The notes under the pieces: model-generated | Seen by the model: the letters and a program-made list of their open reading frames with translations, nothing else | Told to the model about the DNA's origin: nothing | Database searches by the model: none | Position numbers and translations under genes: made by a program | NCBI RefSeq assembly: GCF_001518015.1 | Contig: NZ_LPUY01000054.1 | Coordinates: forward strand, 1-64,000 | Length of the DNA stretch: 64,000 bases | Direction: 5' to 3' | DNA from: Tritonibacter horizontis | Lineage (GTDB): Bacteria; Pseudomonadota; Alphaproteobacteria; Rhodobacterales; Rhodobacteraceae | Part shown: positions 1 to 64,000 of the stretch, one piece after another | How the letters are laid out: each line of letters starts with the position of its first letter | Numbering within the stretch: position 1 is the first letter of the stretch

Positions 1-383
1 CCGAAGACAGCCGTCCCCGCCGCCACGGACAGCCCATGGTTGCCGGCGCTTGCCGTCACATAGGTGCGGCCGTTCAAGGCTGTGTTCCATTGCGCGACCG
101 GGGCGGCGGGGCCGTCGACCTTGTCCGCGGCGTCGCGGGCGATCGCATGGGCCGCCCCGAGCGCCTTGAAACTGCCCAGCCCCATGCGGCTGCGTTCATC
201 TTTCACCCGGATGCGGTCGACATGGACCTCGGCTGCGAGATCGGTCAGATCCAGAAGCGGCGTGGGCGCATGGGCGGGGCAATGGTGCAGCAGGTCGGCC
301 ACACCGCTTGCGTCATCATGGGGAAACGGACACTCCAGCCCGAGGCCGGTGGCACGAAAGGGGTTGGCCAAAACGTTGGTCAT
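1..383 (-). CDS. Diaminopropionate ammonia-lyase-like PLP enzyme, N-terminal part
   Basis: Reading from an ATG whose complement lies at 381-383, the frame begins MTNVLANPFRATGLECPF and stays open to the window edge, so only about 127 N-terminal residues are seen. They contain KDERSRMGLGSFKALGAA, where the lysine of SFKALG is the expected PLP Schiff-base residue, and further on SAGNHG, the phosphate-contacting loop of fold-type II PLP lyases. KDE..RMGLGSFKALG is characteristic of diaminopropionate ammonia-lyase, which splits 2,3-diaminopropionate to pyruvate and ammonia; threonine dehydratases are the nearest alternative. A strong AGGAGGA ribosome site precedes the start. The AsnC-type regulator gene at 561 is divergent and probably controls it. 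The C-terminal part lies outside the window. Confidence 0.75.
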   Translation of the reverse strand, partial: MTNVLANPFRATGLGLECPFPHDDASGVADLLHHCPAHAPTPLLDLTDLAAEVHVDRIRVKDERSRMGLGSFKALGAAHAIARDAADKVDGPAAPVAQWNTALNGRTYVTASAGNHGLSVAAGTAVF

Positions 384-560
384 GATCGAATATCCTCCTG
401 CGGATCTGCGATCAGCCTAGCGGCTCCGCCCAGGCGGTTCCCGGAAACTTCGCGCGCGGGCTGGCCGATTTCCGGCACGAGGGTGCAGATATGGGCCGAA
501 TACCGGCTTTGCGGGCAGATTTGAATTCATTGCCAGCCGATTTTCCGCCAGTCTCGGCCC

Positions 561-1043
561 ATGGACCGATTCGACGCCCTGATACTCGACACTATTCAGA
601 CCGATGCCCGCATCACCGCCGAAGCCTTGTCTCGCAAGGTCGGTCTGTCACCGGATGCCTGCCGCAAACGGCTGGCGCGCCTGCGGGCCTCTGATGTGGT
701 CGAGGCGGAGATCACGCTGCTTGCGCCCGACCGGATCGGGCGCGGGTTGACGCTGATCGTGGAGGTGACGCTGCAGAACGAACGAACCGCAGATGTGGAT
801 CGGTTCAAGGCGCAGATGCGGGACGCGCCGGAAGTCATGCAATGTTACTATGTGACCGGCAATGCCGATTTTGTCCTGATCATTTCGGCGCGGGACATGG
901 CCGATTATGACGGGTTCACCCGGCGTCATTTCTTTGCCGAGGACAACGTTCTGCGATTTCGGACCAGTGCGGTGATGGACCGGGTGAAGACCGGGTTTTC
1001 GATGCCGGTTGCCGTTGACCCGGAGTCGGCGACGCGTCCCTAG
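561..1043 (+). CDS. Lrp/AsnC-family transcriptional regulator
   Basis: A 160-residue protein with an N-terminal AsnC-type winged helix (DALILDTIQTDARITAEALSR, then a recognition helix with LSPDACRKRLARL) and a C-terminal RAM/ligand-sensing domain (VMQCYYVTGNADFVLII). Length and domain order are normal for the family. It is divergent from the diaminopropionate ammonia-lyase-like gene, and AsnC-family regulators usually control a neighbouring amino-acid catabolic gene, so that is the likely target. Its TAG stop overlaps the stop of the convergent pqiC gene in a single CTAG. The ligand cannot be told from sequence. Confidence 0.88.
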   Translation: MDRFDALILDTIQTDARITAEALSRKVGLSPDACRKRLARLRASDVVEAEITLLAPDRIGRGLTLIVEVTLQNERTADVDRFKAQMRDAPEVMQCYYVTGNADFVLIISARDMADYDGFTRRHFFAEDNVLRFRTSAVMDRVKTGFSMPVAVDPESATRP

Positions 1044-1612
1044 CGCAGGCCGCGTGTCGCGATATCGCGGGCCAGTTTCCCCAGCGCCGCAGCGCGCGCG
1101 GCGGCGATTGCGGGGATGCCCTCGGCGGCGGAATAGGTTTCGCTGATCTCAAAACTGCGAGCCCGGTCGGCCCTGTTCACGTCCTCTGGCGCGACAAAAT
1201 ACATCCCGCGCAGGGTGAAGGTGCCGTTTGTGGCGGCCACGAATTCCTCGAACCGCACATCCAGGGTGACTTCGGGACGGTTCAAAAAGGGCCAGGGGTC
1301 AGAGGCCACGCGCGCTGCGGTCACTTCGCTCAGGGCGCGCACCAGATGCAGAGTCACGGCGCGGTCGCCTTCGTCGGCCCAGAGGCTGTTCGGCGTCGTG
1401 GTCAGCTTGCCGGCCTCATCCGCGACCTGGATCTCCTGCGAGGCGGCATAGGTCGGCATCGAAACCTCGCGCAGCGCGACGGAATTGTAGGAAATGCGCA
1501 GCTGCTCCACGGGGTCGGTTTTGGGCACCACGTAGAGATCCGGATCCGATGTGCAGGCCGCAAGCAGCGCGCCGGCAAGGGTCAGGGCAACGAGGTTCAG
1601 TGGCAGTTTCAT
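1040..1612 (-). CDS. pqiC: PqiC-like lipoprotein (ABC-type transport auxiliary lipoprotein family)
   Basis: A 190-residue lipoprotein. Its signal sequence ends in the lipobox LLAAC, with the lipidated cysteine at residue 20. The mature part (YVVPKTDPVEQLRISYNSVALREVSMPTYAASQEI) resembles the PqiC/YmbA (DUF330) family, whose members form the outer-membrane end of the PqiB periplasmic tunnel. It is the last gene of the PqiA-PqiA-PqiB-PqiC operon and starts two bases after the PqiB stop. It probably takes part in moving lipids between inner and outer membranes. Confidence 0.85.
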   Translation of the reverse strand: MKLPLNLVALTLAGALLAACTSDPDLYVVPKTDPVEQLRISYNSVALREVSMPTYAASQEIQVADEAGKLTTTPNSLWADEGDRAVTLHLVRALSEVTAARVASDPWPFLNRPEVTLDVRFEEFVAATNGTFTLRGMYFVAPEDVNRADRARSFEISETYSAAEGIPAIAAARAAALGKLARDIATRGLR

Positions 1613-1614
1613 GT

Positions 1615-3762
1615 CTATCGTCCCAGGATTAGAGAATTGGGGCGGCGTTCCAGCGCGCGCGCCAGGCTTTCCACCGCAGCGGCGGCCCGCGTCAGGGCTG
1701 TCATCGCCGACCGCGCGGTCCGGTTGATCTCCGAACCCTGATCATACCCGGCCAAGGTCGCGGCGGCCTGCTTCAGCAGTGCGTCAATACGGGCGCTGAT
1801 CTGTGGCAGATCCACGGTGGCCTCTTCAATTGCGGTCGCGGCGGAGCGGGCCGAGGCCATGGTGTCGTTCAGGGCGGCAACCGTTCCCCCTTCGCGCAGT
1901 TCAGAGAGGGCGAGGCGCATTTCATTCAGGGTATCGTTCAGCGTCTGCGGGATCGCGCGGGTGCCGGGCTGTTCAAGCAGCGTTTCCACGTCGGCGACCA
2001 CATCGCTGACCCGCGCGACCAGTTTGTCCAGCGGCAGCGCCCGCGCGGTCTCGGCGGTTTCGGTAAGGCTCTCGATCAGGCCGGGCATCCCTGCAAGGCT
2101 GGCCTCGGCAGAGGCCGCGACATCGCCGGCAGCCTCGACGGTCTGAACCAGTTTTTCAATCGCGCGCGCTTCTTCCACCTGGGCAATCAGATCGCGCAGA
2201 TCGGTGACTGTGCTGTTGAGATCCGTCAGCAATTGGGCGGTCTGGCCGGGCAGCCCCTGGATCTCGGCCGATCCGACGACGCCGCGGACATCGCCCAGCA
2301 GGGCGCGAACATCCGCCGGGATGGCCCGCACGGTGTCATCCTGCACCAGCATGGTGGTGTTGGCGGCCAGTCCGGTGGCGGTATCAAGGAACCGGACTGC
2401 CGATTGCATCAGCTCCTCGATCGGCAGCTCGCCCAGCCGGGACAGCATGCCTTCGGCGCTGGCACCGGCGTCGGAAATAACACTCTCGGTGACGGGGATC
2501 AGCGGGTAGGGGTCATGGTCGCGGACCAGTTCCGCCTCCGGCGCATCCGCAACATCTATCAGCTCCACCTTCAGGCCGGTTGCAAAAAGCCCGGTGGAGA
2601 CCAGTCGCGCGCGCAGACCGCTCTGCACGCGTTTGGCCATGAATTCCTCGACCGCCTGATCCGCCGCATTGGGCGAGGCCAGCCGGAGTTCGGCAGGGTT
2701 CAGTTCGACGCTGATCTGCAGGCGCACCTTGCTGTCGTTAAACCGCGCCTCATCCACGATTCCGGTGATCCCGGTGACAACACCGATCTTCAGCCCGCGC
2801 ACTTCGACCGGGGCGTCCACTTCGAGGCCGCTGACGTTGTCCTCGAAGATGATCGAAAAGGGCACGCCGTTGCCGCGCCCGGCGTCAAAGACATTCTGGC
2901 GCGCATCGCTTTGCGAGGCAAAGACCTGGAACGGCGCGTCATCGCTGACCGGGGTGCCGCCTGAAATCACCGTGTCAAAACTGACGCCGCCCGCGATCAG
3001 CGAGGACAAAGAGGAAAAATCCAGTTCCGCACCGCTGGCGCCGAGCGAGAAGGAAAAGCCCGATGTGTCCCAGAACCGGGTGGTGGAACGGACCAGTTGA
3101 TCGTAGGGGGCAAAAATCACCGCGGGGGCAATCGCGCTCTGGCGATCCGCAGAAAGCTCCGGCGTGCCGACGCGGCCAACCTCCAGGCCCTTGTAGGTAA
3201 TCGGCGCATTGGCCGTCAACGCAACGCCAGCGGCCGCCTCAAGGGTCAGCAACAGCCCGGAATCGCCGGCCGGCAGCAGCGGCGCCTTGGTCTGCCCCTC
3301 GTGACGCAGCACAACGCCGCCCGGATCCGCGTCCCAGACCCCGGCGATATAGACGCCGGACAACACGGTGTTCAGCCCGCTTACGCCGGTTGTCGTCACC
3401 TCGGGTTTGACCACCCAGAAAACCGCGTCCCGATCCACATAGTCGGCGATGTCCTGGTTCAGCCGAACCTTGACGACCACCCGTTCAAGACCCGGTTCGA
3501 ATTCGACCGCTTCGACATGGCCGACGGTGACGTCCCGGTAGCGCAATTCGGTGCTGCCCTCGGTGATCCCGGTGGCCTCGTCGAACAACAGTTCGATCAG
3601 CGGCCCGCGCGCGGCCCAGTTCTGCGCCGCCAGCGCCACGGCGATGACAACCGCAGCCAGAGGGACAAGCCATACCAGCGAAATCCGCTGGTAGAGCGGG
3701 CGGCGGGCCGAGAGGGTTTTCAGCTCGGGCGGGTCAGTGGGCACGGTCTGTGTCTTTCTCAA
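1615..3762 (-). CDS. pqiB: PqiB-like intermembrane transport protein with three MCE domains
   Basis: A 715-residue protein with one N-terminal membrane segment (about 27-47, LVWLVPLAAVVIAVALAAQ) and three MCE/MlaD repeats visible as GSTELRYRDVTVGHVEAV, NAPITYKGLEVGRVG and DAPVEVRGLKIGVVTGI. A long helical, Ala-rich C-terminal tail of roughly 300 residues follows. Known PqiB proteins stack hexameric MCE rings into a hydrophobic periplasmic channel capped by a C-terminal helical needle, and the layout here matches. At 715 residues it is clearly longer than the E. coli protein (about 546), and the extra length is in the tail. The start overlaps the preceding PqiA gene by 29 bases, suggesting translational coupling. 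Confidence 0.88.
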   Translation of the reverse strand: MRKTQTVPTDPPELKTLSARRPLYQRISLVWLVPLAAVVIAVALAAQNWAARGPLIELLFDEATGITEGSTELRYRDVTVGHVEAVEFEPGLERVVVKVRLNQDIADYVDRDAVFWVVKPEVTTTGVSGLNTVLSGVYIAGVWDADPGGVVLRHEGQTKAPLLPAGDSGLLLTLEAAAGVALTANAPITYKGLEVGRVGTPELSADRQSAIAPAVIFAPYDQLVRSTTRFWDTSGFSFSLGASGAELDFSSLSSLIAGGVSFDTVISGGTPVSDDAPFQVFASQSDARQNVFDAGRGNGVPFSIIFEDNVSGLEVDAPVEVRGLKIGVVTGITGIVDEARFNDSKVRLQISVELNPAELRLASPNAADQAVEEFMAKRVQSGLRARLVSTGLFATGLKVELIDVADAPEAELVRDHDPYPLIPVTESVISDAGASAEGMLSRLGELPIEELMQSAVRFLDTATGLAANTTMLVQDDTVRAIPADVRALLGDVRGVVGSAEIQGLPGQTAQLLTDLNSTVTDLRDLIAQVEEARAIEKLVQTVEAAGDVAASAEASLAGMPGLIESLTETAETARALPLDKLVARVSDVVADVETLLEQPGTRAIPQTLNDTLNEMRLALSELREGGTVAALNDTMASARSAATAIEEATVDLPQISARIDALLKQAAATLAGYDQGSEINRTARSAMTALTRAAAAVESLARALERRPNSLILGR

Positions 3763-4375
3763 ATTCTTGCTGATCCCAGATCAGCCGACTGTCAAAGCTC
3801 TGCGCGGAAATCATTGTAAATACAACCGTCAGTGCAAAGGTAAGGCTGGCGGGGCCGGGTTCCACCGATGCAAAATTGCCCAAATGGACCAGCGACGACA
3901 GGATCGCGACAACAAAGACATCAATCATCGACCAGCGGCCAATGTATTCGACCAGTTCAAAGAGCATATGGCGGGTGCCTTCGCGGGCGGTGCTCGGGCG
4001 GGCGACGCTGATTGCCAGGTAAGCGATCGCCAGGAATTTCAGGATCGGGATCACCACGGAGGCGAGCAGGATGACCCCGGCGACAAAATAGGACCCGTGT
4101 TCGGCCAGGGTGATGGCGCCGCCGACAATCGTATCCTGCGAGACAGAGCCGAGCGTGCTGGTCCGCAGCATCGGGTAAAGGTTCGCCGGCACGTAACAAA
4201 TCAGGGCGACCAGCCACCAGGCCCAGACCTTTTGCAGGGATTGCAGGTCGCGGGAAACCAGCTTGCTGCCGCAGCAGCCACAGGTTTTGGTCCCACTGGG
4301 CCAGACCCGGGTGCAATAGCGGCATCCAAGGAGGCCGGCCTCTTTTGTTGTGGGGATGGGCGTGTCTGCCATCAT
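3734..4375 (-). CDS. pqiA: PqiA-family membrane protein (second half-size copy)
   Basis: A 213-residue membrane protein opening with a small zinc-ribbon-like cysteine cluster (C18, C21, C32, C34/C35). It is followed by about four hydrophobic segments, among them WAWWLVALICYVPANLYPML, a PqiA signature, and VVIPILKFLAIAYLAISV. It overlaps the upstream PqiA gene by four bases and the downstream PqiB gene by 29. E. coli PqiA is a fusion of two such units; here each unit is its own gene. It probably sits in the inner membrane and feeds the PqiB channel. The start could be either of two adjacent ATGs. Confidence 0.87.
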   Translation of the reverse strand: MMADTPIPTTKEAGLLGCRYCTRVWPSGTKTCGCCGSKLVSRDLQSLQKVWAWWLVALICYVPANLYPMLRTSTLGSVSQDTIVGGAITLAEHGSYFVAGVILLASVVIPILKFLAIAYLAISVARPSTAREGTRHMLFELVEYIGRWSMIDVFVVAILSSLVHLGNFASVEPGPASLTFALTVVFTMISAQSFDSRLIWDQQEFEKDTDRAH

Positions 4376-5061
4376 GTCAGATGCTCTTGTGTTGCGGCGG
4401 TGGGGGGCGCGTCAGGTGTTGCGGCTTCCAGCGCGTCCCAGACCGACCGGCTGCAGAGATTGCGCTGAACTTGCAGAACCAGGAACACCAATCCGGCGAA
4501 CATCCAGAAGGCGGGGCCGAATTCCACCTCGGCCAGATCCCGCACCTTGATCAGCGCCACGGCGCAGCCAAGGGCAAAGATCTCTGCCATCGACCAGGGT
4601 TTGAGCCGCTCCGACAGCAAAAAGGCCGGACGCGCCCGTGCGCTGGGGGGGTGATCAAAAACCAATGGCACCAGCACATAAAGCAGCAGCCCCATCCGCA
4701 AGGCGGGGATCGCCAGAATACAGGCCGTGGTAAAGAGCACCAGTATCGCAAGCTCGTCACTGGTAAAGGCCAGCACCACGTCCAGGACGGATGTGGCATT
4801 GTGGACGCCTGCGGCTGAAATCTTCAGGAACGGAAAAAACAGGGTGGCCGCCAGCAGCACCAGGCTGGCCGCGGCAAGGCTGATGATCTGCATGCCCGCC
4901 CGGTGCCGCGGGGCCGCGATCACCCGGTGGCACCGCTGGCAGACCGCATCTTCGCCAGCCGCAATCCGGGGCATCCGGTAGAGCGCATCGCAGGACGGAC
5001 AGGCCACCAGACTGGCGAGGTCGGTGGCGTCGGGCGAAAACGCCTCGGGGTGATGTGACAT
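4372..5061 (-). CDS. pqiA: PqiA-family membrane protein (first half-size copy)
   Basis: A 229-residue membrane protein with paired CxxC motifs (C21/C24 and C41/C44: CPSC and CQRC) typical of PqiA zinc ribbons, then about four membrane segments and the family motif LKPWSMAEIFALGCAVALIKV. It is the first gene of the operon. I chose the ATG whose complement is at 5059-5061 because an AAAGG ribosome site lies at proper distance upstream; an upstream in-frame start at 5097 would add 12 unconserved residues. No recognisable SoxS-type operator was seen, so the paraquat link of the E. coli name should not be assumed. Confidence 0.87.
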   Translation of the reverse strand: MSHHPEAFSPDATDLASLVACPSCDALYRMPRIAAGEDAVCQRCHRVIAAPRHRAGMQIISLAAASLVLLAATLFFPFLKISAAGVHNATSVLDVVLAFTSDELAILVLFTTACILAIPALRMGLLLYVLVPLVFDHPPSARARPAFLLSERLKPWSMAEIFALGCAVALIKVRDLAEVEFGPAFWMFAGLVFLVLQVQRNLCSRSVWDALEAATPDAPPTAATQEHLT

Positions 5062-5175
5062 GCAAAACGCCTTTGACCTGAGTACTCCGTGGCCCATACC
5101 CTGACGGGCGCCGCGCTGCTGTGCAAGGGATGTTGCTCCGGGGCGTCGGCCCGCCGCTGCCCGCCGTGCCGCCGC

Positions 5176-6096
5176 TCAGCCGTAGGTGCGTTCCTTGAAG
5201 GGCGTTGCCGCCAATTTCTCCATCAGTGCCGCCAGCAGTTTGTCTTCGGCCCGGTTGCGCGCTGTCGCCGGGTTCGAGATCAGGAACACGTCCACCTCGG
5301 GCAGATCCTCAAACGGGGGGACCTGCCACAGCAACCCGTCCCGCAGATCGCGGGCGACCACATGTTTGGGCAGGGGGCCGATGCCCAGCCCCGCCATGAT
5401 CATCCGGCGAACCTCTTCGAGGTTTTCTGAGACGCCTTTGACCTCTGGCGCCAGCGCGGCGCGCGCCCGCAGCAGGGTAACGTCCTGCAGCGCGTCTTGC
5501 AGCCGGTCGGTGTCGAACACAACCGCGCTGTGTCCCTGTAGATCGTCCAGCGTCAGATCGCTGCGTCCAAACAGCGGATGACGCGGCCCGCAGAACAGAC
5601 CAAAGGCCTCGCGGTACATCGGCACATAGTCCAGCGCCGGGTCCTGCGCGCGCACCAAGGCAATGCCAAAGCTCGCCCGTTTGGCGGTCACGGCCGCGAC
5701 CACATCGGTGCTGGTGATCACGTCGATCGACAGGCTGGCCTGCGGGTGGGCGGCATAAAAATCCGCGATCACCTCGTCAAAGGGCGGGCAGACCACATGG
5801 CTGGCCACGGCGATCCGCACATGGCCGCTGATTTGCGGCGTCACCTCCCGCATCAGGGTGGCCAACCGCAGGATCGACCCGTTGATGTTGACCGCCTCTC
5901 TGTAAAGGAGCCGCCCCGCCTCGGTCAGCTCGAACCGACCGGGAGAGCGGTCGATCAGGCGCTGACCCAGCCGGTCTTCGAGGTTTTTCAGGGCGACGGA
6001 AACGGTTGGCTGTTTCAATCGAAGCCGTTCAGCAGCCACCGTGATCGACGGGCTTTCCGCCAGCACAACAAATGTGCGGAGCAGGTTCCAGTTCAT
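5176..6096 (-). CDS. LysR-family transcriptional regulator, divergent from the TRAP operon
   Basis: A 306-residue LysR protein. The N-terminal winged helix reads LLRTFVVLAESPSITVAAERLRLKQPTVSVALKNLEDRLGQ, and a periplasmic-binding-like effector domain follows. I took the ATG at MNWNLL (complement 6094-6096), which puts the helix-turn-helix at the usual distance from the N terminus; upstream in-frame codons would add 34 residues of Pro/Arg-rich sequence. It is divergent from the TRAP transporter operon that starts at 6466. A perfect inverted repeat (6271-6291) of LysR-box form lies between them, so it most likely regulates that operon and itself. Confidence 0.88.
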   Translation of the reverse strand: MNWNLLRTFVVLAESPSITVAAERLRLKQPTVSVALKNLEDRLGQRLIDRSPGRFELTEAGRLLYREAVNINGSILRLATLMREVTPQISGHVRIAVASHVVCPPFDEVIADFYAAHPQASLSIDVITSTDVVAAVTAKRASFGIALVRAQDPALDYVPMYREAFGLFCGPRHPLFGRSDLTLDDLQGHSAVVFDTDRLQDALQDVTLLRARAALAPEVKGVSENLEEVRRMIMAGLGIGPLPKHVVARDLRDGLLWQVPPFEDLPEVDVFLISNPATARNRAEDKLLAALMEKLAATPFKERTYG

Positions 6097-6270
6097 GTCC
6101 CGCGCAAGGCGTTCGGGGTCAAGCGGGTCAGGGCGTCTGGGCACGGCAGATCCTTGGTCGAGCGGGCGGGGGAGCGGCGGCATTTGTGATGGTACCACAG
6201 GGCGTTGGGTGCCATTGTCGCACGCCCACCCTTGCGGTCGGTGGCGGCGAAACCTGGCCTTTCGCCCTCT

Positions 6271-6291
6271 GGCATAGATAAAAACTATGCC
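6271..6291. promoter_or_regulatory. Candidate LysR operator: 7-bp inverted repeat GGCATAG-N7-CTATGCC
   Basis: The arms GGCATAG and CTATGCC are perfect inverted repeats separated by seven A/T-rich bases. This gives the T-N11-A spacing of LysR boxes. The site lies between a LysR gene and the divergent TRAP operon, where an activator/autorepressor site is expected. An AT-rich stretch at 6292-6330 may hold the TRAP promoter. Confidence 0.6.
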
Positions 6292-6465
6292 GACATTACT
6301 AATTATCTATTTGATCTATTTTCAATCCCTCCGCACCCTCTGGATCAATCGGTGGGATGACTGACCCGCAAATGTCACAGAAGCGGCGCCGGCAAGACCG
6401 GACGTCGCCAGAGATTTGCCGCCAGGGTCACCGGGCCGAAACAACAGGGAATGGAGCGTATTTTC

Positions 6466-7467
6466 ATGCTGAGAACCACATTTGCGACGGCTGTTTCCGC
6501 AGCCGCACTGACACTGTCGCTGACCGCCGCCGAGGCGGCAGACATGCGGCTCAAACTGGCGGGCGTGGTGCCGGTCGAACATTTCGGGAATGCGATCCTG
6601 AAACAGATCGAGGCGGATATCGAGGCGGCGGATGTCGGCCTGTCAGTCACGCTTTTCGAGGCCGGCCAGCTTGGCTCTGGCGAGGAGCTTTTTGAGGATG
6701 CCGCGCGCGGCAATGTCGATCTGGTGCATTCGGTGATCTATGCCCACCGCGACCCGGTTCTGGAAATCAACTCGCTGCCCTATCTGGTCTCCAGTTTTGA
6801 CGAGATGGAGGCGATCTATCTGAACAAGGACAGCGCCTTTAACGATATCTTTGGCGAGCGCCTCGAAGCCCTGGGGCTGAAGCTGCTTGCAAATGCGCCC
6901 GAAGGGTTCATCGGTGTCGTGGCCGAAAGCGAGCCGGACAATGTGACCACGGTCGGCGACAAGGGCGTGAACATTCGCGTCTGGTCCAGCCAGGTGATCA
7001 AAAGCACGGTCGAGGCCATGGGGTTCAATGCAACGACAATGAACTGGGGCGAGGTTTTCCCCGCGATCCAGTCCGGTGTCGTGGATGGCGCGATCTGCTG
7101 CACCGCGCAGCTGGCCTATAGCGCCTTTGCCACCTCGGATGTGGGCAAGTACTTCATTCCCTATGGCGCAGTGGTGGAAAACACCACCTATTATGCCTCG
7201 CTCGAAACCTGGGAAGAGATGAACGACGCGCAGCGCGCGGTGGTTCAGGCCGCGTTTGAAAAGGCGGCGCAGAGCTATTTCACCGAGGCCAGGGCCAATG
7301 AGGCCGACTATATCGACAAGCTGAAAGAGAGCGGCTACCAGGTGGTCGACATCTCCGATGCGCAGCGCGGCAAGATCGCCGACACCGTGCGGGCCGAGGT
7401 CTGGCCCGGCATCGCGGATATCGTCGGGCAGGACATCATCGACCGGTTGATGGCCCCCAAAGGGTAA
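6466..7467 (+). CDS. dctP: TRAP transporter substrate-binding protein (DctP family)
   Basis: A 333-residue periplasmic protein with a clear signal peptide (MLRTTFATAVSAAALTLSLTAAEA, cleaved near residue 24). The DctP fold motif LFEAGQLGSGEELFEDAARGNVDLVHS follows, and the late region holds the substrate-arginine loop (VNIRVWSS). I chose the ATG at 6466 because GGAG lies nine bases upstream and the signal peptide then starts properly; the ATG at 6451 is too close to its nearest purine tract. The substrate is not obvious. The CC pair in VVDGAICCTAQ is unusual for DctP proteins. Downstream enzymes suggest an acylated amine as ligand. Confidence 0.88.
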   Translation: MLRTTFATAVSAAALTLSLTAAEAADMRLKLAGVVPVEHFGNAILKQIEADIEAADVGLSVTLFEAGQLGSGEELFEDAARGNVDLVHSVIYAHRDPVLEINSLPYLVSSFDEMEAIYLNKDSAFNDIFGERLEALGLKLLANAPEGFIGVVAESEPDNVTTVGDKGVNIRVWSSQVIKSTVEAMGFNATTMNWGEVFPAIQSGVVDGAICCTAQLAYSAFATSDVGKYFIPYGAVVENTTYYASLETWEEMNDAQRAVVQAAFEKAAQSYFTEARANEADYIDKLKESGYQVVDISDAQRGKIADTVRAEVWPGIADIVGQDIIDRLMAPKG

Positions 7468-7480
7468 CGCCGTTTCCAGT

Positions 7481-7513
7481 GACCGGATGCTGCTCTTTCG
7501 GTGTCATCCGGTC
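7481..7513 (+). promoter_or_regulatory. Stem-loop between dctP and dctQ
   Basis: GACCGGATG and CATCCGGTC form a perfect 9-bp stem with a 15-base loop just after the dctP stop. No T-run follows, so it is more likely an mRNA-stabilising or processing hairpin than a terminator. Such hairpins often keep binding-protein mRNA in excess over the membrane genes. Confidence 0.5.
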
Positions 7514-7538
7514 GCCGTCACGGGCCCCGATGGGCCAA

Positions 7539-7552
7539 TTGACAGCTGTCAA
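7539..7552. promoter_or_regulatory. Perfect 14-bp palindrome TTGACAGCTGTCAA upstream of dctQ
   Basis: TTGACAGCTGTCAA is fully self-complementary and ends 11 bases before the dctQ start codon, next to its AAGGGG ribosome site. It could be an internal operator or a short RNA hairpin affecting dctQ translation. Function is inferred only from symmetry and position. Confidence 0.4.
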
Positions 7553-7563
7553 CAAGGGGCGTC

Positions 7564-8127
7564 ATGACCGATCTCAGCACTGACCTGCCAGCGGGGCTGG
7601 CCAAAACCGTTCGGATCTTGTTGCGGCTGCAGACGATCTACGTCTGCTTTGGCTGTCTGGCGATGGCCTTGACCTTCTTTTTCGTCGTGGTTTTTCGCTA
7701 CGGGTTCAACGCCGACCTCTTTGCCTATGAGGAATGGCTGCTGATCCTCTGTTTCTGGCTCTATTTCGTCGCCGCCGGCATCGGGACCTGGGAGGGCGCG
7801 CATGTAAACGCGGATCTTCTGGATCTGATGATCCTCGACCCGCTCCAGCGCAAGCGGCGCGCCATCCTGATCACGGCGATTGAACTGCTGGTGACGCTGG
7901 CGCTGTTTTACTGGTCCATCGTGATGATGATCGACGAGCTGGGCGACTACCCCCGCTATCAGACCACAATCGCGCTGCAGATCCCGTTTTTCGTGCCGCG
8001 TGCGGCGATCTTCGCGGGCTTTGGCCTGATGGGATTTTACAGCGCGCTCCGCCTCTATGTGTTCCTGAAACTCCCGGCTGCGCGTTTCGCCGTTCCGGCT
8101 GACCCGGCGCAGGAGCGCGGCGCATGA
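7564..8127 (+). CDS. dctQ: TRAP transporter small permease (DctQ family)
   Basis: A 187-residue protein with about four membrane helices (for example FGCLAMALTFFFVVVFRYGF and LLILCFWLYFVAAGIGTW). The conserved R-Y-x-F-N segment and E-E-W-L helix are typical of DctQ subunits. It forms the small membrane subunit of the sodium-coupled TRAP transporter together with the DctM gene, whose start overlaps its stop by four bases (ATGA). Confidence 0.88.
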   Translation: MTDLSTDLPAGLAKTVRILLRLQTIYVCFGCLAMALTFFFVVVFRYGFNADLFAYEEWLLILCFWLYFVAAGIGTWEGAHVNADLLDLMILDPLQRKRRAILITAIELLVTLALFYWSIVMMIDELGDYPRYQTTIALQIPFFVPRAAIFAGFGLMGFYSALRLYVFLKLPAARFAVPADPAQERGA

Positions 8128-9410
8128 TTATTCTCGGAAGCCTGCTGATCCTCTGTGTCTTGCTGCTCATCGGGGTGAGCGTGCCGCTGTCCTTTGGCGG
8201 TGTGCTGGTGTTCATCGGGGTCTTTGGGGGCCATGATGTGACCGGGTTCCTACCGACCGGCCATTGGAAGATGAACTCCATCGTCCTGCTGGCCATTCCG
8301 CTGTTCATTCTGGCCGGTGCCGTCATGGAAAGGGGCCGGATCGCCGCGCCGCTTGTCGCGGTGGCGGAGCTTCTGGTGGGGCGGCTGCACGGCGGGCTCA
8401 GCGCCGCGGCGGTTTTTGCCAGTGGCATTTTCGGATCGATCTCCGGTTCGGCGGCGGCGACGCTGACCTGCATTGGGTCGATCATGATGCCGCATCTCAA
8501 GGCGGCGAATTACCCGCGTGGCCCCGCCGCGGCGCTGATCGTCAGCGCCTGTCCGCTCGGCCTGCTGATCCCGCCGTCCTCGTCGCAGATCCTTTATGCC
8601 TGGGTGGCCCAGCAATCGGTTCTGAAGTGTTTCCTGTCGACCGTGGTGCCGGGCATCATCCTGATCACGCTGCTTTGCGTCGTGAACTATGTTCTGATGC
8701 GCAAGGCGGATCTCAAGCTGATGGAGAAGCCTGCGAGCTTTCCCCAGGAATTCGCGCGGCGCGGCGGGCGGGCCTTTCCGGCGCTGCTGATGCCGTTCAT
8801 CATTCTGGGCGGCATCTATGGGGGCATCATGACCCCGACCGAGGCCGCAGGCGTGGCGGTGATCTACGCCCTCCCGGTGGGCTTTTTCATCTATCGCGGC
8901 CTGACGGTGGACAACATCTGGCCAACCCTGCGCTATGCCGGCACCACCATCGGCGTCGTGATGCTGATGGTCTTTGTCGTGGTCATCGTCAGCCGGTTTC
9001 TGGTGTTCGAGGACATCCCCGGCATGGCCGAAGAGCTGATCTTCTCCATCTCCGACAACCCGATCGTGATCCTGCTCATGGTCAATCTGGTGATGATCCT
9101 GATTGGCATGTTGATGGATGACATCTCTGGCCTGTTGCTGTCGGCGCCGCTGCTGCTGCCAATCGTGCAAAGCGTCGGCATGGATCCGGTGCATTTTGCC
9201 GCTGTGCTGGGGGTGAACCTGGGGATGGCCAACATCACGCCGCCGACCGCGCCGCTGTTGTACCTTGGCGCCAAGGTGACAGACACGCCGGTCAGTGAGA
9301 TGCTGAAGCCGACGCTCATCATGATCGTCTTTGCCTGGTTGCCGACGCTGATGCTAACCACCTTTGTACCGCAGGTGGCCTTGTGGCTGCCCAATGCGGT
9401 CTTCGGCTGA
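8124..9410 (+). CDS. dctM: TRAP transporter large permease (DctM family)
   Basis: A 428-residue, roughly 12-helix membrane protein of the DctM family. It shows LLAIPLFILAGAVMERG near residue 55, a SGSAAAT segment near residue 110, TPTEAAGVAVIYALPVGF in the middle, and LGVNLGMANITPPTAPLLYLG near the C terminus. It is the transport channel that takes substrate from the DctP protein, driven by a sodium or proton gradient. It is translationally coupled to dctQ and followed 27 bases later by the deacetylase gene, so the transporter and catabolic enzymes appear to be one transcript. Confidence 0.92.
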   Translation: MIILGSLLILCVLLLIGVSVPLSFGGVLVFIGVFGGHDVTGFLPTGHWKMNSIVLLAIPLFILAGAVMERGRIAAPLVAVAELLVGRLHGGLSAAAVFASGIFGSISGSAAATLTCIGSIMMPHLKAANYPRGPAAALIVSACPLGLLIPPSSSQILYAWVAQQSVLKCFLSTVVPGIILITLLCVVNYVLMRKADLKLMEKPASFPQEFARRGGRAFPALLMPFIILGGIYGGIMTPTEAAGVAVIYALPVGFFIYRGLTVDNIWPTLRYAGTTIGVVMLMVFVVVIVSRFLVFEDIPGMAEELIFSISDNPIVILLMVNLVMILIGMLMDDISGLLLSAPLLLPIVQSVGMDPVHFAAVLGVNLGMANITPPTAPLLYLGAKVTDTPVSEMLKPTLIMIVFAWLPTLMLTTFVPQVALWLPNAVFG

Positions 9411-9437
9411 ACCGGCCATTTTCAGGAGCGAATGACG

Positions 9438-10466
9438 ATGAAAGCGATCCTTGATCCCCGCCAGCAGGCCCATGACCCGGCACATTTCATGGCCTATGGC
9501 GTGATGAAACCAAACCCGGAGCGCCCCGAGCGGATCGACATCCTGCGCCGCGGTGCCGAGGCGGCGGGCTGTGATTTTTCCGTGCCCGAGGACGCCGGGC
9601 TGGGGCCCATCGCGGCCCTGCACTCGCCGGAATATCTGACGTTTCTGCAAACCATTCACGCCCGTTGGTGCGCGATTGACGGGGCCGGGCCAGAGGTGAT
9701 CTCGCACGTCAAACCCGGCAATCGTGGTGACAGCTATCCCCGGTCCGCGCTGGGGCAGGCGGGCTACCACCAGACCGATACCTCCTGCCCGATCAATGCC
9801 GACACCTGGGGCTCTGCCTATTGGTCGGCGCAGACGGCGATTACGGCGGCGGGTCTGATCGGCGGCGGCGAACGCTCGGCCTATGCGCTGTGCCGTCCGC
9901 CCGGGCATCATGCCTTTGGTGACCTGGCGGGCGGGTTTTGTTTTTTGAATAATTCCGCCATTGCTGCCCAGTGCCTGCGGGACAAGGGGCTGCGTCCGGC
10001 GATCCTCGATGTGGATGTGCACCACGGCAATGGCACCCAGGGCATATTCTATGACCGCGACGATGTGCTGACCCTGTCGATCCATGCGGACCCAGCGGAA
10101 TTCTATCCCTTCTTCTGGGGCCACGCCGAAGAACGCGGGGCAGGTCGGGGGCGGGGCTATAACCTCAATCTGCCGCTGCCGCGTGGCACCGGCGACGCGC
10201 CGTTTCTGGCCGCGCTTGACACCGCCCTCGACCGGATCCGCGCCTTTGGCACAGATGTGCTGGTGGTCGCGCTGGGGCTGGATGCCTCCGAGGATGATCC
10301 CTTTCAGGGGTTTCAGGTCACCGGAGACGGGTTCGCCCGGATCGGCGCCGCCATTGCCGGGGCCGGTCTGCCCACCCTGTTCGTGCAGGAAGGCGGTTAC
10401 ATCTGCGACAGTCTGGGTCATAACCTGACCCGTGTGCTGGGCGGCTATCGCGACGCCGCAGTCTGA
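9438..10466 (+). CDS. Acetylpolyamine amidohydrolase-like zinc deacetylase (histone deacetylase superfamily)
   Basis: A 342-residue cytoplasmic hydrolase. Motifs in order are CRPPGHHAFGDLAGGFCFLNNSAIAAQ (the HH dyad), AILDVDVHHGNGTQGIFYDRDDV (zinc ligands Asp and His), SIHADPAEFYPFFWGHAEE, GLDASEDDP (third zinc ligand) and EGGY (catalytic tyrosine). The SIHADPAEFYPFFWGHAEE segment strongly resembles bacterial acetylpolyamine amidohydrolases rather than AcuC. Such enzymes remove acetyl from N-acetylputrescine, N-acetylcadaverine or related amines. I chose ATG 9438 because AGGAG lies nine bases upstream; ATG 9432 is only three bases from it. Its place after a TRAP transporter suggests the imported compound is its substrate. 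Confidence 0.82.
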   Translation: MKAILDPRQQAHDPAHFMAYGVMKPNPERPERIDILRRGAEAAGCDFSVPEDAGLGPIAALHSPEYLTFLQTIHARWCAIDGAGPEVISHVKPGNRGDSYPRSALGQAGYHQTDTSCPINADTWGSAYWSAQTAITAAGLIGGGERSAYALCRPPGHHAFGDLAGGFCFLNNSAIAAQCLRDKGLRPAILDVDVHHGNGTQGIFYDRDDVLTLSIHADPAEFYPFFWGHAEERGAGRGRGYNLNLPLPRGTGDAPFLAALDTALDRIRAFGTDVLVVALGLDASEDDPFQGFQVTGDGFARIGAAIAGAGLPTLFVQEGGYICDSLGHNLTRVLGGYRDAAV

Positions 10467-10500
10467 CACCCTATCAACCCTCACTCAGATCGAGACCAAA

Positions 10501-10851
10501 ATGACCGAGATTACCTATTCCCACACCACCCAGCGCATGAGCCAGATCGTGACCCATGGCGATACGATTTATCTGGCCGGTCAGGTGGGCACGGCAGGCG
10601 CCAGCGTGACCCAGCAGACGCAGGATTGCCTTGCAAAGATCGACGCCTTGCTGGCCGAGGCGGGCTCTTCCAAGGCGCGTATTCTGCAGGCGACCATCTG
10701 GCTTGCCGATATGGCTGACTTTGCCGAAATGAATGCGGTTTGGGATGCCTGGGTGCCCGAAGGCCGTGCCCCCGCCCGCGCCTGTGGCGAATCCAAATTG
10801 GCGACGCCGGATTTCACGGTTGAGATCCTGATCACCGCCGCCAAGGGCTGA
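10501..10851 (+). CDS. RidA family protein (enamine/imine deaminase)
   Basis: A 116-residue protein of the RidA/YjgF/Rid family: HGDTIYLAGQVG near the N terminus, the middle segment ILQATIWLADMADFAEMNAVWDAW, and a C terminus with PARACGESKLATPDFTVEILITA. The arginine of PARAC is in the place of the active-site arginine of imine deaminases. RidA proteins hydrolyse reactive 2-aminoacrylate-like imines formed by PLP or FAD enzymes. An FAD amine/amino-acid oxidoreductase gene follows at 10949, whose imine product would be a natural substrate. Confidence 0.87.
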   Translation: MTEITYSHTTQRMSQIVTHGDTIYLAGQVGTAGASVTQQTQDCLAKIDALLAEAGSSKARILQATIWLADMADFAEMNAVWDAWVPEGRAPARACGESKLATPDFTVEILITAAKG

Positions 10852-10948
10852 TCCCGGCGCCATTGGCACGCCTCTTCCCGTCACAACACCTGCGTTTGCG
10901 GTCTGCGCGGACGCAGGGACCCTTCTTTCGATTGCAGGAGCAACCCCG

Positions 10949-12211
10949 ATGTCCGAAATCCTGGTTCTTGGCGCCGGCATGGTGGGCATGACAACGGCGC
11001 TGGAGCTGCAATCGCGGGGGCACAGGGTGACGGTGGTCGACCGCAAGCCTGCCGGGCAGGAGACCAGTTTCGGCAATGCCGGCCTGATCCAGTCCGAGGC
11101 GGCAGAACCCTATGCGATGCCCCGCAGCCTGCCGGAATTGCGCGATCTTTTGCTGGGCCGCAGCAATGATGTGCTGTGGTCGCCCGCCGGCGTCTGGGGG
11201 CAAATGCCTGCTCTGTGGCAGTATTTTCGAAACTCTCACCCTGTGCGCCATCTTGCGTTGTCGCGTCCGCATGCGCAGTTGATTGCCACGGCCAGTCGCG
11301 ATCAGGAGCGCTGGATTGCCGCCAGCAAGGCCCAGGACCTGATCGCAAAGACGGGATATATCTCGATCTTTGACGACGCGCGCAGTTTTGACAGGGCGGC
11401 GGCGGATCTGTCGCGGCTCAAGGATCTTTATGACATCGCGGCGACACCGATGGATGGCGCCCGCTTCTGTGCGATGGAGCCGTCCTATCTGCGCCCGCCC
11501 GCCGGGGCGATCCATTGGCAGGACACCTGGAGTTGTTCCGATCCGGGCGGGCTGGTGGCTCGCTACGCGGCGCTGTTTCAGCAGCAGGGCGGTGCGTTGG
11601 TGACCGGGGATGCCAGCAGCCTGCAGCGGCGCGGCGACCGCTGGGACGTGCAAACGGCGGCAGGAGTGATCGCGGCCGAGCAGGCTGTCATCGCTCTTGG
11701 GCCTTGGTCGCCGGATCTGTTGCGGCGTCTGGGCTACCGGGTGCGAATGATCCGAAAACAAGGCGCCCATCGCATGTATGACACGCCAGTTCCGCTGCGG
11801 CGGCCGGTGTTTCATACCCGATACAGCGTGGTTCTGTCGTCGATGCGGGGCGGCACGCGGATGACCTGCGGGGTGGCGCTGCATGGGCGCGCGCGGCGTC
11901 CCGATCTGCGCCAACTCGACCGGGCGGCGGCGGGGCTGGCAACAGAGATCGATCTTGGCATACCAACAGCCGATGCACCCTGGCACGGCACCCGCCCGTT
12001 CATGCCTGACATGCTGCCGATGCTTGGGGCGGCGCCACGCCATGATCGGCTGTGGTTCAACTTTGGCCACGGACATCAAGGGTTTACGCTCGGGGCGACG
12101 ACGGCACGCCATCTTGCGGATATGGTCGACGGGCGTGTCAGGCCTGGCGGGGGGGCAGAGACCTGGCTGGAGGCACTGACCCCGGCCGCGCGGCCCAAGG
12201 TGATTGCGTGA
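10949..12211 (+). CDS. FAD-dependent oxidoreductase, D-amino acid dehydrogenase (DadA)-like
   Basis: A 420-residue FAD enzyme. The N-terminal dinucleotide fold is ILVLGAGMVGMTTALELQSRGHRVTVVDR, followed by ETSFGNAGLIQSE, a DadA-type FAD contact, and the C-terminal FAD/substrate segment WFNFGHGHQGFTLG. DadA-like proteins oxidise D-amino acids or related amines to imines. It ends the TRAP/deacetylase/RidA run and stops three bases before the convergent GbpR-like gene. A good AGGAG site precedes the ATG. Substrate could be a D-amino acid, or an amine freed by the upstream deacetylase. Confidence 0.82.
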   Translation: MSEILVLGAGMVGMTTALELQSRGHRVTVVDRKPAGQETSFGNAGLIQSEAAEPYAMPRSLPELRDLLLGRSNDVLWSPAGVWGQMPALWQYFRNSHPVRHLALSRPHAQLIATASRDQERWIAASKAQDLIAKTGYISIFDDARSFDRAAADLSRLKDLYDIAATPMDGARFCAMEPSYLRPPAGAIHWQDTWSCSDPGGLVARYAALFQQQGGALVTGDASSLQRRGDRWDVQTAAGVIAAEQAVIALGPWSPDLLRRLGYRVRMIRKQGAHRMYDTPVPLRRPVFHTRYSVVLSSMRGGTRMTCGVALHGRARRPDLRQLDRAAAGLATEIDLGIPTADAPWHGTRPFMPDMLPMLGAAPRHDRLWFNFGHGHQGFTLGATTARHLADMVDGRVRPGGGAETWLEALTPAARPKVIA

Positions 12212-12214
12212 GGG

Positions 12215-13213
12215 TCAGCTTGCGCCGGTCTCAGCGCCGTATCGCTGCGGGATTTGCTGGCTGATCAATTGGATGACACGGCGCGCCGCGGGCGAGGCTT
12301 TGGTGTTGCGCAGGTAGATCAGCGAAAACGGCACAACCTCCATGTCATCTGCAATCTCCAGACGTCGTATCCGCCCGCCAAAGGCGTTCTGCGACGCATA
12401 AAAATCCGCAGCGGCCCGCGCGATGGGGGCAATGGCATTGGTTTCACAGATGATCGCCAGGGTCAGCAGCAGCGACGAGGTACTGAGAATGCGCGCCGGT
12501 GTCCGGTAGCCGTTGCGCAGCAGATAGGCCTCGGCCGTGCGTCGCAACAGCCCGCCTTCTGGTTGCATCACCCAATCGTATTCCAGACAGTCCTCGACCT
12601 TGAGATTGCTGCGGCGGGACAGCGGATGCTCCAACCGGGTGACCAGCGACACCGGTTCGCGGCCGATCTCTTCGAGTATGATGGCCCCGGCGTCGACGCC
12701 ATCCGGCAGCCGCCCGATGTAGAAATCTAGATCTCCGGCCAGCAGCGCATCGCCGAGCTTGTCGCTGGTATCCACCAGAACCGAAATTTCGATCTCGGGG
12801 AAGGTCACCCGCAGCTCCCGGATCACCGGCAGAACCAGCTGTACTGCTGGCCCGGTGACGCTGCCGATCCGGACCTTGCCGCGATCGCCGCTGGCGAGAG
12901 ATGCAATTTCGTGCTGCACCTGATCCAGACCATGCAGCATGTCGCGGGCTCTCTGGGCCAGCACCGTCCCCGCCGCCGTCAGGGTGACGCCCCGCGCATG
13001 CCGGTCATAGAGCGGCGCGCCGATTGTCTTTTCCAGCTCGGCCAGCTGCCGGGAGGCTGCCGGTTGGGTCATGGCCACTTGCGCGGCGGCACCGGAGACC
13101 TGGCCCGTCTCCAGCAAGGCAACCAGAAGGCGTAGTTGCGGCAGCCGTAAACCGCGCCGGATCAGCTCATCACGCAGGGCGTGGACCTTGGGGGACGTAG
13201 ACGTGGAGGGCAT
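12215..13213 (-). CDS. gbpR: LysR-family regulator, GbpR-like, divergent from chvE
   Basis: A 332-residue LysR protein. Its HTH region lies about 20 residues later than usual (RLPQLRLLVALLETGQVSGAAAQVAMTQPAASRQLAELEKTIG), as in galactose-binding-protein regulators. The effector domain follows (VRIGSVTGPAVQLVLPVIRELRVTFPEIEISVLVD). I placed the start at MPSTSTSPKV; upstream codons in frame extend 80 residues without family resemblance. In Agrobacterium the LysR protein GbpR controls chvE in response to L-arabinose, galactose and fucose, and the arrangement here is the same. The symbol is by analogy. Confidence 0.78.
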   Translation of the reverse strand: MPSTSTSPKVHALRDELIRRGLRLPQLRLLVALLETGQVSGAAAQVAMTQPAASRQLAELEKTIGAPLYDRHARGVTLTAAGTVLAQRARDMLHGLDQVQHEIASLASGDRGKVRIGSVTGPAVQLVLPVIRELRVTFPEIEISVLVDTSDKLGDALLAGDLDFYIGRLPDGVDAGAIILEEIGREPVSLVTRLEHPLSRRSNLKVEDCLEYDWVMQPEGGLLRRTAEAYLLRNGYRTPARILSTSSLLLTLAIICETNAIAPIARAAADFYASQNAFGGRIRRLEIADDMEVVPFSLIYLRNTKASPAARRVIQLISQQIPQRYGAETGAS

Positions 13214-13218
13214 GGCGG

Positions 13219-13236
13219 TATCCCATTTATGGTATA
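13219..13236. promoter_or_regulatory. Candidate GbpR operator
   Basis: TATCCCA-TTTA-TGGTATA is an inverted repeat with one mismatch, ending six bases upstream of the GbpR-like start codon. Position and form suit LysR autoregulation and control of the divergent chvE operon. A second dyad, CACGAC-N11-GTCGTG (13290-13312), lies closer to chvE. Confidence 0.45.
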
Positions 13237-13376
13237 ACGATTGATGAAATCTGAATTTGATTGATATAGCCGCTTGGCGCAATGTCCAGCACGACTCGGA
13301 AAATGGGTCGTGAGTTACCAATAAAACCCGGACTGGTCGCTGAGGGAGCGGAGCCGCGGGTTCAGGGAGGAAAGTC

Positions 13377-14441
13377 ATGAACTTCACCAGACGTGCCCTT
13401 GGCGCGACCGCGCTTGCGCTTGTAACTGCCATGCCCGCCTTTGCGCAGGACAAAGGCTATGTCGGCATCGCGATGCCAACCAAATCGTCCGCGCGTTGGA
13501 TCGACGACGGCAACAACATGGTCAAGCAGTTCGAAGAAGCGGGCTACACCACTGATCTGCAATATGCGGACGACGATATTCCGAACCAGCTGGCCCAGAT
13601 CGAGAACATGATCACCAAAGGCGCCGATGTGCTGGTGATCGCGGCAATTGATGGCACGACGCTGACCAGCGCCCTGGCCAATGCCGCCGCCGCAGACATC
13701 AAGGTTGTCGCCTATGACCGCCTGATCCGGGACAGCGGCGACGTTGACTATTATGCGACCTTCGACAACTTCAAGGTTGGCGTTCAGCAGGCCGAGACGC
13801 TGGTCGCCGGTCTGGAAGAGCGTTTTCCCGATGTTGCGCCCTGGAACGTTGAACTCTTCGGCGGCAGCCCGGACGATAACAACGCCTATTTCTTCTACAA
13901 TGGCGCGATGTCGGTCCTGCAGCCGCTGATCGATTCCGGCAAGATCGCAATCCCGTCGGGCCAGATGGGTATGGACACCGTCGGCACCCTGCGCTGGGAC
14001 GGCTCCGTGGCGCAGGCCCGGATGGATAACCTGCTGTCCGCCAACTACACAGAGCAGGCCGTGAATGGCGTCCTGTCCCCCTATGATGGTCTGTCCATCG
14101 GTATCATTTCGTCGCTGCAAGGCGTCGGCTATGGGTCCGGCGACATGGCCATGCCCATCGTGTCCGGCCAGGATGCCGAAATCCCGTCGGTCAAGGCGAT
14201 CCTGCGGGGCGATCAGTACTCCACGATCTTCAAGGATACGCGCGAACTGGCACGTGTGACCGTCAGCATGGTGAACGCATTGCTGGATGGGGGCGAGCCC
14301 GAGATCAACGACACCGAGACCTATGACAACGGTGTCAAAGTGATCCCGTCCTATCTGCTTGAGCCGCTTCCGGTAACCGAAGCCAATTGGGAAGAGGTCC
14401 TGATCGGCAGCGGTTACTACGAAAAAAGCGAAATCGAATAA
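13377..14441 (+). CDS. chvE: ChvE-type multiple-sugar-binding periplasmic protein
   Basis: A 354-residue periplasmic binding protein with signal peptide [23 protein letters not shown], cleaved before [19 protein letters not shown]. The sequence [30 protein letters not shown] and the later [21 protein letters not shown] are hallmarks of ChvE/MmsE. Homologues bind L-arabinose, D-galactose, D-xylose and D-glucose. It is first in the arabinose operon, with a GGGAGGAAAG ribosome site, and is separated from its ATPase gene by an intrinsic terminator, which would raise its expression over the rest. Confidence 0.92.
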
Positions 14442-14479
14442 GGCAACCTCCCGATCGGCTGGTTAGCCGGTCCACTTTG

Positions 14480-14510
14480 GCCCGCCGGACTCTTCCCGGC
14501 GGGCATTTTT
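14480..14510 (+). terminator. Intrinsic terminator after chvE
   Basis: GCCCGCCGG and CCGGCGGGC form a perfect 9-bp stem with a 7-base loop, followed by ATTTTT. It lies inside the operon just before the ATPase gene, so it is likely a partial (attenuating) terminator. Confidence 0.85.
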
Positions 14511-14517
14511 AGAATGC

Positions 14518-16062
14518 GTGAGTAAACGGATGCCCCCAATTCTTGAAATGCGCGGGATCACCAAGGAATTTCCAGGTGTGAAGGCGCTGGACGATGTAAC
14601 CCTTTCAGTGGCCGAAGGCGAAATACACGCGCTTGTCGGCGAAAACGGGGCGGGTAAGTCCACGCTGATGAAGGTGCTGTCCGGGGTCTACCCCCATGGC
14701 AGCTATGACGGCGAAATCTTCTTTGACGGCGCGCCGCGCGCCTTTCGCTCCATCCGGGACAGCGAAGACCTTGGCGTGATCATCATCCACCAGGAGCTGG
14801 CCCTGATCCCGCTCCTGTCGGTGGCCGAGAATATCTTTCTTGGCAACGAACGGGCCACCAACGGTATCATCGACTGGAAAGAGACCCACAACCGGGCGGC
14901 GGAGCTGCTGGCGCGGGTCGGTCTGGAAGAAAACGCCGAGACGATTGTGGACGATCTGGGGCTGGGCAAACAGCAGCTGGTCGAGATCGCCAAGGCCCTG
15001 TCCAAGAATGTGCGGCTGCTGATCCTGGACGAGCCGACCTCGTCCCTGAACGAAAACGACAGTGCCAAACTGTTGGATCTGCTGATGGATTTCCGCGAGA
15101 AGGGGATCACCTCAATCCTGATCTCGCACAAGCTGAACGAAGTGTCGAAAGTCGCCGATACCATCACGGTTCTGCGGGATGGATCTGCGGTGGCGCGCAT
15201 GGATTGCGCCGATGGCGTCGACGAAGATGACATCGTCCGCAACATGGTCGGGCGCAACCTCGAAGATCGCTACCCGCCGCGCGGCACCCATGCGCCGGGC
15301 GAGGTGGCGATGGCGGTCAAGAACTGGACCGTGCACCATCCGCTGCACCCGGAACGCAAGGTCGTCAACAATGTCAGCTTTTCTGTCCGCAAGGGCGAGG
15401 TGCTGGGCATTGCCGGCCTGATGGGCGCGGGGCGGACCGAATTGGCGATGAGCCTGTTTGGCCGCAGCTATGGGCGCGATATCAGCGGCGAGGTGGAGAT
15501 CAACGGCACGCCCGTGGATCTGTCGACGGTGCGCAAGGCGATTGATGCCGGGCTGGCCTATGCCACCGAGGACCGCAAGACCTATGGTCTGGTGCTCGAT
15601 GATACCATCCGCCGCAATGTGCCGCTCGCCAATCTGCCCGAAATCGCCAAAAATTGGGTGGTCGACCATGGTCGCGAGGCCGAGGTGGCGACGCGCTATC
15701 GCAACCGGTTGGCGATCAAGTCATCGTCGATCGAACAGGTCACAGTGAACCTTTCGGGGGGCAACCAGCAAAAGGTGGTGCTGTCGAAATGGCTCTTTGC
15801 CGACCCCGATATTCTGATCCTCGACGAGCCGACCCGCGGCATCGACGTGGGCGCGAAGTTTGAAATCTACACGGTCATCCGCGACCTCGCAGCACAGGGC
15901 AAGGCGATCATCGTGATCTCGTCTGAATTGCCCGAACTGCTGGGGGTGACGGATCGGCTCTATGTGATGAACGAAGGCCAGTTTGTCGGTGAAATGCCGA
16001 CCATCGAGGCCAGCCAGGAAAAAATTATGTCGAGAATTGTCAAATCGGGAGAAGATGCATGA
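14518..16062 (+). CDS. gguA: Multiple-sugar ABC importer ATP-binding protein (GguA/MmsA)
   Basis: A 514-residue tandem ATPase with two ABC modules. The first has Walker [10 protein letters not shown] (about 41-49) and a Walker B region ending [20 protein letters not shown]. The second has the signature [14 protein letters not shown] and Walker [21 protein letters not shown]. Sequence such as [13 protein letters not shown] identifies the GguA/MmsA group that pairs with ChvE. The start is uncertain: GTG at 14518 lies immediately after the terminator with little ribosome-site sequence, and ATG 14530 is an alternative that loses four residues. It overlaps gguB by four bases. Confidence 0.93.
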
Positions 16063-17267
16063 CCGATACAACCCCGTCCACGTCAGGGCGTGCAGAGACC
16101 CGCACATCTAAATCCGGTTTGCAGTTCCTCAAGGGGCACCTGCGTGAATATGGTATCCTGATCGCGCTGGTCGTGATCATGGCCTTCTTTCAGGTGGCGA
16201 CGGGCGGCATCCTGCTGAAGCCGGTCAACCTGACCAACCTGATCCTGCAGAACTCCTATATCGTCATCATGGCGGTGGGCATGTTGCTGGTGATCGTCTG
16301 CGGCCACATCGACCTGTCGGTCGGCTCGGTGCTGGGCTTTATCGGTGCCCTTGCGGCGGTGATGATCGTGCAATGGGGCCTGCCATGGCCGCTGGCTGCA
16401 GTCATCTGTCTGGCCTTTGGCGCCATCATCGGCATGGCGCAGGGGTTCTGGGTGGCCTATTTCCAGATCCCGTCCTTTATTGTGACCCTTGCCGGCATGC
16501 TGGTCTTCAAGGGGCTGACCCTCTGGTTGCTGGCAGGCCAGTCCGTGGGCCCGTTCCCGCCGGACTTCCGCTTGATCTCCTCGGGTTTCGTGCCGGACGT
16601 CTTTGGCGGTGAGAACCTCAACCTGCTGACGCTCTATACCGGGATCGCGGTGGCTGCGCTGCTGCTGTGGCTGTCCATCCGGGCGCGGCAGCGCCAATTG
16701 GGCACCGGGGCCGATGTGGAACCCTTTGCCTTTTTCGCGGGGCGCAGCGCGCTGATCTTCGGGGCGCTGGTCTATATGTCCTGGCTGATGGCGGATTTCC
16801 GTGGCCTGCCCAACGTCTTTGTGGTCATGGCGCTGCTGATCGCGGTCTATTCCTTCCTGACCAGCCGCACCACCTTTGGCCGCCGGATCTATGCCATCGG
16901 CGGCAATGAAAAGGCCGCGTCGCTGTCCGGAATCAACTCCAAGCGTCTGACCTTCCTGACCTTTGCCAACATGGGCATGTTGGCTGCCCTCGCCGGGCTG
17001 GTGTTTGCGGCGCGCCTCAACACCGCAACCCCCAAGGCCGGCGTCGCCTTTGAACTGGACGTGATCGCGGCCGTGTTCATCGGTGGGGCCTCCATGTCGG
17101 GCGGTGTCGGCACCGTCGTCGGCGCTGTCGTCGGGGCCTTTATCATGGGGGTCATGAACAACGGCATGTCGATCCTCGGGATCGGCATCGACTGGCAACA
17201 GGTGATCAAGGGCCTCGTCCTGCTGGCCGCCGTCATTTTCGATGTAATGAACAAGAAGAAAGGGTAA
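16059..17267 (+). CDS. gguB: Multiple-sugar ABC importer permease (GguB/MmsB)
   Basis: A 402-residue inner-membrane permease with about ten hydrophobic segments. It shows the family's [28 protein letters not shown] near residue 75, and the late motif [27 protein letters not shown] (with [18 protein letters not shown]). Its start overlaps the gguA stop (ATGA). With ChvE and GguA it forms a monosaccharide importer. The cytoplasmic loop with [20 protein letters not shown] is the expected ATPase-contact region. Confidence 0.93.
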
Positions 17268-17271
17268 CGTC

Positions 17272-18264
17272 ATGCTGCTTTCGCAATATGCGCGTGAAGA
17301 CGGGTCGGCGCAGATCGTCGCCCGAGACGGAACCGAAGCCTATCAGGTCGATACCGAACTGAGCCTTTATGGCCTGGCGATGGACTGCATCGAAAAGGGC
17401 CAGTCGCTGCGTGACCGGATCACCGCACTGGGTCTGCGCGGGGCGGTCGATATGGAGGCGCTTTATGCCGCTGGGCGTCTGTTGCCGCCGGTCACCCATC
17501 CGGACCCTGCGCATCTGCATCTGACCGGAACCGGGCTGACCCATCTGGGCTCCGCCGCGACCCGCTCGGAGATGCACAAGAAAAACACCGGGGACGAGAC
17601 CGACAGCATGAAGATGTTCCGCATGGGCGTCGAAGGCGGCAAGCCCGCCGACGACACCGCCGGGGCACAGCCTGAATGGTTCTACAAGGGCAACGGCAGC
17701 GTTGTCGCGGCACCCGGCGGCACGCTCAAGTCCCCGGAATTTGCCGAAGACAGCGGCGAAGAGCCGGAAATCGCAGGCATCTACCTGATCGCGCCCGATG
17801 GCACGCCGGTGCGCCTTGGCTGGGCATTGGCCAATGAATTCTCCGATCACATCATGGAGCGCCGCAACTATCTTTATCTGGCGCATTCCAAATTGCGCCC
17901 GGCATCCTTCGGGCCAGAGTTGCTGATCGGTGACCTGCCGGAGCACGTCGAAGGCACCTCCCGCGTGCGGCGCGGCGACGAGGTGATTTTTGAAAAACCG
18001 TTTGTCTCTGGCGAGGCAAACATGAGCCACACGTTCGCCAATCTCGAACATCACCACTTCAAATACGATCTGTTCCGGCAACCGGGCGATCTGCATGTGC
18101 ATATGTTCGGCACCGCCACGCTGTCCTTTGCCTCCGGCATCCAGACGCAAGACGGCGACGTGTTTGAAATCGAGGCCGCGCCCTTTGGCCTGCCTCTGCG
18201 CAACCCCTTGTCGTTCAAGCCGCTTGGAAAGCCCGAGCAGCGTGTCACTGTCCGTAGTCTCTGA
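17272..18264 (+). CDS. gguC: GguC / AraD1-family protein, probable L-2-keto-3-deoxyarabonate dehydratase
   Basis: A 330-residue protein of the GguC family, related to fumarylacetoacetate hydrolases. It shows HLHLTGTGLTHLGSA, EWFYKGNGSVVAAPGG, the metal-binding-type acidic motif EEPEIAGIYLIAPDG, and GDEVIFEKPFVSGEANMSHT. In the non-phosphorylative arabinose route the step from 2-keto-3-deoxyarabonate to 2-oxoglutarate semialdehyde needs a dehydratase. No classical AraD (DHDPS-like) gene is present here, and this gene sits between transporter and arabonate dehydratase. The AraD1 role is therefore inferred from context and from what is known for this family in other proteobacteria. Confidence 0.82.
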   Translation: MLLSQYAREDGSAQIVARDGTEAYQVDTELSLYGLAMDCIEKGQSLRDRITALGLRGAVDMEALYAAGRLLPPVTHPDPAHLHLTGTGLTHLGSAATRSEMHKKNTGDETDSMKMFRMGVEGGKPADDTAGAQPEWFYKGNGSVVAAPGGTLKSPEFAEDSGEEPEIAGIYLIAPDGTPVRLGWALANEFSDHIMERRNYLYLAHSKLRPASFGPELLIGDLPEHVEGTSRVRRGDEVIFEKPFVSGEANMSHTFANLEHHHFKYDLFRQPGDLHVHMFGTATLSFASGIQTQDGDVFEIEAAPFGLPLRNPLSFKPLGKPEQRVTVRSL

Positions 18265-18272
18265 GGTTTATC

Positions 18273-20018
18273 ATGGCGTTCACACCGGCCGAATGGCCCC
18301 GCAAACTCAGATCGCAGGAATGGTATGGCGGCACGTCGCGCGATAGCATCTATCACCGTGGCTGGCTGAAAAACCAGGGCCACCCGCACGACCTGTTTGA
18401 TGGACGGCCGGTGATCGGCATCCTCAATACCTGGTCCGACCTGACCCCCTGCAACGGTCACCTGCGCGACCTGGCGGAAAAGGTAAAGGCCGGCGTCTGG
18501 GAGGCCGGTGGCTTCCCGCTTGAGGTGCCGGTTTTCTCGGCCTCTGAAAACACGTTTCGCCCTACCGCGATGATGTATCGCAACCTTGCCGCCATGGCGG
18601 TCGAGGAAGTGATGCGCGCCCAGCCGATTGATGGCGCGGTGCTGCTGGTGGGCTGTGACAAGACCACGCCCTCGCTGATGATGGGGGCGGCTTCGACCGA
18701 TATTCCGTCGATTGTCGTCACCGGCGGGCCGATGCTGAACGGCTGGTTCCGTGGCGAACGCGTCGGCTCCGGTACGGCGCTCTGGCAGATGTCCGAGGAC
18801 ATCAAGGCCGGCAAGATGAGCCAGGAAGATTTCCTGGAAGCGGAACAGGCCATGTCGCGCTCGTCCGGCACCTGCAACACCATGGGCACCGCTTCCACCA
18901 TGGCCTCCATGGCGGAGGCCATGGGCATGGCGCTCTCTGGCAATGCCGCGATCCCCGGCGTCGATGCGCGTCGCCGCGTGATGGCGCAGATGACCGGTCG
19001 CCGCATCGTGCAGATGGTCAAGGATGATCTGAAACCCTCTGACATCATGACCCGGGCCGCCTTTGAAAACGCGATCCGCACCAATGGGGCCATCGGTGGG
19101 TCCACCAATGCGGTGGTGCATCTGATGGCGCTTGCAGGCCGTGTCGAGGTGGATCTGACCCTCGACGATTGGGACCGGCTGGGGCGCGATGTGGCAACCA
19201 TCGTCAACCTGATGCCCTCGGGTAAATACCTGATGGAAGAGTTCTTTTATGCCGGCGGCCTGCCTGTCGTGCTGAAACGCCTCGGCGAGGCAGGGCTGTT
19301 GAACAAAGAGGCGCTCACGGTCTCTGGTGGCGAAATCTGGGACGAGGTCAAAGACGCGGTCAACTGGAACGAGGATGTGATCCGCCCTGCAGAAAAGGCG
19401 CTGACCTCCTCGGGTGGGATTGCGGTGCTGAAGGGCAACCTCGCCCCCAAGGGGGCGGTGCTGAAACCCTCCGCCGCCTCGCCGCATCTGATGCAACACC
19501 GGGGCCGGGCTGTCGTGTTCGAGGATATCGACGACTACAAGGCCAAGATCAACGACGATGGGCTCGATATCGACGAGACCTGCGTCATGGTGCTGAAAAA
19601 CTGTGGCCCGCGCGGCTATCCCGGCATGTCCGAGGTTGGCAACATGGGTCTGCCGCCAAAGGTGCTGAAACGGGGCATCACCGACATGGTGCGGATTTCC
19701 GACGCGCGCATGTCCGGCACCGCCTATGGCACCGTGGTCTTGCACACCTCGCCCGAGGCCGCGGTCGGCGGACCGCTGGCGATTGTCCGGGACGGTGACA
19801 TGATCGAGATCGACGTGGACGCGCGCCGCATTCACCTCGACCTCACGGATGAGGAAATCGCGGCCCGCCTGGCCGACTGGCAGCCGCCAGAGGCGCCACC
19901 GAAACAGGGCGGCTATACCCGGCTCTATCATGACAATGTCGAAGGGGCCGATACCGGCGCTGATTTTGGCTTCCTCAAGGGATGCCGCGGACGGGAGGTG
20001 CCACGTGACAGTCACTAA
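18273..20018 (+). CDS. L-arabonate dehydratase (IlvD/Edd family)
   Basis: A 581-residue iron-sulfur dehydratase. The three cysteine positions expected for the cluster are visible: NTWSDLTPCNGHL, GCDKTTPSLMMGA and SSGTCNTMGTASTM. The C-terminal GNMGLPPKVLKRGITDMVRISDARMSGTAYGTV is typical of the sugar-acid branch rather than dihydroxyacid dehydratase. It would convert L-arabonate to L-2-keto-3-deoxyarabonate. It follows gguC by eight bases and overlaps the dehydrogenase gene by 14, so the whole pathway is tightly coupled. Closely related enzymes act on D-xylonate or D-galactonate, which cannot be excluded. Confidence 0.88.
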   Translation: MAFTPAEWPRKLRSQEWYGGTSRDSIYHRGWLKNQGHPHDLFDGRPVIGILNTWSDLTPCNGHLRDLAEKVKAGVWEAGGFPLEVPVFSASENTFRPTAMMYRNLAAMAVEEVMRAQPIDGAVLLVGCDKTTPSLMMGAASTDIPSIVVTGGPMLNGWFRGERVGSGTALWQMSEDIKAGKMSQEDFLEAEQAMSRSSGTCNTMGTASTMASMAEAMGMALSGNAAIPGVDARRRVMAQMTGRRIVQMVKDDLKPSDIMTRAAFENAIRTNGAIGGSTNAVVHLMALAGRVEVDLTLDDWDRLGRDVATIVNLMPSGKYLMEEFFYAGGLPVVLKRLGEAGLLNKEALTVSGGEIWDEVKDAVNWNEDVIRPAEKALTSSGGIAVLKGNLAPKGAVLKPSAASPHLMQHRGRAVVFEDIDDYKAKINDDGLDIDETCVMVLKNCGPRGYPGMSEVGNMGLPPKVLKRGITDMVRISDARMSGTAYGTVVLHTSPEAAVGGPLAIVRDGDMIEIDVDARRIHLDLTDEEIAARLADWQPPEAPPKQGGYTRLYHDNVEGADTGADFGFLKGCRGREVPRDSH

Positions 20019-20967
20019 GATCGCATTGGTCGGGATCGGCAAGATCGCGCGGGACCAGCATGTACCCGCCCTCGCGGCCTCTGATGCCTTTGAACTGGCG
20101 GCAACCGTCAGCCGCTCCGGCGGTCTGGAGGGGGTCGAGAACTACGGCACCATCGAGGCGCTGCTGGAGGCGCGGCCCGATATCTCCGCCATCAGTTTTT
20201 GCACCCCGCCTCAGGTGCGCTATGACGGCGCGCGGGCGGCTCTGGCGGCGGGACGGCATGTGATGCTGGAAAAACCGCCCGGTGCCAGCCTGTCGGAGGT
20301 GCACGCATTGCAGGCACAGGCCGCCGCGGCCAACCTCAGCCTCTATGCGACATGGCACTCGCGCCATGCGGCCTCGGTGCCGGCCGCACGGGCATGGCTG
20401 GCGGACAAGACCATCAAATCGGTTCGGATCGACTGGAAAGAGGACGTGCGCGTCTGGCATCCCGGCCAGCAATGGATCTGGCAGGCCGGCGGTCTCGGCA
20501 TCTTTGACCCGGTGATCAACGCGCTGTCGATCCTGACAGAGATCCTGCCGGTTCCGGTCTATGTCACCGGCGCCGACCTGCGGTTCCCCAGCAATTGCGA
20601 GACCCCGATTTCAGGCAGGATCCAGATGGGCGGCCCGGATGGACCGCTGGTCGAGTCGGATGTGGACTTCCTGTTCGAAGGCGAGCCGCTGTGGCGTCAC
20701 GTGGTCGAAACCGACGCAGGCACGCTGACCCTGAACGAAGGCGGCGCGGTGCTGGACATCGACGGGACAACCCCGGCAACGAACGGCGCCGAGGAGGCAA
20801 AGCTGCATGGCGAATACGACGGGCTCTATGCCGCCTTCGCCAACCTTCTGGCAACCGGATCGTCCGAGGTGGATCTGCGCCCGATGACCCTGGTTGCCGA
20901 TATCTTCACGCTAGGCCGTCGCCTTGAGGCGCCGGAATTCATCGACCCCACTCTCCAGGAGAATTGA
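20005..20967 (+). CDS. L-arabinose / D-galactose 1-dehydrogenase (Gfo/Idh/MocA family)
   Basis: A 320-residue NAD(P)-dependent sugar dehydrogenase. IALVGIGKIARDQHVPALAA at the N terminus, MLEKPPGAS (the catalytic lysine of the EKP motif) and KEDVRVWHPGQQWIWQAGGLGIFDP closely resemble the Azospirillum-type L-arabinose 1-dehydrogenase, which also uses galactose. It oxidises the sugar to its 1,4-lactone. The start is a GTG at 20005 with GGGAGG eight bases upstream, overlapping the end of the dehydratase gene. Frames upstream extend further, but the conserved Rossmann segment begins right here. Confidence 0.87.
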   Translation: MTVTKIALVGIGKIARDQHVPALAASDAFELAATVSRSGGLEGVENYGTIEALLEARPDISAISFCTPPQVRYDGARAALAAGRHVMLEKPPGASLSEVHALQAQAAAANLSLYATWHSRHAASVPAARAWLADKTIKSVRIDWKEDVRVWHPGQQWIWQAGGLGIFDPVINALSILTEILPVPVYVTGADLRFPSNCETPISGRIQMGGPDGPLVESDVDFLFEGEPLWRHVVETDAGTLTLNEGGAVLDIDGTTPATNGAEEAKLHGEYDGLYAAFANLLATGSSEVDLRPMTLVADIFTLGRRLEAPEFIDPTLQEN

Positions 20968-20968
20968 C

Positions 20969-22492
20969 ATGGCCGACAGCGCAGCCCTCACGGGACATCA
21001 TTTGATAGCAGGCGAATGGGTCGCCAGCAGCGCAACCTTTTCCTCTGATCCGGTCACCGGCGAGGCGGCAACCTTCTGCTCTGGTGGCGCTGCGGAAATT
21101 GATGCTGCGGTGAAGGCCGCAGAAGAAGCCTTTGCCGTCTACGGCTGGACCGACCGCGAAACCCGCGCAGGTTTTCTCGAGACGATCGCGGATGAAATCG
21201 AGGCGCGCGGCGCCGATCTGACCGCCTATGGCGCCGCCGAAACCGGCCTGCCCACCGCGCGACTGGACGGCGAACGCGGGCGTACCACGGGGCAGCTACG
21301 GATGTTTGCGGACCATATCCGCAAGGGCGATTACCTGGATCGCCGTCACGACAGCGCCCTGACGGACCGCGCGCCCCTGCCACGGCCGGACCTGCGCATG
21401 ATCCAGCGCCCTGTCGGGCCGGTGGGCGTCTTTGGTGCCTCGAATTTTCCGCTGGCCTTCTCGACCGCTGGCGGTGATACCGCCGCCGCCCTCGCGGCAG
21501 GCTGCCCTGTTGTCTACAAGGGCCATCCCGGCCATCCCGCCACTGGCGAGTTGGTGGCACAGGCGATTGCGGCAGCTGTCACCAAATGCGGCCTGCCGGC
21601 CGGGACCTTTGGCTTTGTCCAGTCCAACACCAATGAGGCCGGCGAGGCGCTGGTGCGTCACCCGCTGATCCAGGCGGTTGGCTTCACCGGGTCCTATCGG
21701 GGTGGTAAGGCGCTGTTTGACATTGCCATGTCCCGCCCGGTTCCGATCCCGTTCTTTGGCGAGCTGGGCTCGATCAACCCGGTCTTTGTCCTGCCCGCGG
21801 CGCTTGCGGCACGGGGCGGCGAAATTGGCACCGGCTGGGCCGGGTCACTGACCATGGGGGTTGGCCAGTTCTGTACCAATCCGGGCGTTGTCATCGTACC
21901 GCAGGGGGCCGAAGGCGACGCGCTGCGCGATGCCGCCCTTGCCGCCCTTGCCGCGGTCGGTCCGCAGCCGATGCTGACCGCAGGCACGGCCAAAGGCTAT
22001 GCCGCGGCCGTCGCCCACACCGCCAAGGCGGCCACTTGCCTGACCACGGCGGGGGAGGCACCGGCCCGTCACGCGGTGCCGGCGGTGTTTGAGGTCACCG
22101 GCGCCGAATGGATCGCCACGCCAGCACTGGCCGAGGAGATGTTCGGCCCGGCGGCCATCCTGATCCGCACCGCATCGCCAGAAGAAACCCTTGAGGTCGC
22201 GAAATCCTTTGACGGGCAGCTCACCGTGACCCTGCAAATGGACGCGGGCGACACCGAAGCCGCGCAGGCGCTGATGCCGACGTTTGAACGTATGGCCGGT
22301 CGCATCCTCGCCAATGGGTTCCCGACCGGGGTCGAAGTGGCCGATGCGATGGTGCATGGTGGCCCGTTCCCCGCATCCACGAATTTTGGCGCAACCTCGG
22401 TCGGGAGCCTCGGCATTCGCCGGTTCCTGCGTCCGGTGTCGTTCCAGAACATCCCCGAGGCCTTGTTGCCAGGCGATTTGCGCGACAGCTGA
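20969..22492 (+). CDS. 2-oxoglutarate semialdehyde (2,5-dioxovalerate) dehydrogenase
   Basis: A 507-residue aldehyde dehydrogenase of the alpha-ketoglutaric semialdehyde dehydrogenase group. It shows the cofactor segment GPVGVFGASNFPLAFSTAGGDTAAALAAG, the general-base region FFGELGSINPVFV and the nucleophile GQFCTNPGVVI. It converts 2-oxoglutarate semialdehyde to 2-oxoglutarate, the last step before the TCA cycle. It starts one base after the dehydrogenase stop with CAGGAGAA upstream. No lactonase gene lies in the cluster, so lactone opening is spontaneous or encoded elsewhere. Confidence 0.9.
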   Translation: MADSAALTGHHLIAGEWVASSATFSSDPVTGEAATFCSGGAAEIDAAVKAAEEAFAVYGWTDRETRAGFLETIADEIEARGADLTAYGAAETGLPTARLDGERGRTTGQLRMFADHIRKGDYLDRRHDSALTDRAPLPRPDLRMIQRPVGPVGVFGASNFPLAFSTAGGDTAAALAAGCPVVYKGHPGHPATGELVAQAIAAAVTKCGLPAGTFGFVQSNTNEAGEALVRHPLIQAVGFTGSYRGGKALFDIAMSRPVPIPFFGELGSINPVFVLPAALAARGGEIGTGWAGSLTMGVGQFCTNPGVVIVPQGAEGDALRDAALAALAAVGPQPMLTAGTAKGYAAAVAHTAKAATCLTTAGEAPARHAVPAVFEVTGAEWIATPALAEEMFGPAAILIRTASPEETLEVAKSFDGQLTVTLQMDAGDTEAAQALMPTFERMAGRILANGFPTGVEVADAMVHGGPFPASTNFGATSVGSLGIRRFLRPVSFQNIPEALLPGDLRDS

Positions 22493-22512
22493 TCGCGTCG
22501 GGGGAAAGCATG

Positions 22513-22537
22513 TCAGCGGCGAATGGTTCGCCGCTGA
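22513..22537. promoter_or_regulatory. Perfect 11-bp stem-loop between the semialdehyde dehydrogenase gene and ytfQ
   Basis: TCAGCGGCGAA and TTCGCCGCTGA are exact inverted repeats around TGG. No T-run follows, so this is not a standard terminator. It may protect the 3' end of the upstream mRNA, or serve as an operator for a promoter of the second transporter. Confidence 0.5.
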
Positions 22538-22589
22538 TCGACAGGGTCTTGGGAGGAACCTGACCCGTCACCCAGGAGGAGGAAATACC

Positions 22590-23537
22590 ATGAAATCACT
22601 TATGATGACCGTGGCTGTCTTGGCGCTCGGCGCGACTGCGTCCATGGCGCAGACCGTTGGATTTTCGCAAATCGGATCCGAGTCCGGCTGGCGCGCGGCT
22701 GAAACCACATTGACCAAACAGCAGGCCGAAGAACGCGGCATTGATCTGAAGTTCTCCGATGCGCAGCAGAAGCAGGAAAACCAGATTGCCGCGATCCGTT
22801 CCTTCATTGCGCAGGGCGTCGATGCCATCTTGCTGGCGCCCGTTGTGGCCACCGGCTGGGACAGCGTTCTGCAAGAAGCACATGAAGCTGAAATCCCCGT
22901 TGTGCTGCTCGACCGCAGCGTCGACAGCGACAAGGCCCTCTACCTGACCGCCGTTGGCTCCGACCTCGTGCATGAAGGGGCCGTTGCGGGCCAGTGGCTG
23001 GTCGATACCGTTGCCGGCAACGACTGCCGCGTTGTCGAACTTCAGGGCACCACAGGCTCCTCTCCGGCCATCGACCGCAAGGCCGGCTTTGAGAGCGCGA
23101 TTGAAGGCCATGACAACATCGAAATCGTGCGCAGCCAGACCGGCGACTTCACCCGGGCGCAGGGCAAGGAAGTCATGGAGTCCTTCCTGCAGGCCGAAAA
23201 CGGCGGCAAGGACATCTGTGCGCTTTATGCCCATAACGACGACATGGCCGTTGGTGCGATCCAGGCGATCAAGGAAGCCGGCCTGAAGCCGGGCGAGGAC
23301 ATCCTGGTCGTGTCCATCGACGCGGTTCCGGATATCTTCCAGGCGATGGCAGCGGGCGAAGCAAATGCCACGGTGGAGCTGACACCGAACATGGCGGGTC
23401 CGGCGTTTGATGCGCTCAAGGCCTATATGGAAGATGGCGCAGAACCTGCAAAATTCATCCAGACCGAATCCAAGCTCTACACCCAGGCAGACGATCCGGC
23501 TGGCGAATATGAGCGCCGCAAAGATCTCGGGTACTGA
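22590..23537 (+). CDS. ytfQ: Sugar-binding periplasmic protein, YtfQ family
   Basis: A 315-residue periplasmic protein with signal peptide MKSLMMTVAVLALGATASMA, cleaved before QTVGFSQIGSESGWRAAET. That opening, with IAAIRSFIAQGVDAILLAPVVATGWDSVL and VVELQGTTGSSPAIDRKAGFE, is the YtfQ pattern. E. coli YtfQ binds galactofuranose, while related proteins in Shewanella bind L-arabinose, so a furanose form of arabinose or galactose is likely. An AGGAGGAGG ribosome site predicts strong translation. A terminator follows the gene. Confidence 0.88.
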   Translation: MKSLMMTVAVLALGATASMAQTVGFSQIGSESGWRAAETTLTKQQAEERGIDLKFSDAQQKQENQIAAIRSFIAQGVDAILLAPVVATGWDSVLQEAHEAEIPVVLLDRSVDSDKALYLTAVGSDLVHEGAVAGQWLVDTVAGNDCRVVELQGTTGSSPAIDRKAGFESAIEGHDNIEIVRSQTGDFTRAQGKEVMESFLQAENGGKDICALYAHNDDMAVGAIQAIKEAGLKPGEDILVVSIDAVPDIFQAMAAGEANATVELTPNMAGPAFDALKAYMEDGAEPAKFIQTESKLYTQADDPAGEYERRKDLGY

Positions 23538-23545
23538 TTGAATTT

Positions 23546-23581
23546 GACCGGCACGGGGCCTCCTCGTGCCGGTCTTTTTTT
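23546..23581 (+). terminator. Intrinsic terminator after ytfQ
   Basis: GACCGGCACG and CGTGCCGGTC form a perfect 10-bp stem with a 9-base loop, followed by seven Ts. Like the one after chvE it sits between binding-protein and ATPase genes and probably limits read-through. Confidence 0.9.
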
Positions 23582-23624
23582 ACCGCAGGACATATGCGGC
23601 AGGCACCTAATTTGCGGGACCGAC

Positions 23625-25133
23625 ATGCTTTTGACAATTCGTTCACTGACCAAGACCTTCCCCGGCACCCGGGCGTTGGATGGGGTTGATTTTGATCTTG
23701 CAGCGGGCGAGATCCACGCGCTTTTGGGGGAAAATGGCGCTGGAAAATCGACCCTGATCAAATGCCTGACCGGAGCCTATGCCCGCGATGCGGGCAAGAT
23801 TTCGCTGGACGGGCAGACCGTGTCCCCCAAATCGACCTCCGAGGCGCAGGAGCTGGGCATCGGCACCGTCTATCAGGAGGTCAACCTGCTGGCGAACCTC
23901 ACCGTGGCGCAGAACCTGACCTTTGGACGTGAACCGACCCGGTTTGGCATGGTCGACGGCCGCGCGCAGCGCCAGCAGGCGGAGGCGATGCTGGAGGGCT
24001 ACGGGCTTGATATCGACGTCTCCCGCGATCTTTCGACCTATTCGGTGGCGGTGCGCCAGATCGTTGCCATTGCCCGCGCCGTGGCGCTGTCGGGCAAGGT
24101 CCTGATCCTGGATGAACCCACTGCCAGCCTTGATTCGCGCGAGGTCGAGACGCTCTTTGGCGTGATGCGCAAGCTGCGCGATCAGGGCATGGGCATGATT
24201 TTCGTGTCGCACTTCCTCGATCAGGTCTTCTCTCTGACCGATCGGGTGACGGTGCTGCGCAACGGGCGCAAGATCACCACCGAGCGCACCGCTGATCTCG
24301 ACCGGGTGCGGTTGATCGAACATATGCTGGGCCATACGCTGGAAAACGAAGTGGCTGGCCACCGCAAGGCCGATCACGGCCTGCCCCGCTCCGAATTGCT
24401 TCGGTTCGAGGACTTTGGCCGCCGCGGTCATATCGAACCGTTCAACCTGTCGGTGGGCGAGGGCGAAGTCCTTGGCCTGGCCGGGCTTCTCGGCTCTGGC
24501 CGCACCGAGAGTGCCGAGCTGATGTTCGGCGTCGCCTCGGCCCATAGCGGCAGCGCGCAGGACAAATCCGGCGCCATCGATCTGTCGTCGCCACGGGCCG
24601 CCATCGCGGCCGGTTTTGGCTTCGCACCCGAGGAACGCAAGGCAGACGGCATCGTCGCCGATCTGTCGGTGCGCGAGAATATCGCGCTGGCGATGCAGGC
24701 CCGGCGCGGCTGGGCGCGTCCCATTTCGCGCAGTGAACAGACCCGGCTGGCGCAGGACTATATCGCCCGGCTGGATATTCGCACCTCCGGCCCGGACCAG
24801 GTGGTGGGCGATCTGTCGGGCGGCAACCAGCAAAAGGTCGTTCTGGCCCGGTGGCTGGCGATGAACCCGCGTTTCCTGATCCTGGACGAGCCGACACGCG
24901 GCATCGACGTCGGCGCCCATGCGGAAATCCTCCGCCTGATCGACGAGGTCACCAAGGAGGGCATGTCGATCCTCGTCATTTCCTCGGAACTGGACGAGCT
25001 GATCGCCGTCGCCAACCGGGTGATCGTGGTCCGGGACCGCCGCCATGTGGCAGAGCTGACCGGGTCCGAGATCACCACCGAAACGATTGTCCGCGCCATT
25101 GCGGCGCCTGAGCAGGGGGAGGACGCGGCATGA
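23625..25133 (+). CDS. ytfR: Sugar ABC importer ATP-binding protein, YtfR family
   Basis: A 502-residue double-ATPase: first Walker [19 protein letters not shown] near residue 35 and Walker B VLILDEPTASLDSREVETLF; second-half signature [39 protein letters not shown] chose the ATG at 23625 (MLLTIRSLTKTFPGTRALDG) because the ABC fold starts there; a longer frame begins inside the terminator. It overlaps ytfT by four bases. With YtfQ, YtfT and YjfF it forms the second monosaccharide importer of the island. Confidence 0.92.
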   Translation: MLLTIRSLTKTFPGTRALDGVDFDLAAGEIHALLGENGAGKSTLIKCLTGAYARDAGKISLDGQTVSPKSTSEAQELGIGTVYQEVNLLANLTVAQNLTFGREPTRFGMVDGRAQRQQAEAMLEGYGLDIDVSRDLSTYSVAVRQIVAIARAVALSGKVLILDEPTASLDSREVETLFGVMRKLRDQGMGMIFVSHFLDQVFSLTDRVTVLRNGRKITTERTADLDRVRLIEHMLGHTLENEVAGHRKADHGLPRSELLRFEDFGRRGHIEPFNLSVGEGEVLGLAGLLGSGRTESAELMFGVASAHSGSAQDKSGAIDLSSPRAAIAAGFGFAPEERKADGIVADLSVRENIALAMQARRGWARPISRSEQTRLAQDYIARLDIRTSGPDQVVGDLSGGNQQKVVLARWLAMNPRFLILDEPTRGIDVGAHAEILRLIDEVTKEGMSILVISSELDELIAVANRVIVVRDRRHVAELTGSEITTETIVRAIAAPEQGEDAA

Positions 25134-26155
25134 CGGCCCTGCTTCGTATTACACCGCAGTTGCTGACACTGGCGGCCCTGATGGCGATGGTCACCCTGTT
25201 CTTTCCCGGGTTTCTCAAGATCGAATTCGTCGATGGGCGTCTGGTCGGCCCGGTCATGGATATTCTGAAACGCGGCGCGCCGGTGGGGTTGCTGGCCGTG
25301 GGCATGACGCTGGTGATCGCAACCCGGGGCATCGACCTCAGCGTCGGTACGGTGGTGGCCATCACCGGAGCCGTCACCGCCTGGGCCATCACCAATGGCT
25401 ATGGTCTTGGCGGTGCGCTGGTGCTGGCGCTGGCGGCGGGTGCGGTTGCCGGGATCTGGAACGGCTGTCTGGTGGCGATTGCGGGCATTCAGCCCATCGT
25501 CGCCACGCTGATCCTGATGACGTCGGGGCGCGGCATTGCGCAGCTGGTCACCGAGGGGCGCATTCTGACCTTCTCGCATGACGGTCTGGCCTTCTTTGGC
25601 TCCGGCGATCTGCTGGGCATTCCGGTCCCGGCGCTGATCTGGCTGGCGACGGCGATTGGCGTGACGCTGCTGATGCGGCGCACCGCGCTGGGGCTGCTGG
25701 TCGAGGCGGTGGGGGTCAACCGGGCGGCCTCGGCGCTGGCGGGGGTCAACGCGACCGTTCTGCTGATCGCGGTCTATGTCGCCTCCGGCCTCTGTGCGGC
25801 ATTGGCGGGGATCATTGCGACCGCCGATATTCGCGGCGCGGATGCCAATAACGCAGGCCTCTGGCTGGAGCTGGATGCGATTCTGGCGGTGGTGATCGGG
25901 GGCAACTCCCTCTTGGGAGGGCGATTCTCGATCGCGGCGGCGCTGCTGGGCGCGCTGATCATCCAGACCATCGACACTGGTATTTTGCTGGCCGGTTTCC
26001 CGTCCGAATACAACCTCGTGATCAAGGCCGCGCTGGTGCTGGTCATCCTCGTGCTGCAAAGCCCCAATCTGGCCGGCCATTGGTACGCGCTGCGGCGCAC
26101 ATTCGGTCGTCAACCGGCGGCGACCACCGCGACTGCAAAGGGGGCAAAGCAATGA
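25130..26155 (+). CDS. ytfT: Sugar ABC importer permease, YtfT family
   Basis: A 341-residue inner-membrane permease with about nine to ten hydrophobic segments. The family motif GLLAVGMTLVIATRGIDLSVGTVVAITGAV lies around residues 48-77, and a later GVNRAASALAGVNATVLLIAVYVASGLCAALAG precedes LELDAILAVVIGGNSLLGG. It partners with YjfF as a heterodimeric channel. Its start and stop both overlap neighbouring genes by four bases, so the three membrane and ATPase genes are translated as a coupled block. Confidence 0.92.
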   Translation: MTALLRITPQLLTLAALMAMVTLFFPGFLKIEFVDGRLVGPVMDILKRGAPVGLLAVGMTLVIATRGIDLSVGTVVAITGAVTAWAITNGYGLGGALVLALAAGAVAGIWNGCLVAIAGIQPIVATLILMTSGRGIAQLVTEGRILTFSHDGLAFFGSGDLLGIPVPALIWLATAIGVTLLMRRTALGLLVEAVGVNRAASALAGVNATVLLIAVYVASGLCAALAGIIATADIRGADANNAGLWLELDAILAVVIGGNSLLGGRFSIAAALLGALIIQTIDTGILLAGFPSEYNLVIKAALVLVILVLQSPNLAGHWYALRRTFGRQPAATTATAKGAKQ

Positions 26156-27117
26156 ATCCTCGTCTTTATCCGCTGGCCGCGACCATCGCGATCTTTCTGG
26201 TGGCCTGGGTCATCTGTGTGCTGCAGTTTCCCTATATGCTGTCCACCCGCGTGGTCGGGAACCTGCTGACGGACAATGCCTATCTCGGGATCGTTGCGGT
26301 GGGCATGACCATCGTCATCCTGTCCGGCGGCATCGACCTGTCGGTCGGCTCTGTGATCGCCTTTGCGGGGGTGTTCATCTCGGTGATGTTGCGCGATTCC
26401 GGCCTGCATCCGCTCGTGGTCTTTGCGCTCCTGCTGGTGCTGACGACAGCGTTCGGGGCGGCGATGGGCTGGCTGATCCATACCCTGGCGATGCCGCCCT
26501 TTATCGTCACCCTGGCCGGCATGTTTCTGGCCCGTGGCCTGGCCTATATGCTCACCATCGACTCGGTGCCAATCAACCACGGCTTTTACAAGTTCCTGAA
26601 CGACGCCTATTGGCTGATGCCGGGCAAGGGGCGGCTGACCCTGATCGGCGTGGTGATGTTGCTGACCGTGGCGGTTGGCATGGTCGTCGCGCATCGGACC
26701 AAGTTCGGCGCCTCGGTTCTGGCCCTCGGCGGCGGCGAGGCCACGGCGCGGCTGATGGGGGTGCGCGTCGGCGCCACCACGGTTGCGATCTATGCCTTCT
26801 CCGGCTTCATGGCGGGACTCGCAGGCATTGTCTTTTCGATCTACACCAGTTCCGGCTACCCGCTGGCGACGGTCGGCACCGAGCTTACCGCCATCGCGGC
26901 GGTGGTGATCGGGGGCACTTTGCTGACCGGCGGCGCGGGGTTCGTCTTTGGCACCCTGATCGGCGTGCTGACCATGGGGCTGATCCAGACCTTCATCGTC
27001 TTTGACGGCACATTGTCGAGCTGGTGGACCAAGATCATCATCGGCATCTTGCTGCTCAGCTTTATTCTGCTGCAAAAGGGCCTGATGCGTCTATCAACCG
27101 TGGGACAGCGCGCATGA
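26152..27117 (+). CDS. yjfF: Sugar ABC importer permease, YjfF family
   Basis: A 321-residue membrane protein paralogous to YtfT. The motif [32 protein letters not shown] lies near residue 42, and VGTELTAIAAVVIGGTLLTGGAGFVFGTLIGVL near the C terminus. YjfF always accompanies YtfT in galactofuranose-type importers. I chose the ATG at 26152, overlapping the ytfT stop, since upstream codons of the same frame have no membrane-protein character. Confidence 0.92.
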   Translation: MNPRLYPLAATIAIFLVAWVICVLQFPYMLSTRVVGNLLTDNAYLGIVAVGMTIVILSGGIDLSVGSVIAFAGVFISVMLRDSGLHPLVVFALLLVLTTAFGAAMGWLIHTLAMPPFIVTLAGMFLARGLAYMLTIDSVPINHGFYKFLNDAYWLMPGKGRLTLIGVVMLLTVAVGMVVAHRTKFGASVLALGGGEATARLMGVRVGATTVAIYAFSGFMAGLAGIVFSIYTSSGYPLATVGTELTAIAAVVIGGTLLTGGAGFVFGTLIGVLTMGLIQTFIVFDGTLSSWWTKIIIGILLLSFILLQKGLMRLSTVGQRA

Positions 27118-27162
27118 CCGCGCTGTTCGACATCACATCGCAACCCGCAGGAGCCCGCCCCC

Positions 27163-28146
27163 ATGTCCGTTGACCTCTTTGGTACCTTGCCCGATGGGCG
27201 CACCGTTGACCGGATCACCATCGCCGCCGGCGATATGGAGGCTGCCGTTCTGACCTGGGGCGCGACCGTGCAGGACCTGCGGGTCGGCGACCAGCGTGTG
27301 GTGCTCGGCGCGGACCATCTGGACACCTACCTGGGCGATCTGCTCTATGCCGGTGCCATTGTCGGCCGTTTTGCCAACCGCATCGGCAACGCGCGGTTCT
27401 CCCTGGGGTCAAAAACCTATCACACTGATGCCAATTTCCGTGACCGTCATTCGCTGCATGGCGGTAAAGGCGGCACCGGAGAGTTGCTCTGGACGCTGGC
27501 GGAGCACGGCGCAGATTTCGCACGGCTGCGCCTTGTTCTGCCGGATGGCGACATGGGCTTTCCGGGCGAGATGACGGTTGACGCCACCTACCGGATCGAG
27601 GCGCCAGCGACCCTGCGGGTCGACATCACCGCGCAATCGACCAAGGCGACGCCCTGCAGTTTTGCCCACCATGGCTATTTCGTGCTCGATGACAGTGGCG
27701 ACATTCTCGGCCATCAGTTGCAGATCGAGGCCGACCATTATCTGCCGGTGGACGCGGATCTGATCCCGACGGGGCAGATCGCGCCGGTTGCGCAGACCGA
27801 TTTTGATTTTCGCCGTGCCCGTCCGGTGGGCGGTGCCGACTATGACCATAATTTCTGCCTGAGGGGCAAGGCCACCGCGCTGCGGGATGTCGCGCGCCTG
27901 ACCAGCGGCACGGGCGGCCTGTCCCTGACGGTGGCGACGGTCGAACCCGGCCTGCAGGTCTATGACGGTGCGCATCTCGGCGGTGCCACCGGTCACGCGG
28001 GGGGGCGGCTGCGCTCCAATGCCGGCCTGGCGCTGGAAACCCAGGCCTGGCCCGATAGTCCGAACCGGCCAGAGTTCCCGCCCTGCATCCTGCAGCCGGG
28101 CGAGACGTACAAGACCGAAACCCACTACCGGTTCGAACGCAGCTAG
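27163..28146 (+). CDS. galM: Aldose 1-epimerase (galactose mutarotase family)
   Basis: A 327-residue epimerase: VLTWGATVQDLRVGDQRVVLGADHLDTYLGD, then GRFANRIGNARF, the catalytic-histidine region DRHSLHGGKGGTGELLW, THHGYF-like FAHHGYFVLDD, and the late glutamate segment NAGLALETQAWPDSPNRPEFPPCILQPGE. It interconverts alpha and beta anomers of aldoses, which would feed imported sugar to the 1-dehydrogenase. It follows yjfF by 45 bases. Its TAG stop shares CTAG with the convergent btaB stop. Confidence 0.9.
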   Translation: MSVDLFGTLPDGRTVDRITIAAGDMEAAVLTWGATVQDLRVGDQRVVLGADHLDTYLGDLLYAGAIVGRFANRIGNARFSLGSKTYHTDANFRDRHSLHGGKGGTGELLWTLAEHGADFARLRLVLPDGDMGFPGEMTVDATYRIEAPATLRVDITAQSTKATPCSFAHHGYFVLDDSGDILGHQLQIEADHYLPVDADLIPTGQIAPVAQTDFDFRRARPVGGADYDHNFCLRGKATALRDVARLTSGTGGLSLTVATVEPGLQVYDGAHLGGATGHAGGRLRSNAGLALETQAWPDSPNRPEFPPCILQPGETYKTETHYRFERS

Positions 28147-28814
28147 ATCGCGTCGGGCCGCCGCTCCGACCTTGGTTTCTGGATCACGCCGTATTGCGCG
28201 TAGCCGCGATAGAGCTGCCGGTGCGTGACCTTTGCGCCATGCGGCGCGGCGATGCGGGTCAGGACCCGGTCCAGATCCCTCCGGGGCGCGACGTGGAATT
28301 TCTGCAGCCACCGGTTCAACGCTGCCTCGAACCAGCGGGGCCAGCCGCTTTGATCGGAAAAATCGACAACATGCAGTGATCCACCCGGCGTGAGATGGCG
28401 ATAGGCCATCCGCAGGGCCGCCTGCCAGTCGGGGATCATCGACACGCCATAGGAAATGAATATCCGGTCGAATTCGGCCCGGCGAAACAATTGGCCCGCG
28501 TCAAAATCACAGGCATCCGCCTGCGCCAGTTGCACCCGCGTGCCCAGCTTGGCGCGGGCGGAGGTCAGCATCTCGGATGAGATATCCAGCCCGTAGAATG
28601 CACAATGCGGATAGGTCCTGGCCGCCACCTGCAGGTTGCGCCCGGTGCCGCAGGCCACCTCCAGGATATGCGCACCCGCCTTGGGATTGAGATCGGCAAT
28701 CAGCCGGTCGCGTCCAAAGAGATAGTATTTGCGGGTCAGGTCATAGATCAGCCGTTGGCGGCGATAGGTCTGATCCATCAGCGCGGCATGCGATTTTGGT
28801 GTGGAATCAAGCAT
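28143..28814 (-). CDS. btaB: BtaB-like SAM-dependent N-methyltransferase for betaine lipid
   Basis: A 223-residue class I methyltransferase. The SAM motif is HILEVACGTGRNLQVAARTYPHCAFYGLDIS, and post-motif QADACDFDAGQLFRRAEFDRIFISYGVSMIPDW follows. It sits five bases after btaA. In Rhodobacter and Sinorhizobium BtaB methylates diacylglyceryl-homoserine three times to give DGTS. I placed the start at MLDSTPKSHAALMDQTYRRQR; the longer frame upstream runs antiparallel to nothing known and is Arg-rich. General methyltransferase motifs alone would not prove the role, but the operon does. Confidence 0.85.
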   Translation of the reverse strand: MLDSTPKSHAALMDQTYRRQRLIYDLTRKYYLFGRDRLIADLNPKAGAHILEVACGTGRNLQVAARTYPHCAFYGLDISSEMLTSARAKLGTRVQLAQADACDFDAGQLFRRAEFDRIFISYGVSMIPDWQAALRMAYRHLTPGGSLHVVDFSDQSGWPRWFEAALNRWLQKFHVAPRRDLDRVLTRIAAPHGAKVTHRQLYRGYAQYGVIQKPRSERRPDAI

Positions 28815-28819
28815 CTGTG

Positions 28820-30037
28820 TCAGCCCTGAAAACGATAGAGGTGAAAGCCGCCGTAGATGGCAGACCGGTCCTGCGCCGTGCCCCGTGCCGAGGCGTCGGC
28901 ATCGTACCGCCAACGCGACAGGATCTCTGGCCGGACCCGACCGGGCAGGATGTCCTCGGTGCCGCCGGTGCGAAAGATCACCCGCGCGCCGGGTGTCGCG
29001 GTCCGTGTGATTTCGCCCCACAAGGCGTTCAGCTGGCTGTCGTTCATCCAGTCCTGCGCATCCAGCAGCACATAGCCCTGTTTCGACCCTTCGGGCGCCT
29101 CTGCCAGCAGATCGGTCAGCGACCGGTTCACGATCTGCCCGCGATTGGCAGCCGCGCGCAGGGCTTCGAAATTCTCGCGCTGCAGATAGGGCGGCAGGGC
29201 GCCGTCCGGTGCCGGGTCATAGCTGCGCGAAAAGGCCTGCCAGGCAAAATAGTTCTCCCGCACCGGGAAGTCGCACATCAGCTTGCGCACCCGCTCGCGC
29301 AGGACAGGCAGCACATCGCCGTCGCCGTCCGCGGCCAGTTTGTCATATTGCGCCGGTGGAATGCCAAGCCCGAACAGCGAGGCGCGAAATCCGGCCAGCT
29401 TGCGCACCAGCCACATGTCGAAAAGGGGTGCGATTTTGCTGTCGAAAAAGACCTGCTGCTCTGCCAGCGTGCGCGCCGCCAGGAAAGGGGCGAAATCGAC
29501 CCGCCCCAGCCGCGCCACCAGATGCGCCGCACCAAGGAACCGCCCCAGCAGGCCAAACCGGTAAAATCCGCGCTGAAACACCGAAATCCGTTGCCGCAGC
29601 GGCTGGCGGGCCTCCCAGAAACGGCGGCTTTCGGCATCCAGTTCTGGCCGGATGTACCGTGCGTATAGCACCGCGTTGCTGGCCATGTCGGCGCGGGCAA
29701 AGAATTGATAAAACGCCGCGTGATCGGGCAGGGCGCGCGCCGCCGCCAGCTTCAGCCGCCCCAGCGCCACATGCGCCGGCGACAGATCAACCGCCGTGAT
29801 CGAGGCCGGCCCGGCAGTGAGATAGGACATCAGGTTGCAGCTGCCGGAGGCAATACAGATCAGGTTGTCGCCGGGCGAGATCTGCAGCGCCTCCATATCG
29901 ACAACCGGATCCTCCCAGATTTGGGGATAGACCAGGCCCAGGAAAAGCCGCGAAAACAGCTGCTCAAGCCGCCCGGTGGTGGCATCCGTGTCTTGCAGAA
30001 CAGCGGCATCCAGTTGCGCCTGCGTGGAGATCGTCAT
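28820..30037 (-). CDS. btaA: BtaA, S-adenosylmethionine:diacylglycerol 3-amino-3-carboxypropyl transferase
   Basis: A 405-residue DUF3419 protein. FSRLFLGLVYPQIWEDPVVDMEALQISPGDNLICIASGSCNLMSYL is the typical BtaA opening with its SAM-binding glycine-poor loop, and the C-terminal GARVIFRTGGTEDILPGRV also fits. The enzyme transfers the aminocarboxypropyl group of SAM to diacylglycerol, the first step of DGTS betaine lipid synthesis. Diacylglycerol would come from the PlcP gene ten bases upstream. The expected trigger is phosphate shortage. Confidence 0.92.
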   Translation of the reverse strand: MTISTQAQLDAAVLQDTDATTGRLEQLFSRLFLGLVYPQIWEDPVVDMEALQISPGDNLICIASGSCNLMSYLTAGPASITAVDLSPAHVALGRLKLAAARALPDHAAFYQFFARADMASNAVLYARYIRPELDAESRRFWEARQPLRQRISVFQRGFYRFGLLGRFLGAAHLVARLGRVDFAPFLAARTLAEQQVFFDSKIAPLFDMWLVRKLAGFRASLFGLGIPPAQYDKLAADGDGDVLPVLRERVRKLMCDFPVRENYFAWQAFSRSYDPAPDGALPPYLQRENFEALRAAANRGQIVNRSLTDLLAEAPEGSKQGYVLLDAQDWMNDSQLNALWGEITRTATPGARVIFRTGGTEDILPGRVRPEILSRWRYDADASARGTAQDRSAIYGGFHLYRFQG

Positions 30038-30047
30038 CGGTCGGGCC

Positions 30048-30848
30048 TCATTCTACATCTTCTAGGTGTTTGTTTTTCCGACGCGCCCGGCGCAGCCGAA
30101 GGCGGCTCTGGCGGGTCGCGCGCTCCCAGTCGATCAGGGCCAGTGTGCCATCGTCCATTTCGACAACGGCGGTGCAGCTTTCGACCCAGTCGCCTGTATT
30201 CACATAGGAAATCCCATCCATCTCGCGGATGGCGGCGCTGTGGATATGGCCGCAGATCACCCCGTCATAGCCCCCGCGCCGGGCTTCGGCGGTCAGGACG
30301 TTTTCATATTCGCTGATGAAATTGACGGCCTGTTTGACCTGATGCTTGGCCCATTTCGACAGCGACCAATACTGCCCGCCCCACAGGTGCCGCATCCGGT
30401 TGATCCCGGTGTTCAGCCACAGGATGAATCCATAGGCCCGGTCGCCAAGATGGGCGAGCCATTTGGCGTTCACCACCACGGAATCGAACTGATCGCCATG
30501 GGTCACCAGATACCGCTTGCCGTTTGCTGCGGTGAAATCCGCCGAATGCACCACTTCGATCCCGCCGAAATGGGTGCCCATGTAAGAGCGCAGAAATTCG
30601 TCGTGATTGCCGGGAATCAGATAGATGGCCGCGCCGTCATGGGCCTTGGCCAGCAGGGCCTGGACCACGTCGTTATGCGCCTGAGGCCACAGGAAACCAC
30701 GCCGCCGAATACGCCAGGCATCCACAATATCGCCCACCAGATAGTAGTTTTCCGCTTCATGCTTGGCGAGAAAATCCAAAAGCAGCCTAGCCTGACATCC
30801 CGGTGTGCCGAGATGGATATCGGACAAGAAGATGGTACGGTATTTCAT
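30048..30848 (-). CDS. plcP: PlcP-type metallophosphoesterase (phospholipase C of lipid remodelling)
   Basis: A 266-residue calcineurin-like phosphoesterase. All metal motifs are visible in order: FLSDIHLG, YLVGDIVDAWRI, LIPGNHDEF, THGDQFD and CGHIHSA. Sequence alone resembles UDP-diacylglucosamine hydrolase (LpxH). The segment after GDQFDSVV and the linkage to btaA-btaB instead match PlcP, which cuts phosphatidylcholine and similar lipids to diacylglycerol when phosphate is scarce. It is the promoter-proximal gene of the plcP-btaA-btaB operon, with a Pho-box-like site ending 48 bases upstream. Confidence 0.87.
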   Translation of the reverse strand: MKYRTIFLSDIHLGTPGCQARLLLDFLAKHEAENYYLVGDIVDAWRIRRRGFLWPQAHNDVVQALLAKAHDGAAIYLIPGNHDEFLRSYMGTHFGGIEVVHSADFTAANGKRYLVTHGDQFDSVVVNAKWLAHLGDRAYGFILWLNTGINRMRHLWGGQYWSLSKWAKHQVKQAVNFISEYENVLTAEARRGGYDGVICGHIHSAAIREMDGISYVNTGDWVESCTAVVEMDDGTLALIDWERATRQSRLRLRRARRKNKHLEDVE

Positions 30849-31205
30849 GCTTCGTATCCGGCTCCTATACGTGGCACAGACCCTAGCGCGGCTCGATAAC
30901 AGAACCGTGACACAGGGTGACGTAGGGTTAGCACAAGCCTAGCCCAAACCCATGCAAATCACGACAGGGAATTCGCTCTCTTGCCGGTTTCTTGATGGGG
31001 GCGCCTCCTGCGAAGGCGACGAAAAGGTCGCTTCTGGCCGATCCTCGGCGGCGACAGGGAAAAGGGCTGCGAGGCGATCATCACACCGCAAAGGCGCGGA
31101 TCACGGCAGCATAGATTTTCGAAGGAAAACGGCACCCCTCTGCGCGGCAGAGGCAAATCCTCTGACAAGAAAGGCAGAACTATCTGGTGCTTTTCAAAGG
31201 GATGA
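30849..31205. other. Non-coding interval between plcP and tRNA-Ala
   Basis: Apart from the Pho-box-like site and its probable promoter at the plcP end, I see no convincing gene. Short frames here lack ribosome sites and family resemblance. A direct pair of GACAGGGAA-like stretches near 30963 and 31053 is the only repeat noticed. Confidence 0.5.
30896..30913 (-). promoter_or_regulatory. Pho-box-like site upstream of plcP
   Basis: Read on the minus strand, this 18-bp site (GTGTCACGGTTCTGTTAT) matches 11 of the 14 fixed positions of the PhoB consensus CTGTCAT-N4-CTGTCAT. Ten bases further on is TAGGGT, a weak -10, at the spacing usual for Pho-box promoters. PhoB control of plcP-btaAB under phosphate limitation is therefore likely. 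Confidence 0.6.
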
Positions 31206-31281
31206 TGGTGGAGCCTAGCGGGATCGAACCGCTGACCTCCTGCATGCCATGCAGGCGCTCTCCCAGCTGAGCTAAGGCCCC
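31206..31281 (-). tRNA. tRNA-Ala (anticodon GGC)
   Basis: The minus strand reads GGGGCCTTAGCTCAGCTGGG and ends GGTTCGATCCC..GGCTCCACCA. It has an acceptor stem GGGGCCT/AGGCTCC, the D-arm box TAGCTCAG.TGGGAGAGC, an anticodon stem CCTGC/GCAGG around loop ATGGCAT giving anticodon GGC, the TpsiC box GTTCGATCC, and an encoded CCA end. It decodes GCC and GCT alanine codons. Confidence 0.95.
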
Positions 31282-31499
31282 ATCTTACCCCGGCGGAGCG
31301 CTGCGCTCCTTCGGTGTGAGAGGTCGTTTAAGGGAGGATCAGAGAGGCTGCAAGTGGAAAATGCAGCGGCGGGTTCAGTTTTTTGACCGGCGCGTCTGTC
31401 CGTGGTGCGGGGCCGGAAACAATGGCCCGCGCGGCTGTCTGCAGGCAGACCGCACCCCCACGCCCCTGATGTCAGGCGCGCGGGGAAGCGGGCAGGGCT

Positions 31500-31829
31500 T
31501 CAGGTTTCCTCGTCTTCCGAGGCAACATCCGCGATTTCGTCGAGGGAGACATTGTCCTCGTCGTCGTCATCTTCCAGAACGTCGTCGCCGAGGTCCAGAT
31601 CTACGGATTCTTCATCATCCTCCAGCACGACCTCGTCAGCGCTGTCATCTTTCTTGGCCTTCAGGCTTGCGGCGTCTTCTGCGTCGGCTTCGATCATCCG
31701 GCTCTTGGATGTGTCGATCACCACGACATCGCCCGTATAGGGGCTGACGATCGGGTTCTTGTTCAGGTCGTAAAAGCGTTTGCCGGTGGTCGGGCAGACA
31801 CGTTTCGTACCCCATTCTTCCTTGGGCAT
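31500..31829 (-). CDS. TIGR02300 family acidic protein (FYDLN motif)
   Basis: A 109-residue protein. The first 45 residues hold EEWGTKRVCPTTGKRFYDLNKNPIVSPYTG, the FYDLN signature of a small zinc-ribbon-like domain conserved in alphaproteobacteria; only one cysteine (C12) is seen. The rest is a very acidic low-complexity tail (DDEESVDLDLGDDVLEDDDDED). The acidic repeats are coding, not a non-coding repeat. Function of the family is unknown. Confidence 0.87.
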   Translation of the reverse strand: MPKEEWGTKRVCPTTGKRFYDLNKNPIVSPYTGDVVVIDTSKSRMIEADAEDAASLKAKKDDSADEVVLEDDEESVDLDLGDDVLEDDDDEDNVSLDEIADVASEDEET

Positions 31830-31938
31830 GTGGATCCCCTTGATAAAAGCGTGAGTCGGTTCGACGATTCAGGTGCCTTGCCATATGCGGCGGGGCCTGT
31901 CAAAGCCTTTGCGTGCCTGCTTCGGGAGAGGGTAAACC

Positions 31939-32646
31939 ATGTCAGAACTGTGCCTGCCCGGCGATCCAGAGGTGCGGGTCCGACTTCGCCGATCCCCGCG
32001 CGCGCGTCGCTTGTCGCTGCGGGTCTCTGCGCTCGACGGGCGCGTGACCCTGACCTTGCCGCAGCGGGTGCCGGAACGGGAAGGGCGCGCCTTTCTGGCC
32101 GAAAAGGAAGACTGGATCCGCAGCCATCTGGCGCGGCAGCCCGATCAGATCTACATCGCCCCCGGCCAGGTGTTGCCGCTGGATGGGGTCGAGACCGAGA
32201 TCCGCCCCGGCATCGGGCGGCGCGTCCTGTGGCACCCAGGCCGCCTGGAGGTGCCCGGCCCGGCCCCGGCACGCCGGTTGGAACGGTTCCTGCGCGAGCT
32301 CGCCCGCGACCGTCTGGCCGCTGCATCGGATCACTACGCGGCCCGGCTTGGCCGCCGCTATCAAAGCCTCACCCTGCGCGACACCCGGTCGCGCTGGGGG
32401 TCCTGTTCCTCTGCCGGGGGGCTGATGTATTCCTGGCGGCTGATCCTCGCGCCGCCCGAGGTGCTGCGCTATGTCGCCGCGCATGAGGTCGCGCATTTGC
32501 AGGAGATGAACCATTCGCCTGCGTTTTGGGCTGTGGTGACCGATCTCTATGGCGATTACGCATCGGCGCGGGCCTGGCTGCGCACGGATGGCAATACTTT
32601 GCACAGATACCGGTTCGAGGACGCGCCCGCGGGCGAAAGGGATTGA
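31939..32646 (+). CDS. YgjP-like (M48/SprT-type) zinc metallopeptidase domain protein
   Basis: A 235-residue protein with the zinc motif YVAAHEVAHLQEMNHSPAFW (HEVAH with a downstream histidine). Before it comes RYQSLTLRDTRSRWGSCSSAGGLMYSWRLILAPPE, the conserved TRWGSCS.....W.L segment of the YgjP/DUF45 family. The N-terminal half (VRVRLRRSPRARRLSLRVSALDGRVTLTLP) is the usual beta-rich domain. Substrates are unknown. The gene stands alone between a divergent TIGR02300 gene and the GntR gene 30 bases downstream. Confidence 0.88.
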   Translation: MSELCLPGDPEVRVRLRRSPRARRLSLRVSALDGRVTLTLPQRVPEREGRAFLAEKEDWIRSHLARQPDQIYIAPGQVLPLDGVETEIRPGIGRRVLWHPGRLEVPGPAPARRLERFLRELARDRLAAASDHYAARLGRRYQSLTLRDTRSRWGSCSSAGGLMYSWRLILAPPEVLRYVAAHEVAHLQEMNHSPAFWAVVTDLYGDYASARAWLRTDGNTLHRYRFEDAPAGERD

Positions 32647-32659
32647 TCTCACCGATTTT

Positions 32660-32669
32660 TGTGATCACA
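32660..32669. promoter_or_regulatory. Palindrome TGTGATCACA upstream of the GntR gene
   Basis: A perfect 10-bp palindrome lies in the 30-base gap, ending seven bases before the GntR start. It resembles GntR/FadR-type half-site pairs and may be an autoregulatory operator. Confidence 0.35.
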
Positions 32670-32676
32670 TGTCGAA

Positions 32677-33339
32677 ATGGACAAAATACTGACCGGCAAC
32701 CGCCCGATTGCGGAAAACACAGGCTCGGCACATGATCGGGTCTATCGGGCGTTGCGCACCCGGATCATGCATGGGGCAATTGCGCCGGGCGAGGCCCTGA
32801 CCCTGCGCGGGATCGGCAAGGAATACGGGGTTTCGATGACCCCGGCCCGGGAATCCGTGCGCCGTCTGGTGGCCGAGGGGGCGCTGTTCCTGTCCAGTTC
32901 GGGCCGGGTGTCGACCCCGGAACTGTCCAACGAGCGGATCGAGGAGCTGGCCGCCCTGCGGGCGCTGCTGGAGGTCGAACTATCGAGCCGCGCGCTGCCG
33001 CGTGCCCATATGGCCCTGATCGACCGGTTGCAGGCGATCAATGGCACCGTGGCAGAGATGATCTCCAAACGCGATGCCATCGGCTATATCCGCACCAACC
33101 TGGAATTTCACCGCACCCTGTACCTGCGGGCGCAGGCGCCGGCCATGCTGGCGATGGCGGAAACGGTCTGGCTGCAACTGGGCCCGACCATGCGGGCGCT
33201 CTATGGTCGCCTCGGGCGGACCGAGCCGCCGCATAACCACAAGCTGATCATCGCCGCGCTCAAGGCCGGCGATGAACCGGGCCTGCGGCTTGCGGTGCGC
33301 ACGGATGTCACCCAGGGGCTGCGGCTGCTGGCGGGCTGA
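32677..33339 (+). CDS. GntR-family regulator with FCD domain
   Basis: A 220-residue regulator. The N-terminal winged helix reads VYRALRTRIMHGAIAPGEALTLRGIGKEYGVSMTPARESVRRLVAEGAL, the GntR signature, with an alpha-helical FCD ligand domain after residue 75 (RIEELAALRALLEVELSSRA ... LEFHRTLYLRAQ). FCD-type regulators usually respond to organic acids. No divergent catabolic operon is adjacent, so the target is unclear. The palindrome just upstream suggests autoregulation. Confidence 0.88.
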   Translation: MDKILTGNRPIAENTGSAHDRVYRALRTRIMHGAIAPGEALTLRGIGKEYGVSMTPARESVRRLVAEGALFLSSSGRVSTPELSNERIEELAALRALLEVELSSRALPRAHMALIDRLQAINGTVAEMISKRDAIGYIRTNLEFHRTLYLRAQAPAMLAMAETVWLQLGPTMRALYGRLGRTEPPHNHKLIIAALKAGDEPGLRLAVRTDVTQGLRLLAG

Positions 33340-33364
33340 AGGCGCGCAGCAGCCGGCCCGCCCC

Positions 33365-33448
33365 GTCAAGCCCGGCTTGACCAATCTGCTCAGGTCAACC
33401 CAGCCGGACCAACCCGGCCGGACCAACCCGCCCTGACCAACCCGGCTT
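33365..33448. repeat. Imperfect tandem repeat, about six 14-bp units
   Basis: Six units of 13-15 bp with the theme GACCAACCCGGCTT run head to tail between the convergent GntR and rpiB genes. The last three (33407-33420, 33421-33434, 33435-33448) are exactly 14 bp each and differ at only a few bases. It is non-coding; origin by slippage is likely, and a role in termination is possible. Confidence 0.75.
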
Positions 33449-33490
33449 GAACGCGCGGGCCGGGATGCGCCCGGCCCGGTGGCGGATTTG

Positions 33491-33940
33491 TTACGCTTCC
33501 AGCGCGGTGATCATATCCACGCGGGTGCCGTGACGGCCGCCTTCGAACTCTGCCGACAGGAAGGCGCCCACGATATCCAGCGCCAGCGCCTCGCCGATCA
33601 CCCGCGCGCCGAGCGACAGCATGTTGGCATCGTTGTGCTGGCGGATCATCCGGGCCGACAGCGCATCGCTGCAAACACCGCAGCGGATGCCCTTGACCTT
33701 GTTCGCGGCCATCATGATGCCCTGTCCGGTGCCGCAGAGCACAATGCCCAGCTGACAATCGCCAGAGGCCACGCGTTCGGCCGCCGCCGCGCCGTGTTTG
33801 GGGTAGTGGGTGCTTTCGGGCGTTGTGGGGCCGATATCGACCACCTCCCAGCCCAGATCGGCGATATGCGTGGCCAGGGTCTGGCGCAGCGCAATGGCGG
33901 CGTGGTCACTGGATAAAACGATGCGTTTGCGGGTGGTCAT
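33491..33940 (-). CDS. rpiB: Ribose-5-phosphate isomerase B
   Basis: A 149-residue RpiB/LacAB-type isomerase: VLSSDHAAIALRQTLATHIADLGWEVVDIGP at the N terminus, HYPKHGAAAAERVASGDCQLGIVLCGTGQGIMMAANKVKGIRCGVC with the catalytic cysteine of the LCGTGQG loop, and RQHNDANMLSLGARVIG. It interconverts ribulose 5-phosphate and ribose 5-phosphate in the pentose phosphate pathway. It lies downstream of accA on the same strand but behind a terminator, so it probably has its own promoter. Confidence 0.92.
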   Translation of the reverse strand: MTTRKRIVLSSDHAAIALRQTLATHIADLGWEVVDIGPTTPESTHYPKHGAAAAERVASGDCQLGIVLCGTGQGIMMAANKVKGIRCGVCSDALSARMIRQHNDANMLSLGARVIGEALALDIVGAFLSAEFEGGRHGTRVDMITALEA

Positions 33941-34051
33941 AACAAAGTGTCCCTTTTGAAAAGAGCGGTCAATCGCAGGAGGAGGGGTTCCGGCCCTCCT
34001 TAATCCGACCGGGCCAGTTCGTCGACAGGGGAATGCAGCCCACCCCGATGC

Positions 34052-34081
34052 AAAACACCCCCGCCGGTGAAGCGAGGGTGC
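34052..34081 (-). terminator. Intrinsic terminator after accA
   Basis: On the minus strand CACCC-TCGC and GGCG-GGGGTG form an interrupted GC-rich stem, followed by TTTT, 30 bases past the accA stop. Confidence 0.6.
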
Positions 34082-34111
34082 GGGTCATTTTTGATCTGCG
34101 GCCGTGTCGCG

Positions 34112-35074
<963 letters not shown>

Positions 35075-35188
35075 GCTGTCTCTACTGTCACGGTTTGTCC
35101 GTTATATGGACGTCCGTGGCGTCCGATGCAACTCTCCGTGTCAGTCCAGCGGCGCGCGCGTGCACGTCGCCGCAGCCCGCGCGGGCGC

Positions 35189-35788
35189 TCAATGCGGCCA
35201 GATCACCGGGTAGAGCGAGGCAACAAGCAGCGCTGCCATGGTCCAGTTGAAGACGGTCAGTCGCCTGGGACTGGTCAGAAACCGGGCCATTTGCTGGCCA
35301 AGAACGGTCCAGGAGCCCACCGAGGGCAGGTTGATTGCGCCAAAGATCGCGCCGACCAGCAGGATCGACCAGAGCCGATGATCCGGCGTGTAGGCGCTGA
35401 TCGCGGTCAGGGCCATGGCCCAGGCCTTGGGGTTCACCCATTGAAACGCCGCCGCCTGCAGAAAGGTCATCGGCGTGCCGATGTCGTCTCCGGGGCGGGC
35501 CGGGGTCGCATGGGCGATCTTCCACGCAAGGTACAAAAGATAGATCACCGATCCGGCCTTCAGCACCGTGTAGGTCACGGGAAAGGCGTCAAAGACCTGC
35601 ACCAGCCCAGCCCCGACCATCAGCACCATGAACACAAATCCCAGCGCCACCCCCAGCATATGCGGGATGGTGCGGCGGAATCCGAAATTGGCGCCCGAGG
35701 CCATCAGCATCAGGTTGTTCGGTCCCGGCGTGATCGACGAGACAAAGGCAAACAGCGCCAGCGCCGCAAGAAGGTCATAGGTCATCAT
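35189..35788 (-). CDS. LysE/RhtB-family amino acid exporter
   Basis: A 199-residue membrane protein with about six hydrophobic segments. The family opening LALFAFVSSITPGPNNLMLMASGANFGFRRTIPHMLGVALGF is clear, as is WKIAHATP and the later FQWVNPKAWAMALTAISAY. Such proteins export amino acids. The start is one of two adjacent ATGs. It is divergent from an AsnC-type regulator gene (35862), a common pairing in which the regulator activates export when the amino acid builds up. Confidence 0.88.
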   Translation of the reverse strand: MMTYDLLAALALFAFVSSITPGPNNLMLMASGANFGFRRTIPHMLGVALGFVFMVLMVGAGLVQVFDAFPVTYTVLKAGSVIYLLYLAWKIAHATPARPGDDIGTPMTFLQAAAFQWVNPKAWAMALTAISAYTPDHRLWSILLVGAIFGAINLPSVGSWTVLGQQMARFLTSPRRLTVFNWTMAALLVASLYPVIWPH

Positions 35789-35804
35789 GCGCAATATTCT
35801 GCGC
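35789..35804. promoter_or_regulatory. Dyad GCGCAATATTCTGCGC between lysE-type and AsnC-type genes
   Basis: Arms GCGCA and TGCGC flank a 6-base AT-rich centre, directly upstream of the exporter start codon and 58 bases before the regulator gene. AsnC-family proteins bind such AT-centred dyads, so this is a candidate operator. Confidence 0.35.
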
Positions 35805-35861
35805 CTATCTCGATGGAATGAAATTGCGTTTCTGCGAATATCTCCGCTATGTTCGCAACAA

Positions 35862-36314
35862 ATGGCGAAGAATGACAAAATAGACCAACAGATATTGCGT
35901 GAGTTAACGCGCGATGGCCGCCTTTCCAATCTGGAGCTGGCCGAGCGTGTGGGCCTGTCTCCCTCGGCCTGTCTGCGCCGGGTGCAGGCACTGGAGCGGG
36001 ACGGCGTCATCACCGGCTATCGTGCGGTGCTGGACCGGACCGCGATGGGGGTGGGGTTTGTCACCTACATCGGGGTTGGTCTCGGCGAACACACCAAAGA
36101 GGCGCAAGAGGCCTTTGAGCGCGCGATGGCAACCGCGCCGGAAGTGGTGGAATGTCACAATATCACCGGCACCATCGAATACCTGTTGCGGGTCGAATGC
36201 GCCGATTTGCCGAGCTACAAGAAATTCCACACCGATATCCTCGGAACATCGCCCTTTGTGACGGCGATCACCACCTATGTCGTCATGGGCTCGCCCAAGG
36301 ACCTGCGGGCCTGA
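35862..36314 (+). CDS. Lrp/AsnC-family regulator of the adjacent exporter
   Basis: A 150-residue regulator. HTH region KIDQQILRELTRDGRLSNLELAERVGLSPSACLRRVQALERDGVITGYRAVLD is followed by the RAM domain with VVECHNITGTIEYLLRVECADLPSYKKFH. I chose ATG 35862 (MAKNDKIDQQI), where family resemblance begins; an in-frame upstream ATG at 35787 would add 25 residues overlapping the exporter's start. It is divergent from the LysE-type gene and probably controls it. Confidence 0.87.
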   Translation: MAKNDKIDQQILRELTRDGRLSNLELAERVGLSPSACLRRVQALERDGVITGYRAVLDRTAMGVGFVTYIGVGLGEHTKEAQEAFERAMATAPEVVECHNITGTIEYLLRVECADLPSYKKFHTDILGTSPFVTAITTYVVMGSPKDLRA

Positions 36315-36427
36315 CCGCGCGGCGGGCCCGCGACAGAAAAACCTGCAAAAAAACGATCCGATTAAGATCTTCCAAAGGGGCCTGCCCCTAGGGTCGGTCC
36401 GACGTTAAAAGAGTGGAGCCGCGGCGA

Positions 36428-37093
36428 ATGTTATCAAAGAACAAACAGTTTCTCTTTATTCACGTGGTCAAGACGGCCGGGACCTCCATGCGGGAGGTGC
36501 TGAACCCCTATGACTGGGCGCAGCATCCAAATGGTCCCCATGCGACGATGGCCGACTACCAGGACTACCTGGGAGAGCGGGCCATGTGTTTCTTCAGCTT
36601 TGCCTTTGTGCGCAATCCCTATGACTGGATGGTGTCGCTTTACGAATATATGCGGTGGGAAGTGGACCATCATTCGCATGCGCAGGCGAGCCAGATGACC
36701 TTTCCGGAATTTGTCGAATGGCAGGCCGTGCAGGTGGGAACGCTGCGGCAGACCGACTGGCTCTACAATGATGGCGCGCGTCAGGTTGATTTCCTGGGCC
36801 GGTTTGAGACTCTGGCGGCGGATTTCGACAGGTTGCGCACTTTGCTGAACCTGCGCGCTAACCTACCACATGCGCTTGGCAGTGACGGTCGCGGCCAGTG
36901 GCGGGAGTACTACACGCCCGAGGCGCGCGACATCCTCTGCGAGGTCTGGCAAGCGGATTTCGAGAATTTTGGTTATTCGATGGAGCTGGAGGTCACGCCG
37001 CCGGACGCGCTGCCCCTGCTCAACGACACACAGCATGTGCACCGCCGCCTGGGCGAGGTGGCGCAGACCGATGTCGCACAGATGGTTGGCTAG
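36428..37093 (+). CDS. Sulfotransferase-family protein (type 2)
   Basis: A 221-residue protein. The PAPS-binding 5' loop appears as FLFIHVVKTAGTSMREVL and the 3'-phosphate site as FAFVRNPYDWMVSLYEYMRWE, the pattern of sulfotransferase family 2. These enzymes put sulfate on glycans or other surface molecules. The ATG at 36428 gives the cleanest start; a GTG at 36413 is possible. No glycan cluster is adjacent, so the substrate is unknown. Confidence 0.78.
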   Translation: MLSKNKQFLFIHVVKTAGTSMREVLNPYDWAQHPNGPHATMADYQDYLGERAMCFFSFAFVRNPYDWMVSLYEYMRWEVDHHSHAQASQMTFPEFVEWQAVQVGTLRQTDWLYNDGARQVDFLGRFETLAADFDRLRTLLNLRANLPHALGSDGRGQWREYYTPEARDILCEVWQADFENFGYSMELEVTPPDALPLLNDTQHVHRRLGEVAQTDVAQMVG

Positions 37094-37616
37094 CTGGCTG
37101 AGCTGTACTGCAGAGGCCGCTCGCCAGCAGGGGTGTTGCGCGGTCACCGTGCGCCCGGTTGTGAAAATGGCAAAACCTCTCTGCGATAGTACCGGTAATC
37201 GCGATTGCCGACCGGACTGACACCCCGGTCACCCCAAAGGACCCGGCTTTCCTTGTGAAAGCGTGCAGAGACAACGTTTAGCGCGCGGGCGGATACGCCC
37301 GTCCAACGTCCGTTTTGGCGGTGCCGCCACCCTAATTCCACGACGCGGATGCCTTGAGTGACCTAGAAGACACCGCCGCCCCCGAGCGGCACGGCGTCAC
37401 CCTCCAGATCTCAGGCCTCGGTCAGATGATCCGACCGCAGCGGGCCCTCTTGCAAGAGGCGCCCGCCGCAAGTGTGGCGTGATGTTTTGCGCTGCGCTTT
37501 GCGCAACGGCTGTGAGGTTTTGCGCTGCGCTTTGCGCAACGCCGGGGGCCGGGGACGCGCCTGCGGCGCGCGCCCGGCCGGTCTCCGATTGTGGCGGAGC
37601 AGCGGGGCGGCGCCGG
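37094..37616. other. Non-coding interval with palindrome and repeated hairpin
   Basis: About 520 bases between the sulfotransferase and malyl-CoA lyase genes without a credible gene. It holds the perfect 14-bp palindrome CCTCTTGCAAGAGG (37446-37459), extended by GGGC/GCCC, and a duplicated 25-bp hairpin unit (37484-37541). A 43-codon open frame at 37354-37482 has no recognisable start signal or family. Confidence 0.55.
37484..37541. repeat. 25-bp direct repeat, two copies, each able to form a hairpin
   Basis: The 25-bp unit starting GTTTTGCGCTGCGCTTTGCG occurs exactly twice (37484-37508 and 37517-37541) with period 33. Within each, TTGCGC and GCGCAA are inverted arms around eight bases. It lies beyond the malyl-CoA lyase stop and may be a small REP-like element. 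Confidence 0.7.
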
Positions 37617-38579
37617 CTACCCGGCCTGCGCGATCAGTTCGGATTGAGCGACCACCACCTCGGCCTGTTTGATGGATGCGATGTCGACCAGACGTCCCTT
37701 GTAGACCGTCGCCCCGGCGCCGCTGGCCTTGGCTTCTTCCATTGCGGCGAGGATTTCGCGGGCTTCGGCAACGGCGGCGTCAGAGGGGGTGAAGACCTCA
37801 TTGGCCAAGGCGATCTGTTTCGGATGGATCGCCCATTTGCCGACCATGCCGAGGGTGGCGGAGCGTTTCGCCTGGGCGATATAGCCGGCGTCGTCGGAGA
37901 AATCGCCAAAGGGGCCATCGACGGGCAGCACACCATGGGTGCGGCAGGCGGCGACAATCGCGGTCTGGGCCCAGTGCCAGGGATCGGACCAGTGCTGCAC
38001 CCCGTCGCGCAGCATGTAGTAGTTTTCCTGGGTGCCGCCGATGCCGGTGGTCTGCATCCCCATGGAGGCGGCGAAATCGGCGGCGCCGAGGCTCATGGCC
38101 TGCAGGCGTGGCGAGGCGGCGGCGATGGCCTCCACATGGGCAATGCCGGCCGCCGATTCGATGATCACCTCAAAGCTGATCGGCCGGTCACGGCCCTTGG
38201 CGCGTTCGATCGCGGTGACCAGCGCATCGACAGCATAGACATCCTCGGCGCAGCCCACCTTGGGGATCATGATCTGATCCAGCCGGTCGCCGGCCTGCTC
38301 CAGAATGTCGACCACGTCGCGATACCACCAGGGGGTGTCGAGGCCATTGATCCGCACCGACAGCGTTTTGCGGCCCCAGTCGACAGTGTTGATCGCCTCG
38401 ATCACATTGGCGCGGGCCTGATCCTTGTCCGTGGGGGCGACCGAATCCTCAAGGTCGAGGTTGATCACATCCGCCGCCGAGGCGGCCATTTTGGCGAAGA
38501 GTTTGGTGTTCGACCCCGGACCAAAGAGCTGGCACCGGTTTGGGCGGGCAGGGGCGGTGGGCTGGATCCGAAAGCTCAT
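37617..38579 (-). CDS. mcl1: L-malyl-CoA / beta-methylmalyl-CoA lyase
   Basis: A 320-residue CitE-like lyase, nearly the same length as Rhodobacter Mcl1. It shows ARPNRCQLFGPGSNTKLFAKMAASAADVINLDLEDSVAP (acidic metal ligand in LDLEDSV), SFEVIIESAAGIAHVEAIAA, MSLGAADFAASMGMQTTGIGG and VGKWAIHPKQIALANEVFTP. It cleaves malyl-CoA to glyoxylate and acetyl-CoA and methylmalyl-CoA to glyoxylate and propionyl-CoA, serving the ethylmalonyl-CoA pathway of acetate assimilation. I chose the ATG at MSFRIQP; the open frame continues far upstream but loses all resemblance. Confidence 0.94.
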   Translation of the reverse strand: MSFRIQPTAPARPNRCQLFGPGSNTKLFAKMAASAADVINLDLEDSVAPTDKDQARANVIEAINTVDWGRKTLSVRINGLDTPWWYRDVVDILEQAGDRLDQIMIPKVGCAEDVYAVDALVTAIERAKGRDRPISFEVIIESAAGIAHVEAIAAASPRLQAMSLGAADFAASMGMQTTGIGGTQENYYMLRDGVQHWSDPWHWAQTAIVAACRTHGVLPVDGPFGDFSDDAGYIAQAKRSATLGMVGKWAIHPKQIALANEVFTPSDAAVAEAREILAAMEEAKASGAGATVYKGRLVDIASIKQAEVVVAQSELIAQAG

Positions 38580-38885
38580 ACGTGGGTTCTCCGGGTTCAA
38601 ATGTTCCAATAATATTGCCAATTTGGTTATTTCGTTGCGCGCCAGAAAGCAAGAGGCGATTTGCACTTGCAGCATTCGTCCGCCGCAGTGCGACGCGTGC
38701 GCCGGTGCGACGGGCCAAATGCAGCGTATCGTCTGGGCAGTCGGGGATATTCTTCGAGCAATACCAGCTTTGAGCGCAGAATCTTCGCCCGATCCGCGCG
38801 GCAGCTGCAAATTAGAGAGGAACTTGCAGTCGCTTTGCCGCAAGCTGGCGCGGACTCTGACGATTTCCAAAGAAGGACGCTGGAT
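38580..38885. other. Divergent promoter region between malyl-CoA lyase and dgcN
   Basis: About 300 bases without a gene. Near the lyase side it is AT-rich (CCAATAATATTGCCAATTTGG, a loose CCAAT/ATTGG dyad, 38606-38626). Several TTGCA elements (38657-38669, about 38803 and 38823) might be regulator sites. I cannot assign them. Confidence 0.4.
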
Positions 38886-39887
38886 ATGATCGAGACCCCC
38901 TATCTGCTGTTTCTCGGCGACGCGCCCGACATGCTGGCCGCCAAAGTGGCCATCGGTATTCGCGACTGGCGCCCGGACCATGCGGTCGGCCAGATCAGCC
39001 TGCCGGGCTGCGGCGCCAACCTCGGGCTGACCGAGATGACCCTGGCCGAGGCCAAGGCGGCCGGCGCCAAGACGCTGGTGATCGGTGTCGCCAACCGCGG
39101 CGGCAAGATCAGCCAGGCCTGGAAAAAGGTCCTGGTCGAAGCGCTGGAAGAGGGCTTTGATCTGGCCTCCGGGCTGCACAACCTGCTGCGCGACGAGCCG
39201 GACCTGGCGGCGGTGGCCGAAGCGACCGGGCGCGCCCTGCATGATGTGCGGGTGCCGTCGGTGCAATACCCCATCGCGGATGGGGTGAAGCGCAGCGGCA
39301 AGCGGTGTCTGGCGGTTGGCACCGATTGTTCGGTCGGCAAGATGTACACGGCGCTGGCGATGGATGCGGAAATGCAGAAACGCGGCATGAAGTCTTCGTT
39401 CCGGGCCACCGGCCAGACCGGCATCCTGATCACCGGCGAAGGTGTGCCGCTGGATGCGGTGGTGGCGGATTTCATGGCCGGGTCGGTGGAATATCTGACC
39501 CCCGACAATGATGCCGATCACTGGGATCTGATCGAAGGGCAGGGGTCGCTGTTCCATATCTCTTATTCCGGGGTCACCCTGGCGCTGGTGCATGGCGGTC
39601 AGCCCGACGCGTTGATCCTGTGTCACGAGCCGACCCGGACCCATATGCGCGGTCTGCCCGATTATGCCGTGCCGACGCTGGAGGAGCTGCGCGATGTGGC
39701 GCTGCCGCTGGCGCAGCGGGCCAATTCCGCCTGTCAGGTTGTCGGGATCTCGGTCAACACCCAGCATCTGGGCGAAGAGGAGGCGGTGGCCTATCTCAGC
39801 GAGGTCGAGGCGCGCATGGGTCTGCCGGCGGTTGATCCCTACCGTCACGGGGCAGGCCGTCTGGTCGACGCGCTGGCGGCGATCTGA
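38886..39887 (+). CDS. dgcN: D-glutamate N-acetyltransferase DgcN (DUF1611 family)
   Basis: A 333-residue DUF1611 protein. The N-terminal domain reads PYLLFLGDAPDMLAAKVAIGI, and the C-terminal P-loop-like domain reads CLAVGTDCSVGKMYTALAMDAEMQKRGMKSSFRATGQTGILITG. This family includes DgcN, which acetylates D-glutamate to N-acetyl-D-glutamate in marine proteobacteria. The start ATG 38886 has AAGGA upstream. The racemase-like gene DgcA follows, the pairing that defines the pathway. If it stood alone I would call it only DUF1611. Confidence 0.85.
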   Translation: MIETPYLLFLGDAPDMLAAKVAIGIRDWRPDHAVGQISLPGCGANLGLTEMTLAEAKAAGAKTLVIGVANRGGKISQAWKKVLVEALEEGFDLASGLHNLLRDEPDLAAVAEATGRALHDVRVPSVQYPIADGVKRSGKRCLAVGTDCSVGKMYTALAMDAEMQKRGMKSSFRATGQTGILITGEGVPLDAVVADFMAGSVEYLTPDNDADHWDLIEGQGSLFHISYSGVTLALVHGGQPDALILCHEPTRTHMRGLPDYAVPTLEELRDVALPLAQRANSACQVVGISVNTQHLGEEEAVAYLSEVEARMGLPAVDPYRHGAGRLVDALAAI

Positions 39888-39937
39888 TCGGCCCCTTGCG
39901 GCGGAGGCGCCTGACGCATCGTCGGGAGCCTCCGGCG

Positions 39938-39960
39938 GAGGTATTTTGAAAAAGATGAAG
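39938..39960 (-). repeat. Intergenic element, copy B (between dgcN and dgcA)
   Basis: On the minus strand this reads CTTCATCTTTTT, CA, then AAATACCTC. It matches 21 of 23 bases of a second copy at 59089-59111. It is flanked by short GC-rich hairpins on both sides (for example GGAGGC/GCCTCC at 39904-39937). It looks like a dispersed structured intergenic repeat. Confidence 0.7.
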
Positions 39961-39993
39961 AGAGGGCGGCGTGGCTGCCCGGAGGGAGTGCCC

Positions 39994-40959
39994 ATGCAGA
40001 TTACCGTCACGGCAGATGTGTTCAAGCTGGCGCAGGTGTTCACGATTTCGCGCGGGTCGCGGACCGAGGCCAGGGTGCTGACGGTTCGGATCGAGGACGG
40101 CGGTCATGTGGGCTGGGGCGAATGTGTGCCCTATGCGCGCTACGGTGAGACGCTGGACAGTGTCACGGCGGAGATCGAAGGGCTGCCCGAGGCGTTCAGT
40201 CGCGCCGACTTGCAGGATCTGCTGCCCGCCGGGGCGGCCCGCAATGCGGTGGATTGTGCGCTGTGGGATCTGGCGGCGAAACAGGCCGGCAAGCGGGTCT
40301 GGGAGCTGGCTGGTCTGGCGGCCCCGGGACCGGAGATCACCGCTTATACCCTGTCGCTGGCGGAACCGGAAGAGATGCGCGCACAGGCGGCTCTGAATGC
40401 CCATCGTCCCCTGCTGAAGATCAAGCTGGGCACGCCCGAGGATATGCCGCGTCTTGAGGCGGTGCGCGCCGGGGCGCCGGAGGCCCGGATCATCATTGAC
40501 GCGAATGAGGGCTGGTCGGCCGAGGTCTATGCCGATCTGGCGCCGCATCTGGTTCGCCTTGGGGTGGAGCTGGTGGAGCAGCCCTTGCCTGCCGGTGAGG
40601 ACGAGGCCCTGATCGGCATGGATCGCCCGGTGCCGGTCTGCGCGGATGAAAGCGCGCATGACTGCGCCAGCCTGGCTGATCTCAAGGGCAAATACGATGT
40701 GGTCAACATCAAGCTGGACAAGACCGGTGGCCTGACCGAGGCGTTGAAACTGCGCGATGCGGCCCTGGCGGAGGGTTATCAGGTGATGGTCGGCTGCATG
40801 GTCGGGTCGTCCTTGGCGATGGCGCCCGCCACGCTGGTGGCGCAGGGGGCATTGGTAACGGATCTTGACGGGCCGCTGCTTCTGGCCGAAGACCGTCCCG
40901 AACCGCTGACTTTTGACGCCGACGGGGTGCATCCCCCTCGGTCCGCGCTTTGGGGCTAA
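39994..40959 (+). CDS. dgcA: N-acetyl-D-glutamate racemase DgcA (dipeptide epimerase-like enolase superfamily)
   Basis: A 321-residue enolase-superfamily enzyme. Catalytic elements are the lysine pair in LLKIKLGTPEDM, metal ligands in IIIDANEGWS, LVEQPLPAGEDEAL and VCADESAHD, and the second catalytic lysine in VVNIKLDKTGGLTEALKL. On its own this would be called an L-Ala-D/L-Glu epimerase; next to DgcN it fits N-acetyl-D-glutamate racemase, giving N-acetyl-L-glutamate. GGAGGGAG precedes the start. The aminotransferase gene begins ten bases after the stop. Confidence 0.85.
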   Translation: MQITVTADVFKLAQVFTISRGSRTEARVLTVRIEDGGHVGWGECVPYARYGETLDSVTAEIEGLPEAFSRADLQDLLPAGAARNAVDCALWDLAAKQAGKRVWELAGLAAPGPEITAYTLSLAEPEEMRAQAALNAHRPLLKIKLGTPEDMPRLEAVRAGAPEARIIIDANEGWSAEVYADLAPHLVRLGVELVEQPLPAGEDEALIGMDRPVPVCADESAHDCASLADLKGKYDVVNIKLDKTGGLTEALKLRDAALAEGYQVMVGCMVGSSLAMAPATLVAQGALVTDLDGPLLLAEDRPEPLTFDADGVHPPRSALWG

Positions 40960-40969
40960 GGAGAAAACC

Positions 40970-41830
40970 ATGACTCGTACCGTATATGTGAACGGCGATT
41001 ACCTGCCGGAGACGGAGGCCAAGGTCTCGATCTTTGACCGTGGCTTCCTGATGGCGGATGCGGTCTATGAGGTGACGTCGGTTCTGGGCGGCAAGCTGAT
41101 CGATTTCGAGGGGCACGCGCTGCGCCTGAACCGGTCGCTGAGCGAATTGGACATGGCGGCGCCCTGCAGCAAAGAGGCGCTTCTGGAAATCCACCGCAAG
41201 CTGGTTGAGCTGAACGGGATCGAGGAAGGGCTGGTGTATCTGCAGGTCACCCGTGGCTCTGACGGCGATCGCGATTTCCTGTTTCCCGGCGAGGAAACCC
41301 AGCCGACGCTGGTGCTGTTCACCCAGAACAAGCCGGGGCTGGCCGACAGCCCGGCCTCCAAGACGGGCATCAAGATCATTTCCATCGAGGACGTCCGCTG
41401 GGGGCGTCGCGACATCAAGACGACGCAGCTGCTGTATCCGTCGATGGGCAAGATGATGGCGAAAAAGGCCGGGGCGGATGATGCCTGGATGGTCGAGGAT
41501 GGCCATGTCACCGAAGGCACCTCCAACAACGCCTATTTCGTCAAGGACGGTGTGATCGTCACCCGCCCACTGTCGACGGAGATCCTGCATGGGATCACCC
41601 GCAAGGCAGTGTTGCGGATGGCCGAGGAAGCACAGCTGAAGATCGAAGAGCGGCTGTTTACGATTGATGAGGCCAAGGCGGCGGATGAGGCCTTCTGCAC
41701 CTCTGCCTCTGCTTTTGTGATGCCGATCGTGGAAATCGACGGCGTGATGTTGGGGGATGGCGCGCCCGGTCCCATCGCCAAGCGGCTGCGCGAAATCTAC
41801 CTTGAGGAAAGCATCAAGGCCGCAGTCTGA
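40970..41830 (+). CDS. D-amino acid transaminase (class IV PLP aminotransferase)
   Basis: A 286-residue fold-type IV aminotransferase: VYVNGDYLPETEAKVSIFDRGFLMADAVYEV, the PLP lysine in GRRDIKTTQLLYPSMGKMMAKKAG, and EDGHVTEGTSNNAYFVKDG. It closely resembles D-alanine aminotransferase, which moves amino groups between D-amino acids and 2-oxoglutarate to give D-glutamate. In this operon it would funnel various D-amino acids into the DgcN-DgcA route. It is followed by a good terminator. Confidence 0.88.
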   Translation: MTRTVYVNGDYLPETEAKVSIFDRGFLMADAVYEVTSVLGGKLIDFEGHALRLNRSLSELDMAAPCSKEALLEIHRKLVELNGIEEGLVYLQVTRGSDGDRDFLFPGEETQPTLVLFTQNKPGLADSPASKTGIKIISIEDVRWGRRDIKTTQLLYPSMGKMMAKKAGADDAWMVEDGHVTEGTSNNAYFVKDGVIVTRPLSTEILHGITRKAVLRMAEEAQLKIEERLFTIDEAKAADEAFCTSASAFVMPIVEIDGVMLGDGAPGPIAKRLREIYLEESIKAAV

Positions 41831-41863
41831 ACGCCGCCTGATATGATCTGACGGGTCTAAACA

Positions 41864-41892
41864 GGGCCGCTCCGGTTGGGGCGGCCCTTTTT
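41864..41892 (+). terminator. Intrinsic terminator after the D-amino acid operon
   Basis: GGGCCGC and GCGGCCC form a perfect 7-bp stem with a 10-base loop followed by TTTTT. It ends the dgcN-dgcA-transaminase run. Confidence 0.88.
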
Positions 41893-41933
41893 AATTGCCG
41901 GGCGGGGAGGCGCAAGGCGGGTGGGGTCGACTC

Positions 41934-42728
41934 TCAGCCGAAGCGATACCCGGAGGCGGTGACGCCGCCGAAAATGCCCGTCTGGTGGTAGATCCGCGTC
42001 GCGGCGGCATCCTCGGCCGCGCCAAGGGCGGCAAAGATCGGCGCGAAGTGGTCCTCCTGCACGTGGCAATCGCGGGCGTGCGGGGCCTGTTCCCAGTTCA
42101 TCAGCGCGGCCTTGCGTTCTGCCGGGGGCAGGGCGAGGGCCGTGGTCAACCAATGGTCAAAGGCCTCTGACGGAGCTTTGGCACCGGGGCCAAAGGCGCG
42201 CAGATTGTGATAGCTGAGGCCGGACCCGATGATCAGCACGCCCTGATCACGCAGGGGGGCAAGCGCGCGGCCAAGCGCGAAATGGGCGGCCGGATCATAG
42301 CCTTTTTGCAGCGAGACCTGAAACAGCGGCACATCGGCCTGCGGATACATCACCGCCATCGGCACAAAAGTGCCGTGGTCAAACCCCATGGTCGGATCCA
42401 GCCGTGTGGCAAGGCCCGCCGCCGCGATCAGGTCGCGGGTCTGTTCGGCCAGCGCCGGCGCGCCGGGCGCGGGATAGGTGATTTCAAACGTCTCGGGTGG
42501 AAAGCCGGAATAGTCATAGACCATCGGCGGCTGGGGGGCGGACATCACCGCAAAGGCCTCCGTTTCCCAATGGCCGGAGATCATCAGCACGGCGGTGGGG
42601 CGGGTCGGCAGCTGCGCTGGCATCTCCCGGAGGGAGGCTTCGAGCGGCGCGAATTCGGCGCGCCAGTCCGGCATCCAGGGCCAGGGCCCGCCCCCGTGAG
42701 AAATGAAATAGCTTGGCATGCGGGTCAT
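41934..42728 (-). CDS. LigB/YgiD-type extradiol dioxygenase family protein
   Basis: A 264-residue protein of the class III extradiol (4,5-DOPA dioxygenase) family. Metal-site histidines are in SYFISHGGGPWPW, LMISGHWE and MGFDHGTFVPMAVMYP, with LIIGSGLSYHNLRAFG further on. Such enzymes open catechol rings using Fe(II) or Zn. The true substrate of most bacterial members is unknown. It stands alone on the minus strand. Start chosen at MTRMPSYF, where GGAGG lies upstream on the minus strand. Confidence 0.88.
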   Translation of the reverse strand: MTRMPSYFISHGGGPWPWMPDWRAEFAPLEASLREMPAQLPTRPTAVLMISGHWETEAFAVMSAPQPPMVYDYSGFPPETFEITYPAPGAPALAEQTRDLIAAAGLATRLDPTMGFDHGTFVPMAVMYPQADVPLFQVSLQKGYDPAAHFALGRALAPLRDQGVLIIGSGLSYHNLRAFGPGAKAPSEAFDHWLTTALALPPAERKAALMNWEQAPHARDCHVQEDHFAPIFAALGAAEDAAATRIYHQTGIFGGVTASGYRFG

Positions 42729-42858
42729 GGGCGGGCCTCCTTGGTTGGGACGTGTTTGCAACACTCTGACCCGGTCAACCTAGGACCCCGCCCGCCCGAC
42801 GCCTAGCTGCGGCGCTGCACAGCCCCTGTGCGGCCGCCCGCCAGTCGAGGGCACGCGG

Positions 42859-43200
42859 TCAGGATGACTTGGGCCCGACGTTTTCCGCAAAGGCCTTGCC
42901 AAAGGCGGCCTGTTTGTCGGCGCCGGCCTCGGTCTGGTGGTTGGCCTTCCACTCCGCCATGGTCATGCCGTAGAAGATTTCGCGCGCCGTGTCCTTATCC
43001 AGATCGATACCTTTGGCGTTGGCGGCCTCCTGGTACCAGCGGCTCAGGCAGTTGCGGCAAAACCCCGTCAAATTCATCATGTCGATGTTCTGCACATCGG
43101 GGCGATCTTCCATCAGGTGTTTGCGCAGGCGGCGAAAGGCGGCGGCTTCGAGTTCCAGCTGGGTCTGGGGATCGATGTCTGGCGGGGTCATGGCGGGCAT
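42859..43200 (-). CDS. DUF1244 family small protein
   Basis: A 113-residue protein with the DUF1244 core AAAFRRLRKHLMEDRPDVQNIDMMNLTGFCRNCLSRWYQEAANAKGIDLDKDTAREIFYGMTMAEWKA. The CRNCLSRWY segment with two cysteines is characteristic. Function is unknown. The start is MPAM or, four residues later, MTPP. A Roseobacter-type housekeeping gene, not part of a visible operon. Confidence 0.87.
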   Translation of the reverse strand: MPAMTPPDIDPQTQLELEAAAFRRLRKHLMEDRPDVQNIDMMNLTGFCRNCLSRWYQEAANAKGIDLDKDTAREIFYGMTMAEWKANHQTEAGADKQAAFGKAFAENVGPKSS

Positions 43201-43621
43201 CCTTCATGTGGTTTCACCACAGGTAGCAACCGGGGCATAGGCCGGCAAGATGGCTGGAATGCGAGATTTTCAGGCAGGCGGCGGCGGCCGGGCGCTGGCG
43301 GGCGCGTGGATTGCGCCAGAGATACCACATACGCCGCCCGAAAGAGCGGCGTGAACCGGGGGCTGTTGCAGGTCGGGGCAGGGGTGAAATAAGCTGCCAG
43401 TGTCATGGGGTCGTCGTGGTCTTGTCGTCATTTGGTCGCGCCGTTTCAGAAGAGTTGCGGCACAAAGTGAATTGAGCCATAAGACCGATAGCAATGTTTG
43501 CGGTAACATCACTTGGGCGGCAAAAGCCTTGCCCGGCGTTGTTTTCGCAGACCAGATCGCGGTGACATCACCGCCCGACCCCTAGAACCCGACCCAATTG
43601 AGTCAGAGGAAGAGTGAGTCC
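43201..43621. other. Non-coding interval upstream of pyk
   Basis: About 420 bases between the DUF1244 and pyruvate kinase genes. Frames on both strands are short and resemble no family. It presumably holds the pyk promoter. GTGGTTTCACCAC (43208-43220) is a small palindrome next to the DUF1244 start. Confidence 0.5.
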
Positions 43622-45067
43622 ATGAAACGCACGCGTAACGTCAAAATCGTGGCCACGCTTGGCCCGGCGTCCGAAACATACGAGACGATCCGAGCATTGC
43701 ATGAGGCCGGCGCCGATGTGTTCCGCCTGAACATGTCCCATGGCAGCCACGCCGAAATCGCTGCAAAGCACAAGATCATCCGCCAGATCGAAGCCGAGCT
43801 GGATTCCACCATCGCCATCCTGGCCGACCTTCAGGGGCCAAAGCTGCGCGTCGGCGTGTTTGCCAACGGCTCCGAAGAGCTGGTCGAGGGCGCGAAATTC
43901 CGTCTCGACCTCGATCCCGCCGAGGGGGACGTGAACCGGGTCTGCCTGCCGCACCCGGAGATTTTTCAGGCGCTGGAGGCCAATGCGCATCTGCTGGTCA
44001 ATGACGGCAAGATCCGCCTGAAGGTCGAAGACTTCGGCCCGGATTTCGCCAATTGCGTGGTGATCACCGGTGGCACGATTTCCAACCGCAAAGGCGTCAA
44101 TGTGCCGGATGTGATCCTGCCGCTGGCCGCCCTGTCGGAAAAAGATCGCGCCGATCTGGAATTCGTCTGTGAACTGGGGGTCGACTGGCTGGCGCTGTCG
44201 TTTGTGCAGCGGGCCAAGGACGTGTTCGAGGCCCGTCAGCTGGCCGATGGCCGCGCAGCGGTCCTGTCGAAGATCGAAAAACCCTCCGCGGTGGAGAATT
44301 TCGCCGAAATCCTTGACGCCTCTGATGGCATCATGGTGGCGCGTGGCGATCTTGGCGTGGAACTGCCGGTGGCCGCCGTGCCGCCGATCCAGAAACGCCT
44401 GATCCGCAAATGCCGCGCGGCGGCAAAGCCGGTGATCGTGGCGACCCAGATGCTGGAGAGCATGATCGAAAGCCCGATGCCGACCCGCGCCGAAGTGTCC
44501 GATGTGGCGACCGCCATCTATGAAGGCACCGATGCGATCATGCTGAGCGCCGAATCAGCGGCCGGCCAGTACCCGATCGAAGCGGTGCAGACCATGGACC
44601 GGGTCGCGACCGAAGTGGAGCAGGACCCGACCTACCGCGAAATCATCTCTGCCTCGCGCCATTCCAAGGGCGACACCATCGCGGACGGGATCGTTTCCGC
44701 CGCGCGTGAAATCGCCGAAAAGACCGAGATCAAGGCGATCTGCTGCTTTACCCAATCGGGCACCACCGCGCTGTTGACGGCGCGCGAACGTCCGGGCGTT
44801 CCGATCATCGCGATGACCCACCTGCAGGGCACCGCCCGGCGTCTGGCGCTGAGCTGGGGCTGCAATTGTGTGGTCACGGCGCGGGTGGACCGGTTCAAGG
44901 GCGCGGTTGTTTCGGCGGCACGCGCGGCACGGTCGGGCGGTTTTGCCACCGAGACGGATCAGGTCGTGGTGACGGCGGGTGTGCCGTTCAACGTGCCGGG
45001 CACCACCAACATCCTGCGCATTGCGCCCTGCGACGAACGTCTGATTTACAACACCGACCCGGAATAA
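43622..45067 (+). CDS. pyk: Pyruvate kinase
   Basis: A 481-residue pyruvate kinase. Motifs are RNVKIVATLGPASETYETI, RLNMSHGSHAEI, the active-site lysine segment AVLSKIEKPSAVENFAEIL, the metal site GIMVARGDLGVELPVAAVPPIQKRLIRKC, and PVIVATQMLESMIESPMPTRAEVSDVATA. It makes pyruvate and ATP from phosphoenolpyruvate. GAGGAAGAG lies before ATG 43622. No terminator follows; a hairpin sits between it and the small membrane gene. Confidence 0.97.
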   Translation: MKRTRNVKIVATLGPASETYETIRALHEAGADVFRLNMSHGSHAEIAAKHKIIRQIEAELDSTIAILADLQGPKLRVGVFANGSEELVEGAKFRLDLDPAEGDVNRVCLPHPEIFQALEANAHLLVNDGKIRLKVEDFGPDFANCVVITGGTISNRKGVNVPDVILPLAALSEKDRADLEFVCELGVDWLALSFVQRAKDVFEARQLADGRAAVLSKIEKPSAVENFAEILDASDGIMVARGDLGVELPVAAVPPIQKRLIRKCRAAAKPVIVATQMLESMIESPMPTRAEVSDVATAIYEGTDAIMLSAESAAGQYPIEAVQTMDRVATEVEQDPTYREIISASRHSKGDTIADGIVSAAREIAEKTEIKAICCFTQSGTTALLTARERPGVPIIAMTHLQGTARRLALSWGCNCVVTARVDRFKGAVVSAARAARSGGFATETDQVVVTAGVPFNVPGTTNILRIAPCDERLIYNTDPE

Positions 45068-45074
45068 TAGGCTG

Positions 45075-45094
45075 CCCTTACAGTTGGGTAAGGG
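45075..45094 (+). promoter_or_regulatory. Stem-loop overlapping the ribosome site of the small membrane gene
   Basis: CCCTTAC and GTAAGGG pair perfectly around AGTTGG. The right arm runs into AAGGGGG, the likely ribosome site for the gene at 45104, so folding could limit its translation. There is no T-run. Confidence 0.4.
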
Positions 45095-45103
45095 GGTCGC
45101 GGG

Positions 45104-45325
45104 ATGGATACGGATGCAGTCTTGGTGATCGGCCTGGTCCTGGCCTGGATTGGAATTCCGTCGTTTTTCTCGGCCTATGCAAATCGCCGCAGCCCCCTGG
45201 CTGCGGTGTTTATGCTTGTGGGGGGCGGGGCGTGTATCGTCTGGGCGGTGATGGTCCATCCTGAGGGCTACGCCGTGTCGGAGGTGCCGGATGTGTTCTT
45301 TCGGGTCATCGGCCGGCTGCTTTGA
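45104..45325 (+). CDS. Small two-helix membrane protein, hypothetical
   Basis: A 73-residue protein with two hydrophobic stretches, VLVIGLVLAWIGIPSFF and AAVFMLVGGGACIVWAVMV, and a polar C terminus. It lies 36 bases after pyk on the same strand and has a plausible AAGGGGG ribosome site. I do not recognise a named family. Codon use fits a real gene, and the position next to pyk suggests co-transcription. Confidence 0.7.
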   Translation: MDTDAVLVIGLVLAWIGIPSFFSAYANRRSPLAAVFMLVGGGACIVWAVMVHPEGYAVSEVPDVFFRVIGRLL

Positions 45326-45444
45326 TGTGAAAATGGGCTTGCCCTTGGCGTGGTGCTGCCGTAAAGGGCACGTCTGATCGCGAGACCGGCCAAAGTGGCA
45401 TGCCGAGTCGCGTGGGTAGCGAATCTACGAATAAGGAGACGGAA

Positions 45445-45645
45445 ATGCCCAAGATGAAGACAAAATCGAGCGCCAAGAAGCGCTTCAAGGTGACCGCGAC
45501 CGGCAAGGTCATGGCAGGCCAGGCCGGCAAACGGCACGGCATGATCAAACGTCACAAGAAATTTATCCGTGATGCCCGTGGCACCACGACCCTGTCCGCC
45601 CCCGACGCAAAGATCGTCAAGGGCTTCATGCCCTACGACCGTTAA
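45445..45645 (+). CDS. rpmI: 50S ribosomal protein L35
   Basis: A 66-residue L35: [22 protein letters not shown], then [29 protein letters not shown] lies seven bases before the start. rplT follows after 13 bases. infC is not adjacent here, as usual in alphaproteobacteria. Confidence 0.97.
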
Positions 45646-45658
45646 GAGGAGATAAGAT

Positions 45659-46024
45659 ATGTCCCGCGTAAAAGGTGGTACCGTCACTCACGCCCGTCAC
45701 AAGAAGGTTATCAAGGCAGCCAAAGGTTATTATGGCCGCCGCAAGAGCACCTTTAAAGTCGCCCGTCAGGCCGTCGACAAGGCGAACCAGTATGCAACCC
45801 GTGACCGGAAGAATCGCAAGCGGAACTTCCGTGCCCTGTGGATCCAGCGGATCAACGCCGCCGTCCGCAGCCACGACGAAGCCCTGACCTACTCCCGCTT
45901 CATCAACGGCCTGACCCTGGCCGGTATCGAAGTGGACCGGAAGGTTCTGGCCGACCTCGCCGTGCACGAGCCCGAAGCCTTTGGTGCCATCGTGCGCCAG
46001 GCCCAGGACGCGCTGGCCGCCTGA
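45659..46024 (+). CDS. rplT: 50S ribosomal protein L20
   Basis: A 121-residue L20: [68 protein letters not shown] and the C-terminal [23 protein letters not shown]20 is an early-assembly protein of the large subunit and can repress its own operon in other bacteria. AGAGGAGA precedes the start and a good terminator follows. Confidence 0.98.
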
Positions 46025-46050
46025 TTTCAGGTGCAGCCAAGCTGATTTGA

Positions 46051-46078
46051 CCCGCCGGAGCGATCCGGCGGGTTTTTT
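46051..46078 (+). terminator. Intrinsic terminator after rplT
   Basis: CCCGCCGG and CCGGCGGG form a perfect 8-bp stem around AGCGAT, followed by six Ts. Confidence 0.93.
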
Positions 46079-46102
46079 GTTGTTCGGAACGCGTTGGTCG
46101 GT

Positions 46103-47125
46103 CTACTGCGGTTCGTCCGCCTGCGGGGCAATGCCACGGCGCAGAAGCGAGACCAGAAACAGGCCGCCAATCGGCCAGAGCGCCCAGAAATAGCCGCTCC
46201 AGCTGAACATATTGACCAGAAACAGAAAGCCGCCGATGATCCAAAACCGCAGGGGCAGGGAGAGGAAGGCGTTCCGGTCGAACATCCGTGGCCCCTCGCG
46301 CAGCAGAAACAGCATCACCAGCACCAGAATCGGCCAATGGGCCCAGATGCCACGTCCGGTGACGATGTCGAGCAGAAAGAGCCCCGCCGCCGCGCCTGCG
46401 ATCATCTTGCTTGGTTTTTCACAACGTCTGAACCGGGCCTTGTAGCCTTTGAGGTCGAATCCGTCCTGCTGCTGGTCCCCGTCGGCCATGTCGTCGCCAG
46501 CGGGGGCGCGAAAGTCGCGCTGCGGCGCATCGGCAAACGGGTCCGGATCCAGCCAGACCCGCGCGCTCTGGCTGGGATCCGCGGGGCGTTTACGCTCTGC
46601 CGGGCGGCTGGGACGGGGGGCGCCCAGCGACACGCGATAGACCGCCACATCCTCGGCCAGGTTGCGGGGCCGCCGGTCGCCGAGGTATTCAAAGCCGATG
46701 GTCAGTTTGTTTTTCACATGGTCATAGACCTGCTGAGAGATCAGCACGCCGCCGGGTTCCGCCATGGTTTGCAGGCGCGCCGCCAGATTGACGCCCTCGC
46801 CGATCAGGTCCGGCCCGTCGCAGATCACGTCGCCAAGATGCACGCCGATGCGAAAGGACAGCGCCGCGTCCCGTGCCGCCAGTTCCTGCTGCACTTCGAT
46901 GGCGCATTGCACCGCTTCGACGACCGAGGGGAAATCCGCGATCAGCCCGTCGCCAGCGGTATTGGCGACCCGGCCGCCGTGATGGGTGATCAGTTTGAAA
47001 AACACATCCCGCGCCGCCTGAAGCTCGGTAAAGGTGCCGACCTCATCCGCCGTCATCGCCGCGCTGAACTGCTCCGCATCGGCGGCCAGAATGGTGGTCA
47101 GTTTGCGGGTAATGCGGTCACTCAT
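46103..47125 (-). CDS. Class III adenylate/guanylate cyclase with C-terminal membrane domain
   Basis: A 340-residue protein. The N-terminal catalytic domain (about 5-170) has TILAADAEQFS (first metal aspartate), NTAGDGLIADFPS (second metal aspartate), FRIGVHLGDVICDGPDLIGEGVNLAARLQTMAEPGGVLIS with the transition-state Asn and Arg in VNLAAR. A Pro/Asp-rich linker follows, then about three to four hydrophobic segments near 240-330 (IAGAAAGLFLLDIV, HWPILVLVMLFLL, FWIIGGFLFLVNMF). A C-terminal rather than N-terminal membrane anchor is unusual for cyclases. Substrate ATP or GTP is undetermined. Confidence 0.87.
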   Translation of the reverse strand: MSDRITRKLTTILAADAEQFSAAMTADEVGTFTELQAARDVFFKLITHHGGRVANTAGDGLIADFPSVVEAVQCAIEVQQELAARDAALSFRIGVHLGDVICDGPDLIGEGVNLAARLQTMAEPGGVLISQQVYDHVKNKLTIGFEYLGDRRPRNLAEDVAVYRVSLGAPRPSRPAERKRPADPSQSARVWLDPDPFADAPQRDFRAPAGDDMADGDQQQDGFDLKGYKARFRRCEKPSKMIAGAAAGLFLLDIVTGRGIWAHWPILVLVMLFLLREGPRMFDRNAFLSLPLRFWIIGGFLFLVNMFSWSGYFWALWPIGGLFLVSLLRRGIAPQADEPQ

Positions 47126-47358
47126 AAAATCAAGCCCAAGCTAGGATCTGGCCCTAAAGTGGGCCTTTGTCGGCGCGCATGCAAGAGGCATGGCGCCTTG
47201 TCGTTGACCCTGCGGCAATTCCGCCCTGTCCTGAGGGCGGCGCGGGCGTGGGCCTGACGCGACAACCGCGCGGCATCTGGGCGCAAGCGCCGCGCAGGTG
47301 CTTGCTTTCGTCGGCTCGTGTGGTAGCAGGTCCACAAAGCGAGACGTGAGGGGCCGTC

Positions 47359-48432
47359 ATGGACGATCTTAAAGCAAAATATCTGACGCAGATCGCCGAG
47401 GCCGGCGATGAGAACGCGTTGGAAGCGGTGCGACTGGCCGCCGTTGGCAAAAAGGGCGAAGTCGCGCTCAAGATGCGCGAACTGGGCAAGATGAGCGCCG
47501 AGGAACGCCAGGTGGCCGGTCCCGCGCTCAATGCGCTCAAGGATGAGATCAACTCCGCGCTGGCAGCGAAAAAGGCCGCGCTGGGCGATGCCGCACTGGA
47601 TGAACGCCTGCGCACGGAATGGCTCGATGTGACTCTGCCGACGCGGCCGCGTCGCCAGGGCAGCCTGCATCCCGTGAGCCAGGCCACCGAAGAGCTGACC
47701 GCGATCTTTGCCGAGATGGGGTTTTCGGTGGCCGAAGGGCCGCGGATCGACACCGATTGGTACAACTTTGACGCCCTGAACATCCCCGGCCATCACCCTG
47801 CCCGCGCCGAGATGGACACCTTTTATATGCACCGTGCGGAGGGCGACGACCGCCCGCCCCATGTGCTGCGCACCCATACGTCGCCGGTGCAGATCCGGTC
47901 GATGGAAAAGATGGGCGCGCCCCTGCGCATCATCTGTCCCGGTGGCGTCTACCGGGCCGACTATGACCAGACCCACACGCCGATGTTCCATCAGGTCGAA
48001 GGACTGGCGCTGGATGAAAACATCTCGATGGCGAACCTGAAATGGGTGCTGGAGGAATTTGTCAAATCCTTCTTCGAGGTGGACAGTGTCGAGCTGCGCT
48101 TCCGCGCATCCCATTTCCCCTTCACCGAACCTTCGGCCGAGGTAGACATTCGCTGCAGCTGGGACAATGGCCAGCTGAAGATCGGCGAAGGCGACGACTG
48201 GATGGAGATCCTCGGTTCCGGCATGGTGCACCCCAAGGTGATTGCCGCTGGGGGCATCGACCCCGACAAATACCAGGGCTTTGCCTTTGGCATGGGGATC
48301 GACCGGATCGCGATGCTGAAATACGGCATCCCCGACCTGCGTGCGTTTTTTGACAGCGACCTGCGCTGGCTGCGCCACTACGGGTTCAGCTGCCTCGATG
48401 TGCCGACTCTGCATGGCGGGCTGAGCCGCTAA
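47359..48432 (+). CDS. pheS: Phenylalanine-tRNA ligase alpha subunit
   Basis: A 357-residue PheS. An N-terminal coiled-coil region ([44 protein letters not shown]) precedes the class II catalytic core with [67 protein letters not shown] and [41 protein letters not shown]. With PheT it forms the alpha2-beta2 synthetase. Here a terminator and a yrhK gene separate it from pheT, which is uncommon. Confidence 0.98.
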
Positions 48433-48456
48433 GCGATTGCTGGCGATGTTTTAAAG

Positions 48457-48490
48457 AGCGCGGTCCACTGTTGCGGTGGGCCGCGCTTTT
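48457..48490 (+). terminator. Intrinsic terminator after pheS
   Basis: AGCGCGG-TCCAC pairs with GTGGG-CCGCGCT around a 7-base loop, followed by TTTT. This gives a long GC-rich stem located between pheS and yrhK. Confidence 0.8.
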
Positions 48491-48585
48491 GCATCTGCCG
48501 GTTCTGTTGTGGGCCATCGCGGGCTTGTCTTTCGGCGCGGCGCCACTAGCCTCTGCGCGGCAACTGCCCGTAGCCGGAGGATGAA

Positions 48586-48864
48586 ATGCTGTTTGACCGC
48601 GACCACCAACACGGCAGCGCCGCCAAGCGCCGCAACTATGCCCGCTTCGAGATCGCCTATACGTTTGTGGATTTCGGGGCCGCGCTTTGCTTTGTGCTCG
48701 GGTCGGTGTTTTTCTTCTTCGACAGCCTGATGACGGCGGGAACATGGTTGTTTCTGATCGGGTCCATCCTGTTTGCGGCCAAGCCGACGATCCGGCTGAC
48801 CCGGGACATCAAACTGGCCGCCATGGGCGAGGATGAGGCGCTGGCCGACCGCTTTGACCGCTGA
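48586..48864 (+). CDS. YrhK-family small membrane protein
   Basis: A 92-residue protein with two hydrophobic segments, FVDFGAALCFVLGSVFFFFDSL and TAGTWLFLIGSILFAAKPTIRL, preceded by a charged N terminus (RRNYARFEIAYTF). This is the YrhK domain pattern. A GGAGG site lies before the ATG. It is inserted between pheS and pheT. Function of the family is unknown. Confidence 0.8.
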   Translation: MLFDRDHQHGSAAKRRNYARFEIAYTFVDFGAALCFVLGSVFFFFDSLMTAGTWLFLIGSILFAAKPTIRLTRDIKLAAMGEDEALADRFDR

Positions 48865-49003
48865 GCTCGCACCGGCAGGGCGGCATTCCTGTCGCACCCG
48901 GCCTGTCGCCCGCGCCCCGAGGCGTGCCAAGGCTTGAACCCCGGGGAAATCTTTGCCATTGCCTTTGGCAAACCTGATGATTTTGCCAAGGGGTCTCCGA
49001 CCG

Positions 49004-51400
49004 ATGAAATTCACGCTTTCCTGGCTCAAGGACCACCTCGACACCGACGCTTCGGTGGCCGAGATCACCGAGACCCTGACCGACCTCGGGCTGGAGGTCG
49101 AGGAGGTCGTGAACCCGGCCGATGCGCTGTCCGCCTTTACCCTGGCCAAGGTGGTCGGTGCCGAGCAACACCCTGATGCGGACCGGTTGCGGGTCTGCCG
49201 GGTGATGACGGATGAGGGCGAAAAACAGATCGTCTGCGGCGCGCCCAACGCCCGCGAAGGCATCACCGTGGTGCTGTGCAAACCGGGCGATTACGTGCCG
49301 GGGCTGGATTTCACCCTGTCGGTGGGCAAGATCCGTGGTGTCGAAAGCCACGGCATGATGGCCTCCTGGAAAGAACTGACGCTGGGCGAAGATCACGATG
49401 GCATCGTGGAGCTGCCCTCGGGCGAGGTGGGGGACAAGCTGGTGGACTGGCTGGCCGAGAATGATCCGGCCAAGGTCGATCCCGTGATCGAGATCGCCAT
49501 CACCCCGAACCGACCCGACGCGCTGGGGGTCCATGGCATCGCCCGCGATCTGGCGGCGCGGGGGCTGGGCACGCTGAAGGTCACCGATTACACGCCGGTC
49601 GAGGGGCAGTTTGCCAGCCCGATCAAGGTCACGATCGACGACGATACCCTTGATGGCTGTCCGCTGTTTACCGGGCGTCTGATCCGGGGTGTGACCAATG
49701 GCCCCAGCCCCAAATGGCTGCAGGACCGTCTGACCGCCATCGGCCTGCGTCCGATTTCGGCCCTGGTGGATATCACCAACTTCTTCACCTTTGATCAGAA
49801 CCGGCCCTTGCATGTCTTTGACGCTGCAAAGGTCGCGGGCAACCTGCGCATCCACCGCGCCGTCGGTGGCGAGGAGCTGCTGGCGCTGGACGAAAAGACC
49901 TATACGTTCCAGCCGGGCATGATGATGATTTCGGACGACAACGGCTGCGAAAGCGTCGCGGGCATCATGGGCGGCGAGGAGACGGGCTGCACCGAGGACA
50001 CCGTCGATGTCTTCCTCGAAAGCGCCTTTTGGGACCATATCCAGATCGCCACGACGGGCCGCGCCCTGAAGATCAACTCTGATGCGCGGTACCGTTTCGA
50101 GCGGGGCGTCGACCCGGAATACACCTTTGAGGGGTTGGAACGGGCGACCCAGATGATTCTGGACCTTTGCGGCGGCGAGCCGTCAGAAGTTGTCAGCGCG
50201 GGCGACGTGCCGGATCACGCGCGAACCTATCGGCTGAATGCGGAACGGGTGTCGTCGCTGGTGGGCATGGAAATCCCCGAAAGCGAGCAGCGCCAGACCC
50301 TGACCCGTCTTGGCTTCCGTCTGGAAGGCAACCTGGCGCATGTGCCGAGCTGGCGTCCCGATGTGCAGGGCGAGGCGGATCTGGTCGAGGAAGTGGCGCG
50401 GATCGCGTCGCTGACCAAGCTGGAAGGCAAGCCGCTGCCGCGCCTGACGACCGGCGTCCCGGCCCCGGTGATGACCCCGCAGCAACGCCGCCTGCAACTG
50501 GCGCGCCGGACCTGCGCGGCGCTCGGCTACAACGAGGTGGTGAGCTACACCTTTATCGACAAGGCGGCGGCGGCCCTGTTTGGCGGTGGCACGGATGCGA
50601 CCATGCTGGCCAACCCGATTTCGTCGGAAATGTCCCATATGCGCCCGGATCTGCTGCCGGGGCTGCTGCAGGCCGCGGCCCGCAATCAGGCCCGTGGCAT
50701 CGCGGATCTGGCGCTGTTCGAGGTCGGTCCCGCCTTTACCGGCGGCGAGCCGGGCGAGGAGCGGATCCAGATTTCGGGTCTGATGGTGAACCGGGACGGC
50801 CCCAAGGACGTGTATGGCGCCTCGCGGGTGATGGATGCCTATGACGCCAAGGCCGATGCCGAGGCGGTGCTTGCCGCGATGGGCGCGCCGGCCAAGGTGC
50901 AGGTGCTGCGCGAGGGCGATGTCTGGTGGCATCCCGGACGCCACGGGCGGATCTGCCTGGGCCCGAAGAAAACGCTTGGCGTGTTCGGCGAATTGCACCC
51001 CAAGGTGCTGAATGCGCTGGGCCTCAAGGGGTCTGCCGTGGCCTTCACCCTCTATCCCGAAGAAATCCCGCTGCCGCGCAAATCCGGCGCCACCCGCCCC
51101 GCCATGGTGATGAGCGATCTGCAGGCGGTCGAGCGTGACTTTGCCTTTGTGGTCGATGCCGAGGTCGAGGCGCTGACCCTGGTCAATGCCGCTGCCGGCG
51201 CCGACAAGGCGCTGATCGAGGACGTTCGGGTCTTTGATGAATTCATCGGCGGCAGCCTGGGCGAGGGGCAGAAATCGCTGGCGATCGCGGTGCGTCTGCA
51301 GCCCACCACCAAGACTCTGACCGAAAAAGACATCGAAGCGGTGAGCGAGAAAATCGTCGCCAAGGTGACCAAGGCGACCGGCGGCACGCTGCGCGGCTAA
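49004..51400 (+). CDS. pheT: Phenylalanine-tRNA ligase beta subunit
   Basis: A 798-residue PheT. It starts MKFTLSWLKDHLDTDASVAEIT, followed by the tRNA-binding domain (FTLAKVVGAEQHPDADRLRVCRV ... CGAPNAREGITVVLCKPGD), the B3/B4 editing region, B5 (GDVPDHARTYRLNAERVSSLVGMEIPESEQRQTLTRLGF), the catalytic-like core and the C-terminal ferredoxin-fold anticodon-binding domain (VMSDLQAVERDFAFVVDAEVEALTLVNAAAGADKALIEDVRVFDEF). ATG 49004 is the family start. Length is normal. Confidence 0.97.
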   Translation: MKFTLSWLKDHLDTDASVAEITETLTDLGLEVEEVVNPADALSAFTLAKVVGAEQHPDADRLRVCRVMTDEGEKQIVCGAPNAREGITVVLCKPGDYVPGLDFTLSVGKIRGVESHGMMASWKELTLGEDHDGIVELPSGEVGDKLVDWLAENDPAKVDPVIEIAITPNRPDALGVHGIARDLAARGLGTLKVTDYTPVEGQFASPIKVTIDDDTLDGCPLFTGRLIRGVTNGPSPKWLQDRLTAIGLRPISALVDITNFFTFDQNRPLHVFDAAKVAGNLRIHRAVGGEELLALDEKTYTFQPGMMMISDDNGCESVAGIMGGEETGCTEDTVDVFLESAFWDHIQIATTGRALKINSDARYRFERGVDPEYTFEGLERATQMILDLCGGEPSEVVSAGDVPDHARTYRLNAERVSSLVGMEIPESEQRQTLTRLGFRLEGNLAHVPSWRPDVQGEADLVEEVARIASLTKLEGKPLPRLTTGVPAPVMTPQQRRLQLARRTCAALGYNEVVSYTFIDKAAAALFGGGTDATMLANPISSEMSHMRPDLLPGLLQAAARNQARGIADLALFEVGPAFTGGEPGEERIQISGLMVNRDGPKDVYGASRVMDAYDAKADAEAVLAAMGAPAKVQVLREGDVWWHPGRHGRICLGPKKTLGVFGELHPKVLNALGLKGSAVAFTLYPEEIPLPRKSGATRPAMVMSDLQAVERDFAFVVDAEVEALTLVNAAAGADKALIEDVRVFDEFIGGSLGEGQKSLAIAVRLQPTTKTLTEKDIEAVSEKIVAKVTKATGGTLRG

Positions 51401-51425
51401 AGGCCTGATAATATGACTGAAAACA

Positions 51426-51456
51426 GGCGCGTCCCGATCTCGGGGCGCGTCTTTTT
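51426..51456 (+). terminator. Intrinsic terminator after pheT
   Basis: GGCGCGTCCCG and CGGGGCGCGTC form an 11-bp stem with two wobble pairs around ATCT, followed by TTTTT. Confidence 0.85.
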
Positions 51457-51467
51457 GCATGCGGCGG

Positions 51468-52358
51468 TCACTCCGGGGTGCTGAGCACCTCTGCCAGCAG
51501 ATCGAACACCAGCCGGATCTTGCGGCTGGTGTGCAGTTCACGGTGGCTGGTCAGCCAGAAGGGAAAGCGGATGGTCTCGACCCAGGGCATCACCCGCTCG
51601 ACCCCTTTGGTCTGCTGCGCCGCCCCGTCGTACATCGGCGAGATTCCAAACCCGCTGCGTACCAGCTCCCAGGCGACCAGACCGTTGCTGGAATTGATCG
51701 AGAATTGCGCGGGCGAAAGGGTCACGCCGTGGTGCGCCGCATGGGCGATCATCTCGGCATTGTTGCCAAAGCCGACAAAGTCATGGGACGCCAGATCCTG
51801 CTGCGACTGCGGACGCCCGCGCCGGTCAAGATAGCTGGTCGCGGCGTAGAAATGGGCGGTGCCTTCCCGCACCAGTCGGGCAATCAGCTCGGGCTGGTCG
51901 GGGCGGACATGGCGGATGGCGATATCCGCCTCGCGTTTCATCAGGTCGCGGATGTCATTGGTGGCAACAACGTCGATTTCCAGTTTCGGCGCCATCTGGC
52001 GCAGCCGGTGCAGAACGGGTGGCAGCATGAAGGACGACAGCAGCTCGCTGGCGGTGATGCTGACCCGGCCCTCGATCCGGTTGGCCTGCCCGGTGGCCGA
52101 GAGGGACAGCGCGGTGGCGGCCGCCCCCATCTGGCGGCTATGGGCCAGCAGTTCGTGCCCGGCCTGGGTCAGGGCCAGCGCCCGGCCCGGACGTTCAAAC
52201 AGCATCACCCCAAGCGCCTGTTCCAGCGCGGCCACCTGACGGGACAGGGTGGGCTGGGTCAACCCAAGCCGCCGGGCCGCAGCGGACAGAGAGCCTTCCT
52301 CCGCTGTGGTGAGAAAGGCACGGATGTGGTTCCAATCGGGTGAGCGCGTCAAATCCAT
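51468..52358 (-). CDS. LysR-family transcriptional regulator
   Basis: A 296-residue LysR protein: DWNHIRAFLTTAEEGSLSAAARRLGLTQPTLSRQVAALEQALGVMLFERPGR forms the winged helix and the effector domain follows. It belongs to the branch often found beside methyltransferase or redox genes, and is divergent from the methyltransferase gene at 52447. A perfect palindrome, ATACATATATGTAT, overlaps its start codon and could be its operator. Confidence 0.9.
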   Translation of the reverse strand: MDLTRSPDWNHIRAFLTTAEEGSLSAAARRLGLTQPTLSRQVAALEQALGVMLFERPGRALALTQAGHELLAHSRQMGAAATALSLSATGQANRIEGRVSITASELLSSFMLPPVLHRLRQMAPKLEIDVVATNDIRDLMKREADIAIRHVRPDQPELIARLVREGTAHFYAATSYLDRRGRPQSQQDLASHDFVGFGNNAEMIAHAAHHGVTLSPAQFSINSSNGLVAWELVRSGFGISPMYDGAAQQTKGVERVMPWVETIRFPFWLTSHRELHTSRKIRLVFDLLAEVLSTPE

Positions 52359-52370
52359 ACATATATGTAT
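52357..52370. promoter_or_regulatory. Perfect 14-bp palindrome ATACATATATGTAT at the LysR start
   Basis: This AT-rich perfect dyad covers the last two bases of the LysR start codon and the 12 bases upstream of it. In a GC-rich genome it stands out, and it lies in the divergent region with the methyltransferase gene. Confidence 0.45.
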
Positions 52371-52446
52371 AAGTAACCTGCGAAATTAGGCAATTCTTCT
52401 GGTAATCCTGCATGTGTAGGTTGACCGCAGCCAAAGGAGAGACCCC

Positions 52447-53082
52447 ATGCCTGCCGATGCCCTGTTCTGGGACAAGATTGCCGAAAAATATTCCTGCAGC
52501 CCGATTTCGGATATGGCGGCCTATGACCGGACGCTGGAGCGGGTCACGCATTATTTGCGGCCCGACCACCGGGTGTTGGAGCTGGGTTGCGGCACCGGGA
52601 CCACAGCGGTGAAACTGGCGCCCCATGTGGCGGATATGATCGCCACGGATGTGTCGCAGAAGATGGTCGATATCGGCATCGGGCGGGCGCGGGAGGCGGG
52701 GGTCGGCAACCTGCGCTTTGCGGTGGCGCAGCCGGGCACCGCGCCGGAGGGGCCGTTTGACGTGGTGACTGGCTTCAATCTGTTTCACTTGCTGGCGGAT
52801 CAGGACCAGATCCTGGAGGCGGTGCGGCAGCGGCTGAAGCCGGGTGGCATGTTCATTTCCAAAACGCCCTGCCTCTCGGATACGCGCAGCGCCGTCAAAC
52901 GGCTGGCGATCCGGCTTGCGTTGCCGGTGATGCAACGCCTGGGCAAGGCGCCGTCGGTGGTGCAGTTCATGACGGTCGCGGCGTGGCAACGCCAGATCGA
53001 GGCCGCCGGGTTCGAGATCGTCGAGACGGGCAGCTATCCCGACGACATCCCGAACCGGTTTGTGGTGGCCCGCCGCTGCTGA
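52447..53082 (+). CDS. SAM-dependent methyltransferase, class I
   Basis: A 211-residue methyltransferase. The SAM motif is DHRVLELGCGTGTTAVKLAPHVADMIATDVSQKMVDI and the post-motif FDVVTGFNLFHLL, with LKPGGMFISKTPCLSD later. It ends with a short basic tail. It is divergent from a LysR gene that may control it. The substrate cannot be told; ubiquinone-type and small-molecule methylases share these motifs. Confidence 0.85.
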   Translation: MPADALFWDKIAEKYSCSPISDMAAYDRTLERVTHYLRPDHRVLELGCGTGTTAVKLAPHVADMIATDVSQKMVDIGIGRAREAGVGNLRFAVAQPGTAPEGPFDVVTGFNLFHLLADQDQILEAVRQRLKPGGMFISKTPCLSDTRSAVKRLAIRLALPVMQRLGKAPSVVQFMTVAAWQRQIEAAGFEIVETGSYPDDIPNRFVVARRC

Positions 53083-53175
53083 GGGCGCGGGGCGGGTTGG
53101 CGCAGGCGGTCCGGTCGGTTAGGTCTGGGGCAAACCCATGCCCCACAGGGGGCGCTTGTGACAGGAGACAGCCCC

Positions 53176-53625
53176 ATGACGCTGACCGTTTATCTTTCCG
53201 GCGAAATCCACACCGACTGGCGTGACCAGATCATCGACGGCGCCCGGGACCTCGACGTGCGGTTTGACAGCCCGGTGACCGACCACGGCGCCAGCGACGA
53301 CTGCGGTGTTGCGATCCTCGGGGCGGAGCCGGACAAGGTCTGGCACGATCACAAAGGCGCCAAACTGAACGCCATCCGCACCCGCAAGGGGATCGAAGAG
53401 GCGGATGTGGTCGTGGTCCGATTTGGCGACAAATACAAGCAATGGAACGCTGCTTTTGACGCAGGCTATGCGGCGGCGCTGGGCAAATCGCTGATCGTAC
53501 TGAGCGGCCCGGACCATCAGCATGCGCTGAAAGAAGTCCATGCAGCGGCGCTTGCCGTTGCCAGCGAACCGCGCCAGGTGGTCGAGATCTTGAGCTATGT
53601 GCTGACCGGCAAATTGCCCGCCTAG
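53176..53625 (+). CDS. YtoQ family protein
   Basis: A 149-residue protein opening TVYLSGEIHTDWRDQIIDGARDLDVRFDSPVTDHGASDDCG and containing IEEADVVVVRFGDKYKQWNAAFDAGYAAALGKSLIVL. This is the YtoQ family, related by fold to nucleoside 2-deoxyribosyltransferases. I chose ATG 53176, eight bases after AGGAGA. Function is not established. It stands alone. Confidence 0.82.
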   Translation: MTLTVYLSGEIHTDWRDQIIDGARDLDVRFDSPVTDHGASDDCGVAILGAEPDKVWHDHKGAKLNAIRTRKGIEEADVVVVRFGDKYKQWNAAFDAGYAAALGKSLIVLSGPDHQHALKEVHAAALAVASEPRQVVEILSYVLTGKLPA

Positions 53626-53820
53626 CGCGAACTGGGGGCTGCGGTTCGGGCCTGCGCCGGGCGGCGCGGGCCCGGCGTCCCCATAAAAGCAACGTCTATC
53701 CTGACGAAACTTTTGCGTTCGCGGCCAAGGGTTGAACGATTTTTTAACGGTAGCCTTGCTATCCATGCTGGCGAGGCTGAGTCAGCCATTTTCTCTGTTC
53801 ATCTTCTCTGCTGTGGTGCC

Positions 53821-54318
53821 ATGACCGACATTCCTTCCCAGGACCGCCGAAGATCCCGATTTGAGGTTACGCCTGAAATCGAAGATCGCGGATTGTTCAA
53901 ACGGGGGGTGACGCAGATCGCGGCGATCCTGGTGCCGGTGTTCAAGAAAACGCCGCGCGGCGACGTTGCGGTGCGCGCCTATGTCAATCAGGGCGAAGAA
54001 ATCACCGTCCTGTTCGCAGGGCGACGGCTGCAGGAATTTGGCCCCCTGCATGAGGAGCTGGTGCGGCTGCTGACCGAGGCGAATTACTCGGCTGCGCGGC
54101 AACGGAAAGATCCGCCGCCGATCAACAGCATTCAGGTGGCGGTCCAGATCGAAGGCGCCTGGCGGGTGCGTTTTGAACGCAGCAAAACCGGCGAAGACCT
54201 CCGGGTGTTGCAGTTCATGGCCGCACGCTGGGGGTTTCAGGACCGCAACGGCAAGACTGTCACCAGCGGCAAACGCGCGCTTTTTGGTCAACGCAGCCTG
54301 GATGCGGGCGCGACCTGA
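53821..54318 (+). CDS. Hypothetical protein, tandem paralogue 1
   Basis: A 165-residue soluble protein I do not recognise. Its core is EDRGLFKRGVTQIAAILVPVFKKTPRGDVAVRAYVNQGEEITVLFAGRR, then PPINSIQVAVQIEGAWRVRFERSKTGEDLRVLQFMAARWGFQ. It is clearly paralogous to the next gene at 54529, with shared GLFK.G, LVPVF, RGD..VRA, VLFAGRR, INSIQ.(S/A)VQ.EG.WR and ARW.F. No signal peptide or membrane segment. Aligning the two fixes the start at ATG 53821. Confidence 0.75.
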   Translation: MTDIPSQDRRRSRFEVTPEIEDRGLFKRGVTQIAAILVPVFKKTPRGDVAVRAYVNQGEEITVLFAGRRLQEFGPLHEELVRLLTEANYSAARQRKDPPPINSIQVAVQIEGAWRVRFERSKTGEDLRVLQFMAARWGFQDRNGKTVTSGKRALFGQRSLDAGAT

Positions 54319-54528
54319 CCCCGGGCGATCCGGCAGGAAGACAGGCGTCGGGCAACCGACGTCTCTCTGCTGTTTGAATTTGAAAAATCAACATATACAA
54401 TTTTTCATTTGTGACAGCCACGCTGTTATCTGCATTGCGATATGTGATATCTTTTCTTAAGAATTCAATCTGATAGTTGTCATCGAAGTGGGCCTATGCT
54501 CTTGATCTCACCATCGAAATTTGACGAC

Positions 54529-55101
54529 ATGCTGCCAGAAATTCCAAAAATCGAACGTCGTGCCAGCGACAACATCACCCCCGAACAGGAGGATGCCGGC
54601 CTGTTCAAAGGCGGGCTCATCTCGGTGCAACTTGCATTGGTTCCGGTCTTTGCCGTGACCTCGCGCGGGGATTGCAGCGTGCGGGCGTTCAATGCCGAAG
54701 GCAATGCGGTCATGGTGCTGTTTGCCGGCCGTCGCCGCGCGCATTTCCAGCCGGTCTATTCGCAACTGCGCTACATGTACCTGCAAGCGGAGCATTTTGA
54801 CGCCGCAAGGGGGCGAGAGATGCGCAACATCAATTCGATCCAGCTGTCGGTGCAGTGCGAGGGCACCTGGCGGGCGGTGATCGAGACGGAAGAGGATGGC
54901 ACGGAACAGCGGGTGATGAATTTCCTCTTGGCGCGCTGGGCGTTCAAAGGGCACGACGGGTCGACGCTGTCGTTTGGGACAGCGCCCCGGCTGCCCAAGA
55001 AACCCGCCGGTCCGAAACGCCCGGTCATTACACCAGAGCATGCCTATGCCGCCGTCGGGGCGGGGTGGTCCTCTGCCCTGAGGCAGAGGTCCGGGCTTTA
55101 G
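54529..55101 (+). CDS. Hypothetical protein, tandem paralogue 2
   Basis: A 190-residue paralogue of the previous gene: MLPEIPKIERRASDNITPEQEDAGLFKGG, then LALVPVFAVTSRGDCSVRAFNAEGNAVMVLFAGRRR, MRNINSIQLSVQCEGTWRAVIE and a longer, proline/lysine-rich C-terminal extension of about 40 residues. I start it at ATG 54529 because GLF then falls at residue 26 in both paralogues; ATG 54496 is an alternative. The 210-base gap before it is notably AT-rich. Function unknown. Confidence 0.72.
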   Translation: MLPEIPKIERRASDNITPEQEDAGLFKGGLISVQLALVPVFAVTSRGDCSVRAFNAEGNAVMVLFAGRRRAHFQPVYSQLRYMYLQAEHFDAARGREMRNINSIQLSVQCEGTWRAVIETEEDGTEQRVMNFLLARWAFKGHDGSTLSFGTAPRLPKKPAGPKRPVITPEHAYAAVGAGWSSALRQRSGL

Positions 55102-55122
55102 AAGATAAGAGCGCGCGGCGGC

Positions 55123-55929
55123 TTATCCGTCTTTCTGGATTTCCACGCTGTGGGGGTAGGGGATGGAGATCCCTTCGGCATCAAAGGCTTCTTTGACGCC
55201 TTGGATCATCGCCCATTTCAACTCCCAGTAGTCGCTGGCCTTGCACCAGAGCCGGGTGGTGATATCGACCGAACTGTCGCCGAGATTGGTGACCCGCACC
55301 CAGGGTTCCGGGTTGGGCAGCACGCGGCTGTCGGCCTCGGCCAGGCGCAGGATCACGGCCTTGGCCTTTTCCATGTCGTCACCGTAGTCGATGCCATAGG
55401 TCAGATCCAGGCGACGGGTGTCATGGGCCGAGAAGTTGGTGATGATCGCACCCCAGGCGGCGCCATTGGGGACGATGATCTGGACGTTGTCCGCGGTGAC
55501 CAGTTCGGTGAAGAACAGGTTCAGGTCCTTGACGGTGCCCGAGGTGCCGCCAATGTCGACGAACTGGCCCAGCTTGTAGGGGCGAAACAGCAACAGCATG
55601 AACCCTGCGGCCAGATTGCTGAGCGTGCCCTGCAGCGCCAGACCAATGGCCAGCGTTGCCGCGCCAAGCATGGCGACAAGGCTGGTGGCCTCGATGCCAA
55701 AGATCCCCAGAACCGCGACCAGCACGATAGCCAGCAACACCCAGCGCACCATGCTGGCGGCAAAGCTGCCGAGGGTTTCGTCGATCTGCGGTGTCTTGTT
55801 GATGCGCGCGCGGATGGCGCTTGCAATCGCGCCTGCGGCGATCCAGCCGAGCACCAGAACCAGGAGCGCCTTGATCCCGCTCAGCACCAGTGGCCACATC
55901 GCGCCGGCCTGTAAATACATTGTTTCCAT
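55123..55929 (-). CDS. mscS: Small mechanosensitive channel (MscS family)
   Basis: A 268-residue MscS-like channel. It has three membrane segments, the last being the pore helix FGIEATSLVAMLGAATLAIGLALQGTLSNLAAGFMLLLFRPYKLGQFVDIGG. A beta domain follows (LNLFFTELVTADNVQIIVPNGAAWGAIITNFS) and then the alpha/beta C-terminal domain with RLDLTYGIDYGDDMEKAKAVI. It releases solutes when turgor rises. ATG 55929 is preceded by GGGGACAG; a GTG at 55941 is possible. Confidence 0.92.
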   Translation of the reverse strand: METMYLQAGAMWPLVLSGIKALLVLVLGWIAAGAIASAIRARINKTPQIDETLGSFAASMVRWVLLAIVLVAVLGIFGIEATSLVAMLGAATLAIGLALQGTLSNLAAGFMLLLFRPYKLGQFVDIGGTSGTVKDLNLFFTELVTADNVQIIVPNGAAWGAIITNFSAHDTRRLDLTYGIDYGDDMEKAKAVILRLAEADSRVLPNPEPWVRVTNLGDSSVDITTRLWCKASDYWELKWAMIQGVKEAFDAEGISIPYPHSVEIQKDG

Positions 55930-56189
55930 AACTGTCCCCACGTTTCTGTCAGGTGCCCTTGGCTGTCCGGGGGAAGTCCGGCTGGCAAAGGGCCTTGGCG
56001 ACGGACAGGTCCGATTGCCCGGTCCGCTTCATGTTCCTTTTTGCGCCAGACCTGTCAGAAGAATCGAGAGGAAATGCTGAAAAGAGAGAGAAATCTTCGC
56101 CCGTGGCGGTGATTTTGCAGCGGTTCCATCCTGCGGCCGCCGCCTGTTGTGCAAGGCGGGGGGGGCCGCAGGATGGCGGTGATCCGCGC

Positions 56190-57314
<1,125 letters not shown>

Positions 57315-57401
57315 GGGGCGTCTCCTCCGTTCCCTTTGATATAGAGCGTTGCATGCCCGGTTTCAAAAGAGCTGCTTTTTTGGGCAAATGAGAGCGGTGA
57401 C

Positions 57402-57420
57402 ATTCGAAGGATCTTCGAAT
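57402..57420. promoter_or_regulatory. Perfect operator-like palindrome between ald and its regulator
   Basis: ATTCGAAG-GAT-CTTCGAAT is an exact inverted repeat (8-bp arms, 3-base centre). It lies 35 bases before the regulator gene and 88 before ald. Its symmetry and setting mark it as the likely AsnC-type (AldR) binding site. Confidence 0.7.
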
Positions 57421-57454
57421 AAAGCTCATGCTCATGCAAGAAAAGGTGGCTTGA

Positions 57455-57916
57455 GTGTCTATAGATCAGTTGGATCGTCGAATCCTGGCGGTTCTGCAAA
57501 AGAAAGGCCGGATCTCGAACGCGGAGCTGAGCGAGACTGTGAACCTGTCCGCTTCGGCCTGTCACCGGCGGGTGCAGCGGTTGGAAAGCGAAGGCTACAT
57601 TCGCGACTATGTGGCGCTGCTGGATGCCCGGAAACTGGGGGTGCCGACCACGGTGTTCGTGGAGATTACCCTGCAGACCCAGGCGGACGAAGTGCTGGAT
57701 GCCTTTGAAAAGGCCGTCGCCCGTATCCCGGACGTGCTGGAATGCCACCTGATGGCAGGCACGGCGGATTACATCCTCAAGGTGGTGGCCGAAAACACCG
57801 ATGATTTCGCCCGCATCCACCGCCAGCATCTGACCCGTCTGCCGGGGGTGGCGCAGATGCAGTCCAGTTTTGCCCTGCGCACGGTGTTTAAAACCACGGC
57901 GCTGCCGGTGGGCTGA
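57455..57916 (+). CDS. Lrp/AsnC-family regulator of ald (AldR-like)
   Basis: A 153-residue regulator starting at GTG 57455. HTH sequence IDQLDRRILAVLQKKGRISNAELSETVNLSASACHRRVQRLESEGYIRDYVALLDARKLGV is followed by the RAM domain VLECHLMAGTADYILKVVAENTDDFARIHRQHLTRLPGV. It is divergent from ald and very likely its alanine-responsive regulator. The AAAAGGTGG stretch upstream is the ribosome site. Confidence 0.9.
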   Translation: MSIDQLDRRILAVLQKKGRISNAELSETVNLSASACHRRVQRLESEGYIRDYVALLDARKLGVPTTVFVEITLQTQADEVLDAFEKAVARIPDVLECHLMAGTADYILKVVAENTDDFARIHRQHLTRLPGVAQMQSSFALRTVFKTTALPVG

Positions 57917-58140
57917 GGATCAAGGCGCGGGCAACACTCAGCTTTTGAGCGTGTGAGCAGAAAATCAATCGCCTCTACCTTGCTCAAGGACGAGAATCGG
58001 CGGCAGAATGCAGACGAAAGCTGGCAGATGCGTCGAAAAACGCAGGGTTTTTCGGCCGCTCGTCGCCAACTGACACCAAAGGATCACATGGCGTCGCTAT
58101 GTGAGGACCAAACCCTGTTGAACCCAAAGGAGACTCGAGT

Positions 58141-59058
58141 GTGAGCAGCGACCAGGAAAATACATCCTTCGATTGGCTGGAAGCCGAGCTGCAGGACACG
58201 CTGGACGAAGACATCGAGATCGAATTCGCCGAACCCATGCTGTCGATGGAACTGCGCAAGATCTACCGGGCCCAGCATCCTGAAATGCTGGACCGCGAGG
58301 TCTACTTCCGCAACCTGCTGCGCCTTCAGGCCGAACTGATCAAGGTGCAGGATTGGGTGCAGCACACCGGCGCCAAGGTCTGCATCCTGTTCGAGGGCCG
58401 CGACAGCGCCGGCAAGGGCGGCGTGATCAAACGGATCACCCAGCGCCTGAACCCGCGCGTGGCCCGTGTGGTGGCCTTGCCGGCGCCATCGCGCCGCGAA
58501 CAAAGCCAATGGTACTTCCAGCGCTACGTGCCGCATCTGCCGGCCGCGGGCGAAATCGTGCTGTTCGACCGCTCCTGGTACAACCGCGCCGGGGTCGAAC
58601 GGGTGATGGGCTTTGCCACCGACGACCAGGTCGAACAGTTCTTCCAGGACGTTCCCGAATTCGAACGCATGCTGGCGCGCTCCGGCATCATCCTGTTGAA
58701 ATACTGGTTCTCGATCACCGACGAAGAACAGCAATTGCGCTTCCTCATGCGCATCCATGATCCGATGAAACAGTGGAAACTGTCGCCAATGGATCTGGAA
58801 AGCCGCATCCGCTGGGAGCAATACACCAAGGCCAAGGAGGACATGTTCTTCCGCACCAATATCCCCGAGGCGCCCTGGTATATCGTCGAAGGCAACGACA
58901 AGAAACGCGAACGGCTGAACTGTATCGAACACCTGCTGACCCGCATCCCCTATCACGATGTGCCCAGCGAAAAGGTCGCTCTGCCGGATCGGGAGTATAA
59001 TCCCGACTACGAACGCCGCGTCCTGCCGGACGAGCTCTACGTGCCTAAAATCTACTGA
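58141..59058 (+). CDS. ppk2: Polyphosphate kinase 2
   Basis: A 305-residue PPK2. The P-loop is VCILFEGRDSAGKGGVIKRITQRLNPRVARVVALPAPS, with the DRSWYNRAGVERVMGF Walker B region and the lid module RREQSQWYFQRYVPHLP. LLKYWFSITDEEQQLRFLMRIHDPMKQWKLSPMDLESR is also typical. It phosphorylates nucleotides with polyphosphate. The N terminus is acidic. The start GTG 58141 follows AAAGGAGAC. A GC-rich hairpin and the intergenic element at 59089 follow the stop. Confidence 0.95.
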   Translation: MSSDQENTSFDWLEAELQDTLDEDIEIEFAEPMLSMELRKIYRAQHPEMLDREVYFRNLLRLQAELIKVQDWVQHTGAKVCILFEGRDSAGKGGVIKRITQRLNPRVARVVALPAPSRREQSQWYFQRYVPHLPAAGEIVLFDRSWYNRAGVERVMGFATDDQVEQFFQDVPEFERMLARSGIILLKYWFSITDEEQQLRFLMRIHDPMKQWKLSPMDLESRIRWEQYTKAKEDMFFRTNIPEAPWYIVEGNDKKRERLNCIEHLLTRIPYHDVPSEKVALPDREYNPDYERRVLPDELYVPKIY

Positions 59059-59088
59059 TCTTACCCGCGTCCGGGCGGGCGCGGGCCC

Positions 59089-59111
59089 CTTCATCTTTTT
59101 GCAAATACCTC
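59089..59111 (+). repeat. Intergenic element, copy A (after ppk2)
   Basis: CTTCATCTTTTT, GC, then AAATACCTC matches 21 of 23 bases of copy B (39938-39960). A CCCGCG/CGCGGG hairpin precedes it and the perfect hairpin GCGAGGGG-CAGAG-CCCCTCGC (59119-59139) follows. The hairpin plus T-run could also terminate ppk2 transcription. Confidence 0.7.
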
Positions 59112-59198
59112 GGGGAGCGCGAGGGGCAGAGCCCCTCGCTGGCATCGCCGGCCGCCATCGTCGGCGGCCAGGCTATATCGCCAGCGGCCAGGCAAAAT

Positions 59199-59231
59199 GA
59201 AACCCCCGTGGCAGGACCGCGGGGGTTTTAT
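59199..59231. terminator. Bidirectional terminator between ppk2 and rpsU
   Basis: AAACCCCCG and CGCGGGGGTTTT form a stem around TGGCAGGAC, with T-rich ends on both strands. It serves the convergent rpsU gene on the minus strand and backs up ppk2 termination on the plus strand. Confidence 0.8.
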
Positions 59232-59289
59232 TCTTGAAACAGTATCCAGAAGAGAACTGGAAACGGCGAGGGGTCTTCGGCAAGATGCC

Positions 59290-59496
59290 TTAGAGGAGAC
59301 CTTCGCGCTGTGCTTTCTTACGTGCCAGTTTACGGGCCCGACGGATAGCTTCAGCTTTCTCGCGCGCTTTTTTCTCGGACGGTTTCTCGAAATGTTGCTT
59401 GAGCTTCATTTCACGAAAAACGCCTTCGCGCTGCAGCTTCTTCTTCAGGGCACGGAGCGCCTGATCGACATTGTTGTCGCGAACACTAACCTGCAT
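59290..59496 (-). CDS. rpsU: 30S ribosomal protein S21
   Basis: A 68-residue S21: [69 protein letters not shown] basic, helical small-subunit protein of normal alphaproteobacterial length. AGGTGG lies upstream of the start. It is divergent from the COQ9-family gene. Confidence 0.97.
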
Positions 59497-59613
59497 GTGG
59501 TTTTCACCACCTTTCTAAGTTGAGTTGCAAGGATTTGCAGGAGCTGGCCGTATAGCAAGGCGGGCCTAGATTGTCTAGTAGTGGAGAAACAGCGCCAGAG
59601 GAGACCGCCCAGA

Positions 59614-60330
59614 ATGACGCAAACACAGGAAAAACAGCCAGATCCGGTCCAGGAGCTGCAGAACAAGGTGCTGGATGCCGCATTGGCCCATGTGGTGTTC
59701 GATGGCTGGAGCGCATCTGCCTATCAGGCGGCTCTGGCCGATTCGGGGGTCGATCCGGCGTTGGCGGCTGCGGCGTTTCCGCGCGGGGCGGTCGATCTGG
59801 CGATCGCCTTTCACCGGCGCGGCGACGCGCTGATGCGGGAGCGACTGGCGCAGACAGACCTCGGCGATATGCGGTTTCGCGACAAGGTTGCGACGGCTGT
59901 ACGGGTGCGGCTGGAGGTGGTGGAGGACAAGGAAGCCGTGCGTCGTGGGGCGACCCTGTTTGCGCTGCCACATCATGCTGCCGACGGATCCGCCCTGATC
60001 TGGGGCACCGCCGATGCGATCTGGAACGCGCTGGGCGACACCTCGCAGGATGTCAACTGGTATACCAAGCGCGCGACCCTCTCGGCGGTCTATTCCGCGA
60101 CTGTTCTCTATTGGCTGGGCGATGACAGTCCGGATCATCAGGCGACCGGGGCCTTCATCGACCGGCGCATCGACAATGTGATGCAGTTTGAGACGCTGAA
60201 GGCCAATGTCAACAAGAACCCGCTGTTGAAACCGTTGCTGGCCGGGCCGCACTGGCTGTTGAGCCAGATCAAGGCGCCGTCCCGTCGCGACGATCTGCCC
60301 GGTCGCTGGCAGCCCCGCGCCGACGGTTGA
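59614..60330 (+). CDS. COQ9-family protein, ubiquinone biosynthesis
   Basis: A 238-residue protein with the COQ9 signature. An N-terminal TetR-like helical region (KVLDAALAHVVFDGWSASAYQAALADSGVDPALAAAAFPRGAVDLAIAFHRRGD) is followed by NALGDTSQDVNWYTKRATLSAVYSATVLYWLGDDSPDHQATGAFIDRRIDNVMQFE, the lipid-binding core of COQ9. COQ9 presents ubiquinone intermediates to hydroxylases. I start at ATG 59614 after CAGAGGAG. Position next to rpsU is usual for the group. Confidence 0.9.
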   Translation: MTQTQEKQPDPVQELQNKVLDAALAHVVFDGWSASAYQAALADSGVDPALAAAAFPRGAVDLAIAFHRRGDALMRERLAQTDLGDMRFRDKVATAVRVRLEVVEDKEAVRRGATLFALPHHAADGSALIWGTADAIWNALGDTSQDVNWYTKRATLSAVYSATVLYWLGDDSPDHQATGAFIDRRIDNVMQFETLKANVNKNPLLKPLLAGPHWLLSQIKAPSRRDDLPGRWQPRADG

Positions 60331-60438
60331 CCCCGCTGCGGCCGTTGCATGCGCGGGGCCGGGCCTGTGTTGCATGGCTTGGCCAAGGGGCGCAGGGGTG
60401 CTACCTCTGGGACACCATGCAAACCACAGGAGCCCCCG

Positions 60439-61455
60439 ATGCGCCAGCCGAAGACCAAGGCCCTGCCCGAGACCATGCGGGCCATTGAGATTTCAGAATT
60501 CGGCGCGCCGGAGGTGCTGACGCCGGTGACCCGCCCGGTGCCGCAGCCCGCCTATGATCAGGTGGTGATCCGGGTCGCCTATGCCGGGGTCAACCGCCCG
60601 GATGCGTTGCAGCGGGCCGGCGCCTATGCGCCGCCCAAGGGCGCGAGCGACCTGCCGGGACTGGAAGCGGCGGGCGAGATTGTTGCGGTGGGCTCCGGGG
60701 TCACCAGCTGGCAGCCGGGCGATCTGGTTTGCGCGCTGTTGCCCGGTGGCGGTTATGCAGAATATGTCGCCACGCCTGCAGCGCATTGCCTGCCGATCCC
60801 GGAGGGCCTCAGCCTGAAAGAGGCGGCCTGCCTGCCGGAAACCTGCTTTACCGTCTGGTCCAACGTTGTCACCCGTGGCGGGTTGCGCGCGGGCGAGCGG
60901 TTCCTTGTGCATGGGGGCTCTTCCGGGATTGGCACCACGGCGATCCAGATTGCCGCGGCGCTGGGCGCGCGGGTCTACGTCACCGCTGGCAGTGATGACA
61001 AATGCGCCGCCTGCGTGGGCCTGGGGGCAGATGTGGCGATCAATTACCGCGACGAGGATTTCGTGGCGCTGATGCAGGCCGACGGCGGTGCGCATCTCAT
61101 TCTGGATATGGTTGGAGGCGACTATATCCCGCGCAATATCAAGGCCCTGGCCGATGACGGGCGGCTGGTTCATATCGCGTTCCTGCAGGGGCCCAAGGCG
61201 GAGCTGAACTTTGCCCAGATCATGGCGCGGCGCCTGACGGTCACGGGCTCGACCCTGCGCCCGCAGAGCGATCTGGCCAAGGCGCGGATCGCGCGGGATC
61301 TGGCCGAAGCGGTCTGGCCGATGGTGGAAGCAGGCAAACTGCGCCCGGTGATGGATTCGACCTATCCGCTGGCGGAGGCGGCAGCGGCCCATGCGCGGAT
61401 GGAGAGCTCCACCCATATCGGCAAGATCGTGCTGGAGGTCGCAGGCGCGGATTAG
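60439..61455 (+). CDS. NAD(P)H:quinone oxidoreductase, PIG3 type (zinc-independent MDR family)
   Basis: A 338-residue medium-chain reductase without zinc ligands: MRAIEISEFGAPEVLTPVTRPVPQPAYDQVVIRVAYAGVNRPDALQRAGAYAPPKGASDLPGLEAAGEI, then LPGGGYAEYV and the NADPH fold RFLVHGGSSGIGTTAIQIAAALGARVYVTAGSDDK. This is the PIG3-like quinone reductase group. ATG 60439 has CAGGAG upstream. It follows the COQ9-family gene by 108 bases, a thematic link with quinones. Confidence 0.9.
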   Translation: MRQPKTKALPETMRAIEISEFGAPEVLTPVTRPVPQPAYDQVVIRVAYAGVNRPDALQRAGAYAPPKGASDLPGLEAAGEIVAVGSGVTSWQPGDLVCALLPGGGYAEYVATPAAHCLPIPEGLSLKEAACLPETCFTVWSNVVTRGGLRAGERFLVHGGSSGIGTTAIQIAAALGARVYVTAGSDDKCAACVGLGADVAINYRDEDFVALMQADGGAHLILDMVGGDYIPRNIKALADDGRLVHIAFLQGPKAELNFAQIMARRLTVTGSTLRPQSDLAKARIARDLAEAVWPMVEAGKLRPVMDSTYPLAEAAAAHARMESSTHIGKIVLEVAGAD

Positions 61456-61473
61456 GTCGCACCTGCGGAAGCG

Positions 61474-62331
61474 TCAGGCCACCGCGCGGCGGTAGAAATG
61501 CCAGGTGGCATGGCCCAGCACCGGCACCACAAAGATCAGCCCGGCAAAGAGCGGCACCGACCCGACAACAAGGGCGGTGCCGACCAGCGCGCCCCAGGCG
61601 AGACAGACCAGGCGGTTCTTGCGCATCACCTCCAGTGAGGTGGCGACTGCAACCGGCAGGCCGACGTGACGATCCAGCAGCAGCGGAAACGACACGATAC
61701 TGACCGCCAGAGCCGCATAGGCAAAGGCCGCGCCAACAGCGGTGCCGACGATCATCATGGTCCAGCCCGCGCCGGTGGTGAAGATCTGCGCCAGAAAGCC
61801 GCCGACTGACCCCGGCGCATCGGGGCCGAGGGTGGCGTTGAAAATGGCCTCTGCCACCATGATCCAGATCACGAAGAGGGCGGCCAGATAGAGCGCCAGG
61901 GACAGGATCGCGGCTAAGGCCGGGGAGCGCAGCACCGCAAAGGCGGCCATCCAGCCGATTGCCTCGCCCGCCTCGCGGCGGCGCGACATCTCGTACAGGC
62001 CGATGGCGGCGGCGGGGCCGACGAGGGCAAAGCCCATCACCATCGGCACCAGCAGCGGCAACACCGCAAGGTGAAAGCCGCTGATGATCATCGCGATCCC
62101 GATCAGCGGGTAGATAAAGACCAGAAACATGGCATCCGAGCGCGCGGCCTTGAAATCCGACCACCCCGCCTGCAGGGCAAGAGGGATGTCAGAGAGCGCA
62201 AGCTGGCGCACCTGCGGCTGGGCCCGGCTGTCTGTGCTGCGGATGTCGTCGAGGGCATGAACGCTGCGGCTGCCTGCTGATTGCAGGGACCGTAACGCCC
62301 AACTGGCGGGGTTTCCTATGGTCCGTGGCAT
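61474..62331 (-). CDS. DUF2189 family membrane protein
   Basis: A 285-residue membrane protein. A cytoplasmic N terminus with the DUF2189 segment VRQLALSDIPLALQAGWSDFKAARSDAMFLVFIYPLIGIAMII is followed by about six hydrophobic segments, among them LPLLVPMVMGFALVGPAAAIGLYEMSRRRE. Function is unknown. I chose MPRTIGNPASW (complement 62329-62331), since upstream codons are unrelated; the true start could be later still. Confidence 0.85.
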   Translation of the reverse strand: MPRTIGNPASWALRSLQSAGSRSVHALDDIRSTDSRAQPQVRQLALSDIPLALQAGWSDFKAARSDAMFLVFIYPLIGIAMIISGFHLAVLPLLVPMVMGFALVGPAAAIGLYEMSRRREAGEAIGWMAAFAVLRSPALAAILSLALYLAALFVIWIMVAEAIFNATLGPDAPGSVGGFLAQIFTTGAGWTMMIVGTAVGAAFAYAALAVSIVSFPLLLDRHVGLPVAVATSLEVMRKNRLVCLAWGALVGTALVVGSVPLFAGLIFVVPVLGHATWHFYRRAVA

Positions 62332-62599
62332 GGGTCTGCGACCTCCTGTTTCGCGTGGCTGGACGCGCGGCGCGAGGGGACAGGTCTGCAGTCTGGGCCG
62401 GGACCAGGCCAAGGGGGCGCTGACATGGCGCGCAGGGTCTCGGTGTGGTCCCGGTGGCAGTTTCCTGAACTGGGCCGTCGCGCCGCATGTCTGCCCCTAT
62501 CCTAGCACAGTGCAGCGAGTCGCGCGGTCACAGTCGCGGGAGCTGTCTGGCTGCGGTCCGGGGGAGGCCGTGGGGGCGCGCTTGGCTGCGCCCCGGGGG

Positions 62600-63244
62600 C
62601 TAGCGCACCGGTTCGAACAGGGCGTCCGTCTGGGTGCAGTCGCGGATCACGTCGCGGCCACAGGGCACCGGTGTCAGGTCGCGGGACAGGCAGATCCGGG
62701 CCTCTTGAATGTAGCCGTTGCGACAGGTGATGGTCAGGCCGTCCGCGCTCAGTTGGGGATTTTCCTTCAGGAATGCCTCTTCCACAACGGCGGCGGGCAG
62801 CTGCACCGCCTTGTCCAGCCGGCGAAAGATCTGCGGCCGGGTGACACTGTCATAGGCCCGGCGCGAGAGGGCGAAATAGTCCTGGGCCGAAAGGCCGGAA
62901 CAGGTGCCGTGTTTCTTCCACTGGTGCCAGGCGAGACCGGAGGTGCCCATGATGTCGGTCATCTCGCCGGTCTGGCGGCGGGTGGGGGGCGGCTGTGTGG
63001 TGCTGCAATAGCTGGGCCAGCCGCGGTGAAACTGCGGCCAGAGACCGTGCAGGGTCCAGCCGTAGTCATGCCGGTCTTCGCATTGCTCGGATCCCTTGGC
63101 ATCGCCCTCGATTGCGCACCAGTTCGGCGACCAGCTGAGCGCCATCACGTAATAGTCAAACTGGCCCGCCGCGTCGCCCTCGGCCCGTGCCAGAGGCGCA
63201 AAAACCAGCAAAACGGCCCATATTGTGAACAAAACCCTGCGCAT
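62600..63244 (-). CDS. Ribonuclease T2 family protein, secreted
   Basis: A 214-residue protein with a signal peptide (MRRVLFTIWAVLLVFAPLARA). The two active-site boxes of RNase T2 follow: YGWTLHGLWPQF (CAS I histidine) and WHQWKKHGTCSG (CAS II histidine, lysine, histidine). At least six cysteines are present, as expected for periplasmic disulfides. It cuts RNA to 3' nucleotides in the periplasm, possibly to scavenge nucleotides and phosphate. The divergent DUF1013 gene starts 167 bases away. Confidence 0.92.
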   Translation of the reverse strand: MRRVLFTIWAVLLVFAPLARAEGDAAGQFDYYVMALSWSPNWCAIEGDAKGSEQCEDRHDYGWTLHGLWPQFHRGWPSYCSTTQPPPTRRQTGEMTDIMGTSGLAWHQWKKHGTCSGLSAQDYFALSRRAYDSVTRPQIFRRLDKAVQLPAAVVEEAFLKENPQLSADGLTITCRNGYIQEARICLSRDLTPVPCGRDVIRDCTQTDALFEPVR

Positions 63245-63411
63245 TCGCCTCTTTCCTTATGATTTCAAGGCGACTATATAGTCCTGAAGTTCCCCGACAA
63301 CGGAAACCCACCCCGAGACCCAAGGGGCCGCCGATTTCTGGCGACGGGAGAGGTTTACCCGCCGGGCAATCCAACAAGTCGGGAACAGACGTGTTTAAAG
63401 GAGAAGAGCAC

Positions 63412-64000
63412 ATGGCAAAACCGTTGATGGCCAAGGCGACCGCCGTGTGGCTGGTGGACAATACGACAATCGGCTTCAAGCAGATCGCTGATTTTGTGGG
63501 TATGCACGAACTGGAGATCCAGGGCATCGCGGATGGCGATGTGGCGGCCGGGGTCAAGGGCTTTGACCCGGTGTCCAACAACCAGCTGACCCAGGACGAG
63601 ATCGCCGCCGCCGAAAAGAACCCGCTGCACAAGATGAAGCTGAAGTTCAACGCCGCAGCAGCGGGCGAGGAAAAACGTCGTGGCCCGCGCTATACACCGC
63701 TGTCCAAGCGGCAGGACCGCCCGAATTCGATCCTGTGGCTGGTCAAGTTCCACCCGGAACTGTCCGATGGCCAGATTGCCAAGCTTGTGGGCACCACCAA
63801 ACCGACCATCCAGTCGATCCGCGAGCGCACGCATTGGAACATCTCCAACATGGAGCCCATCGACCCGGTTGCGCTGGGCCTGTGCAAACAGTCCGAACTG
63901 GATGCCGCCGTTCAGAAGGCCGCGCAGAAGCGGGCCGCCGAAGGTGGTGTGATGAGCGATGACGAACGCCGCAAGCTGGTGTCGACCGAACAGTCTCTGG
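63412..64000 (+). CDS. DUF1013 / TrcR-like cell-cycle transcriptional regulator, N-terminal part
   Basis: The frame opens MAKPLMAKATAVWLVDN and continues to the window edge (196 residues seen). TTIGFKQIADFVGMHELEIQGIADGD looks like a helix-turn-helix, and a second such unit reads LSDGQIAKLVGTTKPTIQSIRERTHWN. This is the DUF1013 family, which includes TrcR, an alphaproteobacterial cell-cycle regulator. AGGAGAAG precedes the start. The C terminus lies outside the window. Confidence 0.88.
   Translation, partial: MAKPLMAKATAVWLVDNTTIGFKQIADFVGMHELEIQGIADGDVAAGVKGFDPVSNNQLTQDEIAAAEKNPLHKMKLKFNAAAAGEEKRRGPRYTPLSKRQDRPNSILWLVKFHPELSDGQIAKLVGTTKPTIQSIRERTHWNISNMEPIDPVALGLCKQSELDAAVQKAAQKRAAEGGVMSDDERRKLVSTEQSL

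Follow-up and report, generated by a model that had tools for sequence, protein, structure and literature searches.

What does the gene block at positions 6466 to 12211 of a 64,000-nucleotide stretch of Tritonibacter horizontis DNA (the window) take up and degrade? An earlier note on this DNA had described a TRAP transporter followed on one strand by a deacetylase, a RidA protein and a DadA-like oxidoreductase, and had proposed a route for an acetylated polyamine or another acylated amine. The layout was borne out, with gaps of at most 97 bases between the genes and with a divergent LysR gene and a palindrome in front of them:

5176-6198, minus strand: LysR1, the divergent regulator (PF00126 and PF03466), whose true start may be at about 6144
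6271-6291, in the LysR1-dctP intergenic region: putative LysR operator, the perfect palindrome GGCATAG-N7-CTATGCC
6466-7467, plus strand: DctP, TRAP solute-binding protein (PF03480, 120 bits)
7564-8127, plus strand: DctQ, TRAP small permease (PF04290)
8124-9410, plus strand: DctM, TRAP large permease (PF06808, 272 bits; TIGR00786 above cut-off)
9432-10466, plus strand: amidohydrolase of the HDAC/APAH family, the deacetylase (PF00850, 231 bits)
10501-10851, plus strand: RidA-family imine deaminase (PF01042)
10949-12211, plus strand: DadA-like FAD-dependent oxidoreductase of the DAO family (PF01266, 171 bits)

Based on open frames and Pfam, the gaps from DctP to the DAO flavoprotein are, in order, 96, -4, 21, 34 and 97 bases. 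The importer consists of separate DctP, DctQ and DctM proteins encoded in one operon, with all three Pfam domains above their cut-offs, as defines a TRAP transporter. The gene order fits a route of import, deacetylation, oxidation and imine hydrolysis, whereas the polyamine part of the proposal was weakened by the comparisons below. Our preferred reading, to which we assign a probability of roughly 45%, is of a horizontally mobile catabolic cassette under LysR control. Its substrate would be a zwitterionic amino acid carrying an N-acetyl group, with an omega-N-acetyl diamino acid (such as an isomer of acetyl-ornithine or acetyl-lysine) as the most likely candidate. Judging by the protein families, DctPQM would import this compound, the HDAC-fold zinc amidohydrolase would release acetate from it, the DadA-like flavoprotein would oxidize the resulting amino acid, giving a 2-imino acid, and from this imine RidA would yield a 2-oxo acid and ammonia by hydrolysis.

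The block is kept together in five genomes: besides the window, it was found in four of the 80 database loci (L001-L004, with L002 from Tritonibacter mobilis), where L003 lacks RidA and conservation is lowest for the DAO flavoprotein (61-64% identity). Comparison of the window's flanks (proteins ending before position 30000) with these four loci gave no match at >45% identity and E <= 1e-20 outside the block. The block recurs without shared flanks, so its genes have not come to lie together by chance. This recurrence as a unit also argues against a reading that we consider unlikely, namely that the genes are co-regulated rather than members of one linear pathway, and combine an importer with broad amine-salvage enzymes (a promiscuous deacetylase, a general D-amino acid dehydrogenase and a detoxifying RidA). 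Such a loose association would fit the absence of RidA in L003 and the changing types of transporter and flavoprotein around the same deacetylase and LysR, and is opposed by the operator motif kept in the LysR intergenic regions. Of the 81 related loci, 71 encode a LysR1 homologue (at least 44% identity) on the minus strand, and 35 of 72 LysR intergenic regions, the window's included, contain the motif ATAG-N7-CTAT, whereas 100 dinucleotide shuffles of these regions gave 0.17 on average and 2 at most; in the TRAP-type ones, the exact motif is present in only three of six. The palindrome is thus a putative operator of the block.

In the deacetylase tree, the window and L001-L004 form a clade (support 100/100) that groups with 65 other rows at a support of 100/98, and the deeper branches, with weaker support, hold only Pot-type rows (and L113). 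The rarity of the arrangement, the absence of shared flanks and the nesting of this clade within ABC-type loci indicate that the TRAP block is mobile and derives from a widespread ABC-type catabolic locus. The earlier note would be refuted if deacetylase and transporter parted in relatives; they stay together within the small clade, but not outside it, where most relatives use an ABC importer (71 of 81 related loci). This importer is PotD/PotA-like in 55 of the 81, which favors a polyamine and is a counterpoint to the amino-acid reading.

The deacetylase gene is accompanied by genes for a class III aminotransferase and a BKACE protein in 70 of the 81 related loci and by a GNAT acetyltransferase gene in 59; the BKACE of L007, the one scored against NCBIfam, passes NF053538 (512 vs 430 bits). 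In two plasmid loci, genes for LysR and for an acyl-CoA thioesterase come after the aminotransferase-BKACE-GNAT-deacetylase core. Exceptions are L060 (neither aminotransferase nor BKACE nor a matched importer in the 9 kb upstream), L069 (BKACE present, aminotransferase absent) and L078 (both absent). The sugar-ABC neighborhood of one Phyllobacterium locus resembles the chvE-like operon downstream in the window, which is probably a coincidence. The relatives are similar to the BKACE/lysine fermentation (Kce) pathways in that their deacetylase adjoins a class III aminotransferase and a BKACE.

The window differs from Kce-type pathways. It has no match to the aminotransferase or BKACE, and its block has no Pot genes. 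Among the genomes of the window and L001-L004, the search for a BKACE orthologue was negative at E <= 1e-20 in four and gave a best match of 37% in G396, and no aminotransferase exceeded 44%. The window genome itself contains only other BKACE-family members, and its best aminotransferase (44%) is paired at C53 with a BKACE-family gene (161 bits). Since similar neighboring pairs co-occur with the full cluster in other genomes (G138:C14 and G298:C9), we regard the C53 pair as a separate locus.

To narrow down the imported compound, we considered DctP. Its AF2 model (mean pLDDT 89.6) ranked the ectoine receptor UehA first in Foldseek, and VIA-align placed binders of ectoine, sugar acids and isethionate at Z 33.1-34.0 (ranks 2 to 16). 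With the scores of many TRAP receptors differing by only about 1 Z, fold comparison did not discriminate between ligands and was abandoned for this purpose. Arg171 is invariant in 17 aligned rows, at what we take to be the site typical of acid-binding TRAP receptors, which speaks against a polyamine.

The neighborhoods of several DctP relatives do so as well. L102, whose DctP is 69-70% identical, encodes nearby an ornithine cyclodeaminase (NF005762, 581 bits vs cut-off 350), an M20D amidase and a racemase, and the families of the latter two also adjoin the deacetylase in 9 of 16 LAO-ABC loci. Further DctP relatives adjoin a trans-3-hydroxyproline dehydratase (L111, 636 bits vs cut-off 550), proline-racemase-family genes (L117 and L118, and by annotation L145 and L154) or a sarcosine oxidase (L153). 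L113 combines aminotransferase, BKACE, deacetylase and a TRAP transporter of DctP's family in one locus, and the neighborhoods L104-L110, L112 and L114-L116 are mixed, with no clear class. M20D, racemase and cyclodeaminase are absent from the window's block, a further counterpoint to the amino-acid reading.

The proposed route resembles the ectoine systems TeaABC and UehABC, in which a zwitterionic acetylated diamino acid derivative is imported by TRAP and then deacetylated; the ectoine pathway includes deacetylation of N-acetyl-diaminobutyrate. TeaA and UehA are among the tied best structural matches of DctP, yet share only 19-23% identity with it. Ectoine deacetylases belong to another family than the HDAC-fold enzyme of the window, and no ectoine hydrolase was seen in the block.

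The arginine important for RidA catalysis (Arg-105; excerpt of PMC5619798) corresponds to R93 of the window protein and is kept in all 32 aligned rows. The best NCBIfam match of the flavoprotein is D-amino acid dehydrogenase (PRK00711) with 137 bits, below the cut-off of 383, which leaves it outside DadA by this measure; this score and the lack of RidA in L003 are likewise counterpoints to the amino-acid reading. In 42 of the 55 Pot-type relatives, a DauA-like (D-arginine-dehydrogenase-like) flavoenzyme takes its place. E87, R222, R305, Y53 and Y249 are kept in 44 of 44 DauA-like neighbors, and the E246 position is acidic throughout (41 E, 3 D); in DauA, E87 and E246 contact the cationic side chain and R222 and R305 the carboxylate (excerpt of PMC11193025). 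DauA with a Rid protein is a precedent for flavin-dependent oxidation of a D-amino acid followed by imine hydrolysis, as proposed for the window, which differs in having a DadA-like enzyme with a D-amino acid as a putative substrate. The iminoarginine formed by DauA is acted on by Rid2/Rid3 proteins, not by RidA/Rid1 (excerpt of PMC5619798), which is another counterpoint to the amino-acid reading.

Because several DctP relatives adjoin amino-acid genes, RidA keeps the equivalent of Arg-105, and BKACE and the DauA-like enzyme of related loci act on carboxylic acids, we consider a (di)amino acid with an N-acetyl group a better candidate for the substrate than an acetylpolyamine. This weakens the earlier proposal that N-acetylputrescine, -cadaverine or -spermidine is imported by TRAP and deacetylated by the HDAC-fold enzyme, with the flavoprotein and RidA oxidizing the amine, and we now regard it as improbable. 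The name of the nearest solved deacetylase relatives, acetylpolyamine amidohydrolase, is in its favor. The best PDB sequence match is 3men (1.1e-95), and the HDAC-superfamily domain with its zinc ligands and the RPPGHH, DVDVHHGNG and EGGY motifs is present (alignment to 3men, 9gkz and 6phr); family, length, and zinc and catalytic motifs are shared with 3men and the ApaH enzymes of M. ramosa, Pseudomonas sp. and Marinobacter. The subfamily differs from acetylpolyamine amidohydrolases at the positions considered next and in the amino-acid-type enzymes of its related loci. The equivalents of E106 and E117, the distal-amine acids of the M. ramosa enzyme (for E117, excerpt of PMC5454378), are acidic in 0 of 82 aligned rows. 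Instead of the PIS gatekeeper motif typical of bacterial polyamine deacetylases (excerpt of PMC11532494), P is followed by F in 81 of 82 rows and then mostly by Q or K (PF[Q/K]). However, Pseudomonas sp. ApaH (9gkz) also lacks the two acidic residues in our alignment and is a polyamine deacetylase (excerpt of PMC11532494). These residues are therefore not a strict definer of the APAH class, and we dropped their absence as a decisive test, retaining it as weak evidence only. The excerpt of PMC4784309 held nothing on the deacetylase residues in question.

Compared with 76 relatives, the window deacetylase differs at P91S, N92H and H94K, and its substrate may therefore differ from that of the ABC loci. 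This change argues against another alternative of low probability, which carries over the proposal for the ABC loci: TRAP would directly import a short N-acetyl acid such as 4-acetamidobutyrate as the substrate of the deacetylase, and the flavoprotein and RidA would handle a different amino acid within the same regulon. The core of the relatives, with the thioesterase of the plasmid loci, and the lack of aminotransferase and BKACE orthologues in the window genome are consistent with it, but RidA and the flavoprotein would be left without a role.

For the parental locus, we tentatively consider an aerobic pathway for acetylated beta-lysine or a close beta-diamino acid. This pathway is known at the enzyme level from the enzymology of the 1970s-80s (EC 2.6.1.65 and 3.5.1.51), and to our knowledge its enzymes may still be without assigned genes. 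The locus (importer, class III aminotransferase, BKACE, GNAT, HDAC-fold deacetylase and sometimes acyl-CoA thioesterase) would encode enzymes that first add an acetyl group to the distal amine and remove the beta-amine by transamination; cleavage with acetyl-CoA would then yield an acetamidoacyl-CoA and acetoacetate, and deacetylation would be the last step. The pathway's missing deacetylase would be the HDAC-fold protein, and the window a form with swapped transporter and oxidizing branch and a changed deacetylase specificity loop. In the literature consulted, we found no description of the genes of this pathway (excerpts of PMC12133276, PMC11961710, PMC4922564 and PMC3149608 among it) and no paper joining 'acetylpolyamine amidohydrolase' with 'TRAP transporter'. 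Lysine 2,3-aminomutase (TIGR03820) had matches at E <= 1e-60 in 141 of 398 genomes, none over its cut-off, and tblastn around the matches in the three genomes of the window's own family that had one detected no aminotransferase, BKACE or deacetylase. This result speaks neither for nor against beta-lysine.

To summarize, genome context ties a deacetylase subfamily whose solved relatives are named acetylpolyamine amidohydrolases to amino-acid catabolism, and one LysR regulator type is paired with three unrelated importer types. If our reading is true, it would redirect the annotation of a deacetylase present at at least 60% identity in 84 of the 394 genomes sampled from the family, provide a testable case of acetylated amino acid import by TRAP, and supply candidate genes for enzymes that may still be without them.

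The block keeps the layout of the earlier note, six genes on one strand with gaps of at most 100 bases (96, -4, 21, 34 and 97 bases).

Features of the block and its borders
5176-6198, minus strand: LysR1, the regulator gene divergent from the block
6271-6291: candidate operator, GGCATAG-ATAAAAA-CTATGCC
6466-12211, plus strand: dctP, dctQ, dctM, HDAC-family amidohydrolase gene (deacetylase), ridA and DAO-family flavoprotein gene
12215-13213, minus strand: second LysR gene, downstream of the block

Read from sequence beginnings, the second LysR gene and an apparent monosaccharide ABC operon past the block seem to be a separate unit. In the same reading, region 12215-28146, where this LysR gene adjoins a chvE-like monosaccharide ABC transporter, also holds genes resembling AraD1, dehydratases and aldehyde dehydrogenases as well as another sugar ABC set, and looks like oxidative pentose/hexose catabolism.

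Judged from the protein families, the block would import an N-acetyl amino acid, deacetylate it, oxidise the amine next to the carboxylate with the flavin enzyme and hydrolyse the imine. We put the probability that the ligand is such an acetylated amino acid at about 45%; the earlier note had proposed an acetylated polyamine or acylated amine. The catalytic motifs of the deacetylase are intact. Residues E106 and E117 of the M. ramosa enzyme, which are given to polyamine recognition in the accessible parts of PMC5454378 and PMC11532494, are replaced by V/T/L/I/A and A/S in all 82 deacetylases compared; since their equivalents are likewise missing from the ApaH of Pseudomonas sp., this argument against polyamines is weak.

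With the deacetylase as query, the best 80 loci were taken from a larger number. The earlier note had asked whether deacetylase and transporter stay together in relatives, and they do so in few: among these 80, LysR1, DctPQM, deacetylase and DAO occur as in the window only in L001-L004 (Epibacterium, two Tritonibacter and Paracoccus onchidii; deacetylase identity to the window 84-87%), with RidA missing from L003. None of the window proteins outside the LysR1-DAO stretch (those ending before 30000) matched L001-L004 at >45% identity and E <= 1e-20, hence the block travels as one unit. Compared with each other, the four loci have no upstream gene in common; downstream, a gene of 831-832 codons (90-95% identity) is common to L001, L002 and L004, and a further one to L001 and L004. 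Across 394 family genomes, the deacetylase has matches in 135 (E <= 1e-80; 84 at >=60% identity) and DctP in 15 (E <= 1e-60), DctP of >=70% being confined to the own genome and G298. In G293, a genome from the window's own genus, the deacetylase is represented by a 42% paralogue alone, and DctP has no match at E <= 1e-60. G298 carries two TRAP systems of the window DctP family, one with ornithine cyclodeaminase, amidase and racemase (L102), the other with aminotransferase, BKACE, deacetylase and an Fe-dependent alcohol dehydrogenase (L113).

In a maximum-likelihood tree of the 82 deacetylases (midpoint root), the window and L001-L004 form one clade (100/100) on a long stem (0.33), which meets 65 rows, ABC-type or unassigned, at a fork supported by 100/98. 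Outside that fork lie only Pot-type rows and L113 (97/76 and 90/70, weaker). The distant L113, a separate TRAP locus with aminotransferase and BKACE retained, sits on a long branch whose placement is unsure. On this tree the TRAP label has to change twice, which we read as two gains of the TRAP importer. At L110 (G320:C31), an aminotransferase (63%) and a BKACE match spanning just 39 positions lie upstream of dctP, ahead of a TRAP system of the window DctP family; this BKACE may be decaying. BKACE gave no match at E <= 1e-20 in the genomes of the window, L001, L002 and L004 and one of at best 37% in the L003 genome, and no aminotransferase above 44% occurs in any of the five TRAP-clade genomes. 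A second aminotransferase-BKACE pair (G000:C53:26679-28732; aminotransferase 44%) in the own genome recurs in several related genomes.

Neighbours of the best 80 loci plus L113 were surveyed by tblastn up to 9 kb away on the same strand as the deacetylase (>=45% identity, lowered to 40% for GNAT and a single permease).

Loci with each neighbour gene, by importer (LAO, lysine/arginine/ornithine-type; n = 81)
Importer: Pot-type ABC 55; LAO ABC 16; TRAP 5; none detected 5
Class III aminotransferase: 54/55; 16/16; 1/5; 2/5
BKACE: 51/55; 16/16; 1/5; 3/5
GNAT: 51/55; 5/16; 0/5; 3/5
DauA-like: 42/55; 0/16; 0/5; 2/5
RidA: 26/55; 2/16; 3/5; 1/5

Aminotransferase and BKACE are both present in 70 loci, and 75 carry an ABC importer, an aminotransferase, a BKACE or more than one of these; those with none are L001-L004, L031, whose sequence is cut close upstream, and L060, a true exception with 9 kb upstream free of all three. 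The five loci with no importer detected lie on contigs of 5.7-15.6 kb. Among LAO loci, 9/16 also contain an M20D amidase with an alanine-racemase-like gene, and 6/16 a creatininase-family gene.

Eleven plasmid loci found via the deacetylase were read. Aminotransferase and BKACE adjoin the deacetylase in five, four of them with GNAT, and a DctP match occurs in none of the 11. On the plasmids of L150 (Shinella sp.) and L152 (record named Roseateles sp. XES5), the genes for aminotransferase, BKACE, GNAT and deacetylase are consecutive, with LysR and acyl-CoA thioesterase genes after them; this compact run is a candidate operon for a beta-amino acid pathway with acetyl protection. The remaining six loci contain importers of peptide or other types, deacylases or unrelated genes. 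The more distant deacetylases of plasmid loci L141, L144 and L146 (49-66%) stand alongside other ABC importers, two of them with an ArgE/DapE deacylase or a gene annotated as 6-aminohexanoate-dimer hydrolase, a hint that other amides may be the substrates.

The aerobic beta-lysine pathway uses transient acetyl protection, and in a bold reading the relatives' class III aminotransferase, acetyltransferase and deacetylase in one run would fit it. Against this count a sought lysine aminomutase linkage, which was not found, and the DauA-like, amidase and racemase neighbours, which it leaves without explanation. Our literature search returned no paper on genes of the aerobic acetylated pathway; because it covered few subscription papers, such assignments may exist in print. 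The BKACE of L007, one of the relatives, scores 512 bits with the NCBIfam 3,5-dioxohexanoate model (cut-off 430) and 387 bits with BKACE15 (8rio/8rip), whose substrates are uncharged beta-keto acids in the part of PMC11961710 available; the family groups by substrate nature, with promiscuity, in that of PMC4922564.

Other loci with DctP relatives also bear on the substrate. Ornithine cyclodeaminase (581 bits, cut-off 350), M20D amidase and racemase accompany the DctP of L102 (69-70%); trans-3-hydroxyproline dehydratase (636 bits, cut-off 550) occurs with DAO and a DHDPS-family gene at L111; proline-racemase-family genes lie at L117 and L118 and, by annotation, at L145 and L154; sarcosine oxidase lies at L153. 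The compounds that these neighbours point to are zwitterionic amino acids. L104-L110, L112 and L114-L116 have mixed neighbourhoods, mostly read without a family scan.

The arginine that determines imine deaminase activity is kept in 32/32 RidA rows; in the accessible part of PMC5619798, the source for this residue, iminoarginine is acted on by Rid2 and Rid3 and not by RidA and Rid1 proteins. The DauA-like neighbours have E87, Y53, R222, Y249 and R305 in 44/44 and an acid at E246 in 44/44 (41 E, 3 D), with I or V at the H48 position. Since residues binding the guanidinium (E87 and E246) and the carboxylate (R222/R305), as described in the available part of PMC11193025, are kept, the compound handled at Pot-type loci seems to be a basic D-amino acid or one of similar shape.

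With cut-offs that we set, four columns alone, P91S, N92H, H94K and V215L, distinguish the five deacetylases of the TRAP clade from 76 further ones, the first three falling in the L2 loop by alignment. Because the L113 deacetylase, whose locus retains aminotransferase and BKACE, retains P, N and H, the shift tracks loss of these two genes and not TRAP as such; being confined to one clade, it may be one event.

LysR1 homologues (>=44%) lie on the opposite strand in 71/81 loci. The motif ATAG-N7-CTAT occurs in 35 of 72 LysR intergenic regions (20/50 Pot, 12/16 LAO and 3/6 TRAP; shuffled mean 0.17, maximum 2 in 100). That one regulator type and one operator motif serve three importer types suggests one inducer class across the loci.
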